IMG/VR virus record: IMGVR_UViG_3300042898_004908
Location: 1 to 59,495 of that record
Source: a virus
Length of the DNA: 59,495 bases
Reading direction: 5' to 3' (one strand)
Within the stretch, counting starts at the first letter, position 1, and each line of letters starts with the position of its first letter. The notes below the pieces were generated by a model that worked only from the letters and a program-made list of their open reading frames with translations, made no database searches and had not been told where the DNA came from. Positions 1-59,495 of this stretch are shown here, piece after piece. The translations under genes were made by a program, and so were the position numbers.

Positions 1-692
1 GCGGCAGGATTGAACACTGATTCTTCGCCAGCGTTGAATGTTTGTCCAGGATCAAAAATATTTTCGCCTGGTGCTTCAGCAGGATCAAACTCTGTGGCCT
101 GTTCTGCCAATTCAGCTCGGTTTGCTTCTTGCTCAAGCTCTAATCTTCGTGCTTCAAAAGGATCATCGGCGGCTGCTTGTTCGTCTGGCGTGAGTGTTAT
201 GTCAGCTGGGTCAGCGTTGGCTCGTTCTTCAGCAGCTAGGCGTGCCGCTTCAAACGGATCATTATCACCAGGACCTTGAGGATCGTTGGCATCAATAAAA
301 TTCTGATTTACTGCTCCATTGGCAGAAACCGTAGCGGCATCTAGTGTAGATTGTGCTGTGCTTTCTACTTCAGAAATAAATGCCTGTTGGGTTGCAATCA
401 AATTTTGAGTCTGTGCAATGTTGTCTGTATTTTGTTCTATTGCCGCTTCATTTTGTGCAATAATCACAAGATTGTCTGTGATGTTTGCTTCAAGCGCCGC
501 CACTTGATCGTCGGGTAGGGTATCTGCACCTCTGAGTTGATCTCTGTCCTCTTGTATGTTGCCACGAGCACTTACAATATTTTGTTGCTGTTGTGTAATG
601 GCCACTTGGTAGCCTACAATGGCCGTTTGATAGCCTTGAATAGCAGTGCTGGCTCTGGCAACTTCAGCGATTTGTTGTGGGGTCGCGGGCAT
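1..692 (-). CDS. Coiled-coil acidic protein, C-terminus off the left edge
   Basis: Reading the minus strand from an ATG at 692 gives about 230 residues with no stop before the window edge, so the gene is partial. An AGGA ribosome site lies about 10 bases upstream of the ATG. Residues 1-115 are rich in Q, A and E with few prolines, as in a long coiled coil. The rest is acidic and contains repeated D-P-F-E-A-(A/R)-R-L blocks (roughly residues 146-185). No known family is recognised. The N-terminus MPATPQQIAE ends in I-A-E, matching the gp21 cleavage consensus seen in other proteins here, but this may be chance. It is divergent from the gp55 operon. A virion protein is possible but not shown. 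Confidence 0.7.
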   Translation of the reverse strand, partial: MPATPQQIAEVARASTAIQGYQTAIVGYQVAITQQQQNIVSARGNIQEDRDQLRGADTLPDDQVAALEANITDNLVIIAQNEAAIEQNTDNIAQTQNLIATQQAFISEVESTAQSTLDAATVSANGAVNQNFIDANDPQGPGDNDPFEAARLAAEERANADPADITLTPDEQAAADDPFEARRLELEQEANRAELAEQATEFDPAEAPGENIFDPGQTFNAGEESVFNPA

Positions 693-751
693 ATTAAAAA
701 ATTCCTATACATTATTTAACCCAATTAAAAACTAGGTACTTTAAGAAGAGG

Positions 752-779
752 TTGACAACTGTTGCAAATATGCTACAAT
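752..779 (+). promoter_or_regulatory. Sigma70-type promoter of the gp55 operon
   Basis: A perfect -35 TTGACA (752-757), a 16-base spacer and a -10 TACAAT (774-779) precede the gp55 start at 806. This is what host RNA polymerase would read early in infection. Confidence 0.7.
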
Positions 780-784
780 AAATA
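777..784 (+). promoter_or_regulatory. Late-promoter octamer overlapping the early -10
   Basis: AATAAATA is one base from the T4 late octamer TATAAATA and overlaps the -10 of the sigma70 promoter, 21 bases before the gp55 ATG. gp55 could therefore be read both early and late, possibly with feedback. An AAGGAGA ribosome site follows at about 787-793. Confidence 0.45.
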
Positions 785-805
785 CAGAAGGAGACTGTTT
801 AGTCC

Positions 806-1702
806 ATGAGCTTATTACCAAAAACCGCACCCCGTGTTAACTATCTTAACAATCGGGACATTTTAAAAGAAATTCACCATAGCAAAAATACCTACTGCTG
901 GTATCGCGACCGTGAGTTGGATCATCAATTTGATTTGATTTTGCCCAGCTTGGACAAGATCAATCAACGCACAATTGTTGATGCTAGAAAAAATCGTGCA
1001 GATCGTATCAAGCGCGAAACTGGCGAAGTGATTGATCAAAAGAAGATTCCCAACACTGATCTAGTGTTCCGCATCACTTGTTGGGATCATATTCCCCGAG
1101 CACCCAAAAAGATCACCAAGGCCGAAGCCAAAAAGAAAAAGCTAGAAGAAATTTTTGAACTAGAAGATATTCAAGAAGATCCCTTGGCTGATCTAGTGGA
1201 TGTGCCTGTGCTGGATTTAAATCATGTGCGACTGAACTTCCCACCATTTGAACACCATCGTCTGGACGAAGAAAAAAATACTTTCCTGGTTGGCCGCAGT
1301 CACTGGCGGGGCGATTTGGCCACAGGAGAGTTCAGCCGTGATCATGGCAACATGACCAAGAAGCTGGCCATGATGTTTATGAAGTTATGTGAAAGATATG
1401 CAACAAGGAGCAACTGGCGTGGATACACCTACAACGAAGAAATGCGAGGACAAGCCTTGCTACAACTCAGTCAAATTGGACTGCAATTTGACGAATCAAA
1501 ATCGCAGAACCCTTTTGCGTATTATACTGCCGCTATCACTAATAGCTTTACTCGTATCTTGAACATTGAGAAAAAGAATCAAAACATCCGCGATGACATC
1601 CTGGAAATGAATGGACTCAATCCTAGCTGGACTCGTCAGAATTCTGGCAAAGCTGGTATGGCTGCATTGTCCGGACCGGTTGTGTCTAGTCTAGATGAGT
1701 AG
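806..1702 (+). CDS. 55: Late-transcription sigma factor, gp55-like
   Basis: 298 residues. The region around 200-275 (YTYNEEMRGQ, then SKSQNPFAYYTAAITNSFTR, then EKKNQNIRDDIL) matches the sigma region 2 segment of T4 gp55. In T4, gp55 directs host RNA polymerase to TATAAATA late promoters, and such octamers occur throughout this window. The protein is longer than T4 gp55 (185 aa). Its N-terminal half, with R-W and K/E-rich stretches, resembles the extended forms in distant T4 relatives. It heads the early operon behind a TTGACA promoter with an AAGGAGA ribosome site. The assignment rests on motif recognition. Confidence 0.85.
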   Translation: MSLLPKTAPRVNYLNNRDILKEIHHSKNTYCWYRDRELDHQFDLILPSLDKINQRTIVDARKNRADRIKRETGEVIDQKKIPNTDLVFRITCWDHIPRAPKKITKAEAKKKKLEEIFELEDIQEDPLADLVDVPVLDLNHVRLNFPPFEHHRLDEEKNTFLVGRSHWRGDLATGEFSRDHGNMTKKLAMMFMKLCERYATRSNWRGYTYNEEMRGQALLQLSQIGLQFDESKSQNPFAYYTAAITNSFTRILNIEKKNQNIRDDILEMNGLNPSWTRQNSGKAGMAALSGPVVSSLDE

Positions 1703-1708
1703 TATAAT
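1680..1708 (+). promoter_or_regulatory. Sigma70-type promoter giving a leaderless start
   Basis: TTGTGT (1680-1685), a 17-base spacer and a perfect TATAAT (1703-1708) end six bases before the ATG at 1715. The predicted transcription start therefore falls on or next to the start codon. The promoter lies across the end of gp55. Confidence 0.55.
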
Positions 1709-1714
1709 AGGTAG

Positions 1715-2614
1715 ATGTCAAATCTAATTTTTTTTACTCAAGATGTACCTGGTGAGAGAGAATGGCTGTATAGCTTGTTCCCTGACCACCTGTGTCTTGA
1801 AACACAATCTTCAGGTCGGTGGAATACTGTGACCAGTAACCCTGTAATTTGGGAGGTTCCAGGGCCTGATCAACATTTAGACCTCCATTCCAAGTTAGAC
1901 GGTTCCAAAGTCAAATCCATTTTTCAGCAAGACTTGCCCATTGAAACATTGTTAAATGATACCGGATGGTTAGACTCCGAGGATTTGTATCTACACAACA
2001 AACTTAATTTTGCAGATGCTGACTCAGATGCGGCAATTAGTCAATACCAAATGTTTACTTTTGCTCGGTGTGGTACTGTGTTTACTGAATCAATTCTTCA
2101 GAAAAAGTATCCGGTCATTGAGCATCATTATGTTCTAGAAAACAACTTACCTCGAATCGTCACAGCGTGTCAAAATACACAAACACTTATTTGCTTGTTG
2201 TATCGTCGTGATTGGTGGAGTTGGCTTGTCAGCAACATAATCTCAGAAAACAACGATTATTATCATTATTATTCAAATGTTAATTTTGCAAACTTAAATT
2301 CTGTAGAAATTGGCCCTGCACAAATTGAACTGTACGAAGAAAGAATTAGATCAATTTTTAATTTCTGGTGCAATCTTAGAATGTGCCTGCCTTTGCATCA
2401 ATTTAAACTTTTTGAGTTTGCAGATGTTATTAAACAAAATCAATCAAACACCGATCACAAAAAAATTCCTTACAATCCTGCAGACTTTGTAGTGAATCAT
2501 GAAAAATCAAAATTGCTATTTGAAGAAGAATACTTACCTCGTTGGCAAGAAATTGAACGCAACAGTTTGCATCATTTGTCTGCAATGAAGGTCAACCTTA
2601 CATCAACCATATGA
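1715..2614 (+). CDS. Putative sulfotransferase-like protein
   Basis: 299 residues, not confidently recognised. Around residue 115 the stretch F-A-R-C-G-T-V-F-T-E-S-I-L resembles the PAPS phosphate-binding loop of sulfotransferases (x-x-R-S-G-T-x-x-L). Around residue 160 L-L-Y-R-R-D-W-W-S-W resembles their second nucleotide-binding segment (R-D-x-x-x-S). The C-terminal third, with L-F-E-F-A-D-V and many charged residues, also fits that fold. The gene has its own promoter with no leader, and its stop overlaps the gp47 start by four bases. Two other genes here (4626 and 8584) share the weak N-terminal pattern. It could equally be a glycosyltransferase-like or unrelated protein. Confidence 0.45.
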   Translation: MSNLIFFTQDVPGEREWLYSLFPDHLCLETQSSGRWNTVTSNPVIWEVPGPDQHLDLHSKLDGSKVKSIFQQDLPIETLLNDTGWLDSEDLYLHNKLNFADADSDAAISQYQMFTFARCGTVFTESILQKKYPVIEHHYVLENNLPRIVTACQNTQTLICLLYRRDWWSWLVSNIISENNDYYHYYSNVNFANLNSVEIGPAQIELYEERIRSIFNFWCNLRMCLPLHQFKLFEFADVIKQNQSNTDHKKIPYNPADFVVNHEKSKLLFEEEYLPRWQEIERNSLHHLSAMKVNLTSTI

Positions 2615-3624
2615 ATTTATTTAAAAAAGCCGCGATCTTCACTGACATTCACTTTGGACTGAAGTCAAATAGTATTCTACACAACGAAGACTGTTTGACC
2701 TTTGTCAAATGGGCCACTGCCAAAGCCAAAAGCGAAGGTTGCGAAACCTGCTTGTTTTTGGGAGATTGGCACAACAATCGAGCCAACCTCAATATTGTCA
2801 CGCTAAACTACAGTCTACAAGCACTGGAGCACATGAATGCCAACTTTGAGCATGTGTACTTTATTCCTGGCAATCATGACTTGTATTATCGCGATAAGAG
2901 AGATATACAGAGTGTGGAGTGGGCAAAGCATCTCCCCAATGTTGAAATCTGCAACAATTGGTTTGACGGTGGCAATGTGATCATTGCTCCTTGGCTCTGC
3001 GGAGACGATCATAAACGCATACCCAAACTAAAGGGCAAGTACATGTTCGGGCACTTTGAACTGCCTGGCTACTTGATGAACGCCATGGTGGAAATGCCCG
3101 ATCACGGTGAAGTGCGTAGAGAAGACTTCAACAACTTTGAACATGTGTTTACTGGACACTTTCACAAGCGACAGACCAAAAAAAATATCACCTACATTGG
3201 CAACTGTTTCCCGCACAACTATGCTGACGCTGGTGACGACGAGCGTGGACTAACTGTATTAGAATGGGGGCATGATCCTGTGTATCATGCATGGCCAGAT
3301 CAGCCCAGTTACAGAGTCTACGGACTGGCCAATTTGATCGACAATGCCGCCAGCTTGCTTCGACCCAAGATGCATGTGCGTGTTAATTTAGATATTGAAA
3401 TCAGCTACGAAGAAGCTAATTTTATCAAAGAAACATTTATTCAGCAGTACGGACTGAGAGAAATGGCCCTCATCCCCAACAAGGCCGCCGGAGTAGAAGT
3501 TGACCTGGCGCCTGGAGAAATTAAATTTGAGTCAGTTGATCAAATTGTAACAGATCAAATTACAAATATTGAATCAGAATTTTACGACAACAAATTGTTG
3601 CTGAAAATTTATCAAAATCTATGA
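2611..3624 (+). CDS. 47: Recombination endonuclease subunit gp47 (Mre11/SbcD-like)
   Basis: 337 residues, equal to the T4 gp47 length class. The calcineurin-like phosphoesterase metal motifs appear in order: D12-I-H14, G-D-W-H-N-N (51-56), G-N-H-D (87-90), G-H-F-E (147-150) and G-H-F-H (182-185). With gp46 it forms the Mre11-Rad50-type nuclease that resects DNA ends for recombination-dependent phage replication. The start overlaps the upstream stop as ATGA. Unlike T4, where 47 and 46 are near neighbours, three unknown genes separate them here. Confidence 0.93.
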   Translation: MNLFKKAAIFTDIHFGLKSNSILHNEDCLTFVKWATAKAKSEGCETCLFLGDWHNNRANLNIVTLNYSLQALEHMNANFEHVYFIPGNHDLYYRDKRDIQSVEWAKHLPNVEICNNWFDGGNVIIAPWLCGDDHKRIPKLKGKYMFGHFELPGYLMNAMVEMPDHGEVRREDFNNFEHVFTGHFHKRQTKKNITYIGNCFPHNYADAGDDERGLTVLEWGHDPVYHAWPDQPSYRVYGLANLIDNAASLLRPKMHVRVNLDIEISYEEANFIKETFIQQYGLREMALIPNKAAGVEVDLAPGEIKFESVDQIVTDQITNIESEFYDNKLLLKIYQNL

Positions 3625-4085
3625 GTTGGCGCCAAACACAATTAGATCAATCATTGTGTGACCAAGATCGATTAATTTTACAACTATTTGAAAATTGTTC
3701 TGTAAAATACATAGGTCAAAATGCTGAATTTGCTGAGCATCTGACTGTGGACAATGATTCATCAAACTTGATACTGATAATAAATCATCCAGTATGGTGT
3801 TCAGATTTAGTATCTCTTTGCAAAACGCATTTGACTGATACCGTCCAAACTTTTTATATTGGCGTCAACAGGTACTGCATCAAAGGCAACGATACCACAG
3901 TTGAACTAAATCTAACAGACAGCAAAGGCCAAGACATAATTGATTTTGTTAGTGGGCAAGCACAGTCAGGTGGCCATGTGACCACACAGTCTGGTCATTA
4001 TGACCAAGACCTCGGCAGGCATTTCAATTTTGTACAACCGTTAACATGGGTATATGGACACAAAACAACAAACCAAAGTAACTAA
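3621..4085 (+). CDS. Unknown protein, cassette gene B, copy 1
   Basis: 154 residues, no recognised family. It opens M-S-W-R-Q-T-Q-L, carries L-I-L-I-I-N-H-P-V-W near residue 50 and Y-I-G-V-N-R-Y near 79, and ends G-R-H-F-N-F-V-Q-P-L-T-W-V-Y. The same landmarks in the same order recur in the gene at 7551 (L-V-I-W-I-E-N-Q-P; Y-L-A-V-N-K-F; F-N-W-V-H-P-L-T-R-F-Y), so the two are read as paralogues. The hydrophobic strand - acidic/N-P turn - helix - strand layout is reminiscent of class I methyltransferases, but no SAM-binding glycine motif is visible. Its start overlaps the gp47 stop by four bases. Confidence 0.6.
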   Translation: MSWRQTQLDQSLCDQDRLILQLFENCSVKYIGQNAEFAEHLTVDNDSSNLILIINHPVWCSDLVSLCKTHLTDTVQTFYIGVNRYCIKGNDTTVELNLTDSKGQDIIDFVSGQAQSGGHVTTQSGHYDQDLGRHFNFVQPLTWVYGHKTTNQSN

Positions 4086-4629
4086 TCAGAATAAAATTAA
4101 TTTTTTTCAAACAGTCTACCATCATCAGTCTGCTGACAAGAATGACTTAGTCGATCTTGAATCAATTGATCAACCCACAATTATTCTAATAGATTGTTGC
4201 GGATGGTATTATAAAAAACTGTTTCCTCAAAAGTCTATCATTGGTTTTGAAACAGTTAAAACAGTCAAAGATTTTGAGCTAGACCAAACATACTTTGATC
4301 GTTTGATTGACAATCAAGCTGACAATCGAATTGGGTGGCCTTCATTGACAGCATCCAAGTGTGCAGTGGTGTTTGATAGATCACCCTTGCTAAAGTATCT
4401 GACACTGCAACAGATATCTAATATACTAGATAAAATTTCCAACAAGTACATGCCCGATACCATTGTGTTAGAGCAATCATTGATCTTTATAGATGACGCA
4501 AGATTGGTAGATAGATTTTATACCGTTGCCAGTCTTGCAATTGACAATTACATTGTGAATCAATTCAACTACAACACTGACAAGATGCATCTTTCAGTTA
4601 GATTTCAAAAGAAAATCAACACACTATGA
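4054..4629 (+). CDS. Unknown protein, cassette gene C, copy 1
   Basis: 191 residues, no recognised family. Features are T-I-I-L-I-D-C-C-G-W near residue 42, C-A-V-V-F-D-R-S-P-L-L-K near 108, and a helix followed by P-D-T-I-V-L-E-Q-S near 136. The order and spacing resemble the 176-aa protein at 8057 (T-V-V-L-F-S-G-S-W; N-I-L-I-L-H-S-G-F-F; P-K-Q-I-V-L-S-I-P), suggesting paralogy. The start lies 32 bases inside the preceding gene in another frame; no later ATG would keep the shared N-terminal half. The last bases overlap the next gene as ATGA. Confidence 0.55.
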   Translation: MDTKQQTKVTNQNKINFFQTVYHHQSADKNDLVDLESIDQPTIILIDCCGWYYKKLFPQKSIIGFETVKTVKDFELDQTYFDRLIDNQADNRIGWPSLTASKCAVVFDRSPLLKYLTLQQISNILDKISNKYMPDTIVLEQSLIFIDDARLVDRFYTVASLAIDNYIVNQFNYNTDKMHLSVRFQKKINTL

Positions 4630-5513
4630 CCCGAGCAGTCGCTATAGATTTTATAGCCGGAACTCATGGCCATTTTCTTGAGGTTATTCTAAACAAGTTT
4701 TTTAGTGTGGTATCAGTTGACTTTGTTCCATTTACTGCACTGGGCACCAGCCACAATGCCACAGAAGAATATACCAAGAATAAAATGTTTCATGCCGAGC
4801 ATTGGAGCGAGCTGTATCCAGAAAAATTAAAAAAATTCGATCAAGTTATTGCTATAAAATTTTTGCCCGAAGATCTGTTGTATGTGGCATCTGTTAGTCT
4901 GTTACGAGCTGGAGATATGCAACTCAACAATGACCAATTGGAAATAGATACCTATAACAAACTCAATAACAAATTTTATAAAAATAGTCTTGATACCATA
5001 TTGACATCGTATCCATTTTTGCAAGTTGATCAGATCAACAGCAACATCCCGAGATATGTACTGAGAGAATTTTTTAAATATGGGTTTCGAGACACTGCCG
5101 TCAATGGCTATTGGGAGAAGCAACAGGTAATGCAGTATTCAGACAATTGTGATGTTTTTGAATTTGAGCTTGCTTCGTTTTACGACTTTGAACATTTTAC
5201 TCAAAACATCAAACGGTTGGAACAATTTTTAAATTTAAATTTTGACTTTGGCAACGAGTTTGCCGAGATGTACAAAAAATTTATTGAGTTTATACCTTAC
5301 TTGACACACAAAGTACAATGCGATCAAATTGTAGATCAGATAATTTCGCAAGTAATATCACCAATACCAAAACTGACTTTGCTACAAGAAAGTTATATCA
5401 ACGCTGAATTAGAAAAATATTTCAACAAAGAAATGCCATTTCACCAGGATGAGTATTTTAATTCAACACAATTTGTGTTACAATACATTAAAGAACAGGC
5501 ACCAGATTTATGA
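4626..5513 (+). CDS. Unknown protein, cassette gene A, copy 1 (sulfotransferase-like?)
   Basis: 295 residues. The N-terminus A-I-D-F-I-A-G-T-H-G-H-F-L-E places a G-T-H-G loop after a first beta strand, similar in position to the PAPS loop of sulfotransferases. The segment around 180-205 (F-E-F-E-L-A-S-F-Y-D then a helix with R-L-E-Q-F-L-N-L) resembles the C-terminal helix region of such enzymes. The 252-aa product of the gene at 8584 has the same architecture. The similarity is weak and the function is inferred only. DNA here looks AT-richer than in the flanking gp47 and gp46 genes. The stop overlaps the gp46 start by four bases. Confidence 0.5.
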   Translation: MTRAVAIDFIAGTHGHFLEVILNKFFSVVSVDFVPFTALGTSHNATEEYTKNKMFHAEHWSELYPEKLKKFDQVIAIKFLPEDLLYVASVSLLRAGDMQLNNDQLEIDTYNKLNNKFYKNSLDTILTSYPFLQVDQINSNIPRYVLREFFKYGFRDTAVNGYWEKQQVMQYSDNCDVFEFELASFYDFEHFTQNIKRLEQFLNLNFDFGNEFAEMYKKFIEFIPYLTHKVQCDQIVDQIISQVISPIPKLTLLQESYINAELEKYFNKEMPFHQDEYFNSTQFVLQYIKEQAPDL

Positions 5514-7591
5514 TAGAAATTCGCAATCTCACAGTAAAAAACTTTATGAGCGTGGGCAATGCCACACAGGCAGTAGACTTTGATCGTCAGGATTTGACTT
5601 TGGTATTGGGCGAGAATTTAGATCTCGGTGGCGATGGCAGTAGAAATGGCACAGGCAAGACTACCATTATCAATGCACTGAGCTATGCCATGTATGGACA
5701 AGCATTGAGCAACATACGCAAAGACAATCTGGTAAACAAGACCAACAGCAAAAACATGCTGGTCAGTTTGGATTTCAAAGTCAACGGACAAGCATACAAG
5801 ATTGAAAGAGGTCGCAAACCCAATGTATTGCGATTCTATGTCAACGACGAGCACCAGGTTGCACAAGATGATGCGCAGGGCGATTCAAGAGAAACACAAG
5901 ATGCTATCGAGCGGGTGATTGGCATGAGCCACGACATGTTTCAGCACATTGTTGCGTTGAACACTTACACTCCGCCATTTCTTAGTTTAAAGGCCAATGA
6001 ACAAAGAACAATTATTGAACAGTTGCTGGGCATCACTGTACTGAGTGAACGAGCTGATCGAATCAAAGAGCTCAACAGAGAAACCAAAGACGCTATTACA
6101 CAAGAAGAATTTCGAGTTCGTGCTGTGCAAGAAGCCAACAAACGAATCGAAGAGCAAATTGAAAGTCTGCGTCGTAGACAAGGTCTATGGCAAAAGAAAT
6201 ACGACAGTGACCTGGCATACCTTGTGGCACAATACGAAGACCTAGCCAAAATCAACATTGAAGTTGAACTGTTGGCTCACAAAGATCTAGCTGTTTGGAC
6301 CGAAAAGAAAAAACAAGCAGATGCGTACAATCGGCTGTTGGCATTTCAAACTGCATGGCGACAAACTCATGCCAAAGACATCAAAGAGCTCGAAGCCAGC
6401 TATGCCAAACTCAGTCACATAGATATCACTGCCGAACTACAGGCGCATCAGGATCTAGTGCTGTTCAATCAAAAGATCAAGGACATTGCAGATCTAGAAA
6501 AGTTGATTGCTAGATGTGTTGCAGATGAAGCCAAAGAACAAAAAGTCATTGTCAAACTCAAGGCTGAGATTGAAGAATTAAAAAATCACAAGTGCTATGC
6601 TTGTGGTCAAGACTTTCACGACGCCAGTCACGAAACTGTACTGGCTACCAAAGAAAAAGCACTGCAAGAAGCGGCATTGCAAGCATTGTCCACCAATGGG
6701 CAGTGGATGGAAAATACTGATGCACTTCAAGCATTGGGCGAGCTAGGCGTACAACCAACCACTCACTACAAGACTGAAGCAGAAGCAATTCGTCACTCCA
6801 GTGAGCTTGGCAACATACAACAAAAGATTGATGCTAAAAAATCTGAAACGGATCCTTATGCTGAACAATTGGTTGAAGTCTCGCTAGTAGAGCCTGGCCC
6901 ACAGCCGTCCACTCATTACGACACTGAATCACTGGCTATTGAACATCGCAGTCGTGTCAACACTTTGCTGACGCAGATTGCTGCCAAGGGCGAAGAGAAG
7001 GATCCGTACACAGAACAAATTACCGAAATGCAACAGCAAGCATTGCAAGAAGTGGACTACAACATCATCAATGAACTTACACGATTGCAAGAACATCAGG
7101 ACTTTTTGCTGAAGCTACTGACCAGCAAAGACAGTTTTGTACGCAAGAAGATCATTGATCAGAACTTGAGTTATCTGAACGCACGTCTAACACACTATCT
7201 AGATCGTATTGGCTTGCCACATACTGTGAAGTTCCAGAACGATTTGACTGTGAGCATAGAAGAACTGGGTCGTGAATTGGACTTTGACAATTTGAGTCGT
7301 GGTGAACGCAATCGATTAATTTTAAGTATGAGCTGGGCATTCCGAGATGTTTGGGAAAGTTTATACCATCCGATCAATGTGCTGTTCATTGACGAAATGA
7401 TTGACAACGGTATGGACACACAAGGTGTGGAAAATAGTCTGGCATTGTTGAAAAAGATGAGCAGAGAAAGACACAAGAGTATTTGGTTAGTCAGTCACAA
7501 AGATGAACTGGCTGGTCGAGTAGAAAATATTCTCAAGGTAATCAAAGAAAATGGATTTACCAGTTACAACACCGATGTTGACATTGCCTGA
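5510..7591 (+). CDS. 46: Recombination endonuclease subunit gp46 (Rad50/SbcC-like ATPase)
   Basis: 693 residues, somewhat longer than T4 gp46 (560 aa). Walker A is G-S-R-N-G-T-G-K-T-T (43-52). A long helical arm contains the Rad50 zinc hook C-Y-A-C-G near 362-366. The C-terminal head has the signature L-S-R-G-E-R-N, Walker B V-L-F-I-D-E near 624 and an H-loop S-H-K-D-E-L near 661. It partners gp47 in DNA end processing. It is translationally coupled on both sides, with ATGA overlap upstream, and is flanked by the two copies of the unknown three-gene cassette. Confidence 0.93.
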   Translation: MIEIRNLTVKNFMSVGNATQAVDFDRQDLTLVLGENLDLGGDGSRNGTGKTTIINALSYAMYGQALSNIRKDNLVNKTNSKNMLVSLDFKVNGQAYKIERGRKPNVLRFYVNDEHQVAQDDAQGDSRETQDAIERVIGMSHDMFQHIVALNTYTPPFLSLKANEQRTIIEQLLGITVLSERADRIKELNRETKDAITQEEFRVRAVQEANKRIEEQIESLRRRQGLWQKKYDSDLAYLVAQYEDLAKINIEVELLAHKDLAVWTEKKKQADAYNRLLAFQTAWRQTHAKDIKELEASYAKLSHIDITAELQAHQDLVLFNQKIKDIADLEKLIARCVADEAKEQKVIVKLKAEIEELKNHKCYACGQDFHDASHETVLATKEKALQEAALQALSTNGQWMENTDALQALGELGVQPTTHYKTEAEAIRHSSELGNIQQKIDAKKSETDPYAEQLVEVSLVEPGPQPSTHYDTESLAIEHRSRVNTLLTQIAAKGEEKDPYTEQITEMQQQALQEVDYNIINELTRLQEHQDFLLKLLTSKDSFVRKKIIDQNLSYLNARLTHYLDRIGLPHTVKFQNDLTVSIEELGRELDFDNLSRGERNRLILSMSWAFRDVWESLYHPINVLFIDEMIDNGMDTQGVENSLALLKKMSRERHKSIWLVSHKDELAGRVENILKVIKENGFTSYNTDVDIA

Positions 7592-8060
7592 TTCATTGGC
7601 CTGGCGTGAATACCAACTTGGGTGGTATGCTGAACCTGTGGCTATAAAACAAGATCACGAGTTGATTGAGTACATAAAACACAATCATATTCAGCATGCA
7701 ATAATTCACGGAGATGATTTTTTCTCTCAGCATGTTAACAAAGTTGATTATGGCCCAGTTGATCTTGTTATCTGGATTGAAAATCAACCGTTCGACTTTG
7801 AACAATTGGTAAACAATATCAATGCAGAGATTGAACACAATCTCTCCCCCAATGGCATTGTGTATTTGGCTGTGAACAAATTTTTGTGTAGACGGCATCA
7901 GTCTACCACAAACTTACCCGATGACTATAACTGTGCCATTTTTGATTATGTCACCAAAAATGTCAATGCAGTGACGGAAAAATATTTTCCTGATCTAGAT
8001 GGTGAAGGCACAATGTTTAATTGGGTTCATCCGTTAACAAGATTTTATTTTAGAAAATGA
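7551..8060 (+). CDS. Unknown protein, cassette gene B, copy 2
   Basis: 169 residues from the first ATG. A second ATG at 7575 would shorten the overlap with gp46 from 41 to 17 bases and give a start closer to that of the copy at 3621. Landmarks shared with that copy: a W-R-x-x-Q-L near the N-terminus, L-V-I-W-I-E-N-Q-P (about 72-80), G-I-V-Y-L-A-V-N-K-F (about 102-111) and F-N-W-V-H-P-L-T near the C-terminus. The N-G-I-V-Y-L-A-V stretch resembles the late strand of methyltransferase folds, but no cofactor motif is certain. The stop overlaps the next start by four bases. Confidence 0.6.
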   Translation: MDLPVTTPMLTLPDSLAWREYQLGWYAEPVAIKQDHELIEYIKHNHIQHAIIHGDDFFSQHVNKVDYGPVDLVIWIENQPFDFEQLVNNINAEIEHNLSPNGIVYLAVNKFLCRRHQSTTNLPDDYNCAIFDYVTKNVNAVTEKYFPDLDGEGTMFNWVHPLTRFYFRK

Positions 8061-8587
8061 AAGTCATAGAGAAATACTCTGACGGTGCTATTCTTGACAC
8101 TGCAGAAGTTGTCACACAGAGATTTCAAAAATCAATATATGATATATCTACAGGAGTAACAGAGTCTATTAGATCAAAATTGCTGCCAGGCAAAACGGTA
8201 GTGTTATTCAGTGGCAGTTGGAGATTTAACTTTGACGCAGTATATCTAGAAGCTAAAATTTTCGACCGCAACACAATTTCATTGCATAGCCAAACTTATT
8301 TTGTCGAACCTAACAATACAAAACTATTTGACAAAGTCATGCATGGAATCCATGCAACAAACATATTGATATTGCATTCAGGATTTTTTTGCAATTACAA
8401 ATCATTGGATGTAATTGTTGAACAAATGAGCACCTATCAACAATATTGTCCTAAACAAATTGTATTATCAATTCCTCAGGAGCGGGTAAGCTTCAATCGT
8501 TTGAAATACTCTGTAAACGATGTAGCACAGCAATATCAGGCAGAAGTAGTAGACAACTGTTTTATTATACAGATGGTTTCACAATGA
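8057..8587 (+). CDS. Unknown protein, cassette gene C, copy 2
   Basis: 176 residues with no recognised family and no obvious membrane segment. T-V-V-L-F-S-G-S-W-R-F near residue 47, N-I-L-I-L-H-S-G-F-F near 101 and P-K-Q-I-V-L-S-I-P near 131 occupy the same places as the landmarks in the gene at 4054. The predicted alternation of strands and helices suggests an alpha/beta domain. It is coupled to its neighbours by ATGA overlaps, so all three cassette products are probably made in similar amounts. Confidence 0.55.
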   Translation: MKVIEKYSDGAILDTAEVVTQRFQKSIYDISTGVTESIRSKLLPGKTVVLFSGSWRFNFDAVYLEAKIFDRNTISLHSQTYFVEPNNTKLFDKVMHGIHATNILILHSGFFCNYKSLDVIVEQMSTYQQYCPKQIVLSIPQERVSFNRLKYSVNDVAQQYQAEVVDNCFIIQMVSQ

Positions 8588-9342
8588 CTTTAAATATTTT
8601 AAGATGGCAGGGCGGGTCAGGTGGAGACATGTTGTTGAAATTAATTTCAAGCTCAGCAGTAGTACAAACAAATGCAAAATTTCAATCTGGATTGTCAGCA
8701 CATGGCAAAATATTATTGGATCAGTTGCACCAACCAAGTCAAATAAATTATATTGCAATGGATTTTAACTGCCGGGCATCGATTGACCCAAAATTATTAA
8801 AACAAGAACTTGATCAGATAATTTCTAGTGACCAAATCTGGTGGGTTAAAAGTCATTATTACGAACAGAATTTTTACACTGATTGTATTGTAGACATTGT
8901 AGTTGATCATGAGTTGTTACCTTTTGCTGTGACTGCAAATATCAATAAAACAACAACCATGCAGTCTGACTTTAATCCGTTGGTGGCTAAAATTACTGAT
9001 CCGTATGTTCGATATCAGTACTCAATTTACAGTTTAGCTAAAGATTTTGTTTATCCATACAACACCAAGCGCATTATACAATTGAAACAATTGTTATCTG
9101 GATGGGATCAATTAAAGAACGCACTAGATTCGTTGAATATATCACTTGACGAGAAACTAAAAAGTTTTTATCAAGATTGGTTAACGCTCAATACTATGTA
9201 CATGCCAACACCTGCGTATCAACATCTTGTCAAGACACAAGATTACAATATGGATCACCCTGATCTTACACTGGTTGAAAAATATTGTTTGTTAGTTCTT
9301 GCTGGACGCAAATTTCAAATGCTGGATCAAAATGAAGTTTGA
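8584..9342 (+). CDS. Unknown protein, cassette gene A, copy 2 (sulfotransferase-like?)
   Basis: 252 residues. The N-terminus I-L-R-W-Q-G-G-S-G-G-D-M-L-L-K-L shows a glycine-rich loop between a strand and a helix, as in P-loop sulfotransferases and related kinases. It aligns in position with the G-T-H-G loop of the gene at 4626. A later S-D-Q-I-W-W-V-K-S-H-Y is reminiscent of the strand that follows in sulfotransferases. The C-terminal helix-rich half ends near D-L-T-L-V-E-K-Y-C-L-L. The family is not established. The stop lies 11 bases inside the radical SAM gene, whose start is at 9332. Confidence 0.5.
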   Translation: MTLNILRWQGGSGGDMLLKLISSSAVVQTNAKFQSGLSAHGKILLDQLHQPSQINYIAMDFNCRASIDPKLLKQELDQIISSDQIWWVKSHYYEQNFYTDCIVDIVVDHELLPFAVTANINKTTTMQSDFNPLVAKITDPYVRYQYSIYSLAKDFVYPYNTKRIIQLKQLLSGWDQLKNALDSLNISLDEKLKSFYQDWLTLNTMYMPTPAYQHLVKTQDYNMDHPDLTLVEKYCLLVLAGRKFQMLDQNEV

Positions 9343-10438
9343 TTTTAACACAGTTGACGAGTACCAACTTGAAATTACCACTTATTGCAATGCGGCATGC
9401 CCTCAGTGTCCTCGAAACAAGCTCGGTGCAGGCATCAATCCTTACATGCCATTAACACATCTGCCACGCAAGGTCATTGATACAGCATTCACTATTGATC
9501 TATGCCAGAGGCTACGACAAATATTTTTCTGTGGCAGTTACGGTGATCCCATCATGCACCCTGACTTCCTGGAAATTTTAAAAGACTTTAGATCAAAGAA
9601 TCCCACATTGTGGTTGTATTTTCATACCAATGGTGGTGTTCACGATCCAGAGTACTGGGCAGAAATTGCTCGTATCATGAATGGGTACGGACAAATTGAC
9701 TTTGGCATCGATGGACTCAAAGACACTTTACATTTGTATCGTAAAAATGTAAAATACAGCAAGGTCATTGAAAATGCGCAGGCGTTTATCAATGCCGGAG
9801 GCAGAGCACAGTGGAACTTTATTGTGTTTAAACACAATGAACATCAAGTAGAAACTGTAAAGCAACTGGGCCAAGAGATGAAATTCTTCAATGTGTTGAT
9901 TCGCAAGACTGGTAGATTTTTAAATCATACTGAACTAGAAGAAATAGAAGCGTGGCCCATTGCTGGCAGCAATCATGTGCTAGAGCCGCCAGACAATATA
10001 GAATATAGAAATCAAAGTATAATGTTTTTGCCCAATCTCAAACAAGAGTATAGCAAAGTTCAAGACTATTTTGAAACTACTCCTATCAAGTGTGATGCGT
10101 TACAAGGCCGTAAGGTTGCCATCAATGCTGAAGGATTGGTATTACCGTGTAACTTTTTCAATCACAATTTGTACGATGCAAGATTTAGAGATGGTAGTTT
10201 GCCAGGAGCCCATGCTCTTGCACAACCCAATGGATCTAATCAGGTGAGAGATTTTTTGTCAAAATACGGATTTGAAAACTTAAACATTCATCACCGTACA
10301 CTAGAAAGAGTTTTTGACAATCCCATGTGGAATGATCTAGTAGATAGTTTTACCAACAGCAATCGATTGTTCGAGTGCGCAATGACTTGTGGTAGTCGGC
10401 TGCAAAAAGTTTGGGATCAAGGAGGATCCAACAGATGA
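9332..10438 (+). CDS. Radical SAM protein with SPASM-like C-terminus
   Basis: 368 residues from the ATG at 9332, which overlaps the upstream stop; a longer reading from a TTG at 9299 adds only eleven unconvincing residues. The canonical C-x3-C-x2-C cluster is C19-N-A-A-C23-P-Q-C26, followed by a G-S-Y-G-D-P motif that fits the SAM-binding strand. The C-terminal third has I-K-C-D-A-L-Q, then V-L-P-C-N-F and C-A-M-T-C-G, as in SPASM/twitch domains that bind extra iron-sulfur clusters. Such enzymes modify peptides or small molecules; the substrate is unknown. Position after the cassette and before an SDR suggests a shared pathway (inference). Confidence 0.82.
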   Translation: MKFDFNTVDEYQLEITTYCNAACPQCPRNKLGAGINPYMPLTHLPRKVIDTAFTIDLCQRLRQIFFCGSYGDPIMHPDFLEILKDFRSKNPTLWLYFHTNGGVHDPEYWAEIARIMNGYGQIDFGIDGLKDTLHLYRKNVKYSKVIENAQAFINAGGRAQWNFIVFKHNEHQVETVKQLGQEMKFFNVLIRKTGRFLNHTELEEIEAWPIAGSNHVLEPPDNIEYRNQSIMFLPNLKQEYSKVQDYFETTPIKCDALQGRKVAINAEGLVLPCNFFNHNLYDARFRDGSLPGAHALAQPNGSNQVRDFLSKYGFENLNIHHRTLERVFDNPMWNDLVDSFTNSNRLFECAMTCGSRLQKVWDQGGSNR

Positions 10439-11019
10439 AAGTATTAGTAACAGGTGGCAACAAAGGCCTAGGATTACATTTAGTTGAAACATTTGCCGGT
10501 GTTAGCACAAGTCGTGCCGACGGTTTTGATATTACAAAAAATGTAGAAGACATTGCCAACATGAGTTTGGACTACGATGTTTTTATCAACAATGCGTTTG
10601 ATGGGCCTCCGCAAGAATCCTGGGCCAACTTTGGTCAATCACAGATGTATTTTGCAGTGTACGATGCATGGAAAGCAAGCAACAAAGTTGGACATATTTT
10701 CAATATAGGGTCTGTTGGTGAAAAAACTATCACAGCTCCTGAGCCCAGGTTTGAAACTTATCGTGTCAGCAAGGCTGCATTATCGCATGCCAGCCGGCAG
10801 GGAACACAAGCATTTAAACAAAATTTAGTGCCGTTTAAGACTACATTGATCACCCTGGATCGACTAGACACAGAATTAAGCCGTAGTAGACCTACATGGA
10901 CTGGCAACGGCATTGAATTATTGGACATCAGCAACTTTATCAAATACGCTATCTCAGTGCAAAAAAATACTGTGGTAGAAGAGGCAACTTTTTACATCAA
11001 TTTCAACTATACGGCATAA
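10435..11019 (+). CDS. Short-chain dehydrogenase/reductase (SDR)
   Basis: 194 residues from the ATG at 10435. An AAGGAGG ribosome site about nine bases upstream fixes this start, and the ATG overlaps the radical SAM stop. The Rossmann motif T-G-G-N-K-G-L-G (6-13) binds NAD(P). N-N-A (52-54), S93 and the catalytic Y109-x3-K113 follow in classic SDR order. The protein is short for the family (usually about 250 aa); the substrate-binding region after the active site is reduced. It may act on the product of the upstream radical SAM or cassette enzymes. Confidence 0.85.
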   Translation: MKVLVTGGNKGLGLHLVETFAGVSTSRADGFDITKNVEDIANMSLDYDVFINNAFDGPPQESWANFGQSQMYFAVYDAWKASNKVGHIFNIGSVGEKTITAPEPRFETYRVSKAALSHASRQGTQAFKQNLVPFKTTLITLDRLDTELSRSRPTWTGNGIELLDISNFIKYAISVQKNTVVEEATFYINFNYTA

Positions 11020-11051
11020 CTATAAAGCAAGGACACACCCACCAAAAACAC

Positions 11052-11480
11052 ATGACATGGCTACATCAAGACACCCCAGTTGAGACTCTGCCCGAAGAAT
11101 GTGTTGGTTTTGTTTACTTGATCACAAATAATCTTTCAGGACGCAAGTACATAGGCAAAAAATTAGCAAAATTTAGCAAAACAACATACAAGACTGTAAA
11201 ACAAAAAAACGGCACAAAAAAGAAGAAAAAGATACGATCAAAGGTCGACTCAGACTGGAGAGAGTACTATGGGTCAAGCCCAGAATTAACTTCAGACATC
11301 GAAAAACTAGGCACCGAAAACTTCACCAGAGAAATACTTTTTTATTGCAACTCTAAAAGCGAATGTAGTTACATCGAAGCAAGAGAGCAATTTTCAAGAA
11401 GAGTATTGGAATCACGAGATTATTACAACGGCCACATACAAGTGCGTGTGCATGGCTCTCATATAATAGACAAACTGTAA
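11052..11480 (+). CDS. GIY-YIG-like nuclease
   Basis: 142 residues. G-F-V-Y-L-I-T-N (19-26) followed by R-K-Y-I-G-K-K is a GIY-YIG core. A very basic loop (K-K-K-K-K-I-R), then D-W-R-E-Y-Y-G-S-S and an E-A-R-E-Q-F motif complete the domain. Proteins of this shape are frequent in T4-like phages as free-standing, Seg-like homing endonucleases or as resident nucleases. No DNA-binding tail is visible after the domain. It ends the early operon and is followed by the structured gene-free stretch. Confidence 0.75.
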   Translation: MTWLHQDTPVETLPEECVGFVYLITNNLSGRKYIGKKLAKFSKTTYKTVKQKNGTKKKKKIRSKVDSDWREYYGSSPELTSDIEKLGTENFTREILFYCNSKSECSYIEAREQFSRRVLESRDYYNGHIQVRVHGSHIIDKL

Positions 11481-11912
11481 GGCAACAACAACGACACTGT
11501 GTTGGGCGATGTGGCTCAACCCCATTGAGGATATGTGCAATACCATATTTGGACTTGGGCGTCAAAGGCAATTGCTAACTTAAGGCAACAAATGGTCGGG
11601 GCCATGTGAAAAAGATACAACCCCAGCTTATAGGACTTGGATTTATTATTGGGTCACTAGGGTTCCGTTGATATGTGAAGCTAGAGTAAGGGGTACCGGT
11701 CAACCGCCTCTGCGTAGGAAACTACAATCTCTTTATAATAAATGACTGGGCTACTCAGATAATGCTCTTTCATATTCACCGTGCATACGGTGAATTATGA
11801 CCAGTTAATCTAGATAATAGCTTAAATCGCTTCGCTCTTGTAATAGAAATAAAAAATATTGATGAGCAAAGCGAATCAATAGAACTTCGTTAGAAGTTCT
11901 CAAACAGTGTTG
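11481..11912 (+). ncRNA. Gene-free stretch with many hairpins: candidate structured RNA
   Basis: About 430 bases without a plausible gene. Readable hairpins include CTCAA/TTGAG near 11515, ATGG/CCAT near 11592, a GTAG-GAAA-CTAC GNRA hairpin near 11715, TTCACCGT-GCAT-ACGGTGAA near 11775 enclosed by ACTGG/CCAGT, and AGAACTTC-GTTA-GAAGTTCT near 11881. A looser CGCTTCGCTC/GAGCAAAGCG pair also spans 11829-11874. The stretch lies between the convergent ends of the early + operon and the - strand gene at 11913. It matches no RNA class I know; strand, ends and function are inferred. Confidence 0.35.
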
Positions 11913-12248
11913 TTATAAGTTGGTATCTGGCCAATCTCTAAACAATGCATGTTGTATATCACCTGATACAAACTGATTGAATGACTTGTGTTTTACTTCG
12001 AGTTCGCCTTCTAGTGGTGCTACTCGCTTGAATGCACTATCCATTTGCCCCATGTCGCGGAACTCCATGAGTATCATCCATTCAGGCATGTCGGCAATAG
12101 ATCTAAAACCCATCTTGCATCTTGTGATTCTGTACGATACCATTTTGTCTTCTGACACAAGATGATCAAAGAAACTTTTCATTCCGTTGACCCAGTCTAA
12201 GTCTGATATATCGCCTTCTTTGTTTGCCCAAATTGTATAAATGTCCAT
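11913..12248 (-). CDS. DUF6614-like small protein
   Basis: 111 residues. The N-terminus M-D-I-Y-T-I-W-A-N, the central R-C-K-M-G-F and the following M-I-L-M-E-F-R-D-M-x-Q-M-D-S-A-F recall a bacterial family of about 110 residues (DUF6614), likely a ferredoxin-like alpha-beta barrel of unknown function. That match is from memory and not checked. It is the last gene of a minus-strand set, three bases after the stop of the GNAT-like gene, and is transcribed toward the structured gene-free stretch. Confidence 0.65.
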   Translation of the reverse strand: MDIYTIWANKEGDISDLDWVNGMKSFFDHLVSEDKMVSYRITRCKMGFRSIADMPEWMILMEFRDMGQMDSAFKRVAPLEGELEVKHKSFNQFVSGDIQHALFRDWPDTNL

Positions 12249-12250
12249 AG

Positions 12251-12685
12251 TTACTCCAGTGGTCCTAATAATTCAAAGCCGTCCATGTCGGCTTTGTATA
12301 AGTGCGCTTGCTCAAGGTACAAGTACTTGAATCCTCGTTCTCGGTAGATAGCACACTCTGCTTTCATTGTTTCGATACCCAATCTCATTTTGGGTCGGTG
12401 ATAGCTCCATGCGAATTGATCGCATAATGCATTCTGATCATCGTAGCGTTTGATCAACGAGAACGCCACAAGTTTATCTACATCGTAATACCCAATCACA
12501 TCAGTCATAGGATCTGTATAACGACTGTCAAAGATGGGCATAACTGATGCAAAGTGTTTGTACAGACAGTAGTCTCTGTAGATTTTGTTTAGATTTGCAA
12601 TGTCAGGATTGTGCAGGTACTCCCATTTGACATTGATTTTGTAATTGGTTTTTGATAGATCAATTCTGGCAAACTGATAGGTCAT
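12251..12685 (-). CDS. GNAT-like acyltransferase, putative
   Basis: 144 residues from the ATG at 12685, which overlaps the preceding gene's stop; the longer reading to 12838 runs through that gene and is unlikely. The segment D-V-I-G-Y-Y-D-V-D-K-L-V-A-F-S-L-I, a central helix (R-L-G-I-E-T-M-K-A-E) and the C-terminal K-Y-L-Y-L-E-Q-A-H-L-Y-K...G-F-E-L-L-G-P resemble the GNAT fold, especially arginyl-tRNA-protein-transferase-like proteins. No acetyl-CoA pyrophosphate loop can be pinpointed, so the catalytic claim is tentative. Confidence 0.6.
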   Translation of the reverse strand: MTYQFARIDLSKTNYKINVKWEYLHNPDIANLNKIYRDYCLYKHFASVMPIFDSRYTDPMTDVIGYYDVDKLVAFSLIKRYDDQNALCDQFAWSYHRPKMRLGIETMKAECAIYRERGFKYLYLEQAHLYKADMDGFELLGPLE

Positions 12686-13185
12686 ATTCTTGGATCCTGT
12701 CTGTGCTGAAACAAAGCAGTGAGATAATCTTTGGGCCAGGAATCGTAGAAACCTTTGCGAGCCATCTGTGCGGCCTTGATATTCAAGTCGCTGAGACTTT
12801 GCACCAGAGCCAAAGCATAGGTGCCCTGATTCATACAAATGCCATTGACTATTTCTTGGTCACTGGGATGATCTTCTAGTGCAAGAATGTCTGATGCCAA
12901 CAAAAAGTCTTGATGTGCCTGCTCTAGGCTGCTGGCAAATAACTCATGTGGCCATTCTGCAGGATCATATGCATAGATAATCACTTCCTTGTTGCCCATG
13001 CCATACCGTGCTCGATTTTTGAGATCAAAGTAAGGATCACTGCCAATGAACACATCATAGCTTTGTTTTAGTCTTGCACTGCGAGCATATGGGCACGGAG
13101 GAAACCCGCCCAAGGCAGGATGTGGAACTTCTACAAAGTTCACAATCCACTGTTCAATATCTTTTTTTACCTGATCAATATCCAT
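12682..13185 (-). CDS. Unknown conserved-looking protein
   Basis: 167 residues from the ATG at 13185, two bases after the stop of the 58-aa gene; a TTG-started longer form is unnecessary. The N-terminal part carries a striking G-G-F-P-P-C-P-Y-A-R motif (about residues 26-35), with a single cysteine flanked by prolines. The middle has V-I-I-Y-A-Y-D-P-A-E-W. No family is recognised with confidence. It is coupled to the GNAT-like gene by a four-base overlap, so the two probably work together. Confidence 0.6.
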   Translation of the reverse strand: MDIDQVKKDIEQWIVNFVEVPHPALGGFPPCPYARSARLKQSYDVFIGSDPYFDLKNRARYGMGNKEVIIYAYDPAEWPHELFASSLEQAHQDFLLASDILALEDHPSDQEIVNGICMNQGTYALALVQSLSDLNIKAAQMARKGFYDSWPKDYLTALFQHRQDPRI

Positions 13186-13186
13186 G

Positions 13187-13363
13187 TTAGAACCACGGTA
13201 ATCCTGATTTTTTGGTAGTCTCAATGTTTTCCTTGGCAAGGTCTGCAATCATCTGCCGTTCAGCAAAGCTGAGTTGTAACACCTGATCATAAGTGATGCC
13301 ACCTCGCATGTACCAGGACAATTTTAGACTTTCGGAACGAATTAAGTTGGCCTCTTTCTCCAT
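13187..13363 (-). CDS. Small T4-like protein downstream of gp26
   Basis: 58 residues from the ATG at 13363. Key stretch: S-L-K-L-S-W-Y-M-R-G-G-I-T-Y-D-Q-V-L, then a C-terminal E-N-I-E-T-T-K-K-S-G-L-P-W-F. A short protein with the same W-Y-M-R-G-G and E-T-T-K-x-x-x-L-P-x-F pattern follows gp26 in many T4-like cyanophages (recalled, not checked). It may be a baseplate hub assembly factor. The reading frame is open upstream to about 13428 but has no earlier ATG. Confidence 0.65.
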   Translation of the reverse strand: MEKEANLIRSESLKLSWYMRGGITYDQVLQLSFAERQMIADLAKENIETTKKSGLPWF

Positions 13364-13401
13364 GCTCTCTATAAAACTGTTGATTTCATCAGTGCCAGCG
13401 G

Positions 13402-14244
13402 TTAGGAGGCGGCTGCGAAAAAACTAGCTGTATCCAAAGTAAAGTCTTGGTCGTATTCGTGTTTGCACTCAGTGCAGGCAATGTGTAACGGCTTGAGGTC
13501 GCTCTTGATGCGCATGTTGACAATGTGATCGCGCACAATAGTAAACATTTTTCTATCGCAATTGTTTAAGAATTCCAAGATAAATCCAGGCTCAGTGACC
13601 ATGGCCTGCGGAGTACGAATTCCAGCAATGCTGTTTTGAATAGCCATCACAGTGATGTCAGTGATGGCCTTTACAGCTTCGTTCAAACGGCGAGATTTTT
13701 CATCCTCGGGCAAATCAGATCCAGGCAACAGTTGAATCAAGCGTTGCTGTTCAAACTGTTTCAGATTGATGTCGTTTTGTACATCGTAAGTGATGGGATG
13801 GAAAAAGATTTCAATGTCATTGTACTTGATTGTACCGGTGTAGTCTGGAGATTCTACCTGTGCCATAACACTGCGCAAATCCAGTTCAAACTCGTTGGTG
13901 GTTGTACAAGCAGGGCATGTGCTGTTGATTTCCATGCCGTGTCCGTAACTGGCAATTCTAATGGCAATCAACAGGCTGTTGAGATCAATAGATGGAATTT
14001 TCCAAGGATCCTTGATGTTGGGCACACAGCTCTTGATCACAGAAGTAACAGCGGCTCCGTTAAACAAGGCATCTGGAGTACGATAAGAAATTTCATCAAT
14101 TGCAGTCATGGGCAAGATTGGTAATTCGCGGTTGACTGGCATGTCCAGGGTGCCTGGAGGCCAAAACTGTCCGTCGCTGGGCAGTTTCATGTAGATAGCG
14201 GGTTGCCGAAAAAACTGGCGTAAGGGGTTAACAGATTGGTTCAT
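13402..14244 (-). CDS. 26: Baseplate hub subunit, gp26-like
   Basis: 280 residues, longer than T4 gp26 (208 aa). The N-terminal half reads M-K-L-P-S-D-G-x-F, P-M-T-A-I-D-E-I and S-C-V-P-N-I-K-D-P-W-x-I, all typical of the T4-like hub protein. Two cysteine pairs, C-P-A-C near 109 and C-T-E-C near 258, could bind one zinc. gp26 belongs to the central baseplate hub that assembles at the start of tail formation. It is read leftward from a divergent promoter region shared with the tape measure gene. Confidence 0.82.
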   Translation of the reverse strand: MNQSVNPLRQFFRQPAIYMKLPSDGQFWPPGTLDMPVNRELPILPMTAIDEISYRTPDALFNGAAVTSVIKSCVPNIKDPWKIPSIDLNSLLIAIRIASYGHGMEINSTCPACTTTNEFELDLRSVMAQVESPDYTGTIKYNDIEIFFHPITYDVQNDINLKQFEQQRLIQLLPGSDLPEDEKSRRLNEAVKAITDITVMAIQNSIAGIRTPQAMVTEPGFILEFLNNCDRKMFTIVRDHIVNMRIKSDLKPLHIACTECKHEYDQDFTLDTASFFAAAS

Positions 14245-14248
14245 TTTG

Positions 14249-14278
14249 CACCTATAAATATACTTCTACTTATAGGTG
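14249..14278. promoter_or_regulatory. Divergent late promoters inside an inverted repeat
   Basis: Nine-base arms CACCTATAA (14249-14257) and TTATAGGTG (14270-14278) form a perfect inverted repeat. On + it contains the perfect late octamer TATAAATA (14253-14260) for the tape measure gene at 14286. On - it contains TATAAGTA (14267-14274) for gp26 starting at 14244. Each arm also supplies an AGGTG ribosome site for the gene on its side. Confidence 0.65.
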
Positions 14279-14285
14279 TTTTACC

Positions 14286-17200
14286 ATGGCCATGACAGAA
14301 GATGAATCAAGACGGTTAGCCGAGCAACAAAGACAGTTTACTGAACAGTTATTTCAATTAACTGGTGTAACCGCTAGTCTTACCCAAGAAGAAATAGCGG
14401 CAGCCAAAGCAACTAAGTTGTTTGACGATAAGATGACACTGGCCACAGCCACCATTGGTGGGCTTATCAAAGCCACTGCTGCCTATAACAAAGCCTTGTA
14501 CGACGGTGAAAAAGGTGCCAAAGCATTTGCGGCATCTACAGATTCTATAGCCGACAGTATCACAGCAGTAGGCACAGCATTGGCATTGCTGTTCCCTGGC
14601 GGTATATTAATTAAAGGTGTTATTGCTGGGTTAGGGTTGTTGGCTGGCGAAGCAGTAAGATTCAGTAAAATATATGGCGAACAAGCAGACAATGTTCGAA
14701 ATGCGTTTGATCAGCTGGCACAAGTGGGACTCACTGGTAGCGAAGGCATGGAAGGGGTGTTTGAACAAATTCAGAAATTTGGTCTCAACATCAAGGATGC
14801 CAGTCATGTGGCCAAACTCATGGGCGAAAACGCCGTTGACATGTCATTGTTTAGTAAAACCACTAGAGACGGATATTTAGAGTTTAACAAAACAGTTGAA
14901 GGACTTGCACAGTTCCGCACAGAATTCCGCAACCTAGGTCTGGATCAGAAAGCGTCAATTGATGCAGCCATGGGCTTGAGAAAACAGCAACAGTTGCTGG
15001 CTCTAGGTACCAAAGCGCAAATGGAAGTGTCATCATCAGCAGTCAAACGCTATGTAGAAGAAACAGATAGACTCACTCGTATCACAGGTCTAAGTCGGCA
15101 ACAGCAAGAAAAAGCTGTGGAAGATGCGCTCAGCAACCAAGCATACGGTGCTACTATTGCAAACTTGCAAGATGAAGGCACTGATGCGGCCAAACGAAGT
15201 GTTGAACAGTTTAACACAATACAAAAAATATTGAAAACTCTTGGACCAGAAATGGAAAAAGCTGGTCAAGATGCCGCAGGTGGATTTATAGGAGCATCAG
15301 ATCGTGCAGGCAAATTGTTTCAGGCCAGCGGCGGAAAATATCAAGCTCTAGTTGATGACATACAAAACAAGCGTATCACAAGTGATGAAGAGCTGGCCAA
15401 TCGTTTGCAAGATGTGTTCCAGACTATAGGCCGAACAGAAAAAATGTTCCGCGGCCAACAGCAAATGATGAACGCAGACACATTCTTGATAGTGGCTCAA
15501 GAAATGAGAAAAGCTGGTACACTGGGAGCAAAAGATCTAGCGGCAATAATTAACAGAACCACTACAACTCAAAAAGAAGCCATCCAAGGCGATGCGTTAT
15601 TAAACAAATCTACTGAACTGTTGATCAAACAACAAGACGAAGAACTTAAACTGCAAAAAGATGTTCAACGCGGTGTGTTGAATTACATGACAACAATCAC
15701 GGCTGTTGGTGGAGCAATGAACAGCCTGAATGATATGGCTAGAAAAGCCGCCGAAGCCCTGGGCATAATTGGTGGACGCAAGCCTGGCCCAGGCGGCATG
15801 CCTGCCACAGGAGCAGTTCCTGCAGCAGGAGCAGCCCCAGGAATGGCACCCAAATCAGATGCTACTGCTCAAGCACAAACAGAAGTTGCTAAAATACAAG
15901 ACAAGGTAACCGCAGTCAAGACTGAATTAGAAAACAACAAAAAAGCACAAACACAGGCCAAAGCTGACTTGCAAACTGTTCTAATAGAAAACAAAAGCAC
16001 AGCAGAAATTGCCGCAGCCAAACAAAAGATTGCGGATCTTGCCAAACAAGAAATCAAGATCAAAGAAACCATTGTTGAGCAAGAAAAGTCACAGCAAAAA
16101 GCACAACAAAAAGTACTGGAACAACAACGACTTGATCAACAAATTCTTTACAAAGCTAGAGAAGCAGAGCAGATGGTGGTCGAAGTACAAAAAGAAATTT
16201 TATCCAACAAACAAAGTCTTGCTACACTTCGAGATTCTAGATTTGAAACTGCAAAAGACCTTGCGGCTAGAGAAGCCAAATCATACAAAACCGCAGTTGA
16301 TCTGGCCACAATAAACGGCACCAAGGCCGAACTGAAAAACATCAATGACAAGATTGCAAGAGGCGAAAAAGACCTAGGCGAAAAAGAAAAGCAACTGACT
16401 GAATTCCAGAAAACTATGCAGTCTGCTAGAAAAGCACTGCCTACGGCTGCAACAGAAACAGTCAGCATTGATATTGACCGAGAGAAATTTGCCAAAGTTG
16501 ACAAAGAGAACTTTGACAAATACGAAGCTCGCAAAAAAGAACTCTATGACAAAGAGCTCAAAGAAATCGAAGCAGACACCAATCTTGATGTTAGACAGCG
16601 TACTAGACTGAGAGAAAAAGCTGCCAAAATGGCCGAAGAAACATCGGCCAAAGAGTATGCGGCAAAAATCAAAGCCGCTGGCGCTGGACAAGTTACTGTG
16701 ACAAAAGCACCAGCTGCTGGCGCAACAGCAGGAGCAACAGCAGAAGCAACAGCGGCACCAGCAGGAGCAACAGCAGGCGCACCGCCTCCACCAGAAACAA
16801 CAGCAGGTGCACCACCGGCAGCACCAACAGCACCTGCTGCCGCTAAAGGATCAAAAGGTCCTGAAGCGCACGATCCAGTTGGAACAGGCGGTGGCGGGAA
16901 AAAAACTACAGAAGAAAAACCTAAGTTAGCAAGAGTAGGCAGTAAAAGTGGCAAGGGTGCATCAGTTAACGAAAAGTACGCATCAAACTTTCAAAATTTG
17001 ATTAATTATCTTGATGGTCAAGGATATGAAATTAATTCACTTGGTGGCTATGTTGATCGCGATGTGCGTGGGCAACCAGGAGTAAAAAGTATTCATGCTC
17101 ATGGTGCCGCAATTGATATTAACCCAGGTACTAACCCCATGGGATCTACACTTATTACAGATATGCCAGCTGATATTAGTAGTATAGCAAAACAAATGGG

Positions 17201-18371
17201 AATGGGATGGGGAGGTAATTGGACTACGCCAAAAGATCCTATGCACTTTAGTATGGCCAAAAGCGAAGGTGGCGTTGTTGAATTAAGTGAAGGCGGCATA
17301 GTACCAGCTAGACCAGGTGGCACCCGTGCGATAATTGGCGAAGGTGGACAACCCGAAGCAGTTATTCCTCTCAAAGGTGGCGCAGTTCCTGTAAACATTG
17401 GCGGGTTTGACCGATTTGCTGGTACAATGACACAGTATCTGAACACACAGGCAAGACTGTCAGAAAAATTGTACGCCAGACCCACAGACATGGCAGCTGG
17501 ACTTGTTAAGAGTTCTTTAAACACAGAAGAAGGCACAATACAAAGCAAACTGATTGATGCTACAGTATCAAAAGTTGTTGGATCAATTCCAGGAGTAAAA
17601 GAACTTGGTAGTATTTTAAACATTGCCGAAACATTGCAAAGTGATAAAATTTCAACAGCTGAAAAAGTACTTGAAATTGCCAAGCTGTTGAATCCCACTG
17701 TTAGAATGGTGTCAAAGTTGTATGATGTGTACAACAAGGTGGATGCAGTTACCTCAGCACTAAAGGCACCTGAAGAACCTGCAGTTAGCCCAGTTGATCA
17801 GCAACTAGACAAAGTTTTTGAATCAGGTTTCTCAAACTTATCAGACAAGTTTGCCAAACAAACTGACACGGATTTATTAAAATCTACTATCTCAGATTTT
17901 AAAAATGCGCAATTTGGACTAGCAGACACAAGCGAAATAGTCAAGTCAATATCAACTGAAGCACGGTCAGCGTTAGATGATGGTGCACAGAGATACGAAA
18001 AAATGCTGTCAAATGCATTGGAAAAATCTCAAGTGGCCAAACCTGAAGAGCCTAAATTTACAGAGTTAAAAATTCCGTTAGAAGGAATTGCAAAACAACT
18101 GGCAGGAAATATTCCTGGCAGCGATCGAGTATCAATAGCCAAAGACTTTGATCAAGACCTAATGAACAAGCTCAGTGAGCAAAAAGCAACACCATTGACT
18201 CCCACAGTGGCACCACCTACAGATACTGTCAACTTTAGAGAGCTCACAGATGTCATGAAACAAACAGCTTCCATAAATGAATCCATGGCTGGCATGATGG
18301 CTGAATTGGTCAGACAACAGCAGACCAGCAACGACATCAACAACAAGATGTTGCGTGTTGCACAGAACTAA
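14286..18371 (+). CDS. Tail tape measure protein with M15-type peptidase domain
   Basis: 1361 residues. A hydrophobic segment lies near 90-125 (A-L-L-F-P-G-G-I-L-I-K-G-V-I-A-G-L-G). It is followed by long helical, K/E/Q-rich coiled coils (about 540-810) and an Ala/Pro/Thr-rich linker (about 810-870). A domain at about 895-990 carries H-A-H-G-A-A-I-D-I and D-P-M-H-F, the zinc ligands of D-Ala-D-Ala carboxypeptidase (VanY/M15) enzymes. Then comes G-E-G-G-Q-P-E-A-V-I-P-L, a signature found near the end of many tape measures. It should set tail length and digest peptidoglycan during injection. T4 gp29 lacks such a domain. Late octamer and AGGTG site precede it. Confidence 0.8.
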   Translation: MAMTEDESRRLAEQQRQFTEQLFQLTGVTASLTQEEIAAAKATKLFDDKMTLATATIGGLIKATAAYNKALYDGEKGAKAFAASTDSIADSITAVGTALALLFPGGILIKGVIAGLGLLAGEAVRFSKIYGEQADNVRNAFDQLAQVGLTGSEGMEGVFEQIQKFGLNIKDASHVAKLMGENAVDMSLFSKTTRDGYLEFNKTVEGLAQFRTEFRNLGLDQKASIDAAMGLRKQQQLLALGTKAQMEVSSSAVKRYVEETDRLTRITGLSRQQQEKAVEDALSNQAYGATIANLQDEGTDAAKRSVEQFNTIQKILKTLGPEMEKAGQDAAGGFIGASDRAGKLFQASGGKYQALVDDIQNKRITSDEELANRLQDVFQTIGRTEKMFRGQQQMMNADTFLIVAQEMRKAGTLGAKDLAAIINRTTTTQKEAIQGDALLNKSTELLIKQQDEELKLQKDVQRGVLNYMTTITAVGGAMNSLNDMARKAAEALGIIGGRKPGPGGMPATGAVPAAGAAPGMAPKSDATAQAQTEVAKIQDKVTAVKTELENNKKAQTQAKADLQTVLIENKSTAEIAAAKQKIADLAKQEIKIKETIVEQEKSQQKAQQKVLEQQRLDQQILYKAREAEQMVVEVQKEILSNKQSLATLRDSRFETAKDLAAREAKSYKTAVDLATINGTKAELKNINDKIARGEKDLGEKEKQLTEFQKTMQSARKALPTAATETVSIDIDREKFAKVDKENFDKYEARKKELYDKELKEIEADTNLDVRQRTRLREKAAKMAEETSAKEYAAKIKAAGAGQVTVTKAPAAGATAGATAEATAAPAGATAGAPPPPETTAGAPPAAPTAPAAAKGSKGPEAHDPVGTGGGGKKTTEEKPKLARVGSKSGKGASVNEKYASNFQNLINYLDGQGYEINSLGGYVDRDVRGQPGVKSIHAHGAAIDINPGTNPMGSTLITDMPADISSIAKQMGMGWGGNWTTPKDPMHFSMAKSEGGVVELSEGGIVPARPGGTRAIIGEGGQPEAVIPLKGGAVPVNIGGFDRFAGTMTQYLNTQARLSEKLYARPTDMAAGLVKSSLNTEEGTIQSKLIDATVSKVVGSIPGVKELGSILNIAETLQSDKISTAEKVLEIAKLLNPTVRMVSKLYDVYNKVDAVTSALKAPEEPAVSPVDQQLDKVFESGFSNLSDKFAKQTDTDLLKSTISDFKNAQFGLADTSEIVKSISTEARSALDDGAQRYEKMLSNALEKSQVAKPEEPKFTELKIPLEGIAKQLAGNIPGSDRVSIAKDFDQDLMNKLSEQKATPLTPTVAPPTDTVNFRELTDVMKQTASINESMAGMMAELVRQQQTSNDINNKMLRVAQN

Positions 18372-18372
18372 C

Positions 18373-18380
18373 GGTAAATA
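18373..18380 (+). promoter_or_regulatory. Late-promoter octamer next to the ATG
   Basis: GGTAAATA keeps the TAAATA core and ends seven bases before the ATG at 18388. Transcription from it would start within a base or two of the start codon. Confidence 0.4.
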
Positions 18381-18387
18381 ACACACC

Positions 18388-18897
18388 ATGGCAGACAATA
18401 TTTTTTATGTGTATCAGTATATTAATGAAGATGGGCAACCATACTACATTGGTAAAGGGTCGGGCAAACGCATCGATAGGCCACATACAAAAACTAAACT
18501 GCCACCAAAAGAACGCCGTATAATCATAAAAGATAGTTTGTCAAACGAAGAAGCAAAGCAACTTGAGGGTACTCTTATAAGCAAATATAAGAGAAAACTT
18601 GATGGTGGTATTCTAGATAATATTAAAATAAATCAATGGGCATGTGCTGTAGGATGGAAACATTCAGAAGAAACTAAAAGAAAAATTAGCGAAGGTAATC
18701 GTGGAAAAACACGCACTCCTGAACAGTTGAAAAATTACAAAGGTACTGTAACTCTTGAACATCGTGAAAAAGTTAGACAAGCTAATTTAGGACGCCCATA
18801 TGACCCAGTACGGGCAGCTAAAATTTCATCTACCTTAAAGCGTTATTTTGCAGAACGCAAAGCAAATAAATTAATGCAGGAACATAATAATGGCTGA
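18388..18897 (+). CDS. GIY-YIG homing endonuclease with NUMOD3 motifs
   Basis: 169 residues. F-Y-V-Y-Q-Y-I...P-Y-Y-I-G-K-G is a GIY-YIG core, with the catalytic glutamate probably in Q-L-E-G-T-L-I. The C-terminal half has two NUMOD3-type DNA-binding motifs: W-K-H-S-E-E-T-K-R-K-I-S and L-E-H-R-E-K-V-R-Q-A-N-L-G-R. Free-standing enzymes like this spread between T4-like phages by cutting near their insertion site. It sits between the tape measure and the portal gene and overlaps the portal start by eight bases. Its DNA looks AT-richer than the neighbours, a sign of recent arrival. Confidence 0.85.
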   Translation: MADNIFYVYQYINEDGQPYYIGKGSGKRIDRPHTKTKLPPKERRIIIKDSLSNEEAKQLEGTLISKYKRKLDGGILDNIKINQWACAVGWKHSEETKRKISEGNRGKTRTPEQLKNYKGTVTLEHREKVRQANLGRPYDPVRAAKISSTLKRYFAERKANKLMQEHNNG

Positions 18898-20674
18898 AAA
18901 CGATAAAAATAAAGGGTCGTGGCGCAAGTACTTCAAAGTTGCAGACACATCGGGCGTAATGAGCCCAATTTCGGGCACCAATCAATTTGGCCTGCCTGGC
19001 TACGGAAAAAATGACGGATCCAACAACAACATCAATGATTTTGTTTTCCGCAACTATGCCAGTCGATTGCCCGAAGTTTACTCAGGACATCCCAACCGTG
19101 TTGAGCGTTATAACCAGTACGAAAACATGGACATGGATTCAGAAATCAATGCCTGTCTGGATATTATTGCTGAATTTTCTACACAACTGAACGAACAAAA
19201 CGGCACGCCATTTGACATTGATTATCAAGACAAGCCCACAGATCACGAAATTGAAATTATCCGCAAGCAAATGAAACAGTGGGTCAAGCTGAACAAACTG
19301 GATCAACGAGTGTTCAAGCTGTTCCGTAACACCATCAAGTACGGAGATCAAGTGTTTGTGCGTGATCCAGAAACATTTGAAATGTACTGGGTAGACATGA
19401 GCAAAGTTGCCCGGGTGATTGTGAACGAATCTGAAGGCAAGCGTCCTGAACAGTATGTGATTCGTGACATCAACCCCAACTTTCAAAACATGACCGTGGC
19501 AGCCAAGACCACCACAGACTACATGACCAATCCTGTGACAGGATCAATATCAGGTGCCGCAAACTACAGCATGCCCAACGGTGGCACAGGTGGAGGTGTG
19601 GGCAACAGTCGTTTCATGACTGCCATGAACGAAGTGTGCCTGGATGCCAAGCACATTGTTCACATGAGCCTGAATGAAGGACTGGATACTTTCTGGCCTT
19701 TTGGAAAATCAATCTTGGAAAACATCTACAAAGTTTTCAAACAAAAAGAACTACTAGAAGACTCAATCCTGATCTATCGTGTGCAACGAGCTCCAGAGCG
19801 ACGAATCTTCAAGATTGATGTGGGCAACATGCCGTCACACTTGGCCATGCAGTTTGTTGAGCGTGTGAAAAATGAAATGCATCAACGCCGAATTCCCACA
19901 GTAACAGGTGGTGGCAACAACATGATGGACGCCAGCTACAACCCATTGAGCGTGGGCGAAGACTACTTTTTCCCACAAGGCCAAGACGGTCGTGGCAGCT
20001 CAGTTGAAACCTTGCCAGGTGGTCAGAACCTAGGCGAAATTGATGACTTGAAGTATTTCAACAACAAAATGGCTCGTGGTCTGCGTGTGCCAAGTAGCTA
20101 TTTGCCCACAGGTCCAGACGATTCAAGTCAAGCATTCAATGACGGAAAAGTGGGTACAGCCTTGATACAAGAGTACAGATTCAATCAATATTGCGAGCGA
20201 TTGCAGGCATTGATTGTGCAAAAACTTGATGATGAATTTAAGATGTTCTTGAAATGGCGCGGGTTTAACATTGACTCAGGTCTGTTTAACTTGACATTTA
20301 ACGCACCTCAAAACTTTGCCAGCTATCGTCAAAGTGAATTGGACAACACTAGAATCACATCGTTCCAGGCCATGGAACCATTGCCATACATGAGCAAGCG
20401 ATTCTTGCTGGAACGCTTCTTGGGATTGACTCAAGATGAAATACAGAAAAATGAAGAGATGTGGCGTGAAGAAAGAGACAATCCTGAGTTGTCTACCCAG
20501 TCCGGTCAAGACCTACGCAGTGTGGGCATTACACCTGCCAATCTGGACAGTGACATTCAAACTGGAGATGCAGTTGCTGCCATGGGAGTAAATGGTGGTG
20601 CGCCAATGGGTGCGCCAACAGGCCCAGGTGCTGTGCCTCCAGCCGGTGGCGTTGCTCCACCGCCTGCGTTATAA
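18890..20674 (+). CDS. 20: Portal vertex protein gp20
   Basis: 594 residues (T4: 524). Recognised T4-like portal stretches include N-R-V-E-R-Y-N-Q-Y-E-N-M-D-M-D-S-E-I near 70-90, F-W-P-F-G-K-S-I-L-E near 267, Y-R-V-Q-R-A-P-E-R-R near 300 and a long P-Q-G-x-D-G-R-G-S-x-V-E-T-L-P-G-G segment near 365. It forms the dodecameric ring through which DNA is packaged and ejected, and it nucleates the prohead. The G/P/A-rich tail (P-M-G-A-P-T-G-P-G-A) is an extension. It begins the canonical 20-core-21-22-23 head block. Confidence 0.95.
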   Translation: MAENDKNKGSWRKYFKVADTSGVMSPISGTNQFGLPGYGKNDGSNNNINDFVFRNYASRLPEVYSGHPNRVERYNQYENMDMDSEINACLDIIAEFSTQLNEQNGTPFDIDYQDKPTDHEIEIIRKQMKQWVKLNKLDQRVFKLFRNTIKYGDQVFVRDPETFEMYWVDMSKVARVIVNESEGKRPEQYVIRDINPNFQNMTVAAKTTTDYMTNPVTGSISGAANYSMPNGGTGGGVGNSRFMTAMNEVCLDAKHIVHMSLNEGLDTFWPFGKSILENIYKVFKQKELLEDSILIYRVQRAPERRIFKIDVGNMPSHLAMQFVERVKNEMHQRRIPTVTGGGNNMMDASYNPLSVGEDYFFPQGQDGRGSSVETLPGGQNLGEIDDLKYFNNKMARGLRVPSSYLPTGPDDSSQAFNDGKVGTALIQEYRFNQYCERLQALIVQKLDDEFKMFLKWRGFNIDSGLFNLTFNAPQNFASYRQSELDNTRITSFQAMEPLPYMSKRFLLERFLGLTQDEIQKNEEMWREERDNPELSTQSGQDLRSVGITPANLDSDIQTGDAVAAMGVNGGAPMGAPTGPGAVPPAGGVAPPPAL

Positions 20675-20677
20675 ATA
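20670..20677 (+). promoter_or_regulatory. Late promoter with leaderless start
   Basis: A perfect TATAAATA overlaps the portal stop codon and ends five bases before the ATG at 20683. By the T4 spacing the transcript starts at about the A of that ATG. Confidence 0.6.
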
Positions 20678-20682
20678 CAATC

Positions 20683-20901
20683 ATGCAACTAAACGAATTC
20701 TTTTCTCGTGAACCGTCAGCTTACCAAGACCTGAGTCAGGACAACAGTCAGCCTGAAATTGGTGACCTGCGTAAAAGTCGTCTAACCCTGCGCCAGTTAA
20801 ACAAACTGCGCAAAATGAATGATATCCGTACATTTGAATACAAAGAAAAACTCAAGCTGGTCAAGCAACAATATTCTCCTCCTCCGGCACCCATGGTATA
20901 A
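20683..20901 (+). CDS. Small prohead-associated protein between gp20 and gp21
   Basis: 72 residues. The middle D-L-R-K-S-R-L-T-L-R-Q-L-N-K-L-R-K-M-N-D-I-R resembles the small proteins found at this place in T4-like cyanophages. The N-terminus MQLNEFFSRE resembles a capsid-targeting peptide. Helical and basic, it may be part of the prohead core (gp67-like place in the map) or be packaged. It has its own late octamer without a leader. Confidence 0.7.
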   Translation: MQLNEFFSREPSAYQDLSQDNSQPEIGDLRKSRLTLRQLNKLRKMNDIRTFEYKEKLKLVKQQYSPPPAPMV

Positions 20902-20964
20902 TTTGCACTGACAGGCAATTTATCTTCGTTTTGACACCTTAAACACTATACTTTTTGCGTGTTG

Positions 20965-20972
20965 TGTAAATA
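20965..20972 (+). promoter_or_regulatory. Late-promoter octamer upstream of the core gene
   Basis: TGTAAATA lies 32 bases before the ATG at 21005. A TAGGAG ribosome site follows at about 20990-20995, so this transcript would have a normal leader. Confidence 0.4.
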
Positions 20973-21004
20973 ACAGCACACTTTACCTATAGGAGTTTTA
21001 TCAT

Positions 21005-21856
21005 ATGAACCGTTTTGAACAACTCATCGAGTATGTCATTAATGACGAAGAACAAAAAGCCCGCGAGCTATTCCACGACATCGTTGTGGAAAAAAGCCGC
21101 CAAATCTACGAAAATCTAATGCAAGAAGAAGCAGAAGAAGATCTAGATGAAGCAGCTGAAGAAGATCTCGACGAAGCAGCCGAAGAAGAACTAGACGAAG
21201 CCGACATGGGCGACAACAATTTGATCGACGAAGTCGAAGTTGAAGAAGAGTCCGACATGCACATGGAAGGCGAAGACGACGAAATGGACGACGAAATGGG
21301 CGGCGACGCTCAAGATGAATTCGTTAGCGATGTCGAAGTATCCAAAACTGATTTTGATGACGAAGGTGGCGATGAACCAGCTACCAAAGACGACATCATG
21401 AACTTGGAAGACAAACTAGACCAATTGATGGCCGAATTTGAAGCTGAATTAGCAGGCGATGCTGGCGGCACAGATGGCGACATGATGGGTTCAGACGAAG
21501 GTGGCGATGCCATCGAAATGGATGACACAGAAGAAATGATGCCAATGGCCGAAGCCATTAGCTTAAAAGCAGCCCCAAAGCCAGTGACCACTGAGCAAGG
21601 CGACGGCAAAGCAGGCCCAGTGGCATTCAACAGCGGCGCAACAGGTATGGCAGCCAAGCCAGTACACACAGGTACTAGCATGGGCGGAAGTCATGATACC
21701 AATGCATATCGCAACACAACCAAAGATTTGATTGGCAAGGTTGGTAATTCACCAGCACAGTCAACACAAGGTCTTAAGCCAGCTACAAAGCCACATCTTG
21801 GCCAAGCCAGCGGTGTAAACAACAAGAGCCCACTACCAAGCGGTCGTAAGGGTTAA
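21005..21856 (+). CDS. Acidic prohead core protein (gp67/gp68-like)
   Basis: 283 residues. The N-terminal 40 residues are helical with the pattern Y-V-I-N-D-E-E-Q-K-A-R-E-L-F, typical of T4-like core proteins. Then comes an extremely acidic stretch (about 40-185) with repeated E-E-D-L-D-E-A-A units, followed by a basic/Gly/Pro-rich tail ending P-S-G-R-K-G. Placement just before the gp21 protease fits a prohead core component that is degraded at maturation. L-I-E at 7-9 and similar tripeptides may be gp21 cut sites (inference). Confidence 0.72.
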   Translation: MNRFEQLIEYVINDEEQKARELFHDIVVEKSRQIYENLMQEEAEEDLDEAAEEDLDEAAEEELDEADMGDNNLIDEVEVEEESDMHMEGEDDEMDDEMGGDAQDEFVSDVEVSKTDFDDEGGDEPATKDDIMNLEDKLDQLMAEFEAELAGDAGGTDGDMMGSDEGGDAIEMDDTEEMMPMAEAISLKAAPKPVTTEQGDGKAGPVAFNSGATGMAAKPVHTGTSMGGSHDTNAYRNTTKDLIGKVGNSPAQSTQGLKPATKPHLGQASGVNNKSPLPSGRKG

Positions 21857-21860
21857 TTAG

Positions 21861-22499
21861 ATGTCATCTAGATACCTAAGAGAAGAATTAACTTTTAGCC
21901 AGGCCAATATCCGAGTCTTAGAAGAGTCGGATGTGGGTGGTAAAAAGCATCTCTACCTCGAAGGCATCTGCATTGAAGGCGACAAGCGCAATGCAAATGA
22001 CCGTATCTATCCTCTATACGAAATTCGCAAGGCAGTTGAAACTATCAACGAACAGATACTAAAAGGTAACTCCGTTCTAGGTGAAGTGGATCATCCAGAT
22101 GATTTAAAAATCAATCTGGATCGAGTTTGTCACACAGTTGAAAAAATGTGGATGGACGGACATGCCGGCTGCGGCAAGTTGAAAATCCTGCCGACCCCCA
22201 TGGGAGAATTGATAAAGACATTGTTGACATCTGGCGTGAAGCTGGGCGTCAGCAGTCGAGGATCAGGTAATGTTGATGACAGAACAGGACATGTAAGTGA
22301 CTTTGAAATAGTCACTATAGATGTAGTTGCCCAACCCAGCGCACCAAATGCTTATCCAAAAGCAATTTATGAAGGCCTCATGAACATGAAGCACGGTCAT
22401 AGAATTTTGGAAATGGCGCGAGAAGCTGGCCAGGACGACAAAGTGAAGAGATATCTCGCAGATGAAGTTAAAAAACTCATCAGAGATCTCAAAATCTAA
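21861..22499 (+). CDS. 21: Prohead core protease gp21
   Basis: 212 residues, equal to T4 gp21. The herpesvirus-like serine protease fold is indicated by G-E-V-D-H78-P-D (catalytic His) and G-V-S-S-R-G-S-G (131-137, catalytic Ser), followed by the D-F-E-I-V-T-I-D-V-V strand. It cleaves core, capsid and targeting peptides after (L/I)-x-E during prohead maturation; many proteins in this window carry such sites. It starts five bases after the core gene. Confidence 0.93.
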   Translation: MSSRYLREELTFSQANIRVLEESDVGGKKHLYLEGICIEGDKRNANDRIYPLYEIRKAVETINEQILKGNSVLGEVDHPDDLKINLDRVCHTVEKMWMDGHAGCGKLKILPTPMGELIKTLLTSGVKLGVSSRGSGNVDDRTGHVSDFEIVTIDVVAQPSAPNAYPKAIYEGLMNMKHGHRILEMAREAGQDDKVKRYLADEVKKLIRDLKI

Positions 22500-22511
22500 G
22501 GAGAACCAGGC

Positions 22512-23606
22512 ATGTTTGATGCTATTAAACCATTGCTAGATAGTGGCCTTATTAACGAGGATGTAAGTAAAGAGCTCACCGAAGCGTGGGATCAAAAACT
22601 TACAGAAGCTCGCGAAATGGTTCGTGCAGAACTCCGTGAAGAGTTTGCACAACGCTACGAGCATGACAAAACAGTAATGGTAGAAGCCCTAGATAAGATG
22701 GTAACAGAAGGTCTAGCCGCAGAAATTGCCCAAGTAGCCGCTGAAAAGCGTAACTTGGCCGAAGACCGCGTTAAGTTCCACAGCAAAATGAATGAGTCAG
22801 CCACTAAGTTTAACAGCTTCTTGGTTACAAAACTTGCTGAAGAAATTAGCGAACTGCGTAGAGATCGCAAGATGCACACTGAAGGAGTTGCAAAACTCGA
22901 AAACTTCATTGTACATGCACTTGCACATGAGATTCAAGAATTTGCACAAGACAAGCGTGATGTTGTAGAAACAAAAGTTCGTTTGGTGCGTGAAGCTCGT
23001 AGCAAGTTAGAAGGACTCAAATCACGCTTTATTAAAGAAAGCGCACAAAAAATGAGTTCTGCTGTTAGCAGACATCTTAAGGCCGAACTAAATCAGCTAC
23101 AAGAAGATATCAAGATTGCTCGTGAGAACAATTTTGGTCGTCGTATCTTTGAAGCATATGCAACTGAATTTGGTGCTACTCACCTGAATGAGAAAGCAGA
23201 AGTCCGTAAGTTGCATTCACTTATTGCTCGTAAAAACCAAAAGTTAAAAGAAGCAATTCAACTCACTGCAAAGGCGAAAGTCGTTGTTGAGTCCAAAGAA
23301 CGCGAACTGCGTATGATCAAAGAATCCAATGAGCGTGATGGCACATTGGAAATGTTGCTTGCTCCTCTAAACAAGGAAAAGCAAGATGTCATGCGTAATT
23401 TGCTTGAAAGTGTTCAAACAACTCGTTTGAAATCAGCTTTCGAAAAATATCTACCAGCAGTGTTGGAAGACCGTTCAGTAAAAGCCCATAAAGTGATTGC
23501 AGAATCAGTGTCCACAGTAACCGGTGATAAGACAGCCCCCGCACAATCCGCAACTCAAGAAGATCGCAGCAATGTGATTGATTTGAAGCGTTTGGCAGGA
23601 CTGTAA
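22512..23606 (+). CDS. 22: Prohead scaffolding protein gp22
   Basis: 364 residues (T4: 269), almost entirely charged helix. The N-terminus has L-L-D-S-G-L-I-N-E-D-V, and the centre is rich in A-E-E-I-x-E-L-R heptads, as in T4 gp22. It forms the internal core around which gp23 assembles and is destroyed by gp21. The ending D-L-K-R-L-A-G-L is basic. An AAGGAG site precedes the ATG. Its position between gp21 and gp23 makes the assignment secure. Confidence 0.9.
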   Translation: MFDAIKPLLDSGLINEDVSKELTEAWDQKLTEAREMVRAELREEFAQRYEHDKTVMVEALDKMVTEGLAAEIAQVAAEKRNLAEDRVKFHSKMNESATKFNSFLVTKLAEEISELRRDRKMHTEGVAKLENFIVHALAHEIQEFAQDKRDVVETKVRLVREARSKLEGLKSRFIKESAQKMSSAVSRHLKAELNQLQEDIKIARENNFGRRIFEAYATEFGATHLNEKAEVRKLHSLIARKNQKLKEAIQLTAKAKVVVESKERELRMIKESNERDGTLEMLLAPLNKEKQDVMRNLLESVQTTRLKSAFEKYLPAVLEDRSVKAHKVIAESVSTVTGDKTAPAQSATQEDRSNVIDLKRLAGL

Positions 23607-23629
23607 TTTTTAAATTATAGGAGACTTAA

Positions 23630-24826
23630 ATGTCACAAGAACTATTAGAAAGTCGCTGGGGCGAGACCAAAGAAGCATTGCTTGAAGGTTTAAACGGCTC
23701 AAAGCGCAACTCAATGAATGTTATTCTTGAGAACACACGCAAGTACTTGAAAGAAAATGCAAGTGCTGGTTCAACAGCATCTGGTAACATCGCTACACTA
23801 AACCGTGTGATTCTTCCAGTGATTCGTCGTGTCATGCCAACAGTTATTGCTAACGAGTTGGTTGGCGTTCAGCCAATGACAGGACCTGTTGGTCAAATTC
23901 ACACTCTGCGTGTTCGTTATGCACAGAGCTTGACTGATAACTCACTTGCTCAAACTAGCGTCACAGCTGGCCAAGAAGCATTGAGCCCATTCACTATTGC
24001 TACTGCATACTCTACAGTACCAAAAGACACATCAACAGCAACAGCTTACACTGGTGGCAACACAGCTACCATGGAAGGTAACGGCGGTAAGCAAATTTCC
24101 GTCCAAATCTTGAAGCAAGCTGTTGAAGCCAAGACTCGCAAATTGCAAGCTCGTTGGACATTTGAATCTGCACAAGACGCACAAGCCATGCATGGTATTG
24201 ATGTTGAAGCAGAAATCATGGCTGCTTTGGCTCAAGAGATTACCGCTGAGATTGACCAAGAGATTCTCTTGAGCTTGCGCTCATTGGCATCTACTGAGTT
24301 CACATACAACCAAGCTACCGTTTCTGGTACAGCTACATTCGTTGGTGACGAACACGCCGCATTGGCCGTGTTGATCAACCGTGTTGCTAACTTGATCGCA
24401 CAACGCACTCGTCGTGGTGCTGGTAACTACGCTGTTGTTTCTTCAGCCGCATTGACAGTGTTGCAATCTGCAACTACTAGTGCGTTTGCTCGTACAACAG
24501 AAGGCACATTCGAAGCTCCTACAAACACCAAGTTTGTTGGTACATTGAATGGCTCAATGCGTGTGTTTGTTGACAGCTATGCGGCTGACACAACACCAGT
24601 ATTGGTTGGTTACAAAGGTAGTTCAGAAGCTGACGCTCCTGCATTCTACTGCCCATACATTCCATTGATGAGCAGTGGTGTTGTTTTGGATCCAACTACA
24701 TTCGAACCAGTCGTGTCATTTATGACTCGTTATGGTTACATTGAGTTGACAAACACTGCATCGTCTTTCGGTAACGCCGGTGACTATGTTGGTGAGATCG
24801 CTGTATCCAACTTGTCTTTCTCTTAA
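23630..24826 (+). CDS. 23: Major capsid protein gp23
   Basis: 398 residues, shorter than T4 gp23 (521). The N-terminal segment of about 42 residues is probably removed by gp21: I-L-E (32-34) and L-K-E (40-42) fit the consensus. The mature chain begins near N-A-S-A-G. T4-like landmarks are R-V-I-L-P-V-I-R-R-V-M-P, G-P-V-G-Q-I-H-T-L-R-V-R-Y and A-M-H-G-I-D-V-E-A-E-I-M near 195. It forms the capsid shell with an HK97-type fold. TAGGAG precedes the ATG and a strong terminator follows, as expected for the most abundant virion protein. Confidence 0.95.
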   Translation: MSQELLESRWGETKEALLEGLNGSKRNSMNVILENTRKYLKENASAGSTASGNIATLNRVILPVIRRVMPTVIANELVGVQPMTGPVGQIHTLRVRYAQSLTDNSLAQTSVTAGQEALSPFTIATAYSTVPKDTSTATAYTGGNTATMEGNGGKQISVQILKQAVEAKTRKLQARWTFESAQDAQAMHGIDVEAEIMAALAQEITAEIDQEILLSLRSLASTEFTYNQATVSGTATFVGDEHAALAVLINRVANLIAQRTRRGAGNYAVVSSAALTVLQSATTSAFARTTEGTFEAPTNTKFVGTLNGSMRVFVDSYAADTTPVLVGYKGSSEADAPAFYCPYIPLMSSGVVLDPTTFEPVVSFMTRYGYIELTNTASSFGNAGDYVGEIAVSNLSFS

Positions 24827-24845
24827 TCAGAGATTGCACACAATC

Positions 24846-24871
24846 AAAAAAGCACCTTCGGGTGCTTTTTT
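24846..24871 (+). terminator. Terminator after the capsid gene
   Basis: An eleven-base stem (AAAAAAGCACC with GGTGCTTTTTT) closes on a TTCG tetraloop and ends in six T, a classic intrinsic terminator 20 bases after gp23. Confidence 0.9.
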
Positions 24872-24879
24872 ATTGGCCA

Positions 24880-24887
24880 TATAAATA
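24880..24887 (+). promoter_or_regulatory. Late promoter of the first fibre unit
   Basis: A perfect TATAAATA right after the gp23 terminator restarts transcription for the genes at 24908 and 25065. An AAGGA site precedes the ATG at 24908. Confidence 0.7.
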
Positions 24888-24907
24888 TAACATAACAAGG
24901 AATAATA

Positions 24908-25060
24908 ATGGGAGTTGTAGTTGGTTCAGGTATAACAATAGGTCCAGGTATCACAATTGGCGCACCTGGTCAAGCGCCAGCAGTAATAACATTTATCACG
25001 ACACAAAATAACGAAGAACTGTTGACACAAGACAACAACAACCTAATTACGGAAAATTAA
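24908..25060 (+). CDS. Small Gly/Ile-repeat protein
   Basis: 50 residues. The N-terminus has two near-identical turns, G-I-T-I-G-P and G-I-T-I-G-A, after G-V-V-V-G-S, like the rungs of a beta-solenoid. The second half is N/Q/E-rich. An AAGGA site lies about eight bases upstream and the gene is the first behind a perfect late promoter, so it is probably translated. It ends four bases before the fibre gene and may be a fibre cap or assembly protein (inference). Confidence 0.6.
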   Translation: MGVVVGSGITIGPGITIGAPGQAPAVITFITTQNNEELLTQDNNNLITEN

Positions 25061-25064
25061 TAAT

Positions 25065-27737
25065 ATGGCCAATGTAAAAATTTCACAACTACCAAGCCTG
25101 TCTACCATGACAGACTCCGCAATTATTCCAGTGGTGGCATCAGATGCTACTCAACAAATTTCTGGCGCAAATTTAAAAACTTACTTTTCAAGCGTTGCAG
25201 GCAACATCACTGGTGGCAATTTGCTGACAGCTGGATTGATCTCAGCAACTGGTGCCATTACAGGTGCGACAATAACTGGCACAAGTTTGACAGTGTCAAA
25301 TGGCAATATAACAGCTGGTAATTTGTTGATCAGTGGTGCTATTATTGATTCAGCTCAATTGGATATCCAAACATCTGCTAACAATGCCAATATTGTGCTG
25401 ACTCCAAACGGCACAGGCAATGTCAACACCGGTGCAAATTTGAGTGCCACTGGCAACATCACAGGTGGCAATGTCCTAACCGGTGGCCAAGTTATTGCCA
25501 GTGGAGTGATACAATCTGGTACAGGACTCAGCACTGGCGGATACCTAAGTGTGAATGGTAGTACTGATTTACACGATACTAATGTAACTGGTAATCTTTC
25601 TGCCAGCACAGTAACTACCTCAGAACTCACTGTTAATATTATCAAGAGTGACGACAGCTCGTTTGTGTCCATTCAAGATGGACTTCTAGTAGATGGCATT
25701 ATAGAAACACATGGTAATGTCACTGCTGATTATTTCATTGGCAACGGCAGTCAACTAACTGGATTACCAGCCACATATGGCAATGCCAATGTTGTGGCCA
25801 ACTTGGCTGCACTTGGATCAAACCCAATCAGTTCAACTGGTAATATTACAACAACCGCTAATGTTTCGGGCAATTATATCTTAGGCAATGGATCACAACT
25901 AACTGGTATAGCCTCAAGTTATGGCAATGCCAATGTGGCCAACTACTTGCCTACATTCTCAGGCAACATTTCGGCAGGCAACATCAGTGCCGCAGGCAAC
26001 ATCGCAGGCAACTATTTTATCGGCAACGGTGCGCAGTTGACTGGAATCTCAACTGCTAGTACAGGCAATGTCACATTCAATGATGTCAATATCATTGGTA
26101 CAGGTAACTTAAATCTACAACCAAATGGTAGCAGTAGTGAATATTTAAATGTTTACTTGACCGGGGCCGCGGATATACATGTTGCATACGGTGGTGGCAG
26201 TGGAAATGTAATTTTGGGCACAGATGAAGAAGCCAATGTTGCTGTTTTACAAGGAGGCAATGTGGCCATACAGGCTGGTAATGTCAGTGGCACACAGACT
26301 TGGACATTTGACACTGCTGGTAACCTAACCTTGCCTGGCAATATTATCGCAATAAACTATGCCGACGGTAATCGAGTAACCGGCGGCGTCACATTCAATG
26401 GCGAAGCAGTGATTGGCACAGGCACCAGCAACACACAGAGTGGACTGTATCTTGCGCCGGATCCTGTGTCTTTAACAAATGACTTATACCTGCGAGTGCG
26501 TGGAAATATCCTGGACGAACCCACTCACATACATTTTGATACTGGAAACAATCAATACTACAATCAGTTCATTGGCGATGACAACAAGTATATACAATTG
26601 GCCAACACCGGCAACATTGTGATCAATACTAACGACTATGCGGGCAACACAGCACAGTGGAACTTTGGCACAGATGGTGATCTAACATTCCCCACAGGCA
26701 ATTTGGTTATCACGCCCGTTGATGCTGCCTTTGGCAACTCAGCTGTTATAGCATCCGAGGATCATAACTTGATCACATTCTCAACTGGAGCCAACGGTGG
26801 GGTATCATCACTCTGGGTGGAAGATATCGGCAACGTAGGCACTAGTAATATAGCGGCAGTATATGCTAACCCTACTCCAGGATCAAAGATTGTTAGAATA
26901 GCAGTAGGACAAAATGGCGGCGGTGGCGGTGGTCCTAATCTATGGGACTTTAATACCACTGGTAATTTAACATTACCCGGTGGCAGTCAAATTAGACCCC
27001 TGGGTGCCAACCTAGATATCGTTGCTGGTGGTGGTTATGTAAACTTGATAACCGCTGATGAAAGTTCTTATATGGGCGTTAGTGGCAATGGTGGTTTTAT
27101 TACCTCCCCTGGTGGCACTTGGCAATTTGACGCTACGGGCAACTTGAGTGCTCCTGGCAACATCAGTGCTGTGGGCAATGTCACTGCTGGTAACATATCA
27201 GCTGGATCAGGCACTATAACTGGCGGAAATGTCAATGGTGCAAATTTCAATGGCAATGTAGCATTTGGCACTGGTACAGTAGGAGGGTCTGGCAACATCA
27301 CAGGTGGCAATATTTTAACTGCAGGCATTGTCAGTGCCACTGGCAATGTGACTAGTGGAAATCTCAGTGTCACTGGCAACGTCACCGGCAACACAGCCGG
27401 TTTTACCATAGGCTACCTAAACATTCCGCAGGTGAGTTTGGCGTCCAACGTCACAACCGCACTGGCAGACAGTGGCAAGCACTATTACTCAGTCAGTGCT
27501 TCAAACTTGGCCTTGACCATTGCCAACAACACTTCAGTGTCCTGGCCTATTGGAACTGCTATTTCAATTGTGAATGCTAACACAGGAAATATTCTGATAA
27601 ATCAAGGCACAGGCGTAAGTCTCTATCTAGCAGGCAATGCAACCGCGGGCAACAGAGTGTTGAGCACATTTGGCATGGCCACTATCATGAACACCGCGGC
27701 CAATGTCTGGTTCATCAACGGTACAGGAGTCAGTTAA
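25065..27737 (+). CDS. Fibre/adhesin protein 1 with G-N-I-T-G-G-N repeats
   Basis: 890 residues. The N-terminus (K-I-S-Q-L-P-S-L-S-T-M...V-A-S-D-A-T-Q-Q-I-S) is a domain I associate with phage tail-fibre attachment. Residues 45-330 and 690-790 are tandem A-T-G-N-I-T-G-G-N-type repeats of a beta-rich shaft, with F-I-G-N-G-S-Q-L-T-G turns. The region 350-690 carries N-L-T-L-P-G-N modules separated by D-N-x-Y motifs. The C-terminus (H-Y-Y-S-V-S-A-S-N-L-A-L-T-I) forms a likely globular tip. It should be a trimeric receptor-binding or virion surface fibre. It overlaps the next start by one base. Confidence 0.8.
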   Translation: MANVKISQLPSLSTMTDSAIIPVVASDATQQISGANLKTYFSSVAGNITGGNLLTAGLISATGAITGATITGTSLTVSNGNITAGNLLISGAIIDSAQLDIQTSANNANIVLTPNGTGNVNTGANLSATGNITGGNVLTGGQVIASGVIQSGTGLSTGGYLSVNGSTDLHDTNVTGNLSASTVTTSELTVNIIKSDDSSFVSIQDGLLVDGIIETHGNVTADYFIGNGSQLTGLPATYGNANVVANLAALGSNPISSTGNITTTANVSGNYILGNGSQLTGIASSYGNANVANYLPTFSGNISAGNISAAGNIAGNYFIGNGAQLTGISTASTGNVTFNDVNIIGTGNLNLQPNGSSSEYLNVYLTGAADIHVAYGGGSGNVILGTDEEANVAVLQGGNVAIQAGNVSGTQTWTFDTAGNLTLPGNIIAINYADGNRVTGGVTFNGEAVIGTGTSNTQSGLYLAPDPVSLTNDLYLRVRGNILDEPTHIHFDTGNNQYYNQFIGDDNKYIQLANTGNIVINTNDYAGNTAQWNFGTDGDLTFPTGNLVITPVDAAFGNSAVIASEDHNLITFSTGANGGVSSLWVEDIGNVGTSNIAAVYANPTPGSKIVRIAVGQNGGGGGGPNLWDFNTTGNLTLPGGSQIRPLGANLDIVAGGGYVNLITADESSYMGVSGNGGFITSPGGTWQFDATGNLSAPGNISAVGNVTAGNISAGSGTITGGNVNGANFNGNVAFGTGTVGGSGNITGGNILTAGIVSATGNVTSGNLSVTGNVTGNTAGFTIGYLNIPQVSLASNVTTALADSGKHYYSVSASNLALTIANNTSVSWPIGTAISIVNANTGNILINQGTGVSLYLAGNATAGNRVLSTFGMATIMNTAANVWFINGTGVS

Positions 27738-28486
27738 TGAGCGGTATTATGATGGCACTGGCCAACAACAATGTGCCCAGTGCCAGTGTTGTGAGTTATA
27801 CTGCCCTAGCCGGTAGCCTTCAGTTTAACGGAAGCAGTCAGTACCTTAGTATGTCGCCCGGCACCGCATTAGGTACCGGTGCTTACACCATAGAAGGTTG
27901 GTTCTACAACAATAGTACCTATAATACTCAAAAGGCATTTGTTGCCACAGATCAATCAGGAGCACTAAGTCTATTCAACACTGATGCACAGTCATTTACA
28001 CTAGACAAATACGGTGGTCTTGGTGCAAGAACTTATACTTTTCCCTATAACACCTTACAAGTAAATAAGTGGCAGTATATCATACTTAATCGTAATGCTA
28101 GTACACAGGTAGAAACTATGTGGGTCGGCACTTTTGTCAATACTAGTGCTTATGTGACTTGTAATCGTGCTACCGGGGCCGCAGGCGGAACCAGTGTCAG
28201 TGGTGGAACACAAGTAAACAATCTTGATTACACAGGTGTTTGTAACTGGATAGGCAGATTCTACGGTGGCTATTGGCCTGGCTTTATTACCAACCTTAGA
28301 ATCACTGTTGGAACGGCTGTGTATAACAGCACCAGTAGCACAGTTACCGCACCTTCAGCACCCTTGCCTAGTCTGGCCAACACCAAGTATCTGATGCTAG
28401 GTGCGGCAGTGATCACCGACACCTCAGGTACACAGACTGTCACAAACAACGGCACAGTGACACAAACGGCTACCAAGCCGTTCTAA
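27737..28486 (+). CDS. LamG-like (concanavalin-fold) surface protein
   Basis: 249 residues. L-Q-F-N-G-S-S-Q-Y-L-S near 32, A-Y-T-I-E-G-W-F-Y near 53 and W-Q-Y-I-I-L-N-R near 113 follow the LamG/concanavalin A lectin pattern, with I-G-R-F-Y-G-G-Y-W-P-G-F-I-T-N-L-R-I near 180 as its last strands. Such domains bind sugars. Directly coupled to the fibre gene, it could be a fibre tip or accessory adhesin. Residues 1-25 look like an attachment peptide. Confidence 0.75.
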   Translation: MSGIMMALANNNVPSASVVSYTALAGSLQFNGSSQYLSMSPGTALGTGAYTIEGWFYNNSTYNTQKAFVATDQSGALSLFNTDAQSFTLDKYGGLGARTYTFPYNTLQVNKWQYIILNRNASTQVETMWVGTFVNTSAYVTCNRATGAAGGTSVSGGTQVNNLDYTGVCNWIGRFYGGYWPGFITNLRITVGTAVYNSTSSTVTAPSAPLPSLANTKYLMLGAAVITDTSGTQTVTNNGTVTQTATKPF

Positions 28487-28489
28487 GAT

Positions 28490-29656
28490 TCAGACTTTGA
28501 ACCAAGAAAGATACTGAGCAATCTTTTTGTTCACACTGGCCCAGTCATCCATTTCAGGTTGTCTGAACAGTCTCACAGTAGAATACCAAGGGCTGTCATC
28601 TCGATTGGTCAGCCAACGCCAATCAGTTGCAAACCAATTTAGCATGACCCAGGTGGGTCTGCCCAGTGCACCACTCAAGTGAGTGATTGCAGTGTCCACA
28701 CTGATCACCAGGTCCATGGCCATGATCAGAGCAGCCGTGTCTTGAAAGTTGTTTATGGTTCCTGGATAGCGAGTAACACCAGCATCGGCCAAGGCAGCAT
28801 CTTCTTCGGCAGTGGCGTCAATTTGCAAATTGACCCATTCGTACTGTGGATGCTGTTTGATCAGCTCAAGCATGGATTCAAAAGGCACACCTTTGTGTTG
28901 ATTCAACCAGGCGTCTCTGCGACCACTCCAACTGAATCCAATTCTCATGCGTTTTTTAGGACCCAACAACTGTAACCATTGTTGTTGCAGACCCATGTTG
29001 ACTTCCAGATAATTCATGGATCTAGTCAAATTTTTCAAAGTCACACCCAGCACTCTGGGAATGCTCATGATTGGAATCCAGTAATCAAAATCGCCCACAT
29101 CGTCTGTGTATGATGCAACTTGTTGAATAACTCGATTGCCGTTCAGCAATGGAATCAGCCCATCAGTCACTTGCAATTTTACTTTGGCACCACGATCAAC
29201 CAAAGCATTCAAAAATCTCACAAATTGAATGTTGTCTCCGTGCCCTTGTTCACCGCGAACCAGAATAGTTTTGCCATTCAAGTCTTGCCCGGTCCACTGT
29301 GGCTGACTGTACTGTGGCAGTGTACCAGCAAGATGCTCGTACTGCCAACGAATTTCGTAAGCAGGCCATCCTCGCTCGTAGTCGCCCATGCCCAACAGCG
29401 CCACAGCACGATTGAATTGTGCAGTAGCATGTTGAGGTGCAAGTATCATTGAATGTTCCAAAAATGGAATGGCTCTGGCTGGTTGTCCGCACTCTCTGAG
29501 GACATTGCCGTAGTTGTTCCAGGCAGCGGCTGAATCTGGGTCAGCCACAAACGCCTGTGCGTAACATTCTAACGCCTTCAAAGGCTGGCGTTGACTGCGA
29601 TATTGATTGCCTTGGTCTATTAATTGATCTGTGTTCACGGCAATATTTAATAACAC
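28490..29656 (-). CDS. TPR plus glycosyltransferase-like protein
   Basis: 388 residues from a GTG at 29656; a second GTG lies at 29638. Residues 10-105 contain TPR units (A-A-A-W-N-N-Y-G-N-V-L-R-E-C-G and A-T-A-Q-F-N-R-A-V-A-L-L-G-M-G). Residues 140-385 look like a GT-B glycosyltransferase of the GT9/heptosyltransferase-like type, with V-R-G-E-Q-G-H-G-D-N near 142 and S-V-D-T-A-I-T-H-L-S-G-A-L-G-R-P near 329. Bacterial proteins of this layout glycosylate surface proteins. It lies antisense between fibre genes, so modification of phage fibres or host surface is possible (inference). Confidence 0.8.
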   Translation of the reverse strand: MLLNIAVNTDQLIDQGNQYRSQRQPLKALECYAQAFVADPDSAAAWNNYGNVLRECGQPARAIPFLEHSMILAPQHATAQFNRAVALLGMGDYERGWPAYEIRWQYEHLAGTLPQYSQPQWTGQDLNGKTILVRGEQGHGDNIQFVRFLNALVDRGAKVKLQVTDGLIPLLNGNRVIQQVASYTDDVGDFDYWIPIMSIPRVLGVTLKNLTRSMNYLEVNMGLQQQWLQLLGPKKRMRIGFSWSGRRDAWLNQHKGVPFESMLELIKQHPQYEWVNLQIDATAEEDAALADAGVTRYPGTINNFQDTAALIMAMDLVISVDTAITHLSGALGRPTWVMLNWFATDWRWLTNRDDSPWYSTVRLFRQPEMDDWASVNKKIAQYLSWFKV

Positions 29657-29686
29657 ATGTCTGGCCTGGCGTTATTTCTTGTTTTC

Positions 29687-29694
29687 GCTAAATA
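29687..29694 (+). promoter_or_regulatory. Late-promoter octamer with hairpin leader
   Basis: GCTAAATA lies 85 bases before the ATG at 29780. The leader contains a CCCG-CAT-CGGG hairpin flanked by AGAA/TTCT near 29746-29765 and a TAAGGAG ribosome site. Confidence 0.4.
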
Positions 29695-29779
29695 CTGGTC
29701 AACGCAAATCGGCGTTTTATGCAGGACACCACTGCGTAGCGGCTAGAACCCGCATCGGGCTTCTATAAGGAGAAATCAA

Positions 29780-30604
29780 ATGGGAAGAGCTCTAAAAATT
29801 CAAAAAACTGGTTCCAACGGCATCACAATTAATGCCAACGGAACAGTTAACACACCAGCGGCATCAGTAGCAGTTGATCAAGGTTTTCCAAACTTTGGAT
29901 CACTAACTGATCCAGTTTACAACTCACCAGTTCAAACACTGACTTCAAGTCAATTCTTGGGTGTGGTTGGTGGTGCACCTGTACTCAGTTCACCAACCAC
30001 AACATATCCAGAAATTTCACCCCAAGTGAATATTGCATTGCCAGATGGCACCGGCCAAGGAGTAGCAACTGGTCGTATCATCCGTCAAAAGGGTGCGCAC
30101 AAATTCCTGGTATCCAGCAATACCACAGTCAACGACGAAGACATGGTAGTCGGTGCAAGTTACATGATTATATCTCTAGGCGGAACCAATTGGCAACAAA
30201 TGGGTGCTCCTGCTGGTGCCGTTGCTGGTACAATTTTTACCTGTACAGCCACAGTAGCAACTGCATCAACCGGTACTGGCGTATTGGTTGGCCAGTGCGT
30301 GTTGGCCAACACTGCCACACCAACAGCTGGCTTCATGAGCATCAGCTATTCAGTAGGCGACAGCGTGGCAGTATATGCCAGCTACATTACCAACAAGTGG
30401 GTGCGTGATTGGACTGGTATGACTTATCAGAACTACAGCAACAGCAACCTTGGACCAAACATTCAAAGCAATGAAAACTTCTATGTTACCAACTTCTTCA
30501 CAGACGAAGGCACAGTCACATGGTCTGGTGCAGAAATCATTGGCGGAGCAGATGCTCAAAATGGTTCCTTGCAATTGGCTCAAATTACCAACATTACTTC
30601 GTAA
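29780..30604 (+). CDS. Virion structural protein, unknown type
   Basis: 274 residues. The opening M-G-R-A-L-K-I-Q-K-T-G-S-N-G-I is basic. The body is rich in T, S, V and G with beta-strand patterning; G-A-H-K-F-L-V near 109 and W-V-R-D-W-T-G-M near 211 stand out. The sequence has no enzyme motif and looks like a decoration or fibre-associated protein. A strong TAAGGAG site and a terminator right after the stop suggest high expression as a single-gene unit. I do not recognise a named family. Confidence 0.7.
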   Translation: MGRALKIQKTGSNGITINANGTVNTPAASVAVDQGFPNFGSLTDPVYNSPVQTLTSSQFLGVVGGAPVLSSPTTTYPEISPQVNIALPDGTGQGVATGRIIRQKGAHKFLVSSNTTVNDEDMVVGASYMIISLGGTNWQQMGAPAGAVAGTIFTCTATVATASTGTGVLVGQCVLANTATPTAGFMSISYSVGDSVAVYASYITNKWVRDWTGMTYQNYSNSNLGPNIQSNENFYVTNFFTDEGTVTWSGAEIIGGADAQNGSLQLAQITNITS

Positions 30605-30619
30605 TAGTTTTGGATCCAG

Positions 30620-30653
30620 AATCCCCCTTGCTAACTACTAGGGGGATTTTTTT
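30620..30653 (+). terminator. Terminator abutting the next start codon
   Basis: AATCCCCCT (30620-30628) pairs with AGGGGGATT (30640-30648), followed by a run of T that ends directly at the ATG at 30654. Confidence 0.85.
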
Positions 30654-31241
30654 ATGAGTTTGGTTTTTGTATTAGGTAACGGTCTAAGTAGACAATCAGT
30701 TGATCCAGCACAATTGCAGGAGCTGGCGCCTGTGTACGGGTGCAATGCATTATATCGAGATTTTACACCCACTGTTTTGATAGCAACTGATCGACCCATT
30801 GCTGAACACATTCAAAACAGTGGTTATTCTGCAAGCAATCGTTTTTATACTAGAAACCCTATATCAGGTCTGGGCGCTCGAAAAATACCCAAAGAGTACT
30901 GGACTTTTAGTTCAGGTCCGGCAGCCGTGGGAATTGCAGCGGATGAAGGCCACGAAGCAATCTATATCATTGGATTTGATATGGGGCCAACAGAAAACAA
31001 TAGATTCAACAACATCTACTCAGACACAGAATTCTACAAATCCAGTGCAGCCAATCCCACTTACTCTGGCAATTGGGTGCGACAACTACAACACATAACA
31101 AAAAAATATCCAAACAAAAGATTTGTCAGAGTAATGGGTGCAACCACAGCTGATATTGCTGGTCTCAAAAGCATAAAAAATCTAACACACCTGCCCATTG
31201 CAGAGTTCTTGTTACGGCTAAATAGTAAAAAGGATCTCTGA
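30654..31241 (+). CDS. Putative glycosyltransferase (MptE/DUF115- or sialyltransferase-like)
   Basis: 195 residues. The N-terminal F-V-L-G-N-G-L-S-R (5-13), then Y-G-C-N-A-L-Y-R-D and I-A-T-D-R, match the G-N-G-P-S and N-x-x-x-x-D pattern of MptE-like/DUF115 proteins and GT42-like sialyltransferases. I-Y-I-I-G-F-D-M near 103 is a later strand. It may transfer a sugar to phage or host surface molecules. Its ATG immediately follows the T-tract of a terminator and no ribosome site is evident except the hairpin itself, so expression would depend on readthrough. Confidence 0.65.
   Translation: MSLVFVLGNGLSRQSVDPAQLQELAPVYGCNALYRDFTPTVLIATDRPIAEHIQNSGYSASNRFYTRNPISGLGARKIPKEYWTFSSGPAAVGIAADEGHEAIYIIGFDMGPTENNRFNNIYSDTEFYKSSAANPTYSGNWVRQLQHITKKYPNKRFVRVMGATTADIAGLKSIKNLTHLPIAEFLLRLNSKKDL
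31217..31224 (+). promoter_or_regulatory. Late-promoter octamer inside a gene end
   Basis: GCTAAATA lies in the last codons of the gene at 30654, about 95 bases before the fibre gene at 31319. A 30-codon ATG reading frame (31242-31334) begins in the leader, but there is no other support for it. Confidence 0.35.
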
Positions 31242-31318
31242 ATGTATATTTTTGTCACAAAACCCATTGCTGATACAACCACTAACACATCCAAAGATCT
31301 CAGAGTTGCTGGAGTGGT

Positions 31319-32335
31319 ATGTCGCAAAATATAATAAATGTAGGTGCAGTGGCCAACGATGGCACCGGCGCATCATTGCGTATTGCGTTTGATGAGGTCA
31401 ACGACAACTTCTCGCAAATTTGGGCATCCGGCCCAGTCAACTCCAATGTTGTAATTGCCAACAACATAATTGCCACAAACGGAACAAATCAAGATCTAAT
31501 ACTGTCCCCAAACGGCATTGGAAACATACAAACCAATAGTCATATAGTTCCTTCGATCAATTCAGTGTATGATCTAGGTTCCTACAACAGTCAGTACGAC
31601 ACTGTCTGGACCAGAAATGCAGAAATTGGCTATGCCAACATTGCAAACTTCACTTCGTTGACAATTGCCATCGACAACCTGCATATCACAGGCGGTGCCA
31701 ATGCATATGTATTACAGACAGATGGCACTGGTAACTTGAGTTGGACACCGCAAACTGGCGGCAACGGTGGTATACCAGGCGGCTCTAACACACAAGTTCA
31801 ATTCAACAATGCTAATGTTTTTGGTGGCAATGCATCATTTACCTTTAACACAACCACTAGTACAATGGCTGTGATTGGTACCATCAGGTCAACAGGTAAT
31901 ATCAGCGCAACAGGCAACACCACCAGTGGAAATTTTATAACATCAGGTGCAAGCGGCAATATCACCGGTGCAAATGTAATCTTTGCCAATACTTTTGTAG
32001 GTAATGGCGCAAGTTTAACAAATGTACTGGCCAGTCGAGGTGCAGACTCTGATAATTGGGACACAAACACCCAAATGGGCGTTTATGTAGTAAATAGAAC
32101 GAGTTGGGCTGGAACAACAGGTACGCCGTTGGACAGTCAAGTTTATGTGGGTCTATTAGAAGTTAAAACTAGTACATCTTCAGTTAGTACGACAGTGCAG
32201 AATTTTTACCCAGGCACAATCAATGATGTCAACAATGTAAAAATTCAGTTTAATCGTAGTCTCTGGAATGGAGCCTGGACTTCGTGGATAAAAATGACGA
32301 ACAACGGTCAACAGATTGACGGTGGTTCTTTTTAA
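31319..32335 (+). CDS. Fibre/adhesin protein 2
   Basis: 338 residues. The N-terminus has G-A-V-A-N-D-G-T-G-A-S-L-R and F-D-E-V-N-D-N-F-S-Q-I-W, a domain common at the start of phage fibre or baseplate wedge proteins. A short shaft of N-I-S-A-T-G-N repeats lies near 195-235. The C-terminus (S-W-A-G-T-T-G-T-P-L-D, then W-N-G-A-W-T-S-W) resembles a carbohydrate-binding tip. The final residues I-D-G-G-S-F resemble I-D-G-G-T-Y ending fibre 3, perhaps a shared docking tail. Confidence 0.78.
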   Translation: MSQNIINVGAVANDGTGASLRIAFDEVNDNFSQIWASGPVNSNVVIANNIIATNGTNQDLILSPNGIGNIQTNSHIVPSINSVYDLGSYNSQYDTVWTRNAEIGYANIANFTSLTIAIDNLHITGGANAYVLQTDGTGNLSWTPQTGGNGGIPGGSNTQVQFNNANVFGGNASFTFNTTTSTMAVIGTIRSTGNISATGNTTSGNFITSGASGNITGANVIFANTFVGNGASLTNVLASRGADSDNWDTNTQMGVYVVNRTSWAGTTGTPLDSQVYVGLLEVKTSTSSVSTTVQNFYPGTINDVNNVKIQFNRSLWNGAWTSWIKMTNNGQQIDGGSF

Positions 32336-32350
32336 TACTTAGGAAAAAAA

Positions 32351-35300
32351 ATGGCAAATACAGTTTTAATTAAAAAGTCAGGTGTTGCAAATGCGGTGCC
32401 TGGTACAGGTGACCTGGCTTATGGCGAGCTGGCGATTAACTACAATGACGGCAACCTGTTTTACAAAAACAGTGGCGATGTAGTAACTGTAATCGCCAGT
32501 AACAAATTCGTGTCGGTCTCCGGCAACATCACCGGCGGCAACATCAACACTGTTGGCAATGTCAGTGGCAATTACTTTATTGGTAATGGTAGTCAACTGA
32601 CAGGCGTAACTGCCACATCAGCCAATGCTGAAACACTAACAGGCACATTCATAGCTTCAGGTGTGGTTGGATCTAGTTTGACATCGGTTGGTGTGTTGAC
32701 ATCATTGAGTGTGAGCGGTAACACCATCACTGGAAACTTGAGCACTGCTGGCAATGTTGCCGCAGGTGGTGTGCTGACTGATAACATTTATTATGCCAAT
32801 GGCACACCCTGGGACATGCAACAACCATCAGGGTCCAACACTCAAATTCAGTTCAACAACAACGGCAATTTTGGTGCAAATGCCAATTTGACCTTTGACA
32901 CCGCTACCAACATTCTTGGCACAGCTAACATTACTGCCAGTGGAACTGTCAGTGCAACTGGTAATATTACTGCTGGCAATGTACTGTTTGGTTCTGGCAT
33001 TGTCAGCGGCACAGGCAACATTAGTGGCGGTTACTTCTTTGGTAACGGTAGTCAACTGACTGGTATTGATACCACAAGTATACAAAATGGCAACAGCAAT
33101 GTACAAGTCTATGCCAATGGCAATGTGGCCACCAGCGTTGGCGGCACAGCCAATGTGCTCGTGGTCACAGTTGACGGTGCAACAGTCACAGCCAATCTAA
33201 GTGCCACCGGCAACATCTCAGGCAGTTACTTCTTAGGGAATGGTAGCCAACTTACAGATATAATAGCCAATGCAGAAACACTGACAGGCACATTCATAAA
33301 CTCAGGTGTAACTGGTTCTAGCCTAACATCCGTTGGCACATTGATATCATTAAATGTCACTGGCAATACTGCCAGCGGTAATTTACTCACAGGTGGCCTG
33401 GTATCTGCAACTGGTAATATCACTGGTGGCAACTTGTCAGCAGGCAGCGGCCAAATTGTAACAACTGGCAATATCACTGGCGGCAACTTGTCAGCAGGCA
33501 GCGGCCAAATTGTAACAACTGGCAATATCACTGGCGGCAATGTACTGTTTGGAGCAGGCATTGTAAGTGGCACAGGCAATATCTCCGCTGGCTACTTTAT
33601 TGGTAATGGTAGTCAACTGACAGGTGTAACAGCCAGTTCAGCCAATGCTGAAACGCTAACAGGCACATTCATAAACTCAGGTGTAACTGGTTCTAGTTTG
33701 ACATCAGTTGGCACATTGATATCATTGAGTGTGAGTGGTAATACTACAAGTGGTAACTTACTCACTGGTGGATTAATTTCAGCAACTGGCAACATTGACG
33801 GTGGCAACTTGTCAGGTACCAGCATTGCAGGTACATTGACCACAGCCGCACAAACCAATATCACATCAGTAGGTACACTGGGTAGTTTGGCAGTAACTGC
33901 CAATGTCACAGGTGGCAATATATTGACTGCTGGTATTATCAGCACATCTGGCAACATCACTGGTGGCAACTTGTTTGTTACCAGTATTGAAAGTGTAACT
34001 GGCAACATCACTGGTGGTAATATATTGACAAGCGGATTGATATCTGCAACAGGTATAATCACAGGTAGTGCGTTGACAGCAGGTGCTGGCAATGTCACAG
34101 GTGGTAACATTTTAACCAGCAGTATAGTAGGCACAGGGGTCACAGTTACTTCCACTGGCAATATTGCATTGTCTGCTACTGGTAATATATTCTTACCAAA
34201 TCAAACATGGATTACCAACCTTAAAGATCCAGCCCAGGCGCAGGATGCTGCCACCAAGAATTATGTGGACACTGTGGCACAAGGCCTTGACGCCAAAGCT
34301 TCTGTGCATGCTGCCACCTATGTGGCCTTGGCTGACGCATACACTTACAACAACGGCACAGGTGGTATTGGTGCCACACTGACCGCCAATGCAGTTGGTA
34401 ATTTGGTCATTGACGGACAAACAATCGCGCTCAATCAGCGTGTGTTGATCAAGAACGAAACTGGTGTATTTGTCAACAACACCACACCAAGTGGAGCATT
34501 CAACGGTATCTATTTGTGTACCACAGCAGGTGCTGCAGGCACAGCTTGGGTGTTGACTCGTGCTGTTGACTTTGATGTCAACACAGAAATGTACGCTGCA
34601 TTTACATTTGTTGAAACAGGCACCAACAACGATGATACTGGATGGGTCTGTACCAACAGTGCGGCATCCAGCCCAATCACAGTGGGCACAACACAAATTG
34701 TATTCACACAGTTTTCAGGTGCAGGGTCATACACAGCTGGTACTGGACTGAGCTTAACAGGCACAGTATTCAGCATTGCTAATACTGCTGTGACTCCTGG
34801 CAGTTACGGCAATGCCAGTACTATTTCTACATTCACAGTCAACCAACAAGGCCAACTCACTACAGCTGGAACTGCCAATATCACAGCACCAGCTGGTGAT
34901 TTAACTGGAACAACGCTTAATGCCACTGTGATAAACTCTAGTTTGACATCAGTTGGTACTCTGGTGTCACTGAGTGTAACTGGTAACACCACCAGCGGAA
35001 ATGTTAATTCTACTATTTTAAGTGCAAGTGGCAATGTTGTAGGCGGCAATGTACTCACAGGTGGATTGATATCTGCCACAGGCAACATTACTGGCGGCAA
35101 TGTACTGTTTGGATCAGGCGTTGTAAGTGGTACAGGCGACATCACTGGTGGCAACATCACTGGTGGCAACATCTTGACCACTGGTACTGGTAACATAGCT
35201 ACTCTAATAGTAACAACTTTTGCCAATGTTGTGGCCACAACTACTTCTACATCAAATGTCTCAGGTGCATTGAGAGTAGCAGGTGGTGTTGGAGTCACAG

Positions 35301-35383
35301 GTAATGTCTATGCTGACGGCATGTACACAGGCGGAGTCACAGTATTGAATGCAAATTCTACCATTGATGGCGGAACATACTAA
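32351..35383 (+). CDS. Fibre/adhesin protein 3, long repeat shaft
   Basis: 1010 residues. The N-terminal 60 residues (N-T-V-L-I-K-K-S-G-V-A-N, then L-A-Y-G-E-L-A-I-N-Y-N-D-G-N) are nearly the same as in the gene at 35398. A shaft of T-G-N-I-T-G-G-N and T-S-V-G-T-L repeats fills 60-610. A conserved module A-T-K-N-Y-V-D-T-V-A-Q-G-L near 635 leads into a globular domain (about 650-850), then more repeats and an end I-D-G-G-T-Y. An exact 54-base tandem duplication lies in the shaft. A GGAAAAAAA site precedes the ATG. Confidence 0.82.
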   Translation: MANTVLIKKSGVANAVPGTGDLAYGELAINYNDGNLFYKNSGDVVTVIASNKFVSVSGNITGGNINTVGNVSGNYFIGNGSQLTGVTATSANAETLTGTFIASGVVGSSLTSVGVLTSLSVSGNTITGNLSTAGNVAAGGVLTDNIYYANGTPWDMQQPSGSNTQIQFNNNGNFGANANLTFDTATNILGTANITASGTVSATGNITAGNVLFGSGIVSGTGNISGGYFFGNGSQLTGIDTTSIQNGNSNVQVYANGNVATSVGGTANVLVVTVDGATVTANLSATGNISGSYFLGNGSQLTDIIANAETLTGTFINSGVTGSSLTSVGTLISLNVTGNTASGNLLTGGLVSATGNITGGNLSAGSGQIVTTGNITGGNLSAGSGQIVTTGNITGGNVLFGAGIVSGTGNISAGYFIGNGSQLTGVTASSANAETLTGTFINSGVTGSSLTSVGTLISLSVSGNTTSGNLLTGGLISATGNIDGGNLSGTSIAGTLTTAAQTNITSVGTLGSLAVTANVTGGNILTAGIISTSGNITGGNLFVTSIESVTGNITGGNILTSGLISATGIITGSALTAGAGNVTGGNILTSSIVGTGVTVTSTGNIALSATGNIFLPNQTWITNLKDPAQAQDAATKNYVDTVAQGLDAKASVHAATYVALADAYTYNNGTGGIGATLTANAVGNLVIDGQTIALNQRVLIKNETGVFVNNTTPSGAFNGIYLCTTAGAAGTAWVLTRAVDFDVNTEMYAAFTFVETGTNNDDTGWVCTNSAASSPITVGTTQIVFTQFSGAGSYTAGTGLSLTGTVFSIANTAVTPGSYGNASTISTFTVNQQGQLTTAGTANITAPAGDLTGTTLNATVINSSLTSVGTLVSLSVTGNTTSGNVNSTILSASGNVVGGNVLTGGLISATGNITGGNVLFGSGVVSGTGDITGGNITGGNILTTGTGNIATLIVTTFANVVATTTSTSNVSGALRVAGGVGVTGNVYADGMYTGGVTVLNANSTIDGGTY
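33431..33538 (+). repeat. Perfect tandem repeat, 2 x 54 bases
   Basis: Units 33431-33484 and 33485-33538 are identical and each encodes 18 residues beginning N-L-S-A-G-S-G-Q-I-V-T-T-G-N. The lack of any difference implies a recent in-frame duplication within the fibre shaft, or a collapse or duplication in assembly. Confidence 0.9.
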
Positions 35384-35397
35384 AATACAGTATCTAA

Positions 35398-36855
35398 ATG
35401 ACCAATACTGTTTTAGTCAAACGCTCATCAGTTGCAAACTCAGTCCCCATTGCAGGGGACTTGAGTTATGGTGAGCTGGCTCTCAACTACAACGACGGTA
35501 ATCTTTTTTACAAAAATAGCAGTAATGTAGTTACAGTAATTGCCAGCAACCAATTTGTGTCAGTTTCTGGTAACATCACCGGTGGTAACATTCTAACCTC
35601 TGGCATAATTTCTGCAAATGGAACAATAATTGGTGGCAGTCTACAAACTCTAGGCAATGTTCTTGCACTGGGCAATGTGTTGGCTTCGGGTAATATGGTA
35701 GCTGGCAACATATTCATCACAGGAGCAACTAGTGCCGTTGGCAATATCACAGGCGGAAATTTATTAACCAATGGACTGATCAGTGCCACTGGCACAGTCA
35801 ACGCTGGCAATATCACTGGCGCAAACATAATGTCCATGGGACTTATCTCAGCATTGGGCAACATCTCAGCATCGGGCAACATCTCCATTGCTGGCACAGC
35901 GGATGTTGTTGGCAATATCACAGGCGGAAATTTATTAACCATTGGATTGATCAGTGCTACTGGCACAATCAATGCTGGCAATATGGTGGCTTCGAGCAAT
36001 ATGGTGACAGGCAACATCTCTATTGCCAGCACAGCAATTGCCCTGGGCAATATCACAGGCGGAAATTTATTAACCAATGGACTGATCAGTGCCACTGGCA
36101 CAGCGGATGTTGTTGGCAATATCACAGGCGGAAATTTATTAACCATTGGATTGATATCAGCATCAGGCAACATCCAAGCTAATAGTGCGTTATTCACCAA
36201 CGGATTGTATGTCACTGGCAATACTTCTCTAAATGGAATATTGGCAGTAACTGGTGATAATGCTAATGAAACTGTGGCCAGAATCAAAGGTGGCGCAACT
36301 GGAGATCAATTCACAGTCTACAGCGGTGCTGCTGGTAATGGAGTCACCTCAGGATCTCAAAATTCTAATTTTACTGGATTTGCGCCATATGGTATTCTGG
36401 CCTCTAAATTCTATATTAATATTCTTGATGGCAACAATACCAGTGTGTTGGCCAATGCATTGGCCATTGACACAACAGGGAATGTATCAACTGCTGGTGA
36501 ATTTTCATCAACAGGTAATATCACAGCTGGCACAAGCTCGTACTTCATAGGCAATGGCAGTCAACTTACCGGACTCAGTGTAAGTTCGGATAAAATTTTC
36601 AATGGCACCAGCAATGTCTTGGTCAACTCTGCTGACGGTCCAGTCACAATCTCAGCTGATAGTGTTGCTAATACTGCGGTGTTCAGCTCAGGTACATTGA
36701 CATTGGCCAGCGCCTGGGCAACACCAAAAGTTATTAGCAAAAATGCAACAGTTTCGGCAAATGTAAATGCTATGATATTAGGACCAGTGACTATTGGACC
36801 ATTATCAACTATTACAGTGCCAGACTCATCTACTCTGTATGTATACGCACCTTGA
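35398..36855 (+). CDS. Fibre/adhesin protein 4
   Basis: 485 residues. The N-terminus is a close paralogue of the 32351 product. A shaft of N-I-T-G-G-N-L-L-T repeats fills about 60-270. A separate C-terminal domain follows (D-N-A-N-E-T-V-A-R-I-K-G-G-A-T, then G-F-A-P-Y-G-I-L-A-S), like the shaft-tip domains of phage fibres. It ends V-P-D-S-S-T-L-Y-V-Y-A-P. No late octamer is visible in the 14 bases before it, so it is probably co-transcribed with fibre 3. Confidence 0.8.
   Translation: MTNTVLVKRSSVANSVPIAGDLSYGELALNYNDGNLFYKNSSNVVTVIASNQFVSVSGNITGGNILTSGIISANGTIIGGSLQTLGNVLALGNVLASGNMVAGNIFITGATSAVGNITGGNLLTNGLISATGTVNAGNITGANIMSMGLISALGNISASGNISIAGTADVVGNITGGNLLTIGLISATGTINAGNMVASSNMVTGNISIASTAIALGNITGGNLLTNGLISATGTADVVGNITGGNLLTIGLISASGNIQANSALFTNGLYVTGNTSLNGILAVTGDNANETVARIKGGATGDQFTVYSGAAGNGVTSGSQNSNFTGFAPYGILASKFYINILDGNNTSVLANALAIDTTGNVSTAGEFSSTGNITAGTSSYFIGNGSQLTGLSVSSDKIFNGTSNVLVNSADGPVTISADSVANTAVFSSGTLTLASAWATPKVISKNATVSANVNAMILGPVTIGPLSTITVPDSSTLYVYAP
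35740..36170 (+). repeat. Near-identical shaft repeats within fibre 4
   Basis: A 31-base segment beginning GGCAATATCACAGGCGG occurs identically at 35740, 35911, 36046 and 36115. Copies 1 and 3 share about 58 identical bases, and copies 2 and 4 share about 55 including upstream sequence. The alternating pattern suggests duplication of a two-repeat block. Confidence 0.85.
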
Positions 36856-36858
36856 CAA

Positions 36859-36866
36859 ACTAAATA
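36859..36866 (+). promoter_or_regulatory. Late-promoter octamer of fibre 5
   Basis: ACTAAATA lies 25 bases before the ATG at 36892. An AAAAAGGA ribosome site stands in between. Confidence 0.4.
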
Positions 36867-36891
36867 TATTGAGTAAAAAGGATAATTTGAA

Positions 36892-39800
36892 ATGGCACTA
36901 ATATTAGACGGCACCACAGGTATTTCAACAACTGGTAACATTGTAGGTAACAATATTATTGGTAGTTTGGTACTAACTTCATTTAGTGTAACTGGTAACA
37001 TCAGCGGCGCCAATTTAACAGTAACAAATAACGCAGTGATCGACGGTGATCTCACGGTGCTTGGTAATGCAAGTCTGTCAGGCAACATTTTGGGCGATCG
37101 TATTGTCAACGGAACAACAGAAGTTGCCATTCAAACCACCAGTGGCAATGCCAATATCACAGTGGCCGGCACAAGCAATGTAGCAGTGTTTACCACAACA
37201 GGAGTCAACATAACTGGTATTGTTTCGGCCAGTGGAAACATCACTGGAGGCAATGTTGCTGGCGCAACAGGCACATTTACAACTGTAGCAGGCACACTAT
37301 CCACAGCCGCACAAACCAACATCACAAGTGTAGGTACTTTGACATCATTAAATGTCACTGGCAATGTTGCAGGTGGAAACCTGTCAGGTACCAGCATTGC
37401 AGGCACACTATCCACAGCCGCACAAACCAACATCACATCAGTTGGTACACTGACATCGTTGAATGTCACTGGCAATATTGGTGGTGGCAACCTAAATGGT
37501 ACAAGTATTGCAGGTACATTAATCACCGCAAGTCAACCAAACATCACAGCAGTTGGTACACTAGGTAGTTTGGCAGTAACAGCCAATGTTTCAGGTGGTA
37601 ATTTGTTAACAGGTGGATTAGTATCTGCTACAGGCAACATCACAGGTGGCAATGTTGCAGGAGCAACTGGTGCATTTACCAATGTTGGCGGTACCTTGAC
37701 CACAGCCGCACAAACCAACATCACATCAGTGGGTACACTGGGTAGTTTGGCAGTTACTGCCAATGTCACTGGCGGAAACATCTTAACAGGTGGATTGATA
37801 TCTGCTACAGGCAATATCACAGGTGGTAACTTGTCAGGTACCAACATTGTGGGCACATTGACCACAGCAAGTCAAACAAATATTACAAGTGTAGGTACTT
37901 TGGGATCATTGAATGTAACTGGCAATATTGGTGGTGGCAACCTGTTAGGTACTAGCATTGTGGGTACATTGACCACAGCCGCACAAACCAACATCACAAG
38001 TGTGGGAACACTTACAAGTTTGTCAGCAACTGGTAACATCATATCTAGTGCTAATATCATTGCCATGACTGGGAACATAGTCACAGACAATATTAAAAAT
38101 CAGGGCGGTACAGGAATTTATCTGGCTCCCGGACCTGCAGGATACATTAATTTTTATACTACCACCGGCGATAGAGTTAGTATCACTGATGCCGGTAGTA
38201 TAAGTGCAGTAGGCAATGTGGTTGGTGGCAATCTTACCACAGCTGGCAACATCACTGGGTCTTACTTGTTTGGTAATGGCAGTCAGTTGTCTGGTATTGA
38301 CGCCACAAGTATTCAAAATGGCAACTCAAATGTCAGAGTTGTCAGTGCCAGTGGCAATGTAGCCATTGGCGTAAGCGGCACACCAAATGTGGCTGTGTTT
38401 AGCGACACTGGAGAATATGTAACTGGTGTTGTAAGTGCAAGTGGCAATATTATCAGTGGTAATTTGGTCACAGGAGGCCTTGTAGCCGCAACTGGTGCAA
38501 TAACTGGAGCAAGTTTTAGCAGTGCAGGCAATGTCACTGGTGGCAATATATCAGTTGGTAGTGGACAGATTGTAACAACTGGTAATGTCACAGGTGGTAA
38601 TGTTTTAACCAATACCATAGCTGGCACAGCAACCACAATCAAGTCAGCAGGTGATATCAACCTGTCAACCACTGGCAACATTGTACTGAGCACACAAACT
38701 TACATTAACAATTTGGCCACACCGGTACTACCCAATGATGCCGCAACCAGACAGTATGTTGACGATGTTGCTCAAGGTCTACATACACACGATAGCTGTA
38801 ACGCAGCCACACAGACTACATTGGCAAGTATATCAGGCGGTACTGTCACATACAACAACGGCACAAGCGGTGTTGGTGCAACATTGACCACAACCGGCAC
38901 ATACACAACCATTGATGGTGTTACATTGTCAAATGGCATGCGTATTCTTGTCAAGAACGAAGCGACTGACGCAAATAACGGTATATATGACGTTACAAGT
39001 AGTACAGTATTAACACGTTCAGCAGACTTTAATACTCCAGTTGAAATGGCAGGCGGTGACTTTACATTCGTTACTGCAGGAACATTATATGACAACACTG
39101 GTTGGGTAATGCCTGATGCAGTAACTACAGTGGGAACAAGTCCTGTTGTCTGGGTACAGTTTTCGGGTGCAGGCACATATACTGCTGGAACAGGGTTGAC
39201 ATTAAATGGCTCACAGTTTAATATCTCTAACACCGCAGTCACAGCTGCCAGCTACGGTAGCTCAACTGCTATCCCAACATTCACAGTGAATCAACAAGGT
39301 CAATTGACAGCCGCAAGCACTGCTGTTGTGGTTGCACCTGCTGATACATTGAGTGGTACTACATTGAATGCAACTGTGGTCACATCAAGTTTGACCACAG
39401 TTGGAACTTTAACTTCACTGGCAGTGACTGGCAATATCTCAGGTGGCAACCTGTCAGGTACCAGCATTGTGGGCACACTGACCACAGCAAGTCAACCAAA
39501 TATCACAGCCGTAGGTACTTTGGGCAGCCTGGCTGTCACTGGCAACATCTCTGGTGGCAATATAATTGCTATCCTTAACGGGTCAGGCGCCAATGTAACA
39601 TCAATCAGTGCCAATAATATATCGTCAGGTACTTTGGATCAGTCAAGATTGGCCAATGCTAGTTTAACTGTTAACGGCACTACAATTGCGCTAGGTGGAT
39701 CAGGCACAGTAACAGCCACAGCAACTAATGCATTGACCTTGGGTACATACTTAACTGGCACAAGTTATAACGGCAGTACCGGAGTAACAACCGCAGTTGA

Positions 39801-40479
39801 TGCTACATCAGCCAACACAGCTGACAAAGTGGTTGCTCGTGATGGATCAGGCAACTTTAGTGCAGGAACAATCACAGCCACATTAAGTGGAGCCGCAACC
39901 ACAGCCGGCACAGTGACCACTGGAACACAAGGTAACATTACCAGTGTTGGTACTCTAACTTCATTGGCAGTCAGCGGTGCAATTACTGTTAACTCAACCA
40001 ACGGAGCCACTGCAATTGTTAATGGTGGAACCAATGGCGGCGGCAATATTGGTGCTTCAGGGGCAACCTTTGACACCATATTTGCCAAAGCAACCACAGC
40101 ACAATACGCTGACTTGGCTGAAGCATACGAATCAGATGCACATTATGAACCAGGTACTGTGATGATATTTGGTGGTGACAAAGAAGTTACAGTGTCATCC
40201 ACGGCCAATGACAGCAGAGTGGCTGGTGTTATCACTACAAATCCTGCTCATGTGATGAATGCTGGACTAGCCGCAGAACACACTGCTGTGGTAGCATTGA
40301 CAGGAAGAGTACCAACTGCTGTTATTGGACAAGTCTGGAAAGGTGCCATGATGGTTGCCGCAGGCAACGGTCGAGCACAAGCATGCGCCACTCCAACCAT
40401 CGGCACAGTGATTGGCAAAGCACTAGAGTCGTTTGATGGCGGCGAAGGTGTTATTGAAGTTGTGGTAGGTAGACTATAA
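36892..40479 (+). CDS. Fibre/adhesin protein 5 with conserved C-terminal domain
   Basis: 1195 residues. The start M-A-L-I-L-D-G-T-T-G-I is a short docking motif. A very regular shaft follows, with about ten A-A-Q-T-N-I-T-S-V-G-T-L units between 140 and 390. A globular module A-T-R-Q-Y-V-D-D-V-A-Q-G-L near 620, shared with fibre 3, comes next. The C-terminus (Y-A-D-L-A-E-A-Y-E-S-D, then G-T-V-M-I-F-G-G-D-K-E-V) is a domain common at the end of phage fibres, related in placement to G2-type self-cleaving chaperone domains. No Ser/Lys dyad can be assigned. It is the largest of the set and converges with the Nudix gene. Confidence 0.82.
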   Translation: MALILDGTTGISTTGNIVGNNIIGSLVLTSFSVTGNISGANLTVTNNAVIDGDLTVLGNASLSGNILGDRIVNGTTEVAIQTTSGNANITVAGTSNVAVFTTTGVNITGIVSASGNITGGNVAGATGTFTTVAGTLSTAAQTNITSVGTLTSLNVTGNVAGGNLSGTSIAGTLSTAAQTNITSVGTLTSLNVTGNIGGGNLNGTSIAGTLITASQPNITAVGTLGSLAVTANVSGGNLLTGGLVSATGNITGGNVAGATGAFTNVGGTLTTAAQTNITSVGTLGSLAVTANVTGGNILTGGLISATGNITGGNLSGTNIVGTLTTASQTNITSVGTLGSLNVTGNIGGGNLLGTSIVGTLTTAAQTNITSVGTLTSLSATGNIISSANIIAMTGNIVTDNIKNQGGTGIYLAPGPAGYINFYTTTGDRVSITDAGSISAVGNVVGGNLTTAGNITGSYLFGNGSQLSGIDATSIQNGNSNVRVVSASGNVAIGVSGTPNVAVFSDTGEYVTGVVSASGNIISGNLVTGGLVAATGAITGASFSSAGNVTGGNISVGSGQIVTTGNVTGGNVLTNTIAGTATTIKSAGDINLSTTGNIVLSTQTYINNLATPVLPNDAATRQYVDDVAQGLHTHDSCNAATQTTLASISGGTVTYNNGTSGVGATLTTTGTYTTIDGVTLSNGMRILVKNEATDANNGIYDVTSSTVLTRSADFNTPVEMAGGDFTFVTAGTLYDNTGWVMPDAVTTVGTSPVVWVQFSGAGTYTAGTGLTLNGSQFNISNTAVTAASYGSSTAIPTFTVNQQGQLTAASTAVVVAPADTLSGTTLNATVVTSSLTTVGTLTSLAVTGNISGGNLSGTSIVGTLTTASQPNITAVGTLGSLAVTGNISGGNIIAILNGSGANVTSISANNISSGTLDQSRLANASLTVNGTTIALGGSGTVTATATNALTLGTYLTGTSYNGSTGVTTAVDATSANTADKVVARDGSGNFSAGTITATLSGAATTAGTVTTGTQGNITSVGTLTSLAVSGAITVNSTNGATAIVNGGTNGGGNIGASGATFDTIFAKATTAQYADLAEAYESDAHYEPGTVMIFGGDKEVTVSSTANDSRVAGVITTNPAHVMNAGLAAEHTAVVALTGRVPTAVIGQVWKGAMMVAAGNGRAQACATPTIGTVIGKALESFDGGEGVIEVVVGRL

Positions 40480-40953
40480 ATTCACAAGCTCGCTGCGTTC
40501 GACCGCAGCCAGCTTGGTTTGAACAGCTTCAATATTCAATGTAGACCACAGTCCAGGATGCATGGGTTTGGGCCAAACTCCATGATTGATCCACGCCCAT
40601 CCTAGATGCTCATGATTTAGTACAGGCACAAATTCTGATTCTACTATACAAACCCAAGTGTGATACTCAAACACTCCGTCGGCACTGGTAAATTTTTCCA
40701 AAGGCATCATGCGCAAGTAAGCAGGAAAACTGCCCAACTCTTCAATGCATTCTCGTTCCATTCCACCCAGCAAAGTTTCACCAGCTTCAACCTTGCCGCC
40801 AGGCAGTCCCCATGTGTCAGGATGTTTGTGATCGTTTCTTATGAGATAAAGATAGCGTCCAGTTTGTCGGCACAAAAACCAAACGCCTACAGCTTTTACA
40901 GTACCAGGCTCCAGGTCCCGCCGGGGTAGACCCCTTGATAGCTTTTTATCCAT
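40474..40953 (-). CDS. Nudix hydrolase
   Basis: 159 residues. The Nudix box is complete: G53-x5-E59-x7-R67-E68-C-I-E71-E72-L-G74. The flanking W-G-L-P-G-G is typical. It should hydrolyse a nucleoside diphosphate linked to another group (oxidised nucleotides, sugar nucleotides, ADP-ribose or a capped RNA). T4 has a Nudix enzyme, NudE, but elsewhere in its map. The start overlaps the end of gp15 by 58 bases, an unusually long overlap. Its stop overlaps the convergent fibre 5 stop. Confidence 0.9.
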   Translation of the reverse strand: MDKKLSRGLPRRDLEPGTVKAVGVWFLCRQTGRYLYLIRNDHKHPDTWGLPGGKVEAGETLLGGMERECIEELGSFPAYLRMMPLEKFTSADGVFEYHTWVCIVESEFVPVLNHEHLGWAWINHGVWPKPMHPGLWSTLNIEAVQTKLAAVERSELVNL

Positions 40954-42299
40954 TCTGCACCATTGTATTCATATTGTATACCTGTAATTATGTTGGTAAC
41001 ATACTGCAAGTCAGTTTCTCCGGCAGCAACAAAAACAACTCTCCAACGGCCAGGGTTCACATATTCAATAATGTCATTTGCTTCAGCTATCAACGGTTGT
41101 CCAGAAACACTTTCCCATGCCACAGGATTTTCTGTGTTGCCAACGATACCAGTAGATTCAGTCAACAAATATCTAGTACCGATCACAGGTGCGGGTAATC
41201 CGGTGCCTGGACCACTCAGTTGTGGATTGATAATGGCAGTGATTGGTGGCAGAGTGTTCTGAGGAGCAGTGTCAGAGTCCACAGTGTAGATTACCAATCG
41301 GCTATCGTTGGGATTGAGTACAAAGGTTCCAACAATTTCTGTGCCGTTGGGTTGTGCCAATCTAATTTGACTGATACCTGGACGAAAAGTTCCATACAAA
41401 TCTATAATAGCCGGCCACAACAGTGGACTGTCAGACACAAGACTAGTGGGAGTTAAATCTTCATTGGATCCATTTGGCACAATTGTTGGAGCATACAACA
41501 CCTGTATCTGGTTGTCAATGACAACAATTTTGTAGTTGTAAGGAGTAAATTCTTGTCTTGTGCCCAGTAGCAAATCGCTGTCAAGGATGGCATTGGCAGC
41601 ATCGCCTTTGGCATCAAACATATTGGCAATAATGCTCTCAACCACACCCAATTTCTTGATCTTGGCTGGACTACTGATCCAAATTGGCATGGAAAACTTC
41701 AGTGTGGCAATGTCAATGGGATCTTCACTGCCTACGGGAATAGTTCTACTAGACCAGGCCACGCTGTCCAAGTACATCACACTCAAACTGGTCCAATCAA
41801 TGTAATTGTCAGTGCTTTGAATCTCCAAGCTGGGATTGAACAATGTCAGTATCTGTTCTAGCAATTGTAATTTTTGATTGGTATTGCTGGTCCAAATATC
41901 TAAGTTAATGCTGAGTTTGTATGGCACAGGCATCAGGCGTTCGATGGTGAACGCATTGCCTTGTGTGGTTTCAAAAGTTTCAGAATCTTGATTGTAAGTT
42001 CTTTGACGAACAGAAAAATTGTTCACAAAGTAAGGTTCTTGTAGTCGTTCTCTGGCATAGTCCAATGAGCTGATATAAAAAGTCATCAACGGTGTGCTGG
42101 GCAAACTGTTTCTTGAGTTTTCTTGAATCACAGTCTGCGCATTGCGACTGGCATCACCATACCGCACGGGCACACGCAACAGAGTGGCATTGTTTACGCC
42201 ATCATTTTCGTTGCCGTACTCAATCTGGAATCCAGAAAATATTCTGGTAAATTGCAGTAGGAATCTGCGTATTTGAGCATCATAGAAAAATTGTTGCAT
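40896..42299 (-). CDS. 15: Tail sheath stabilizer/completion protein gp15, extended
   Basis: 467 residues versus 272 in T4. The N-terminal 240 residues match T4 gp15 in order: F-F-Y-D-A-Q-I-R-R-F, F-S-G-F-Q-I-E-Y, L-L-R-V-P-V-R-Y-G-D, P-Y-K-L-S-I-N-L-D-I-W-T near 125 and F-N-P-S-L-E-I near 152. gp15 caps the tail and joins it to the head neck. The C-terminal 220 residues are extra beta-rich modules, ending Y-N-G-A-E-W-I and G-G-T-W-S-L. Next to gp14 as in T4. Confidence 0.82.
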   Translation of the reverse strand: MQQFFYDAQIRRFLLQFTRIFSGFQIEYGNENDGVNNATLLRVPVRYGDASRNAQTVIQENSRNSLPSTPLMTFYISSLDYARERLQEPYFVNNFSVRQRTYNQDSETFETTQGNAFTIERLMPVPYKLSINLDIWTSNTNQKLQLLEQILTLFNPSLEIQSTDNYIDWTSLSVMYLDSVAWSSRTIPVGSEDPIDIATLKFSMPIWISSPAKIKKLGVVESIIANMFDAKGDAANAILDSDLLLGTRQEFTPYNYKIVVIDNQIQVLYAPTIVPNGSNEDLTPTSLVSDSPLLWPAIIDLYGTFRPGISQIRLAQPNGTEIVGTFVLNPNDSRLVIYTVDSDTAPQNTLPPITAIINPQLSGPGTGLPAPVIGTRYLLTESTGIVGNTENPVAWESVSGQPLIAEANDIIEYVNPGRWRVVFVAAGETDLQYVTNIITGIQYEYNGAEWIKSYQGVYPGGTWSLVL

Positions 42300-42307
42300 A
42301 TGGATCT

Positions 42308-43663
42308 TTAAAATATAATCGGAGGTGGATTTGGAGGCAGATCACCACCTTGATCGCCGTTGTCTGCCCGGGGCTTGAGAGCCTGGCTAAGACTCTGCCG
42401 TTGTGGTATTGCGCCCATGTCCGTGGTGTTGGTAGTGTAAGTGTTGTTGACAAAGCCACTGCGTAGTGTCTGATTGACAGGCCCGTTGTTGAGATCTGTT
42501 CGCACCTTGTCTTCGATCCTGACCCAAAGTCTACCATTGTAACGGAACAACCGATTGGGTTTGTAGTCCAGTCTCAATGCATAGTCACCAACCACAGGAT
42601 TGGCTGGAAATGCCACACCGGGAGTAACAGGAAATCCGTTGGGAGCAAGTCCGTCACCAGTCAAGTAACCCATGGTATAGCCATCAGCTCGTGGAGTAAC
42701 ATTCATGCCACCTTGAGTACCGTCAACTGTGGTATCGCTTGTGTCTGTCAAACTTGTGGGGTTAGCAGGCAACCCATCTTCGGTAGTGGGCAAAATATAA
42801 AACTTGGTAACATCGTAGCCCGACAGTGGTACTTCAATATCGGCTTGAGTCAAGATGTCATCATTGATCTGTTGATCTTTTGGTCTTGTACTTTGTAGAT
42901 CACTGATGGTTGGCGGTGTGTACACTTGCCAGTAGTTGGTATCAGTGATAGGGGTACCATCGGGCACATTTTGAATAGCTCGATAATACACATTGCCTTG
43001 ATTAACAATCAATCCCATTGGATAAAAATTACCTGGATCCCATATATTCTCTTCAACAAACGGTTTGTCGAGGATGTCTTTGAATTCTTGCTGATTGTTC
43101 AGTGGTGTGGCCTTGACTCTCCACAGGTGTGGTTGCCAAGTGACTGAAAAACCTTCGCTGGCAAAACTAGCATCTTGAATTACATAATATTTAGGCAAAG
43201 CAAGAGGCAGGCTTGCATTTAGTGGATTGTAATCTTTCAAGTTTGGAACTTCAATCACATCACCATTCATGAGCTTGCGCCCAAAAGTATCAATCATGTC
43301 ATTGTAATGGAAGGTGATAAACAAGGTATCGGTGTTCAAAAACAATCCAAATTGGGTCAAATCAAAATCCACATCTTGCACACGGTAAACACCACGCATG
43401 ATATAAATGTCCGGATCGTAGATACGATCTCTGTTTTCCAGCAACAGCAAATCTTGGATGTTCAATGTATCCACTGTTTCATAAACAGGTTGTGTAGCGT
43501 CAGCATTGCCACTTAAGGCAGAGTCTGCACCCCCTGCTTGTGGACCCATGTACTTGTGAACATAGATATCTAGTCCACCAACGGTGTACATCTCCGAAAT
43601 GGTTCTGTCCAAAAATTGGTAATCTCTTGTGCGATTTGGGCGGTATAAACTTAGGCGTGGCAT
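42308..43663 (-). CDS. 14: Neck protein gp14-like, with extra C-terminal modules
   Basis: 451 residues versus 256 in T4. Residues 1-190 contain I-T-F-H-Y-N-D-M-I-D-T-F-G-R-K-L-M-N-G-D-V-I and a later W-R-V-K-A-T-P-L, like the T4-type neck protein (G-D-x-I-Y then E-I-x-x-V then P-F-W). The position directly before gp15 supports this. Residues about 205-250 have W-D-P-G-N-F-Y-P-M-G-L-I-V and V-Y-Y-R-A-I, then Y-W-Q-V-Y, a CBM5/12 chitin-binding-like pattern. A second module near 355-390 has G-D-Y...L-F-R-Y-N-G-R-L-W-V. A late octamer on the minus strand lies seven bases upstream. Confidence 0.65.
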   Translation of the reverse strand: MPRLSLYRPNRTRDYQFLDRTISEMYTVGGLDIYVHKYMGPQAGGADSALSGNADATQPVYETVDTLNIQDLLLLENRDRIYDPDIYIMRGVYRVQDVDFDLTQFGLFLNTDTLFITFHYNDMIDTFGRKLMNGDVIEVPNLKDYNPLNASLPLALPKYYVIQDASFASEGFSVTWQPHLWRVKATPLNNQQEFKDILDKPFVEENIWDPGNFYPMGLIVNQGNVYYRAIQNVPDGTPITDTNYWQVYTPPTISDLQSTRPKDQQINDDILTQADIEVPLSGYDVTKFYILPTTEDGLPANPTSLTDTSDTTVDGTQGGMNVTPRADGYTMGYLTGDGLAPNGFPVTPGVAFPANPVVGDYALRLDYKPNRLFRYNGRLWVRIEDKVRTDLNNGPVNQTLRSGFVNNTYTTNTTDMGAIPQRQSLSQALKPRADNGDQGGDLPPNPPPIIF

Positions 43664-43670
43664 AGTGTAC

Positions 43671-43678
43671 TATTTATG
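43671..43678 (-). promoter_or_regulatory. Late promoter of the gp14-gp15-Nudix unit
   Basis: On the minus strand CATAAATA ends seven bases before the ATG at 43663, so the transcript would begin almost at the start codon. Confidence 0.55.
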
Positions 43679-43684
43679 GGCTGG

Positions 43685-43713
43685 TTGACCAATTATTCAA
43701 ACCCTGCTATAAT
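43685..43713 (+). promoter_or_regulatory. Strong sigma70-type promoter
   Basis: TTGACC (43685-43690), a 17-base spacer and TATAAT (43708-43713) with an extended TG upstream. It drives the gene at 43735, which has a TGGAG ribosome site. Confidence 0.8.
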
Positions 43714-43734
43714 TACACATAATTTGGAGCAACA

Positions 43735-44877
43735 ATGAAAACTGCAATCAAACCGCCGAAACCTCTAAACCCTCGTAGTGCAGACACCAATGCAATGGGC
43801 ATGGAGCCAACTTGGAAAACACAGCCTGACACCAATCGCATTAGTGCGTTGAGTCATGCTTTCTCCTGGTACAATTACTTTTACGGCAAAAAAGATGCCC
43901 GCGAGATGATTGTGGCTTATTTGGAAGCATATGATCGCAAAGCAGATGTGCGCACACTCCGACGCATACCGGACAGCTCAATACGCCTGACCACCGGCTG
44001 GTTGTGTCGTATGAGCATGGTAGGACTTGAACTTACGGATCAAGAGCAGATCAAATTGGATAACTTGCTCAAAGAAATTCTGGATTCCAAACAGGATGAA
44101 GTAGCAGAAGTTGAAACAGTGGTTGATGACGCCCCGGCCAGGCTTACGATTCAAGATCGACTGCGTGAAAAGGTATCAGAGTGTGCAGGTGAAATTGACG
44201 GACTGTTTGATGAATTTATCACAACCGGTGCCAAACTCAATGCAGACTATAAACCTGTGAGTTTGATGCGTAGCATGAACATCGCTCCACAAATGGTATC
44301 TGAAATCAAGGATATTTGGACTCGTAAATTAGCAGAGTTTGAAGAAGTAGTAGTTGGTAAAGATGCACAACTGGTTCAAGGATATGAGTATCTTACAAAA
44401 ATACAACTTAAAAATTGTGTTAAATTTTGTGAGTTGGTTGTGAGTGATTGTGGTGCATATGTGCAAATCAAAAAAGTGGAACGCAAACCACGCAAAGCCA
44501 AACCAGTTAGCCCAGAGAAAAAGGTAGCCAAGTTCAAGATTCAAGCAGAATTTGCCGAGCTCAAACTCAAATCGTTGCCTGCCACTGCTCTAGTAGACAA
44601 ATCAGAAGCATGGTTGTATGATACCAAAAAACGCAAGTTGATTCACATTGTGGCAGATGAGTACACCAAGGCATTCACAGTCAAAAACAATTCTATAATA
44701 GGATTCTCAACTGTGGAAACTGTGCAAAAGACTGTGCGCAAACCTGCAGAGATTACCAAAGCAATTGGTGCCGCAGGCAAGCCGGCTGCCAGAAAAATAT
44801 TCAAGGATCTGACCACAACCGAGACAGCATGGAATGCTCGAGGCACTGAGAATTTGGTAATCTTGCGTAGTTGGTAA
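43735..44877 (+). CDS. T4-like protein of unknown function
   Basis: 380 residues. The N-terminal part has A-L-S-H-A-F-S-W-Y-N-Y-F-Y-G-K-K-D-A-R near 38-57, and the C-terminal part A-W-L-Y-D-T-K-K-R-K-L near 293-303. I recall proteins with these two blocks in T4-like cyanophages without a known function. The middle is K/E-rich. The strong sigma70-type promoter marks it as an early gene; a DNA- or RNA-binding role is possible from its basic C-terminal third (inference). Confidence 0.7.
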   Translation: MKTAIKPPKPLNPRSADTNAMGMEPTWKTQPDTNRISALSHAFSWYNYFYGKKDAREMIVAYLEAYDRKADVRTLRRIPDSSIRLTTGWLCRMSMVGLELTDQEQIKLDNLLKEILDSKQDEVAEVETVVDDAPARLTIQDRLREKVSECAGEIDGLFDEFITTGAKLNADYKPVSLMRSMNIAPQMVSEIKDIWTRKLAEFEEVVVGKDAQLVQGYEYLTKIQLKNCVKFCELVVSDCGAYVQIKKVERKPRKAKPVSPEKKVAKFKIQAEFAELKLKSLPATALVDKSEAWLYDTKKRKLIHIVADEYTKAFTVKNNSIIGFSTVETVQKTVRKPAEITKAIGAAGKPAARKIFKDLTTTETAWNARGTENLVILRSW

Positions 44878-44906
44878 TTGCAAGCCAGGACTTTGTTTGG
44901 GATAAT
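44878..44906 (+). promoter_or_regulatory. Sigma70-type promoter giving a leaderless start
   Basis: TTGCAA (44878-44883), a 17-base spacer and GATAAT (44901-44906). The ATG at 44914 is seven bases after the -10, the expected transcription start. Confidence 0.55.
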
Positions 44907-44913
44907 TATATGC

Positions 44914-45834
44914 ATGAAACTCCATTTTCCAAACAAAGTCGAATTCTACATTACCAATGTATGCAACTACACCTGCGACAACTGTAATAGATTTAACAAT
45001 CACAAATTTACAGGAGGGCAACGCTGGAGCGATTACGAAGCTACCTATCGCAAGTGGGCCGAACTGATATCACTGCAGGCCATTGTGGTCATGGGCGGAG
45101 AGCCCACACTTAACCCCACAGTAAACGAATGGGTGGTCAATCTCAATCAGATTTTTGATTGTGATGTACAAGTGCTCACCAATGCCACACGATTGGCCCA
45201 AACACCCGGGCTATACGAAAGCATGCTGGTTGAATCACCAGTGCGTCGAGCCCGTAATCACATAGGCATTAGTTTGCATAACATGGATGACTTTGAGCCA
45301 TTACGGGCCAATGTCCGTGCGTTCCTGAAGGGAACAATTCGTGAATTTGGCACTCATCTAGGACTTGCCGCACCAGCTAATGTACCTGAATACAATGCAT
45401 TCTACAGTGCTGTAGACGAAAACGGTGTCATGGTAAACATGTGGGTCAGCAACAACTTCAGCACTGCCGCTGTGCAAATGAATGCCGATGGTCGGTTTGT
45501 TTTGCACAATTCTGATCCTGCTAAATCGCATGCCGAATGTGGGTTTGTAAGGTATAAGAGCTATCACTTTATTCGTGGCAACATCTATAAATGTGGGCCA
45601 GCGGCTCTGCTGCCTGAGTTCGACGATCAACATCATTTTGCCATATCTGAAGAAGATAGAAAAATTGTACACAGTTATCAGCCACTCACTGTAGACAACT
45701 TTGAAACTTACAAAGATGAATGGGTTGAAAGTCTAAGTAATCCAATTGCACAATGCAAATTTTGCCCCGAAAACCCCCGTGCCGCTATCATTACACCTAC
45801 ACGCAAAGGTTCTGCTTTCAAAATAAATACATGA
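44914..45834 (+). CDS. Radical SAM protein 2
   Basis: 306 residues from the ATG at 44914; the longer TTG reading would lie inside the promoter. C17-N-Y-T-C21-D-N-C24 is the iron-sulfur/SAM motif and V-V-M-G-G-E-P-T-L-N is the second radical SAM motif. The C-terminus has K-C-G-P-A and C-K-F-C-P-E-N, probable ligands of an auxiliary cluster. It is unlike the first radical SAM protein outside the core. The substrate is unknown. It is early-type by its promoter; its last codons contain the late octamer for gp13. Confidence 0.82.
   Translation: MKLHFPNKVEFYITNVCNYTCDNCNRFNNHKFTGGQRWSDYEATYRKWAELISLQAIVVMGGEPTLNPTVNEWVVNLNQIFDCDVQVLTNATRLAQTPGLYESMLVESPVRRARNHIGISLHNMDDFEPLRANVRAFLKGTIREFGTHLGLAAPANVPEYNAFYSAVDENGVMVNMWVSNNFSTAAVQMNADGRFVLHNSDPAKSHAECGFVRYKSYHFIRGNIYKCGPAALLPEFDDQHHFAISEEDRKIVHSYQPLTVDNFETYKDEWVESLSNPIAQCKFCPENPRAAIITPTRKGSAFKINT
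45822..45829 (+). promoter_or_regulatory. Late-promoter octamer of gp13
   Basis: AATAAATA lies within the last codons of the radical SAM gene, 17 bases before the gp13 ATG. A CGGAG ribosome site stands at 45836-45840. Confidence 0.5.
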
Positions 45835-45846
45835 TCGGAGAATCGC

Positions 45847-46614
45847 ATGGCCCAAGAACAAGATACACTTAATACCCTAAAACAAAATTTGATAGAATAT
45901 GTCAAATTGATGTTGGGCGATCAAATTATTGATTTGGAATTGGATCCTGCGCACTACGAAGCGGCCTACCAAAAAACCATTGGCACATATCGACAACGGG
46001 CCAACAATGCTTATGAAGAAAGCTACAGCTTTTTTACTCTGGTCAAAGATCAAAACATCTACACATTGCCGCAAGAAGTGATCAGCGTCCGACAGTGTTT
46101 CCGCCGTACATTTGGTGATTCAACTGGCCCATTTGCCAGCAACTTTGATCCATTTGCACAGGCCAGCTTGAATGTTTACCTGATGAACTTTAATGTGGCT
46201 GGCGGCTTGGCCACATATGATTTTTACAGTCAATATGTCGAGTTGGCTGCCAAAATGTTTGGCGGCTATTTCAATTACACTTACAATCAGGTTACTAAAA
46301 AATTACAGTTGATGCGTGATCCCAAAAACACTGGCGAAGCTGTGTTGATATGGACTTATAACCTAAAGCCCGAAATCAACTTGTTGAGTGACTTTCAAAT
46401 TCAACAATGGATCAAAGATTACATGACAGCCAACTGTAAAATGATCATTGGTGAAGCTCGTGAAAAATTTGGCACCATTGCTGGCCCACAGGGCGGTGGC
46501 ACATTAAATGGGGCCGCCATGAAAGCCGAAGCCAAAACAACCATGGACGAGTTGCTTGGGCAATTGGTAAATTATGTAGATGGAAGTCAACCGCTGACCT
46601 GGGTAATTGGTTAA
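45847..46614 (+). CDS. 13: Neck protein gp13
   Basis: 255 residues (T4: 309). The N-terminus has L-G-D-Q-I-I-D-L-E-L-D-P-A-H-Y near 24-38, then a helix with T-I-G-T-Y-R-Q-R. The C-terminal part (W-I-K-D-Y-M-T-A-N-C-K-M-I-I-G-E-A-R, a G-G-x-x-L-N-G segment, then M-K-A-E-A) matches the end of T4 gp13. It joins gp14 in the neck after DNA packaging. Here it is on the strand opposite to gp14-gp15 and 2 kb away, although T4 has 13-14-15 in one row. Confidence 0.85.
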   Translation: MAQEQDTLNTLKQNLIEYVKLMLGDQIIDLELDPAHYEAAYQKTIGTYRQRANNAYEESYSFFTLVKDQNIYTLPQEVISVRQCFRRTFGDSTGPFASNFDPFAQASLNVYLMNFNVAGGLATYDFYSQYVELAAKMFGGYFNYTYNQVTKKLQLMRDPKNTGEAVLIWTYNLKPEINLLSDFQIQQWIKDYMTANCKMIIGEAREKFGTIAGPQGGGTLNGAAMKAEAKTTMDELLGQLVNYVDGSQPLTWVIG

Positions 46615-46621
46615 TATACAG

Positions 46622-46650
46622 TAGACTTGTATTTAAAATTCTGTTATACT
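46622..46650 (+). promoter_or_regulatory. Sigma70-type promoter giving a leaderless start
   Basis: TAGACT (46622-46627), a 17-base spacer and TATACT (46645-46650). The ATG at 46657 follows after six bases, at the expected transcription start. Confidence 0.55.
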
Positions 46651-46656
46651 TGCAGT

Positions 46657-47181
46657 ATGGCAGACTTAATGATTGATCTTGAAGGGCTTGCAACAGGCCC
46701 AGATACTACTATTCTTACAATTGCGGCTCAATCATTTAACCCGTTTGGACAAGGCCATTTTGGCCAGAGTTACTATGCAAGAGTTACATTAGAGAGTCAA
46801 GAAGACCGTGCCATTGATCAAGGCACAATTGATTGGTGGGCCACACAACCTGCTGTGGTTCGAGATGAAGCATTCAACGAACAAGATCGTATTCCGTTAG
46901 ATCAAGCCCTAGATGAATTAGGTAAGTTGATTTGGCATTCCAGTAGAATATGGGCACAAGGTCCCACATATGACATGAACATCTTGGAGCATGCCTACAA
47001 GAGCTACGGCAAAGCATTGCCCTGGAAATACTACATGGTGCGTGATAGTCGTACTGTGTTTAGTTTGTGGCCTGATCAACCGATCCCGCCCACTAGCCAC
47101 CATGCTCTAGAAGACTGCCGCAGACAAATTGGCATGCTACAGCGCACACTACAACACCTAAATGTAAAGGTACTCAAATGA
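46657..47181 (+). CDS. DEDDh 3'-5' exonuclease
   Basis: 174 residues from the ATG at 46657; a longer reading would start upstream of the promoter's -10. The catalytic residues are D7-x-E9, D106 and H148-x4-D153, in the order of DEDDh exonucleases (the Rv2179c/DUF5051-like group). W-W-A-T-Q near 60 is typical of that group. It may trim RNA or DNA ends, comparable to T4 DexA but shorter. It overlaps the start of the dNMP kinase by four bases, so the two form an early nucleotide-metabolism pair. Confidence 0.82.
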   Translation: MADLMIDLEGLATGPDTTILTIAAQSFNPFGQGHFGQSYYARVTLESQEDRAIDQGTIDWWATQPAVVRDEAFNEQDRIPLDQALDELGKLIWHSSRIWAQGPTYDMNILEHAYKSYGKALPWKYYMVRDSRTVFSLWPDQPIPPTSHHALEDCRRQIGMLQRTLQHLNVKVLK

Positions 47182-47819
47182 TAATTGGAATTTGTGGATT
47201 CATTGGCAGCGGCAAAGATACCATGGCTGACTATCTAGTAAACCTACATCAGTTTCGTAGAGAATCTTTTGCCAACACACTTAAAGATGCAGTGAGTCAA
47301 ATATTTGGTTGGGATCGTACCATGATTGAAGGCCGTACAAAAGCGGCAAGAGAATGGCGAGAGCAAGTGGATCCTTGGTGGGCTGATCGCCTGGGTATGC
47401 CTAATCTTACACCACGATGGATCCTTCAATATTGGGGCACAGAAGTTTGCCGGGCAGGATTTCATGACGATATCTGGATTGCTAGTTTGGAGAATAAACT
47501 GCGCAACTCTGAAGATGATGTTGTTATCAGTGATTGCCGCTTTCCAAATGAAATCTCGGCTATCAAACAAGCCGGCGGAATTGTGGTTAGAGTTGTGCGT
47601 GGTCCTGATCCTGAATGGTATGATCTGGCAATAGAATCAAATTGCGGCAGCTTTAATCATATGGCCACAGCATATCCTGATGTTCATGCCAGCGAAACCA
47701 GTTGGGTAGGCACAGAGTTTGACGCAGTTCTTGACAACAATCACTCACTTGACCACTTGTATCAGCAGATTAAAAATCTGGTTCAAGATCTCCTGGGCGC
47801 CAGGGTAGCTCAGTCCTGA
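47178..47819 (+). CDS. 1: Deoxynucleoside monophosphate kinase (T4 gp1-like)
   Basis: 213 residues (T4 gp1: 241). The P-loop is G-F-I-G-S-G-K-D-T (7-15), followed by the helix and F-A-N-T-L-K-D-A-V motif. L-Q-Y-W-G-T-E-V-C-R near 81 and D-C-R-F-P-N-E near 115 are hallmarks of phage dNMP kinases. It phosphorylates dNMPs to feed phage DNA synthesis, including any modified nucleotide. The last 50 bases overlap an antisense HNH-like gene. Confidence 0.9.
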   Translation: MIIGICGFIGSGKDTMADYLVNLHQFRRESFANTLKDAVSQIFGWDRTMIEGRTKAAREWREQVDPWWADRLGMPNLTPRWILQYWGTEVCRAGFHDDIWIASLENKLRNSEDDVVISDCRFPNEISAIKQAGGIVVRVVRGPDPEWYDLAIESNCGSFNHMATAYPDVHASETSWVGTEFDAVLDNNHSLDHLYQQIKNLVQDLLGARVAQS

Positions 47820-48117
47820 GCAATTCCTCGGCACAGTTCCTACAAATACATTTTAAATTTTTAACAGCAATATTATTAAGATCACCGTCCACATGATATA
47901 CTAGTATCTGACTAGCATATCTTGCGTGAAATGCACAACGATCGCACTGCATTTTTTTCTTAAACCCGGCAGCTTTCCAGCGAGGCTCTCTAGGTTTTAT
48001 TCCCTTTCTCTTTCTGGCACAACTCTCACACCGTGATCGATAGTGCGCTACTCCGTCTCTGTAGTAGTTGACAGCACATGGTCGTTGAGAACAGGCTTTG
48101 CATAAAGGTCTTTTCAT
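47770..48117 (-). CDS. HNH-like endonuclease, putative homing enzyme
   Basis: 115 residues. Two N-terminal cysteine pairs (C-K-A-C and C-E-S-C) and a second set (C-D-R-C-A-F-H-A and C-I-C-R-N-C-A-E-E-L) surround V-Y-H-V-D-G-D-L-N-N, the HNH core with the last catalytic residue probably in N-L-K-C-I-C-R-N-C. Small zinc-rich HNH enzymes like this are common as mobile genes in T4-like phages. It lies antisense, ending inside the dNMP kinase gene, with a late-type octamer directly before its ATG. Confidence 0.75.
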   Translation of the reverse strand: MKRPLCKACSQRPCAVNYYRDGVAHYRSRCESCARKRKGIKPREPRWKAAGFKKKMQCDRCAFHARYASQILVYHVDGDLNNIAVKNLKCICRNCAEELLRTELPWRPGDLEPDF

Positions 48118-48121
48118 ACGG

Positions 48122-48129
48122 TATTTAGC
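48122..48129 (-). promoter_or_regulatory. Late-type octamer of the HNH gene
   Basis: On the minus strand GCTAAATA ends four bases before the ATG at 48117. A similar GCTAAATA precedes the homing gene at 54273. Confidence 0.4.
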
Positions 48130-48143
48130 AGTGGGCCTTTGCC

Positions 48144-48170
48144 AAAGGGTGCTATAACACCCACTTTTTT
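48144..48170 (+). terminator. Terminator before the tail sheath gene
   Basis: GGGTG (48147-48151) pairs with CACCC (48158-48162) over a six-base loop, followed by ACTTTTTT. It isolates the sheath unit from upstream + strand transcription. Confidence 0.6.
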
Positions 48171-48179
48171 ACCTTTATC

Positions 48180-48187
48180 AATAAATA
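48180..48187 (+). promoter_or_regulatory. Late promoter of the tail sheath gene
   Basis: AATAAATA, preceded by C, lies 25 bases before the ATG at 48213. An AAAAGGA ribosome site lies in between. Confidence 0.6.
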
Positions 48188-48212
48188 TCTACAACTTGAA
48201 AAGGAATCCACC

Positions 48213-51200
48213 ATGGCTCTAGTATCACCAGGCGTAGAAGTAACAGTTATTGACGAAAGTCAATATATTCCATCCGCAGTCAACACAGTACCTTACTTTT
48301 TGATTGCCACAGCACAGAACAAAGTTTCGGGTGCAGGTGTTGGAGTAGCAGCTGGAACTCTTGCTGCCAACGCAAACAAAACATATTTAATCACCAGTCA
48401 GCGTGATTTGGCAGCCACTTTTGGCGTACCATTCTTCTATAATACCACAACTGGTACTCCGATCAATGGTTACGAACTCAATGAGTACGGACTATTGGCA
48501 GCTTATTCAGCTCTTGGTATTACCAATCGTGCTTATGTTCAGCGAGCAGATGTCAATCTAACTGAATTAACAGCCAGTTTATCTCGCCCAGTTGGTGCCG
48601 CCGACAATGGCACATGGTGGTTAGACACTTCAACCACTACATGGGGACTACAAGTTTGGAATGCATCAACTGGCGCATTTACCAACACCACTCCTCTGGT
48701 GATCACAAACATCGACGACACAACACCCGATACCGACATTACAACTGGATTTACAACTTATGTGCCGTTAGACACAGTTGGTAGCATTGGAGATTATGCA
48801 GTTGTTACAGTTAGTACAGGCGCCGAGCGCGAAACACAAAATGTAGGTTGGTACAAAACTGCTGGTAATTCACCAGCTGGTGTAAGTGCCAATACCTGGG
48901 TAATCATTGGCAGCGACGAATGGAAATATTCATTCCCAACAGTAACAGGTACAGCAGCACCAACATCTTTGACGCCTAATGCCAACATGTTCATTAATGG
49001 CACATCAGTAGCAGTCCCTGTAGGCGCAACTGTAACCTCATTTGTTAACGTAATTAACGCAACAATGGTTGCTGTTAATCAAGGCATTCGTGCTCTCAAT
49101 GTCAATGGCAAATTATATCTGTATGCTGATTCAACAGCCGACAATGATGGCAGCACAGCTGACGGAGGCATTATTTCAATTCAAGCAGGTGGAACTTTTG
49201 GCGCAGCCTTGTTGACAGCTCTTGGTATCACGGCCGATGAATACTATGCACCATCATATTTTGTAGGCTACAGCTATCAGGCACCACGCTGGGGTAGCTC
49301 ACAAACACAACCTCGCCCAACTGGTTCTATCTGGAACAATGTAAGTCCAGTGAACAATGGGTTGAGCTTGAAAGTCAAGCAATACAATACTGCACTTGGC
49401 GTTTGGGTTGCACAGACAACCAATGCTTATGTCAGCACAGAGGCAGCATTGTTGGCACTAGACCCATCAGGTGGCGGCAGAAATATTTCTGTTGGCACTA
49501 CAATTGCTCAATGGAATGCAAACTATTTCACTACAACTCCAAACGATTCATTCTCGTTTGAAATTCTTGAGAAGTTGGCCCTGGGACAAACAATTGTAAC
49601 TGGTACAGCTACAAACCCTACATTCACAACATCATGGGCATTTGATATCTCTGCTAGTGCAGCCGGTACTACTACACTGAATACTGGTACTGCAACTATT
49701 GTTGGTACCACAGTGGCAGATTTTATTGCTGCCGTTAGTGCTGCTGATGTTCCTTATGTTAGTGCTAGCGTAAGCAGTGCAGGCAACTTGGTAATGACAC
49801 ACAGCCAAGGTGGTGTGATTTATTTGACTCAAACAAATGGTACTCCGTTGGCCTCAGCTGGTTTCACTTATGCTACTCCACAATGCCGTATCTCATCACA
49901 AGATGTTGATACACTGATTTTGAGCACATTTGTTACAGCACCTGAGTTCACTTATACTGCAAGCGATGTTGAACCAGATCAAAATCCTGCAGACGGTCGT
50001 TTGTGGTATTACAGCGCAGTTGATGACTGCGATATCATGATTCAAAACAACGGCGCCTGGGTTGGTTATCAAAATGTAGCAAACGATGTTCGTGGTTACG
50101 ACCTGACATTGTGTAATGCTACTGGTCCAATCATTGCAGCCACACAACCGTTGACACAGACTGACATTGCCGAAAGCCCATTAGAGCTCGGCGATTTGTG
50201 GATTGACTCCAGTGATCTTGAAAACTATCCAAAACTATATCGTTGGGAACAAGTCAGCGGTGTAAATCAGTGGGTATCAGTTGATACCACAGACCAAGTG
50301 TCACAGAATGGCGTATTGTTTGCTGATGCTCGCTGGGCACCAAATGGTACTACAGATCCTATCACTGATCCATTCCCAACCATTGTGAGCTTGCTGACCA
50401 GCAACTACTTGGACCTTGATGCTCCAGATCCAGCACTATACCCTGAAGGTATGTTGTTGTGGAACACACGCCGTTCAGGTTACAATGTCAAGAGCTTTCA
50501 GTTAGACTATTTCAATGGTATATCATTCCCTGATGACACATTGCCAGCAGTGACCAACACATGGTTAACTGCCAGCGGTAACAAGTCAAATGGTAGTATG
50601 TATTCAGGTCGTTTGGCACAACGCCAGATGGTTGTAGAAGCCTTGAAATCAGGTATTGACACCAGCCTGGGCGCAAGAGAAGATATTGCAGTATATACAT
50701 TGATTGCTACACCAGCTTACCCAGAACTGATTCCTAACATGATTGCACTCAGCAATGAGCGCAACAACACATTGTTTGTGGTTGGCGATACACCGATGCG
50801 TTTGGCTGGTAACGGCAACGACTTGGTTGCCTGGGCAACCAACAACAGTGGATTGGGTATACCCACAGAAGATGGACAGATTGCAACCAGCAATTATGCT
50901 GCCACATTCTATCCAAGCTGCCAGACTACTGACCTAGGCGGTAACTTGGTTGTACAACCTCCAAGCCACATGATGGTACGCACTATCATCCGCAGTGACG
51001 AAGTGAGCTATCCATGGTTGGCACCTGCTGGTACACGCCGTGGCGTGATTGACAATGCGTTACAGCTAGGTTTTATTGCTGCCGCAACTGGCGAATTCCA
51101 ACCATTGAGTGTTAACCAAGCATTGCGTGATATCCTGTACGAACAGAATGTCAACCCAATCACATTCGTTAACGGTGTTGGTATCACCAACTTTGGTAAC

Positions 51201-51551
51201 AAAACAAGTCGTGCTGTTACTACAGCGTTGGATCGTATTAATGTGGCCCGATTGGTTGCATTCTTGCGTGGCAGACTTGAAGAAATTGGTAAATTGTATC
51301 TGTTTGAACCAAACGATCAAATTACACGAAACGAAATCACTAACACATGCAATAGCTTGATGATTGACTTGATTTCTAAACGAGCAATTTACGACTATCT
51401 AGTTGTGTGTGACTTGAGCAACAATACACCTGCTAGAATTGATCGTAACGAATTGTATGTAGATATTGCTATTGAGCCAGTCAAAGCAGTTGAATTTATC
51501 TACATTCCTTTACGAATCAAGAACACCGGAGAACTTTCTGGTGGAGGGTGA
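48213..51551 (+). CDS. 18: Tail sheath protein gp18, with large insertions
   Basis: 1112 residues versus 659 in T4. The start V-S-P-G-V-E-V-T-V-I-D-E-S is the sheath N-terminal arm. The C-terminal 400 residues match sheath proteins: M-I-A-L-S-N-E-R-N-N-T-L-F, Y-P-W-L-A-P-A-G-T-R-R-G-V near 930-942, V-N-P-I-T-F-V-N-G-V-G, and R-I-N-V-A-R-L-V-A-F-L-R. Residues about 120-720 are mostly inserted beta-rich modules, several with a G-x-L-W...W-V pattern (near 131, 593 and 657). It contracts to drive the tube through the cell envelope. The insertions probably decorate the outer surface. Confidence 0.92.
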   Translation: MALVSPGVEVTVIDESQYIPSAVNTVPYFLIATAQNKVSGAGVGVAAGTLAANANKTYLITSQRDLAATFGVPFFYNTTTGTPINGYELNEYGLLAAYSALGITNRAYVQRADVNLTELTASLSRPVGAADNGTWWLDTSTTTWGLQVWNASTGAFTNTTPLVITNIDDTTPDTDITTGFTTYVPLDTVGSIGDYAVVTVSTGAERETQNVGWYKTAGNSPAGVSANTWVIIGSDEWKYSFPTVTGTAAPTSLTPNANMFINGTSVAVPVGATVTSFVNVINATMVAVNQGIRALNVNGKLYLYADSTADNDGSTADGGIISIQAGGTFGAALLTALGITADEYYAPSYFVGYSYQAPRWGSSQTQPRPTGSIWNNVSPVNNGLSLKVKQYNTALGVWVAQTTNAYVSTEAALLALDPSGGGRNISVGTTIAQWNANYFTTTPNDSFSFEILEKLALGQTIVTGTATNPTFTTSWAFDISASAAGTTTLNTGTATIVGTTVADFIAAVSAADVPYVSASVSSAGNLVMTHSQGGVIYLTQTNGTPLASAGFTYATPQCRISSQDVDTLILSTFVTAPEFTYTASDVEPDQNPADGRLWYYSAVDDCDIMIQNNGAWVGYQNVANDVRGYDLTLCNATGPIIAATQPLTQTDIAESPLELGDLWIDSSDLENYPKLYRWEQVSGVNQWVSVDTTDQVSQNGVLFADARWAPNGTTDPITDPFPTIVSLLTSNYLDLDAPDPALYPEGMLLWNTRRSGYNVKSFQLDYFNGISFPDDTLPAVTNTWLTASGNKSNGSMYSGRLAQRQMVVEALKSGIDTSLGAREDIAVYTLIATPAYPELIPNMIALSNERNNTLFVVGDTPMRLAGNGNDLVAWATNNSGLGIPTEDGQIATSNYAATFYPSCQTTDLGGNLVVQPPSHMMVRTIIRSDEVSYPWLAPAGTRRGVIDNALQLGFIAAATGEFQPLSVNQALRDILYEQNVNPITFVNGVGITNFGNKTSRAVTTALDRINVARLVAFLRGRLEEIGKLYLFEPNDQITRNEITNTCNSLMIDLISKRAIYDYLVVCDLSNNTPARIDRNELYVDIAIEPVKAVEFIYIPLRIKNTGELSGGG

Positions 51552-51560
51552 TGAAACTTA

Positions 51561-51584
51561 AAAGTAGGGCGAAAGCCCTACTTT
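51561..51584 (+). terminator. Hairpin after the tail sheath gene
   Basis: AAAGTAGGGC and GCCCTACTTT form a perfect ten-base stem on a GAAA tetraloop nine bases after the sheath stop. The T tract is short (TTTCG), so it may stabilise the mRNA or only attenuate. Confidence 0.65.
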
Positions 51585-51600
51585 CGAGCTAGGAATTACA

Positions 51601-51608
51601 GATAAATA
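51601..51608 (+). promoter_or_regulatory. Late promoter of the tail tube gene
   Basis: GATAAATA lies 22 bases before the ATG at 51631, with a TATAGGAG ribosome site between. Confidence 0.55.
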
Positions 51609-51630
51609 AAACATATAGGAGATATACAAA

Positions 51631-52263
51631 ATGGCAGTTTCATCATTACAAAAAATGACAGTTCCTTTGGCAAGTGACCAAAGTTCGTCTACACAAGGCT
51701 TGCTAATGCCAAAACTCAGATATCGCTTTAGAGTGATGTTTGAAAATATTGGTACAGGCACAGATGTTACAGAATTAACCAAACAGGTTGTGAGCTTTTC
51801 ACGACCAAACTTGACATTCGAAGAAATCCCATTACCAATTTACAATTCAACATTGAAGTTGGCTGGTCGTCACTCATGGGCCGATACCACATGTGAAATT
51901 CGTGATGATGCCAATGGCAGCGTGTCAAAATTGATCGGCGAACAGATTCAGAAACAAATGGACTTCTTGGAAATGTCCAGTGCCGCTTCAGGTATTGACT
52001 ACAAGTTCTTGACAAGATTTGAAGTTCTTGATGGTGGCAACGGTGCTGCCACTCCTGTGGTTCTTGAGTCATGGGAACTGTATGGTTGCTATATCAAGAG
52101 TGCAGACTACGGTGCAATGAACTATGGTACCAATGAAGCTGCAACGATTACCATAACACTCGGATTCGACAATGCTAACCAAGGCAACCAAGGTGGTGGC
52201 GGAGTTGGCGGAATAATTGGTAGAACCGTTGGCGATGTTGTAACGGGTGTAGGCTCTAACTAA
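51631..52263 (+). CDS. 19: Tail tube protein gp19
   Basis: 210 residues (T4: 163). F-R-V-M-F-E-N near 36, K-Q-V-V-S-F-S-R-P near 52, L-A-G-R-H-S-W near 75 and the later L-E-S-W-E-L-Y-G-C-Y-I-K near 145 match the T4-like tube fold. It polymerises into the inner tube on the baseplate hub, running to the tape measure length. The Gly-rich tail (G-N-Q-G-G-G-G-V-G-G) is an extension. It has its own promoter, as expected for a major structural protein. Confidence 0.9.
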   Translation: MAVSSLQKMTVPLASDQSSSTQGLLMPKLRYRFRVMFENIGTGTDVTELTKQVVSFSRPNLTFEEIPLPIYNSTLKLAGRHSWADTTCEIRDDANGSVSKLIGEQIQKQMDFLEMSSAASGIDYKFLTRFEVLDGGNGAATPVVLESWELYGCYIKSADYGAMNYGTNEAATITITLGFDNANQGNQGGGGVGGIIGRTVGDVVTGVGSN

Positions 52264-52273
52264 GGAATATTAA

Positions 52274-53458
52274 ATGTCTAGCTTCGGCCAAGACTTCCTT
52301 AAAGGGTTTACGGCAGTCAATAACTTGCGTGATTACACTCACGCAAGTAAAGTTTTTAGGACCAACGCCTATGAACTAAAACCCCGATTTAAATTTCTGT
52401 TCCATGTTGTGTTTACACTCAATGTGGATCAGATTCCTGCGCTTAGAAATAGCAAAATTTTTGGCGCCAGCGAAATATACAATCTTAGCCTTGCGGTCAA
52501 GACAGTTGATTTACCCAAGTACAACATCAGTCATGAAGTATTGAATCAGTACAATCGCAAACGAGTGGTTCAGACCAAGATCAACTATGATCCTGTGAAT
52601 CTAACTTTTCATGACGACGGTGGCGACAACATTAGAGAATTTTGGTACCAGTACTATTCGTACTACTACAAAGATCCTGCTCAAAAGTATATCTCAACAG
52701 CCAGCAATACCAATGGCAGCATCGGACCTAGCCAGACGGCACAAACAGGCATGAGCTACAACAATCGTGACATCTACGAACAAAACCGTACAGGCAATGT
52801 CAACGATTGGGGTTTCATTGGCGAAAGCTACAATGACGGAACCAGTACAGCATCGGGCAAACCACCATTTTTCAAAGACATTCAAATTGTTGGCTTTGAT
52901 CAACACAAGTATGCACGATACATTTTGATCAATCCTATCATTACCAATTGGAGTCATGATCAGTATGATTACAGTCAAGGCGCTGGCATCATGCAAAATT
53001 CAATGACCATTGCATACGAAACTGTAAAGTATTATTCAGGCGCCCTGGGCAAACCAGATGCCAATATCAACTGGCCAGATACTGCTCACTACGATACTAC
53101 TCCTAGTGCGTTGGCTCGTCCAGGGTCTACTGCTACTGTATTTGGTCAAGGCGGCCTGCTCAGCACTGGCAATGGTATCATGCAAGATTTGCAAAGTGGC
53201 AGTGTCATGGGACTCATTGGCGCCGCACAAAAAGCTGGCGCACTTCGCAACACATTCAAAGGCAAGAGCCTCAAGAGCATTGTCAAATCAGAAGCTGTGG
53301 CGCTTGGCACACAGGTGCTTGTGGGTGCATTGCCTGGCGCCACTCGAGCAGTAATTAACAAAGCTGACAGCTGGTTATTCCCGACACAAACTGCGGCTCG
53401 TACTCAAGGCGTGGTCAATCAGATCAATCAAGGACAAATTGCAGGAGGTGGCGTATGA
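52274..53458 (+). CDS. Baseplate tube protein, gp54/gp48-like
   Basis: 394 residues. The block Y-E-L-K-P-R-F-K-F-L-F-H-V near 34, then V-K-T-V-D-L-P-K-Y near 74, Q-Y-N-R-K-R-V-V-Q-T-K-I-N-Y-D-P near 93, and F-H-D-D-G-G-D-N-I-R-E near 114 is a tail-tube-like fold. It is shared with the T4-type baseplate proteins that start and cap the tube (gp54/gp48). Which of the two cannot be told. The C-terminal part is Gly/Ala-rich and basic. It follows gp19 by ten bases and overlaps the next start by four. Confidence 0.78.
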   Translation: MSSFGQDFLKGFTAVNNLRDYTHASKVFRTNAYELKPRFKFLFHVVFTLNVDQIPALRNSKIFGASEIYNLSLAVKTVDLPKYNISHEVLNQYNRKRVVQTKINYDPVNLTFHDDGGDNIREFWYQYYSYYYKDPAQKYISTASNTNGSIGPSQTAQTGMSYNNRDIYEQNRTGNVNDWGFIGESYNDGTSTASGKPPFFKDIQIVGFDQHKYARYILINPIITNWSHDQYDYSQGAGIMQNSMTIAYETVKYYSGALGKPDANINWPDTAHYDTTPSALARPGSTATVFGQGGLLSTGNGIMQDLQSGSVMGLIGAAQKAGALRNTFKGKSLKSIVKSEAVALGTQVLVGALPGATRAVINKADSWLFPTQTAARTQGVVNQINQGQIAGGGV

Positions 53459-53814
53459 GCACAGTAAATTACACAAATCCCAACTTGGATTTAACAGTCA
53501 GAGTATTTGATCAATTTTACAAATATGATGCCAATGTTCCTGCTGCCGAGTATGACATTGTCAACAGCTTTTTCCGAAAAGAAATGAGCGATGCCAGAAT
53601 TGCAGGCAACTTTACAGTCAGCCTGTTTCAAGTGGCAGAAGAAACCAACATTCCTGTGCTGACATTACTGGATACTTTCAAAGGCAAATCAGGACTAGAT
53701 CTCACAGTCAGCATGGCCTACTATCTCAATAATATTCGTAGCCGGGCCACCCTACTTGGGGTAAATGCACAAGTGGTTCCCAACTACTATGCCGCTAGAA
53801 CAATACTGCAATGA
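53455..53814 (+). CDS. Small tail-associated protein, unknown
   Basis: 119 residues. The centre D-A-R-I-A-G-N-F-T-V-S-L-F-Q-V-A and the later S-M-A-Y-Y-L-N-N-I-R-S have an all-helical look. It resembles unnamed proteins found after the baseplate tube gene in T4-like phages (recalled). It is coupled by ATGA to the baseplate tube gene before it and to gp4 after it, so a role in assembly is likely (inference). Confidence 0.65.
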   Translation: MSTVNYTNPNLDLTVRVFDQFYKYDANVPAAEYDIVNSFFRKEMSDARIAGNFTVSLFQVAEETNIPVLTLLDTFKGKSGLDLTVSMAYYLNNIRSRATLLGVNAQVVPNYYAARTILQ

Positions 53815-54242
53815 GTCGTTGGGCACAAGGCACATATCAAATTCTCAACCATGAAAAGTATGTGGGCAAAGGCTTGCCTAGATACCGATCAGGCTGGGAA
53901 CACAGTTTCATGCGCTTTTGTGACAGCAACGACAATGTGCTACAGTGGGCCAGCGAAAGCATATCCATTCCTTACCGTCATCCACTGACTGGTAAAATGA
54001 CCAACTATATCCCAGATTTCCTTATTACATATCGCACCAAGGACAACACCATGCGAGCTGAATTGATAGAAATCAAGCCCAAAGGCCAAAGTTCAATCAT
54101 GGAAGGGCAAAAGCCCAGAGAGCGTGCCGTAGTTGCCATCAACTATGCCAAATGGGCATCTGCCCAAAAGTGGTGTAAACAACACGGGTTAACTTTCAGG
54201 GTTCTCACCGAAGACGATCTCTTTGTAAACGGCCGCAAATAG
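53811..54242 (+). CDS. 4: Head completion protein gp4 (nuclease-like)
   Basis: 143 residues (T4: 150). W-A-Q-G-T-Y, N-H-E-K-Y-V-G-K-G, Y-R-S-G-W-E-H-S-F-M-R-F near 26, W-A-S-E-S-I-S-I-P-Y near 46 and Y-I-P-D-F-L-I-T-Y near 65, with E-I-K-P-K-G near 85, match gp4. The E, D and E-x-K residues form a TnsA-like nuclease site. gp4 completes the DNA-filled head before tail joining. In T4 it pairs with gp50 and gp64; here it sits in the tail/terminase block. The start overlaps the previous stop. Confidence 0.85.
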   Translation: MSRWAQGTYQILNHEKYVGKGLPRYRSGWEHSFMRFCDSNDNVLQWASESISIPYRHPLTGKMTNYIPDFLITYRTKDNTMRAELIEIKPKGQSSIMEGQKPRERAVVAINYAKWASAQKWCKQHGLTFRVLTEDDLFVNGRK

Positions 54243-54259
54243 TAAACTATGCAAAGTCT

Positions 54260-54267
54260 GCTAAATA
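54260..54267 (+). promoter_or_regulatory. Late-type octamer before a homing endonuclease
   Basis: GCTAAATA ends five bases before the ATG at 54273, giving a leaderless or very short-leader transcript and supporting that start. Confidence 0.4.
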
Positions 54268-54272
54268 TTAGC

Positions 54273-54845
54273 ATGACTGTTTATTATCTTTACAAAAAAA
54301 CTCACAAAACAACTAATTTAAAATACTTGGGATTTACTAAAAAAAATCCTCACAAGTATAAAGGATCTGGGATCAAATGGCTCTTTCATTTAAACAAACA
54401 TGGATACAATGTTGAAACTGAAATATTGTACGAGACAACCGAGCGTGACAAAATACAACAATTAGGAGAATACTACAGCAAACTATGGAATGTAGTTCAA
54501 TCTCCTGAATGGGCTAACTTAAAACCTGAATCTGGCGATGGCGGCGGCGTTCCTGGAATGAATAAAGGAAAATCTCGACCGCAAGAACACAAAGATGCAA
54601 TGCGAGCAGGGTGGGAACGCATCAAGCAAAAAGGATACCAACCCTGGAATAAAGGCATCACTGGACTACCAGGTCCTTGTCAGACTACAATATTGGTTTC
54701 TCCAGACGGAACTGAATATTTGTATGAAAGTATGAAGCAAGGATGCAAAGAAAATAATCTCATTTACACAAAAATGAGCAGTGTAAAAAACGGGCACCTA
54801 GAACATTACAAAGGCTGGACTATTAAAAAGGTAAGTAAATCATGA
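54273..54845 (+). CDS. GIY-YIG-like homing endonuclease
   Basis: 190 residues from the ATG at 54273; an in-frame ATG at 54249 is possible. V-Y-Y-L-Y-K-K-T-H-K...L-K-Y-L-G-F-T is a diverged GIY-YIG core, then K-Y-K-G-S-G. P-W-N-K-G-I-T-G and the C-terminal S-P-D-G-T-E-Y-L-Y-E-S-M-K-Q with a helix-turn-helix look are NUMOD/IENR-type DNA-binding parts. It separates gp4 from gp16 and its stop overlaps the gp16 start. It is AT-richer than its neighbours, like other invading homing genes. Confidence 0.8.
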   Translation: MTVYYLYKKTHKTTNLKYLGFTKKNPHKYKGSGIKWLFHLNKHGYNVETEILYETTERDKIQQLGEYYSKLWNVVQSPEWANLKPESGDGGGVPGMNKGKSRPQEHKDAMRAGWERIKQKGYQPWNKGITGLPGPCQTTILVSPDGTEYLYESMKQGCKENNLIYTKMSSVKNGHLEHYKGWTIKKVSKS

Positions 54846-55333
54846 CCAGAAAACTCGAAGAACTTTTTGACCTACCGCCCACAGTTGAAGAAGTTGACCT
54901 AGCTGTCCCTTCTATTCCTGAAAACAAAGCCCAACTGCAAGTGATCAACGATGCTATCAACAAGATAGATGCGGCATTGCCTGCGGTCAAAGGATTGGAA
55001 TCCACAGATCAAGAGATGGACGAATTGGCAGACTTGGCCAAAGACAGCTACAAAGATCTCATGGATCTTGGCATGCAAGTTGACAGTCGTTTTGCCAGTG
55101 AAATCTTCAGTGTAGCATCAAACATGCTGGGACATGCAATCACAGCAAAAACAGCTAAGTTGGACAAAAAGCTCAAGATGATTGACCTGCAAATGAAGAA
55201 AATGCGACTAGATCAACAACAGGCCAAAGACGATCCTGAAGGCACAGTACAAACAGCTTCGGGCACACTATTGAATCGAAATGATTTGTTGGAACGCATA
55301 CTTGCTAACAATCAAAAAGATAAAAAAGAATAA
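54842..55333 (+). CDS. 16: Terminase small subunit gp16
   Basis: 163 residues, essentially the T4 gp16 length (164). L-E-E-L-F-D-L-P-P near the start, a first helix pair, then the coiled-coil pattern R-F-A-S-E-I-F-S-V-A-S-N-M-L and K-L-D-K-K-L-K-M-I-D-L-Q, and a C-terminal D-L-L-E-R-I-L follow the T4-like small terminase layout. It would recruit gp17 to DNA; gp17 is not in the window. It overlaps the homing gene stop by four bases. Confidence 0.78.
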   Translation: MTRKLEELFDLPPTVEEVDLAVPSIPENKAQLQVINDAINKIDAALPAVKGLESTDQEMDELADLAKDSYKDLMDLGMQVDSRFASEIFSVASNMLGHAITAKTAKLDKKLKMIDLQMKKMRLDQQQAKDDPEGTVQTASGTLLNRNDLLERILANNQKDKKE

Positions 55334-55336
55334 ATA
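55329..55336 (+). promoter_or_regulatory. Late promoter of the internal-protein genes
   Basis: AATAAATA overlaps the gp16 stop, 17 bases before the ATG at 55354; an ACAGGA ribosome site is between. Confidence 0.5.
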
Positions 55337-55353
55337 TACCACAGGAACCTGAT

Positions 55354-55962
55354 ATGAAACCATTCGCACAATATCTAGCTGAAAGCGAGCGCACATACGA
55401 TTATCGTATTAAAATGTGCGGCCGTGTAAGCACAGAATTCGTTCAACAACTGAAAAGCAAACTAGACCAGTTTGATCCAGTTAAACTGGGCGACATTAAA
55501 ACAACCCCCGTACAGAAAATTTTAACTGATTTCCCCAATCACAAAAATGATTCTGTCAGCATGTTTGATGTGAGCTTTAGATACCCAGCCATTGAACCAC
55601 AGATCAAACAGCTGGCACAATTGTCAGGCATGGATCCAAATCTTATCATAATGTCAACTCGTAGTTACGACGAAGACATGATGAGTGAAGTAGACAAGAT
55701 TGAAGCGCAAAACAAAAATCTTTTGACAGACACAGATTATCCCACAGATGATCCCAAGCAACGAGCTCTCAAGAAAGATTACAGTGCACCACCACATGAT
55801 CATGTGGTTCTAAAAAACGCTTATCGCAGTGACTTCACTGTGGCTGGTGGCAAAACACCCCCGGCAAAAACAACCAACGACCTTCCACAAGGCGTTAAGG
55901 GTCCGATGTACAAAATCAGTCGCCCACCAAAGCCCGCTACCGGCCAAAACCCAAGAGGATAA
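55354..55962 (+). CDS. Probable internal head protein with T4-like capsid-targeting peptide
   Basis: 202 residues. The first ten residues MKPFAQYLAE closely resemble the capsid-targeting sequence of T4 internal proteins (MKTYQEFIAE), which gp21 removes after (L/I)-x-E. Cutting after E10 would leave a 192-residue protein. The mature part (V-S-M-F-D-V-S-F-R-Y-P near 67 and a Pro-rich tail) has no enzyme motif that I recognise. T4 internal proteins enter the cell with the DNA and block host defences; that role is only inferred here. Confidence 0.65.
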   Translation: MKPFAQYLAESERTYDYRIKMCGRVSTEFVQQLKSKLDQFDPVKLGDIKTTPVQKILTDFPNHKNDSVSMFDVSFRYPAIEPQIKQLAQLSGMDPNLIIMSTRSYDEDMMSEVDKIEAQNKNLLTDTDYPTDDPKQRALKKDYSAPPHDHVVLKNAYRSDFTVAGGKTPPAKTTNDLPQGVKGPMYKISRPPKPATGQNPRG

Positions 55963-55967
55963 TACAA

Positions 55968-57863
55968 ATGTCATTTTTTTACAACTTAAACAAAACTCTC
56001 GATGCTATTCGTGAGAAACCAGAACTCACACACGGTCAACTCAATGAGCGTAACATGAGCCGAGCTGCCAAGGGCTGGGAGAAGTACGGAGACGGTATGA
56101 CAGAATTGTCCAAACTAGGTCGAGAAGGTGCCAGTGAGAAAAAGATGGATGCTGCCCGTAAAAAATACGACAAGTATGACAATGAAGTAGACGAAGGTGC
56201 TTATCAAGGTGGTCCAGACAAGAGTCAGATCCCTGCTGTGAATCGTCCAGGCAATAAAATGACCTTGCAAGATTTAGAAAAAGAACGCAATCAAAGTCCT
56301 ACCACTGCTGATGGCATGAGAGCTTTGCAAAACAAACTCAAAAACATTCATCCAATGGATGCACAAGAAGGTGTTGACAAGGCAGCATTTGCCGCACTAG
56401 CACCACCAAAAAACAAAATTACTTTTGCTGACAAGATTGCTGGCGCCAAAAAAGAAGTTGACGAGATGCTGGGCGATGTAGCCGCAGAAGCTATCAAAGG
56501 TGCATTGAGTGGCAAGCAAAAGAAACTAGACAAGAACAACAATGGCAAGTTAGATGCCAATGACTTTGCTATGTTGCGCAAAGGCGGCAAGCAAGTGGCC
56601 GACGAAGCAGAAGACAACAGTCCGTTTACAGCTCACAAGCGTCCTCGTAAAGACACTCCGCGAGTTGGCGATGTTGAACATGGCGCCAAGCACGATATCA
56701 AACACACCGAAACTGGTCGCATGGTAACTCGTAGAGCAGATGCTCAAGGCATGAGTGTCGGTTCAGAGACTGACGACGAAGGCAACAAACACGAAAAACG
56801 AGGCCGTGGTCGTCCTACTGGTCCAGCTAAAGCCCCTGAGCGTGTGACAGCCAAAGCCACCAAACACAAAGATGGCCGCAAAGTCAAAGAAGGTGACTTT
56901 GGACCAATGGAAGAAAGCTCAGGCGACTTAAAAGCAGCCATGGCCCTGTTGAAGAAAGCCGGCTATAAAATTTCCAAAGCTGTAGAAGAAGAAAAAACTT
57001 CTACTCGTGATGATCATGCCGAAAAAGCTGGCAAGCGAGTTGCCAAAGACATTGAGTATGATGAAAAGAAAAAAGATGGCATTCATGGCAAGAAGCGTGG
57101 TGCTGAAGATGACAAGGCTGAAAAAGCTGGCAAGCGAGTTGCCAAAGACATCGAGTACGACGAAAAGAAAGACAAAAAAGAAGACAAGCCTAAAAAAGTC
57201 AAAGAAGCCGGCGGCACTGACACACCCACAGCATCCAGTGGCTTCAGTTATGGCCAGGGCATTTATGATTCAATCAATCATGAAATTGAAAAGATGATTG
57301 CCGAATCAATGAGCATGAATATGAGCGACTCAACTGACGGTACCAAGAGTTTGACCATCACTGCCACTGACGAAGATGCAGTAAAACTATCAATGCTGTT
57401 GAACACAGCAGGCATTGGTGGAGCAGGTGGACAACAGACTCACGGTGATACTTGTCCAGCATGCGGCAGTGCTGATTGCGGGTGTGGCACCCAGGGAATG
57501 GACGAAGCAGCACCCACAGTATCTGACAACGAGCCAGACTGGCCAACCAACACTGAAGAAGGCGATGCATTGCAATACAGCGGTGGCTTAGATGGTCCCA
57601 AGTCAACAGGACAAAGTACAGTACCTGTACTAGCCAGCCAAGATGATCGACAACACAGCTATGCTGAAGATGATGCTCTGCGTCGTATGATGGAAATGGC
57701 TGGTATCAAAGAAGCTGCCAAACCAGACTTTCTGGACATGGACAAAGACGGCGACAAAAAAGAGTCAATGAAAAAAGCAGCCGACGACAAAGACAAAGAA
57801 GATAAAAAAGTTGAAGAAAGTATCTTTACTTTGACCAACCAATGGAAAGCCTACAAAGGGTAA
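55968..57863 (+). CDS. Large charged protein with EF-hand-like loops, probable internal protein
   Basis: 631 residues, highly charged and low in complexity. I-R-E at 14-16 fits a gp21 cut. D-K-N-N-N-G-K-L-D-A-N-D-F near 185 and D-M-D-K-D-G-D-K-K-E-S near 584 look like EF-hand calcium loops. A roughly 33-residue unit (D-x-A-E-K-A-G-K-R-V-A-K-D-I-E-Y-D-E-K-K) occurs twice near 349-400. C-P-A-C-G-S-A-D-C-G-C-G near 494 could bind a metal. The K/E-rich, repeat-bearing make-up suggests a protein packed against DNA in the head. It ends in a terminator. Confidence 0.7.
   Translation: MSFFYNLNKTLDAIREKPELTHGQLNERNMSRAAKGWEKYGDGMTELSKLGREGASEKKMDAARKKYDKYDNEVDEGAYQGGPDKSQIPAVNRPGNKMTLQDLEKERNQSPTTADGMRALQNKLKNIHPMDAQEGVDKAAFAALAPPKNKITFADKIAGAKKEVDEMLGDVAAEAIKGALSGKQKKLDKNNNGKLDANDFAMLRKGGKQVADEAEDNSPFTAHKRPRKDTPRVGDVEHGAKHDIKHTETGRMVTRRADAQGMSVGSETDDEGNKHEKRGRGRPTGPAKAPERVTAKATKHKDGRKVKEGDFGPMEESSGDLKAAMALLKKAGYKISKAVEEEKTSTRDDHAEKAGKRVAKDIEYDEKKKDGIHGKKRGAEDDKAEKAGKRVAKDIEYDEKKDKKEDKPKKVKEAGGTDTPTASSGFSYGQGIYDSINHEIEKMIAESMSMNMSDSTDGTKSLTITATDEDAVKLSMLLNTAGIGGAGGQQTHGDTCPACGSADCGCGTQGMDEAAPTVSDNEPDWPTNTEEGDALQYSGGLDGPKSTGQSTVPVLASQDDRQHSYAEDDALRRMMEMAGIKEAAKPDFLDMDKDGDKKESMKKAADDKDKEDKKVEESIFTLTNQWKAYKG
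57006..57175 (+). repeat. In-frame duplication inside the charged protein
   Basis: Two copies of a segment containing GCTGGCAAGCGAGTTGCCAA, beginning near 57006 and 57105, encode nearly the same A-E-K-A-G-K-R-V-A-K-D-I-E-Y-D-E-K-K unit. Synonymous third-base differences show the duplication is not recent. Confidence 0.75.
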
Positions 57864-57874
57864 TTGTAAAAATC

Positions 57875-57902
57875 AACTGCTGTGGAAACACAGCAGTTTT
57901 TT
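57875..57902 (+). terminator. Terminator after the charged internal protein gene
   Basis: AACTGCTGTG and CACAGCAGTT form a perfect ten-base stem around GAAA, followed by TTTT, 11 bases after the stop codon. Confidence 0.9.
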
Positions 57903-57918
57903 ATAGTAAGGAAAAATT

Positions 57919-58092
57919 ATGTCACAATACAAACCATACAATGAATCATTGACCACTCCTGTTCAGCCCAATCCACACTCGCCAGCGCACAGTGGGTACA
58001 AGCAACAGCCAGTTGAGATCCCAGGAGTACTGGATCAAACTCGTAATTTATTTCAACCGGTGGTTGCGATACCACCACAGGACAAATCATAA
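57919..58092 (+). CDS. Small Pro/Gln-rich protein
   Basis: 57 residues. Rich in P, Q and N (Y-K-P-Y-N-E-S-L, then P-V-E-I-P-G-V-L), no family. A TAAGGA ribosome site lies about eight bases upstream, and the stop overlaps the next start by one base. Both points, and its place after a terminator at the head of a small-gene run, support translation. It may be a linker or decoration peptide of the virion (inference). Confidence 0.6.
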   Translation: MSQYKPYNESLTTPVQPNPHSPAHSGYKQQPVEIPGVLDQTRNLFQPVVAIPPQDKS

Positions 58093-58385
58093 TGGCTGCC
58101 AATGTTTACACAACACTATCCAACACTGTGGTTTACACAGACAAGTTACAGATTACCACTTCGGGCAATGCAGTGACTTATCAGGCCTATGCAGTGGCAC
58201 TGGGCACAAGCGCCGCCGCTGGAAACATTTACAGCGCACCAATTACTATTCCTGCCAATACAATATTTGAAGTATACTCAGGTGTTGGCAACAAAATCAC
58301 AGTAACAGGAACACCGTTTACTGCACTGGAATTAGGCACAGCAAGTTCAGCCACAGCCGGCGTGATTGGCTATGGAAGCATTTGA
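58092..58385 (+). CDS. Small beta-rich structural protein
   Basis: 97 residues. Alternating V/T/S/G patterns (V-Y-T-T-L-S-N-T-V-V-Y, then I-F-E-V-Y-S-G-V-G-N-K) indicate an all-beta fold without catalytic motifs. Such proteins of about 100 residues often decorate T4-like heads or tails. It overlaps the neighbouring genes by one base on each side, so the cluster 57919-59142 is read as one message. Confidence 0.6.
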   Translation: MAANVYTTLSNTVVYTDKLQITTSGNAVTYQAYAVALGTSAAAGNIYSAPITIPANTIFEVYSGVGNKITVTGTPFTALELGTASSATAGVIGYGSI

Positions 58386-58759
58386 TGCGAGCCAGTGATT
58401 TTATTGTAGAAACTCAAAAAGGAAAAATATCCGCACGACAGCAACAGTCGACCCGTGGGTTGAATATTTTTTCAAAGAAGATAGACAGTTACGATAGACT
58501 GTATGATTTAAATCGGTTGATGATGGCTGTGGCAAGCAGTGATGGAATAAACCCAATAGAAATGAATGCTGAAAGTTGGGTAGGAAAACATAACACTGCA
58601 CATCCCTACACCAAAGAAGAACAGGACATGCTTAAATTAGCATACAAAGCTGCTGGTCTAGCGCATATAGATTTAAACAACGGTGATATGGATAGTGAAG
58701 AATTAGAGTCAACAAATACTCGTAGCCCGGTTACAGGATTCAAGGGATATCCCAGATGA
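58385..58759 (+). CDS. Probable internal protein, family copy 1
   Basis: 124 residues from the ATG at 58385, which overlaps the upstream stop as TGATG. The first nine residues MRASDFIVE end in I-V-E, a gp21-type cut site; the same layout occurs in the next gene and in T4 internal proteins. The body has Y-D-L-N-R-L-M-M-A-V-A-S-S-D-G-I-N-P and E-S-W-V-G-K-H-N. The last residues S-P-V-T-G-F-K-G-Y-P-R recur almost unchanged in the next gene. Function is unknown; packaging in the head is inferred. Confidence 0.65.
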   Translation: MRASDFIVETQKGKISARQQQSTRGLNIFSKKIDSYDRLYDLNRLMMAVASSDGINPIEMNAESWVGKHNTAHPYTKEEQDMLKLAYKAAGLAHIDLNNGDMDSEELESTNTRSPVTGFKGYPR

Positions 58760-59142
58760 GAGCTAGAGAATTTCTCAGAGAACAACACAATCTGCCTCCA
58801 GAGCAGGCCAACCCCATGCGTTACACTTATGTAATTCCTGGACTCAGTGCCGCTGATCCTTACAACAACTATAGATTTGGTGTGGCCCTGGCTAGAGCCC
58901 GTAGCGATTCTGGCAAAGATGGCATCAACACCAAGTTTCCAGCCTGGGATGCAGAAACAGTATTTGGCGAACACGGGGTTGTTGCTGGGATGGATTCTAG
59001 CATTGCTCAAGTGATTGATACAGCGTTGGCCATGACCAAAACACCTGGTGGTAAAAAATTGATCTCAACTGCTGACAGTACTGAACCCACATTTGTAGAT
59101 ACAAAAAGCCCGGTAAAAGCATTCAAAGGATACCCAAGGTAA
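58756..59142 (+). CDS. Probable internal protein, family copy 2
   Basis: 128 residues, start overlapping the previous stop. The N-terminus MRAREFLRE ends in L-R-E, a gp21-type cut site. The body (Y-N-N-Y-R-F-G-V-A-L-A-R-A-R-S-D-S, later E-T-V-F-G-E-H-G-V-V) parallels the preceding gene in order of landmarks, and the end S-P-V-K-A-F-K-G-Y-P-R is nearly the same. The pair looks like an old tandem duplication. Confidence 0.65.
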   Translation: MRAREFLREQHNLPPEQANPMRYTYVIPGLSAADPYNNYRFGVALARARSDSGKDGINTKFPAWDAETVFGEHGVVAGMDSSIAQVIDTALAMTKTPGGKKLISTADSTEPTFVDTKSPVKAFKGYPR

Positions 59143-59148
59143 AATATT

Positions 59149-59495
59149 ATGGCAAACCCACCACCACCATACGACAACATCACAGGCATAAGCCGTGCTG
59201 TGATGAAAGACAACGCACAAGAAACCATTGGCGATTACAATGGTGTTGCTCGCCCAAGTGAATTAGTAGTCAACCAACTCACACAAGATATCTATGTAGG
59301 CAACGTCAATGGAAATCTAAATTTGATCGCATACGGATCTGGCGTTACCAGCACCACAACATTCAACCCGCAGTTCACTGACGGATCAGGCACATTTGCA
59401 GGCGGCACTGCCACTGCATCGTATGTGCGTATGGGTCCGCTGATGTTTATACATGTGTATGTGGATTTTGCAGGAGTTACCAACTTTGGCAGCAC
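59149..59495 (+). CDS. Fibre-type structural protein, cut by the right edge
   Basis: An ATG at 59149 opens a frame with no stop to the end of the window (115 residues seen). The N-terminus M-A-N-P-P-P-P-Y-D-N-I-T-G-I is followed by A-R-P-S-E-L-V-V-N-Q-L-T-Q-D-I-Y-V-G-N-V-N-G, typical of phage fibre or fibritin-type proteins. F-T-D-G-S-G-T-F near 77 and Y-V-R-M-G-P-L-M-F-I-H-V-Y-V-D-F near 91-106 look like a beta-sandwich tip. The C-terminus is not visible. Confidence 0.7.
   Translation, partial: MANPPPPYDNITGISRAVMKDNAQETIGDYNGVARPSELVVNQLTQDIYVGNVNGNLNLIAYGSGVTSTTTFNPQFTDGSGTFAGGTATASYVRMGPLMFIHVYVDFAGVTNFGS

Follow-up and report, generated by a model that had tools for sequence, protein, structure and literature searches.

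What are the two three-gene sets that stand on either side of gp46 in this phage genome, are they copies of one another, and do they act with the recombination nuclease encoded beside them? The initial annotation of the window (the whole 59,495-nucleotide stretch of IMG/VR record IMGVR_UViG_3300042898_004908) described a single cassette present twice, and we find all six of its open reading frames in place. We refer to the first, second and third gene of a set as F, S and T, and to the sets as A and B. All genes of the locus lie on the plus strand. The core gene gp47 (Mre11/SbcD-like, 2611..3624; phrog_100 E 2.2e-57, Metallophos Pfam match) is the left edge of the slot holding set A and lies outside the module, and is followed by F_A (3621..4085, 154 aa), S_A (4054..4629, 191 aa) and T_A (4626..5513, 295 aa, with the Gly-rich loop IDFVAGxHGHFLE). 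The second core gene, gp46 (Rad50/SbcC-like, 5510..7591; phrog_77 E 3.7e-103), stands between set A and set B, the latter comprising F_B (7551..8060, 169 aa), S_B (8057..8587, 176 aa) and T_B (8584..9342, 252 aa, with the Gly-rich loop ILRWxGGxGGD). Two regular partners of set B come next, a radical SAM protein (9332..10438; PF04055 E 8e-12) and an SDR-family oxidoreductase (10438..11019, coordinates of the reading frame, its actual start possibly lying elsewhere), the latter assigned from NCBIfam SDR models (E 8e-6, below cut-off) and co-occurrence. A core GIY-YIG-like gene (11052..11480, motif recognised by eye) is found at the same place in nearly all loci that include that end, and is the right boundary of the cargo slots. 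The initial gp47 and gp46 calls are sound, as is the description of two sets flanking gp46 in conserved order with their first and second genes paired. ATGA coupling, described as running throughout, is present at five of the seven junctions (gp47/F_A, S_A/T_A, T_A/gp46, F_B/S_B and S_B/T_B), and the other two are overlaps of 32 nt (F_A/S_A) and 41 nt (gp46/F_B) without an ATGA junction.

The first genes are homologous over their full length, as originally proposed. F_A and F_B share 24.7% identity by BLASTP (E 9e-4 in a search of every ORF from 85 loci), and profile–profile comparison gives E 6e-8 with the first alignments and E 5.8e-15 with deeper ones (probability 98.4, 148 columns; reversed control 0.09). 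Of the landmarks thought to unite them, Y-x-x-x-N-(K/R)-(F/Y) and (F)N-x-V-x-P-x-T show almost no variation, and "N-x-P" keeps only its N. S_A and S_B are probably homologous: with few sequences their pairing is weak (E 0.004, an unrelated control reaching 0.009), and deeper profiles yield a moderate match (E 1.7e-4 over 130 collinear columns; reversed control 0.12).

T_A and T_B were also considered as copies of each other and rejected, profile comparison being without signal (E 0.15-0.34), and gene 1715, said to resemble the third member, matched neither of them. From its sequence T_A appears to be an enzyme-like family with no assigned function (27 nr90 members; invariant H14, G15, H43, H59, R143 and R147-E148); it matches one cargo family, c4, at E 4e-11 and another, c3, weakly (2e-3), and also occurs singly, being alone in locus L004. 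T_B is found in 14 IMG/VR loci and is related to the third gene of a further set, C (profile–profile E 4.5e-4). The Pfam Sulfotransfer families matched neither 1715 nor T_A nor T_B; one relative of T_A reached E 0.086, and the Gly-rich loop resembles PAPS-binding loops at pattern level only.

AlphaFold2 models place F_B and S_B in the class I methyltransferase (MTase) superfamily, with a predicted Rossmann-like alpha/beta fold and MTase strand order. The F_B model (pLDDT 76, pTM 0.73) has strands at 49-53, 70-77, 98-108, 141-146 and 163-168 and is without beta2 and beta3; fibrillarin and O-methyltransferases are its top Foldseek matches (E 1.7e-4), and structure comparison gives VIA Z up to 9.4 (fibrillarin 1g8a Z 9.3, rmsd 2.9 Å over 118 residues). 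The S_B model (pLDDT 81, pTM 0.78), built from an alignment mixing S_A and S_B, has a seven-strand fold with methyltransferases as best Foldseek matches (E 2e-3) and the Hen1 MTase 3jwh at VIA Z 9.8 (rmsd 3.5 Å over 131 residues). TM-scores of the models to any single PDB chain are modest, 0.3-0.5. A common fold for the paired products of the two sets, as the initial annotation would expect, is supported by sequence homology for the first gene and by the moderate profile match for the second, which suggests that F_A belongs to the same MTase-like family, apparently also lacking the beta2/beta3 region, and that S_A is likewise MTase-like. No F–S homology was detectable in profile comparisons, though the folds agree.

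The canonical GxGxG of motif I (E/DxGxGxG) occurs in neither F nor S. F has a single G54 at this position, no modelled beta2 to end in the usual acidic residue, and NQPF, NQSF, NQLF, NHPV or NNSI at the catalytic DPPY position, where N alone is conserved. S_A retains an acidic motif-I-like D47-x-x-G (G50) within D-C-C-G-W, which just partly resembles the consensus, together with E66 (in at least 90% of sequences) and D108, and reads D-(R/H/N)-x-x at the DPPY position; we consider it the probable catalytic subunit. S_B keeps invariant S52-G53, R56 and E65 (the last invariant in 10 sequences), with no acid at the DPPY position. E66 and E65 both lie at the end of beta2, the ribose-binding position in MTases. 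S_B may be unable to bind S-adenosylmethionine (SAM), because in its motif I region (F-S-G-x-x-R) an invariant Arg replaces the acid.

Scans of Pfam, PHROG and NCBIfam assigned F, S and T to no family, and profile searches of PDB sequences gave either nothing or spurious matches, those to Pizza proteins being rejected as repeat artefacts spanning 27 residues. We found no bacterial relatives in 84,980 prokaryote genomes using F_B and S_A patterns, a method that reaches close relatives only, and no relatives of several F and T proteins by tblastn in 50,697 phage records. A literature search found no paper on such a layout, in keeping with the initial view that no such system had been described. 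As far as this search shows, the F–S pair of giant lake phages is previously undescribed; radical-SAM cargo islands are already known in T4-like phages.

Set A keeps its F-S-T order in nearly all of about 40 IMG/VR loci and lies between gp47 and gp46 in all that include the context, as does every one of the 28 nr90 members of the F_A family where context is included. Its genes co-diverge (Mantel r 0.79-0.89 inside the set, 0.72-0.79 with gp47) and are under purifying selection, the closest pairs having a dN/dS of about 0.15-0.2. Set B travels with the radical-SAM and SDR genes in two gene orders, the radical-SAM gene adjoining it in both. The third gene belongs to different families in sets A, B and D, and is missing from some sets. 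Most relatives carry one set rather than two; both surround gp46 only in this phage and in L085, which has no third gene on either side, and L153 and L154 combine set A with a third variant. F–S pairs also occur far from gp46 in related genomes, in L161 among glycosyltransferase-like genes, a sulfotransferase-motif gene and radical-SAM genes, and in L162 beside a radical-SAM-like gene. In the L161 copy, inspection by eye shows AGRSGS and VTRND motifs in the third gene, which has no Pfam match.

The shared order and similar gene sizes in the window could suggest that a single three-gene cassette was recently duplicated to the other side of gp46. The sets are, however, only 15-26% alike (45-58% within set A), and each is 30-85% alike with the sets at the same position in other phages; no relationship was detected between the third genes, and the F tree contradicts a recent event by splitting A from B with a 100%-supported branch. 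Because both copies match those counterparts better than they match each other, sequence comparison indicates that sets A and B are old, distantly related versions, and recent duplication is scarcely credible. The initial annotation also suggested that the sets could act with the gp46/47 nuclease, and set A does lie between the two genes and overlap both. As accessory factors of this recombination nuclease, however, the sets would be expected to associate constantly with it, and they do not: they are missing from most relatives, including many close ones, where unrelated cargo occupies the same slots; the close relative PA5oct has gp55-gp47-gp46 with nothing in between; F–S pairs lie elsewhere; and set B follows gp46 and is tied to the radical-SAM and SDR genes. 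The slots between gp55, gp47, gp46 and GIY-YIG are hypervariable cargo sites of T4-like phages, holding 33 distinct cargo sets in 52 loci, with a mean Jaccard of 0.04 between the slot contents of locus pairs of 94-96% core identity. A partnership with the nuclease is unlikely because of this hypervariability, and an accessory role in recombination is very improbable.

Degenerate motif I, the reduced F fold, small proteins, divergence faster than that of the core (gp47 93% versus F_A 60%) and a hypervariable location would all suit MTase-fold pseudo-enzymes, that is, changeable counter-defence genes whose products are inhibitors of, or decoys for, restriction-modification or other SAM-dependent systems of the host. 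We consider this unlikely, since S_A keeps acids at three SAM-site positions, set B is tied to catalytic-looking radical-SAM and SDR enzymes, and the three-gene content of set A is fixed. Phage DNA or RNA as the target of the module, altered by nucleobase hypermodification or RNA methylation to evade restriction or defence, appears quite unlikely. The site adjoins DNA-repair genes and the RNA methyltransferases fibrillarin and Hen1 are among the top structural matches, but these two are generic representatives of the fold, the catalytic motif of DNA N6A/N4C or C5 methyltransferases, (D/N/S)PP(Y/F) or PCQ, is not conserved in F or S, and the exchangeable slot neighbours are AMP-binding, TctC, SGNH-like, sulfotransferase-like and dioxygenase genes. 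Many thymine and cytosine hypermodification routes require a thymidylate-synthase-family gene; one was found in only 3 of 11 large relatives, a count that is uninformative given that the records may be incomplete.

The explanation we prefer, at about even confidence, is a modification module that phages interchange, with a two-subunit enzyme of methyltransferase fold at its centre, acting most likely on a glycan or small molecule. The six genes would represent two ancient, divergent versions of a cargo module lodged in the hypervariable slots of giant T4-like lake phages, with F followed by S, both of class I SAM-methyltransferase fold, as its core. In the putative complex, S would bind SAM and move its methyl group to an acceptor. 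F, lacking the beta2/beta3 cofactor part and retaining invariant residues at beta5 and the beta6-beta7 edge, would be a partner without catalytic activity, its task being to hold the acceptor or to complete the active site. T would perform a second step on the same acceptor, and in set B the radical-SAM enzyme and SDR would supply further steps. The predicted MTase fold fits a modification role, for which the initial annotation suggested nucleotides, DNA or a surface molecule as targets, and Rossmann folds also fill roles other than methyl transfer. We prefer glycan or small-molecule substrates because the gene neighbourhood (glycosyltransferase-like, sulfotransferase-motif, epimerase-like, SGNH-like and radical-SAM genes) favours them; the product would modify the host surface or virion and be exchanged between phages as selection shifts.

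F_B and S_B resemble class I SAM methyltransferases (fibrillarin, Hen1, RsmD and small-molecule O/N-methyltransferases) in predicted Rossmann strand order and fold, and S_A keeps acidic residues in motif I and at the ends of beta2 and beta4. Unlike those enzymes, F and S have no GxGxG and no Pfam, PHROG or PDB-sequence match, are only 150-190 residues long and are encoded in tandem, with F lacking beta2/beta3. METTL3-METTL14 and Trm6-Trm61 are methyltransferases made of two MTase-fold subunits, of which only one is catalytic. The putative F–S pair is like them, with no sequence relationship seen, in comprising two predicted MTase-fold proteins, encoded side by side and co-diverging, one of them with fewer cofactor-site features. 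Among phages, the T4-like Campylobacter phages CP220 and CPt10 carry an interchangeable, radical-SAM-rich metabolic module (PMC2853527), and share with the present slots such swapped clusters; the radical-SAM gene of the window matches CP220 at 25.6%. Their module differs in genomic place, and the F and T proteins searched were not found in phage records. Hypervariable islands of pelagimyophages and cyanomyophages contain glycosyltransferase and radical-SAM cassettes proposed to function in surface alteration and coinfection avoidance (PMC7029224), and the L161 copy of the F–S pair sits in a similar setting. Unlike those islands, the present slots lie between gp55, gp47, gp46 and GIY-YIG, and we found no description of the paired MTase-like genes.

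More tentatively, F and S of lake jumbo phages may constitute a new two-subunit methyltransferase architecture, a minimal pseudo-MTase together with a short MTase; with interchangeable T, radical-SAM and SDR enzymes, it would equip molecules of the phage or its host with a chemically new modification that changes rapidly. Through this analysis, genes that lacked annotation in many lake jumbo-phage contigs become an enzyme system that can be tested, one whose fold is predicted, whose partners are defined and which offers candidate active-site residues. A second outcome is a mapped hot spot (gp55, gp47, gp46, GIY-YIG) at which close phage relatives exchange putative modification enzymes, a tractable site for studying what drives fast cargo turnover, whether superinfection exclusion, defence evasion or host metabolism.

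The 59,495-base IMG/VR record carries three T4-like genes, gp55 (starting at 806), the Mre11-like gp47 (2611) and the Rad50-like gp46 (5510). These genes are contiguous in Pseudomonas phage PA5oct, one of the jumbo phages that are the best named relatives of the window gp47 (49% identity). In the window, one gene (1715) occupies the gp55-gp47 slot, three genes (3621, 4054 and 4626; set A) fill the gp47-gp46 slot, and five separate gp46 from a GIY-YIG-like gene, namely 7551, 8057 and 8584 (set B), a radical-SAM gene and an SDR-family oxidoreductase gene. We refer to the first, second and third genes of each set as F, S and T. ATGA coupling, initially described as running throughout, is present at five of seven junctions, the remaining two being overlaps of 32 and 41 nt. 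Among close relatives (including loci L004, L085 and L117 from related phages) and the window, gp46 itself falls into two length classes, ~587-600 and 693 aa, suggesting a coiled-coil indel of ~105 residues.

The initial annotation paired the two sets gene by gene around gp46, and this pairing is real and ancient for the first genes and probably for the second. Judged from sequence, F_A and F_B are homologs, with a BLASTP E of 9e-4 (all-ORF database) and a profile-profile E of 6e-8 at first and of 5.8e-15 over 148 columns (reversed control 0.09) using deeper profiles of 28 (F_A) and 12 (F_B) non-redundant members. S_A and S_B are probably homologous, since deeper profiles improved the initial profile-profile E of 0.004 over 46 columns (best unrelated control 0.009) to 1.7e-4 across 130 collinear columns (reversed control 0.12). 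The third genes had been read as copies of each other, but profile-profile comparison of T_A with T_B revealed no homology (E 0.15). The orphan protein 1715 (1715-2614), also thought to resemble the third gene, has a profile match to neither T_A nor T_B; it is sulfotransferase-like by eye (ARCGT and RRDWW motifs), with no match in Pfam, PHROG or NCBIfam and no relative among the first 84 fetched loci.

In the F tree all set B sequences form one clade with 100% support, separate from the set A sequences, and identities are 45-58% within set A, 30-85% within set B and 15-26% between sets, which together indicate that the window contains no recent duplication. Where dS is unsaturated, dN falls far short of it (for example, L089 versus L090: F 0.07/0.44, S 0.10/0.46, T 0.07/0.37), so F, S and T encode real proteins under selection.

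A scan with the F_A alignment recovered 43 loci; wherever the contig spans them, S_A and T_A come after F_A and the whole triplet lies between gp47 and gp46. Distances covary (S_A-T_A r 0.89, F_A-T_A 0.82, F_A-gp47 0.72). T_A is missing from set A only in L085 and occurs without the F-S pair in L004 (56% identity). Two extra cargo genes precede the triplet in L150/L151, and other genes follow it in L093, L126 and L152. The L093 cargo (2911-5589, gp47-gp46 slot) is unusual for a phage, comprising genes for a TctC-like solute-binding protein and for a Rieske dioxygenase alpha/beta pair that closely matches anthranilate 1,2-dioxygenase AndAc/AndAd (E 1e-112 and 1e-31, under curated cut-offs).

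Set B, located by scans with set B profiles and by annotation, is accompanied by the radical-SAM (rSAM) and SDR genes in two orders, F-S-T-rSAM-SDR (window, L089, L090, L111, L112/L113/L115) and rSAM-SDR-F-S-T (L107, L108, L109, L114). L027 and L083 begin with the same F-S-T but continue with a single gene of 570 residues, whose product in L083 has an rSAM domain and weak SDR matches. In L106, T_B-rSAM-SDR occurs with F and S missing, and set B of L085 lacks T but retains F and S. Because gene content is constant while order varies, there is good evidence that set B, rSAM and SDR share a pathway.

The window, L085 (pairs only) and L153/L154 have sets on both sides of gp46, L153/L154 combining set A with a third variant (C) that has a recognizable F and diverged S and T; most relatives have one set. 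Two large records yielded further F proteins when searched in full. In L161 (record G048, 35500-45500) genes of 202 and 198 residues come, in that order, after F, the second being sulfotransferase-like by eye (AGRSGS and VTRND motifs) with no Pfam match. These genes, the F-S pair included, lie close to a tail-fibre-like gene and are flanked by radical-SAM and glycosyltransferase-like genes (of the latter, one has a weak Pfam match and the rest were called by eye). L162 (record G047) has F with an S_A-like gene (profile E 2.5e-7) and a radical-SAM-like gene nearby. The F-S pair is therefore not tied to gp46. The suggested partnership of the sets with gp46/47 does not hold.

AlphaFold2 models were obtained for 7551 (11 homologs; pLDDT 76, pTM 0.73) and 8057 (pLDDT 81, pTM 0.78). 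Leading Foldseek matches were methyltransferases for both (best E 1.7e-4 and 2e-3), with VIA Z scores up to 9.4 for 7551 (fibrillarin 1g8a scoring Z 9.3, with an rmsd of 2.9 A across 118 residues) and 9.8 for 8057 (Hen1). Since TM-scores are modest (0.3-0.5), the predicted kinship to the large methyltransferase superfamily is at fold level and not to a named family. According to its secondary-structure string, the 7551 model has strands fitting beta1, beta4, beta5, beta6 and beta7 of the class I fold and lacks beta2/beta3.

In the S_A alignment D47 and D108 are invariant and G50 and E66 nearly so; D47/G50 would correspond to motif I, D108 to the beta4 end and E66 to the beta2 end. S_B keeps E65 and has F-S-G-x-x-R at motif I. 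Constraint on F is strongest at the beta5 end (Y105, N109) and the beta6-beta7 turn (N157, V159, P161, T163) rather than at the cofactor loop. The simplest model is a heterodimer in which S would be catalytic, binding SAM and transferring a methyl group, and F supporting. T may act on the same acceptor, as may the radical-SAM and SDR enzymes in set B. A glycan or small-molecule acceptor is favoured because of the neighbouring genes, with nucleic acid as a rival acceptor; a role of F-S as pseudo-enzyme decoys is a further, less likely reading.

The slots are hypervariable, with 33 distinct cargo sets in the 52 loci where gp55 and gp47 are both complete, and a mean Jaccard index of 0.04 between locus pairs at 94-96% core identity, values that are approximate because cargo families were defined by BLAST clustering. 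Among the cargo are radical-SAM/SPASM proteins, an AMP-binding enzyme, TctC, a ring-hydroxylating dioxygenase pair, a Sulfotransfer_1 protein near its cut-off and, by eye, SGNH-like and aminotransferase-like proteins. The AMP-binding enzyme (family c8) is repeatedly paired, in both orders, with the TctC receptor (c10) in the gp47-gp46 slot (L023, L046, L047, L061, L062, L073). A radical-SAM protein (c2), matched under cut-off by B12-type methyltransferase models, nearly always precedes a small protein (c1, 139-185 aa), as in L059 (3614-5095) and ~28 more loci. Interchangeable islands with radical-SAM genes have been described in Campylobacter phages CP220/CPt10 (PMC2853527) and in pelagimyophages (PMC7029224). 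The F-S pairing is annotated by none of the libraries searched here, and the families are novel ones inside a known kind of island.
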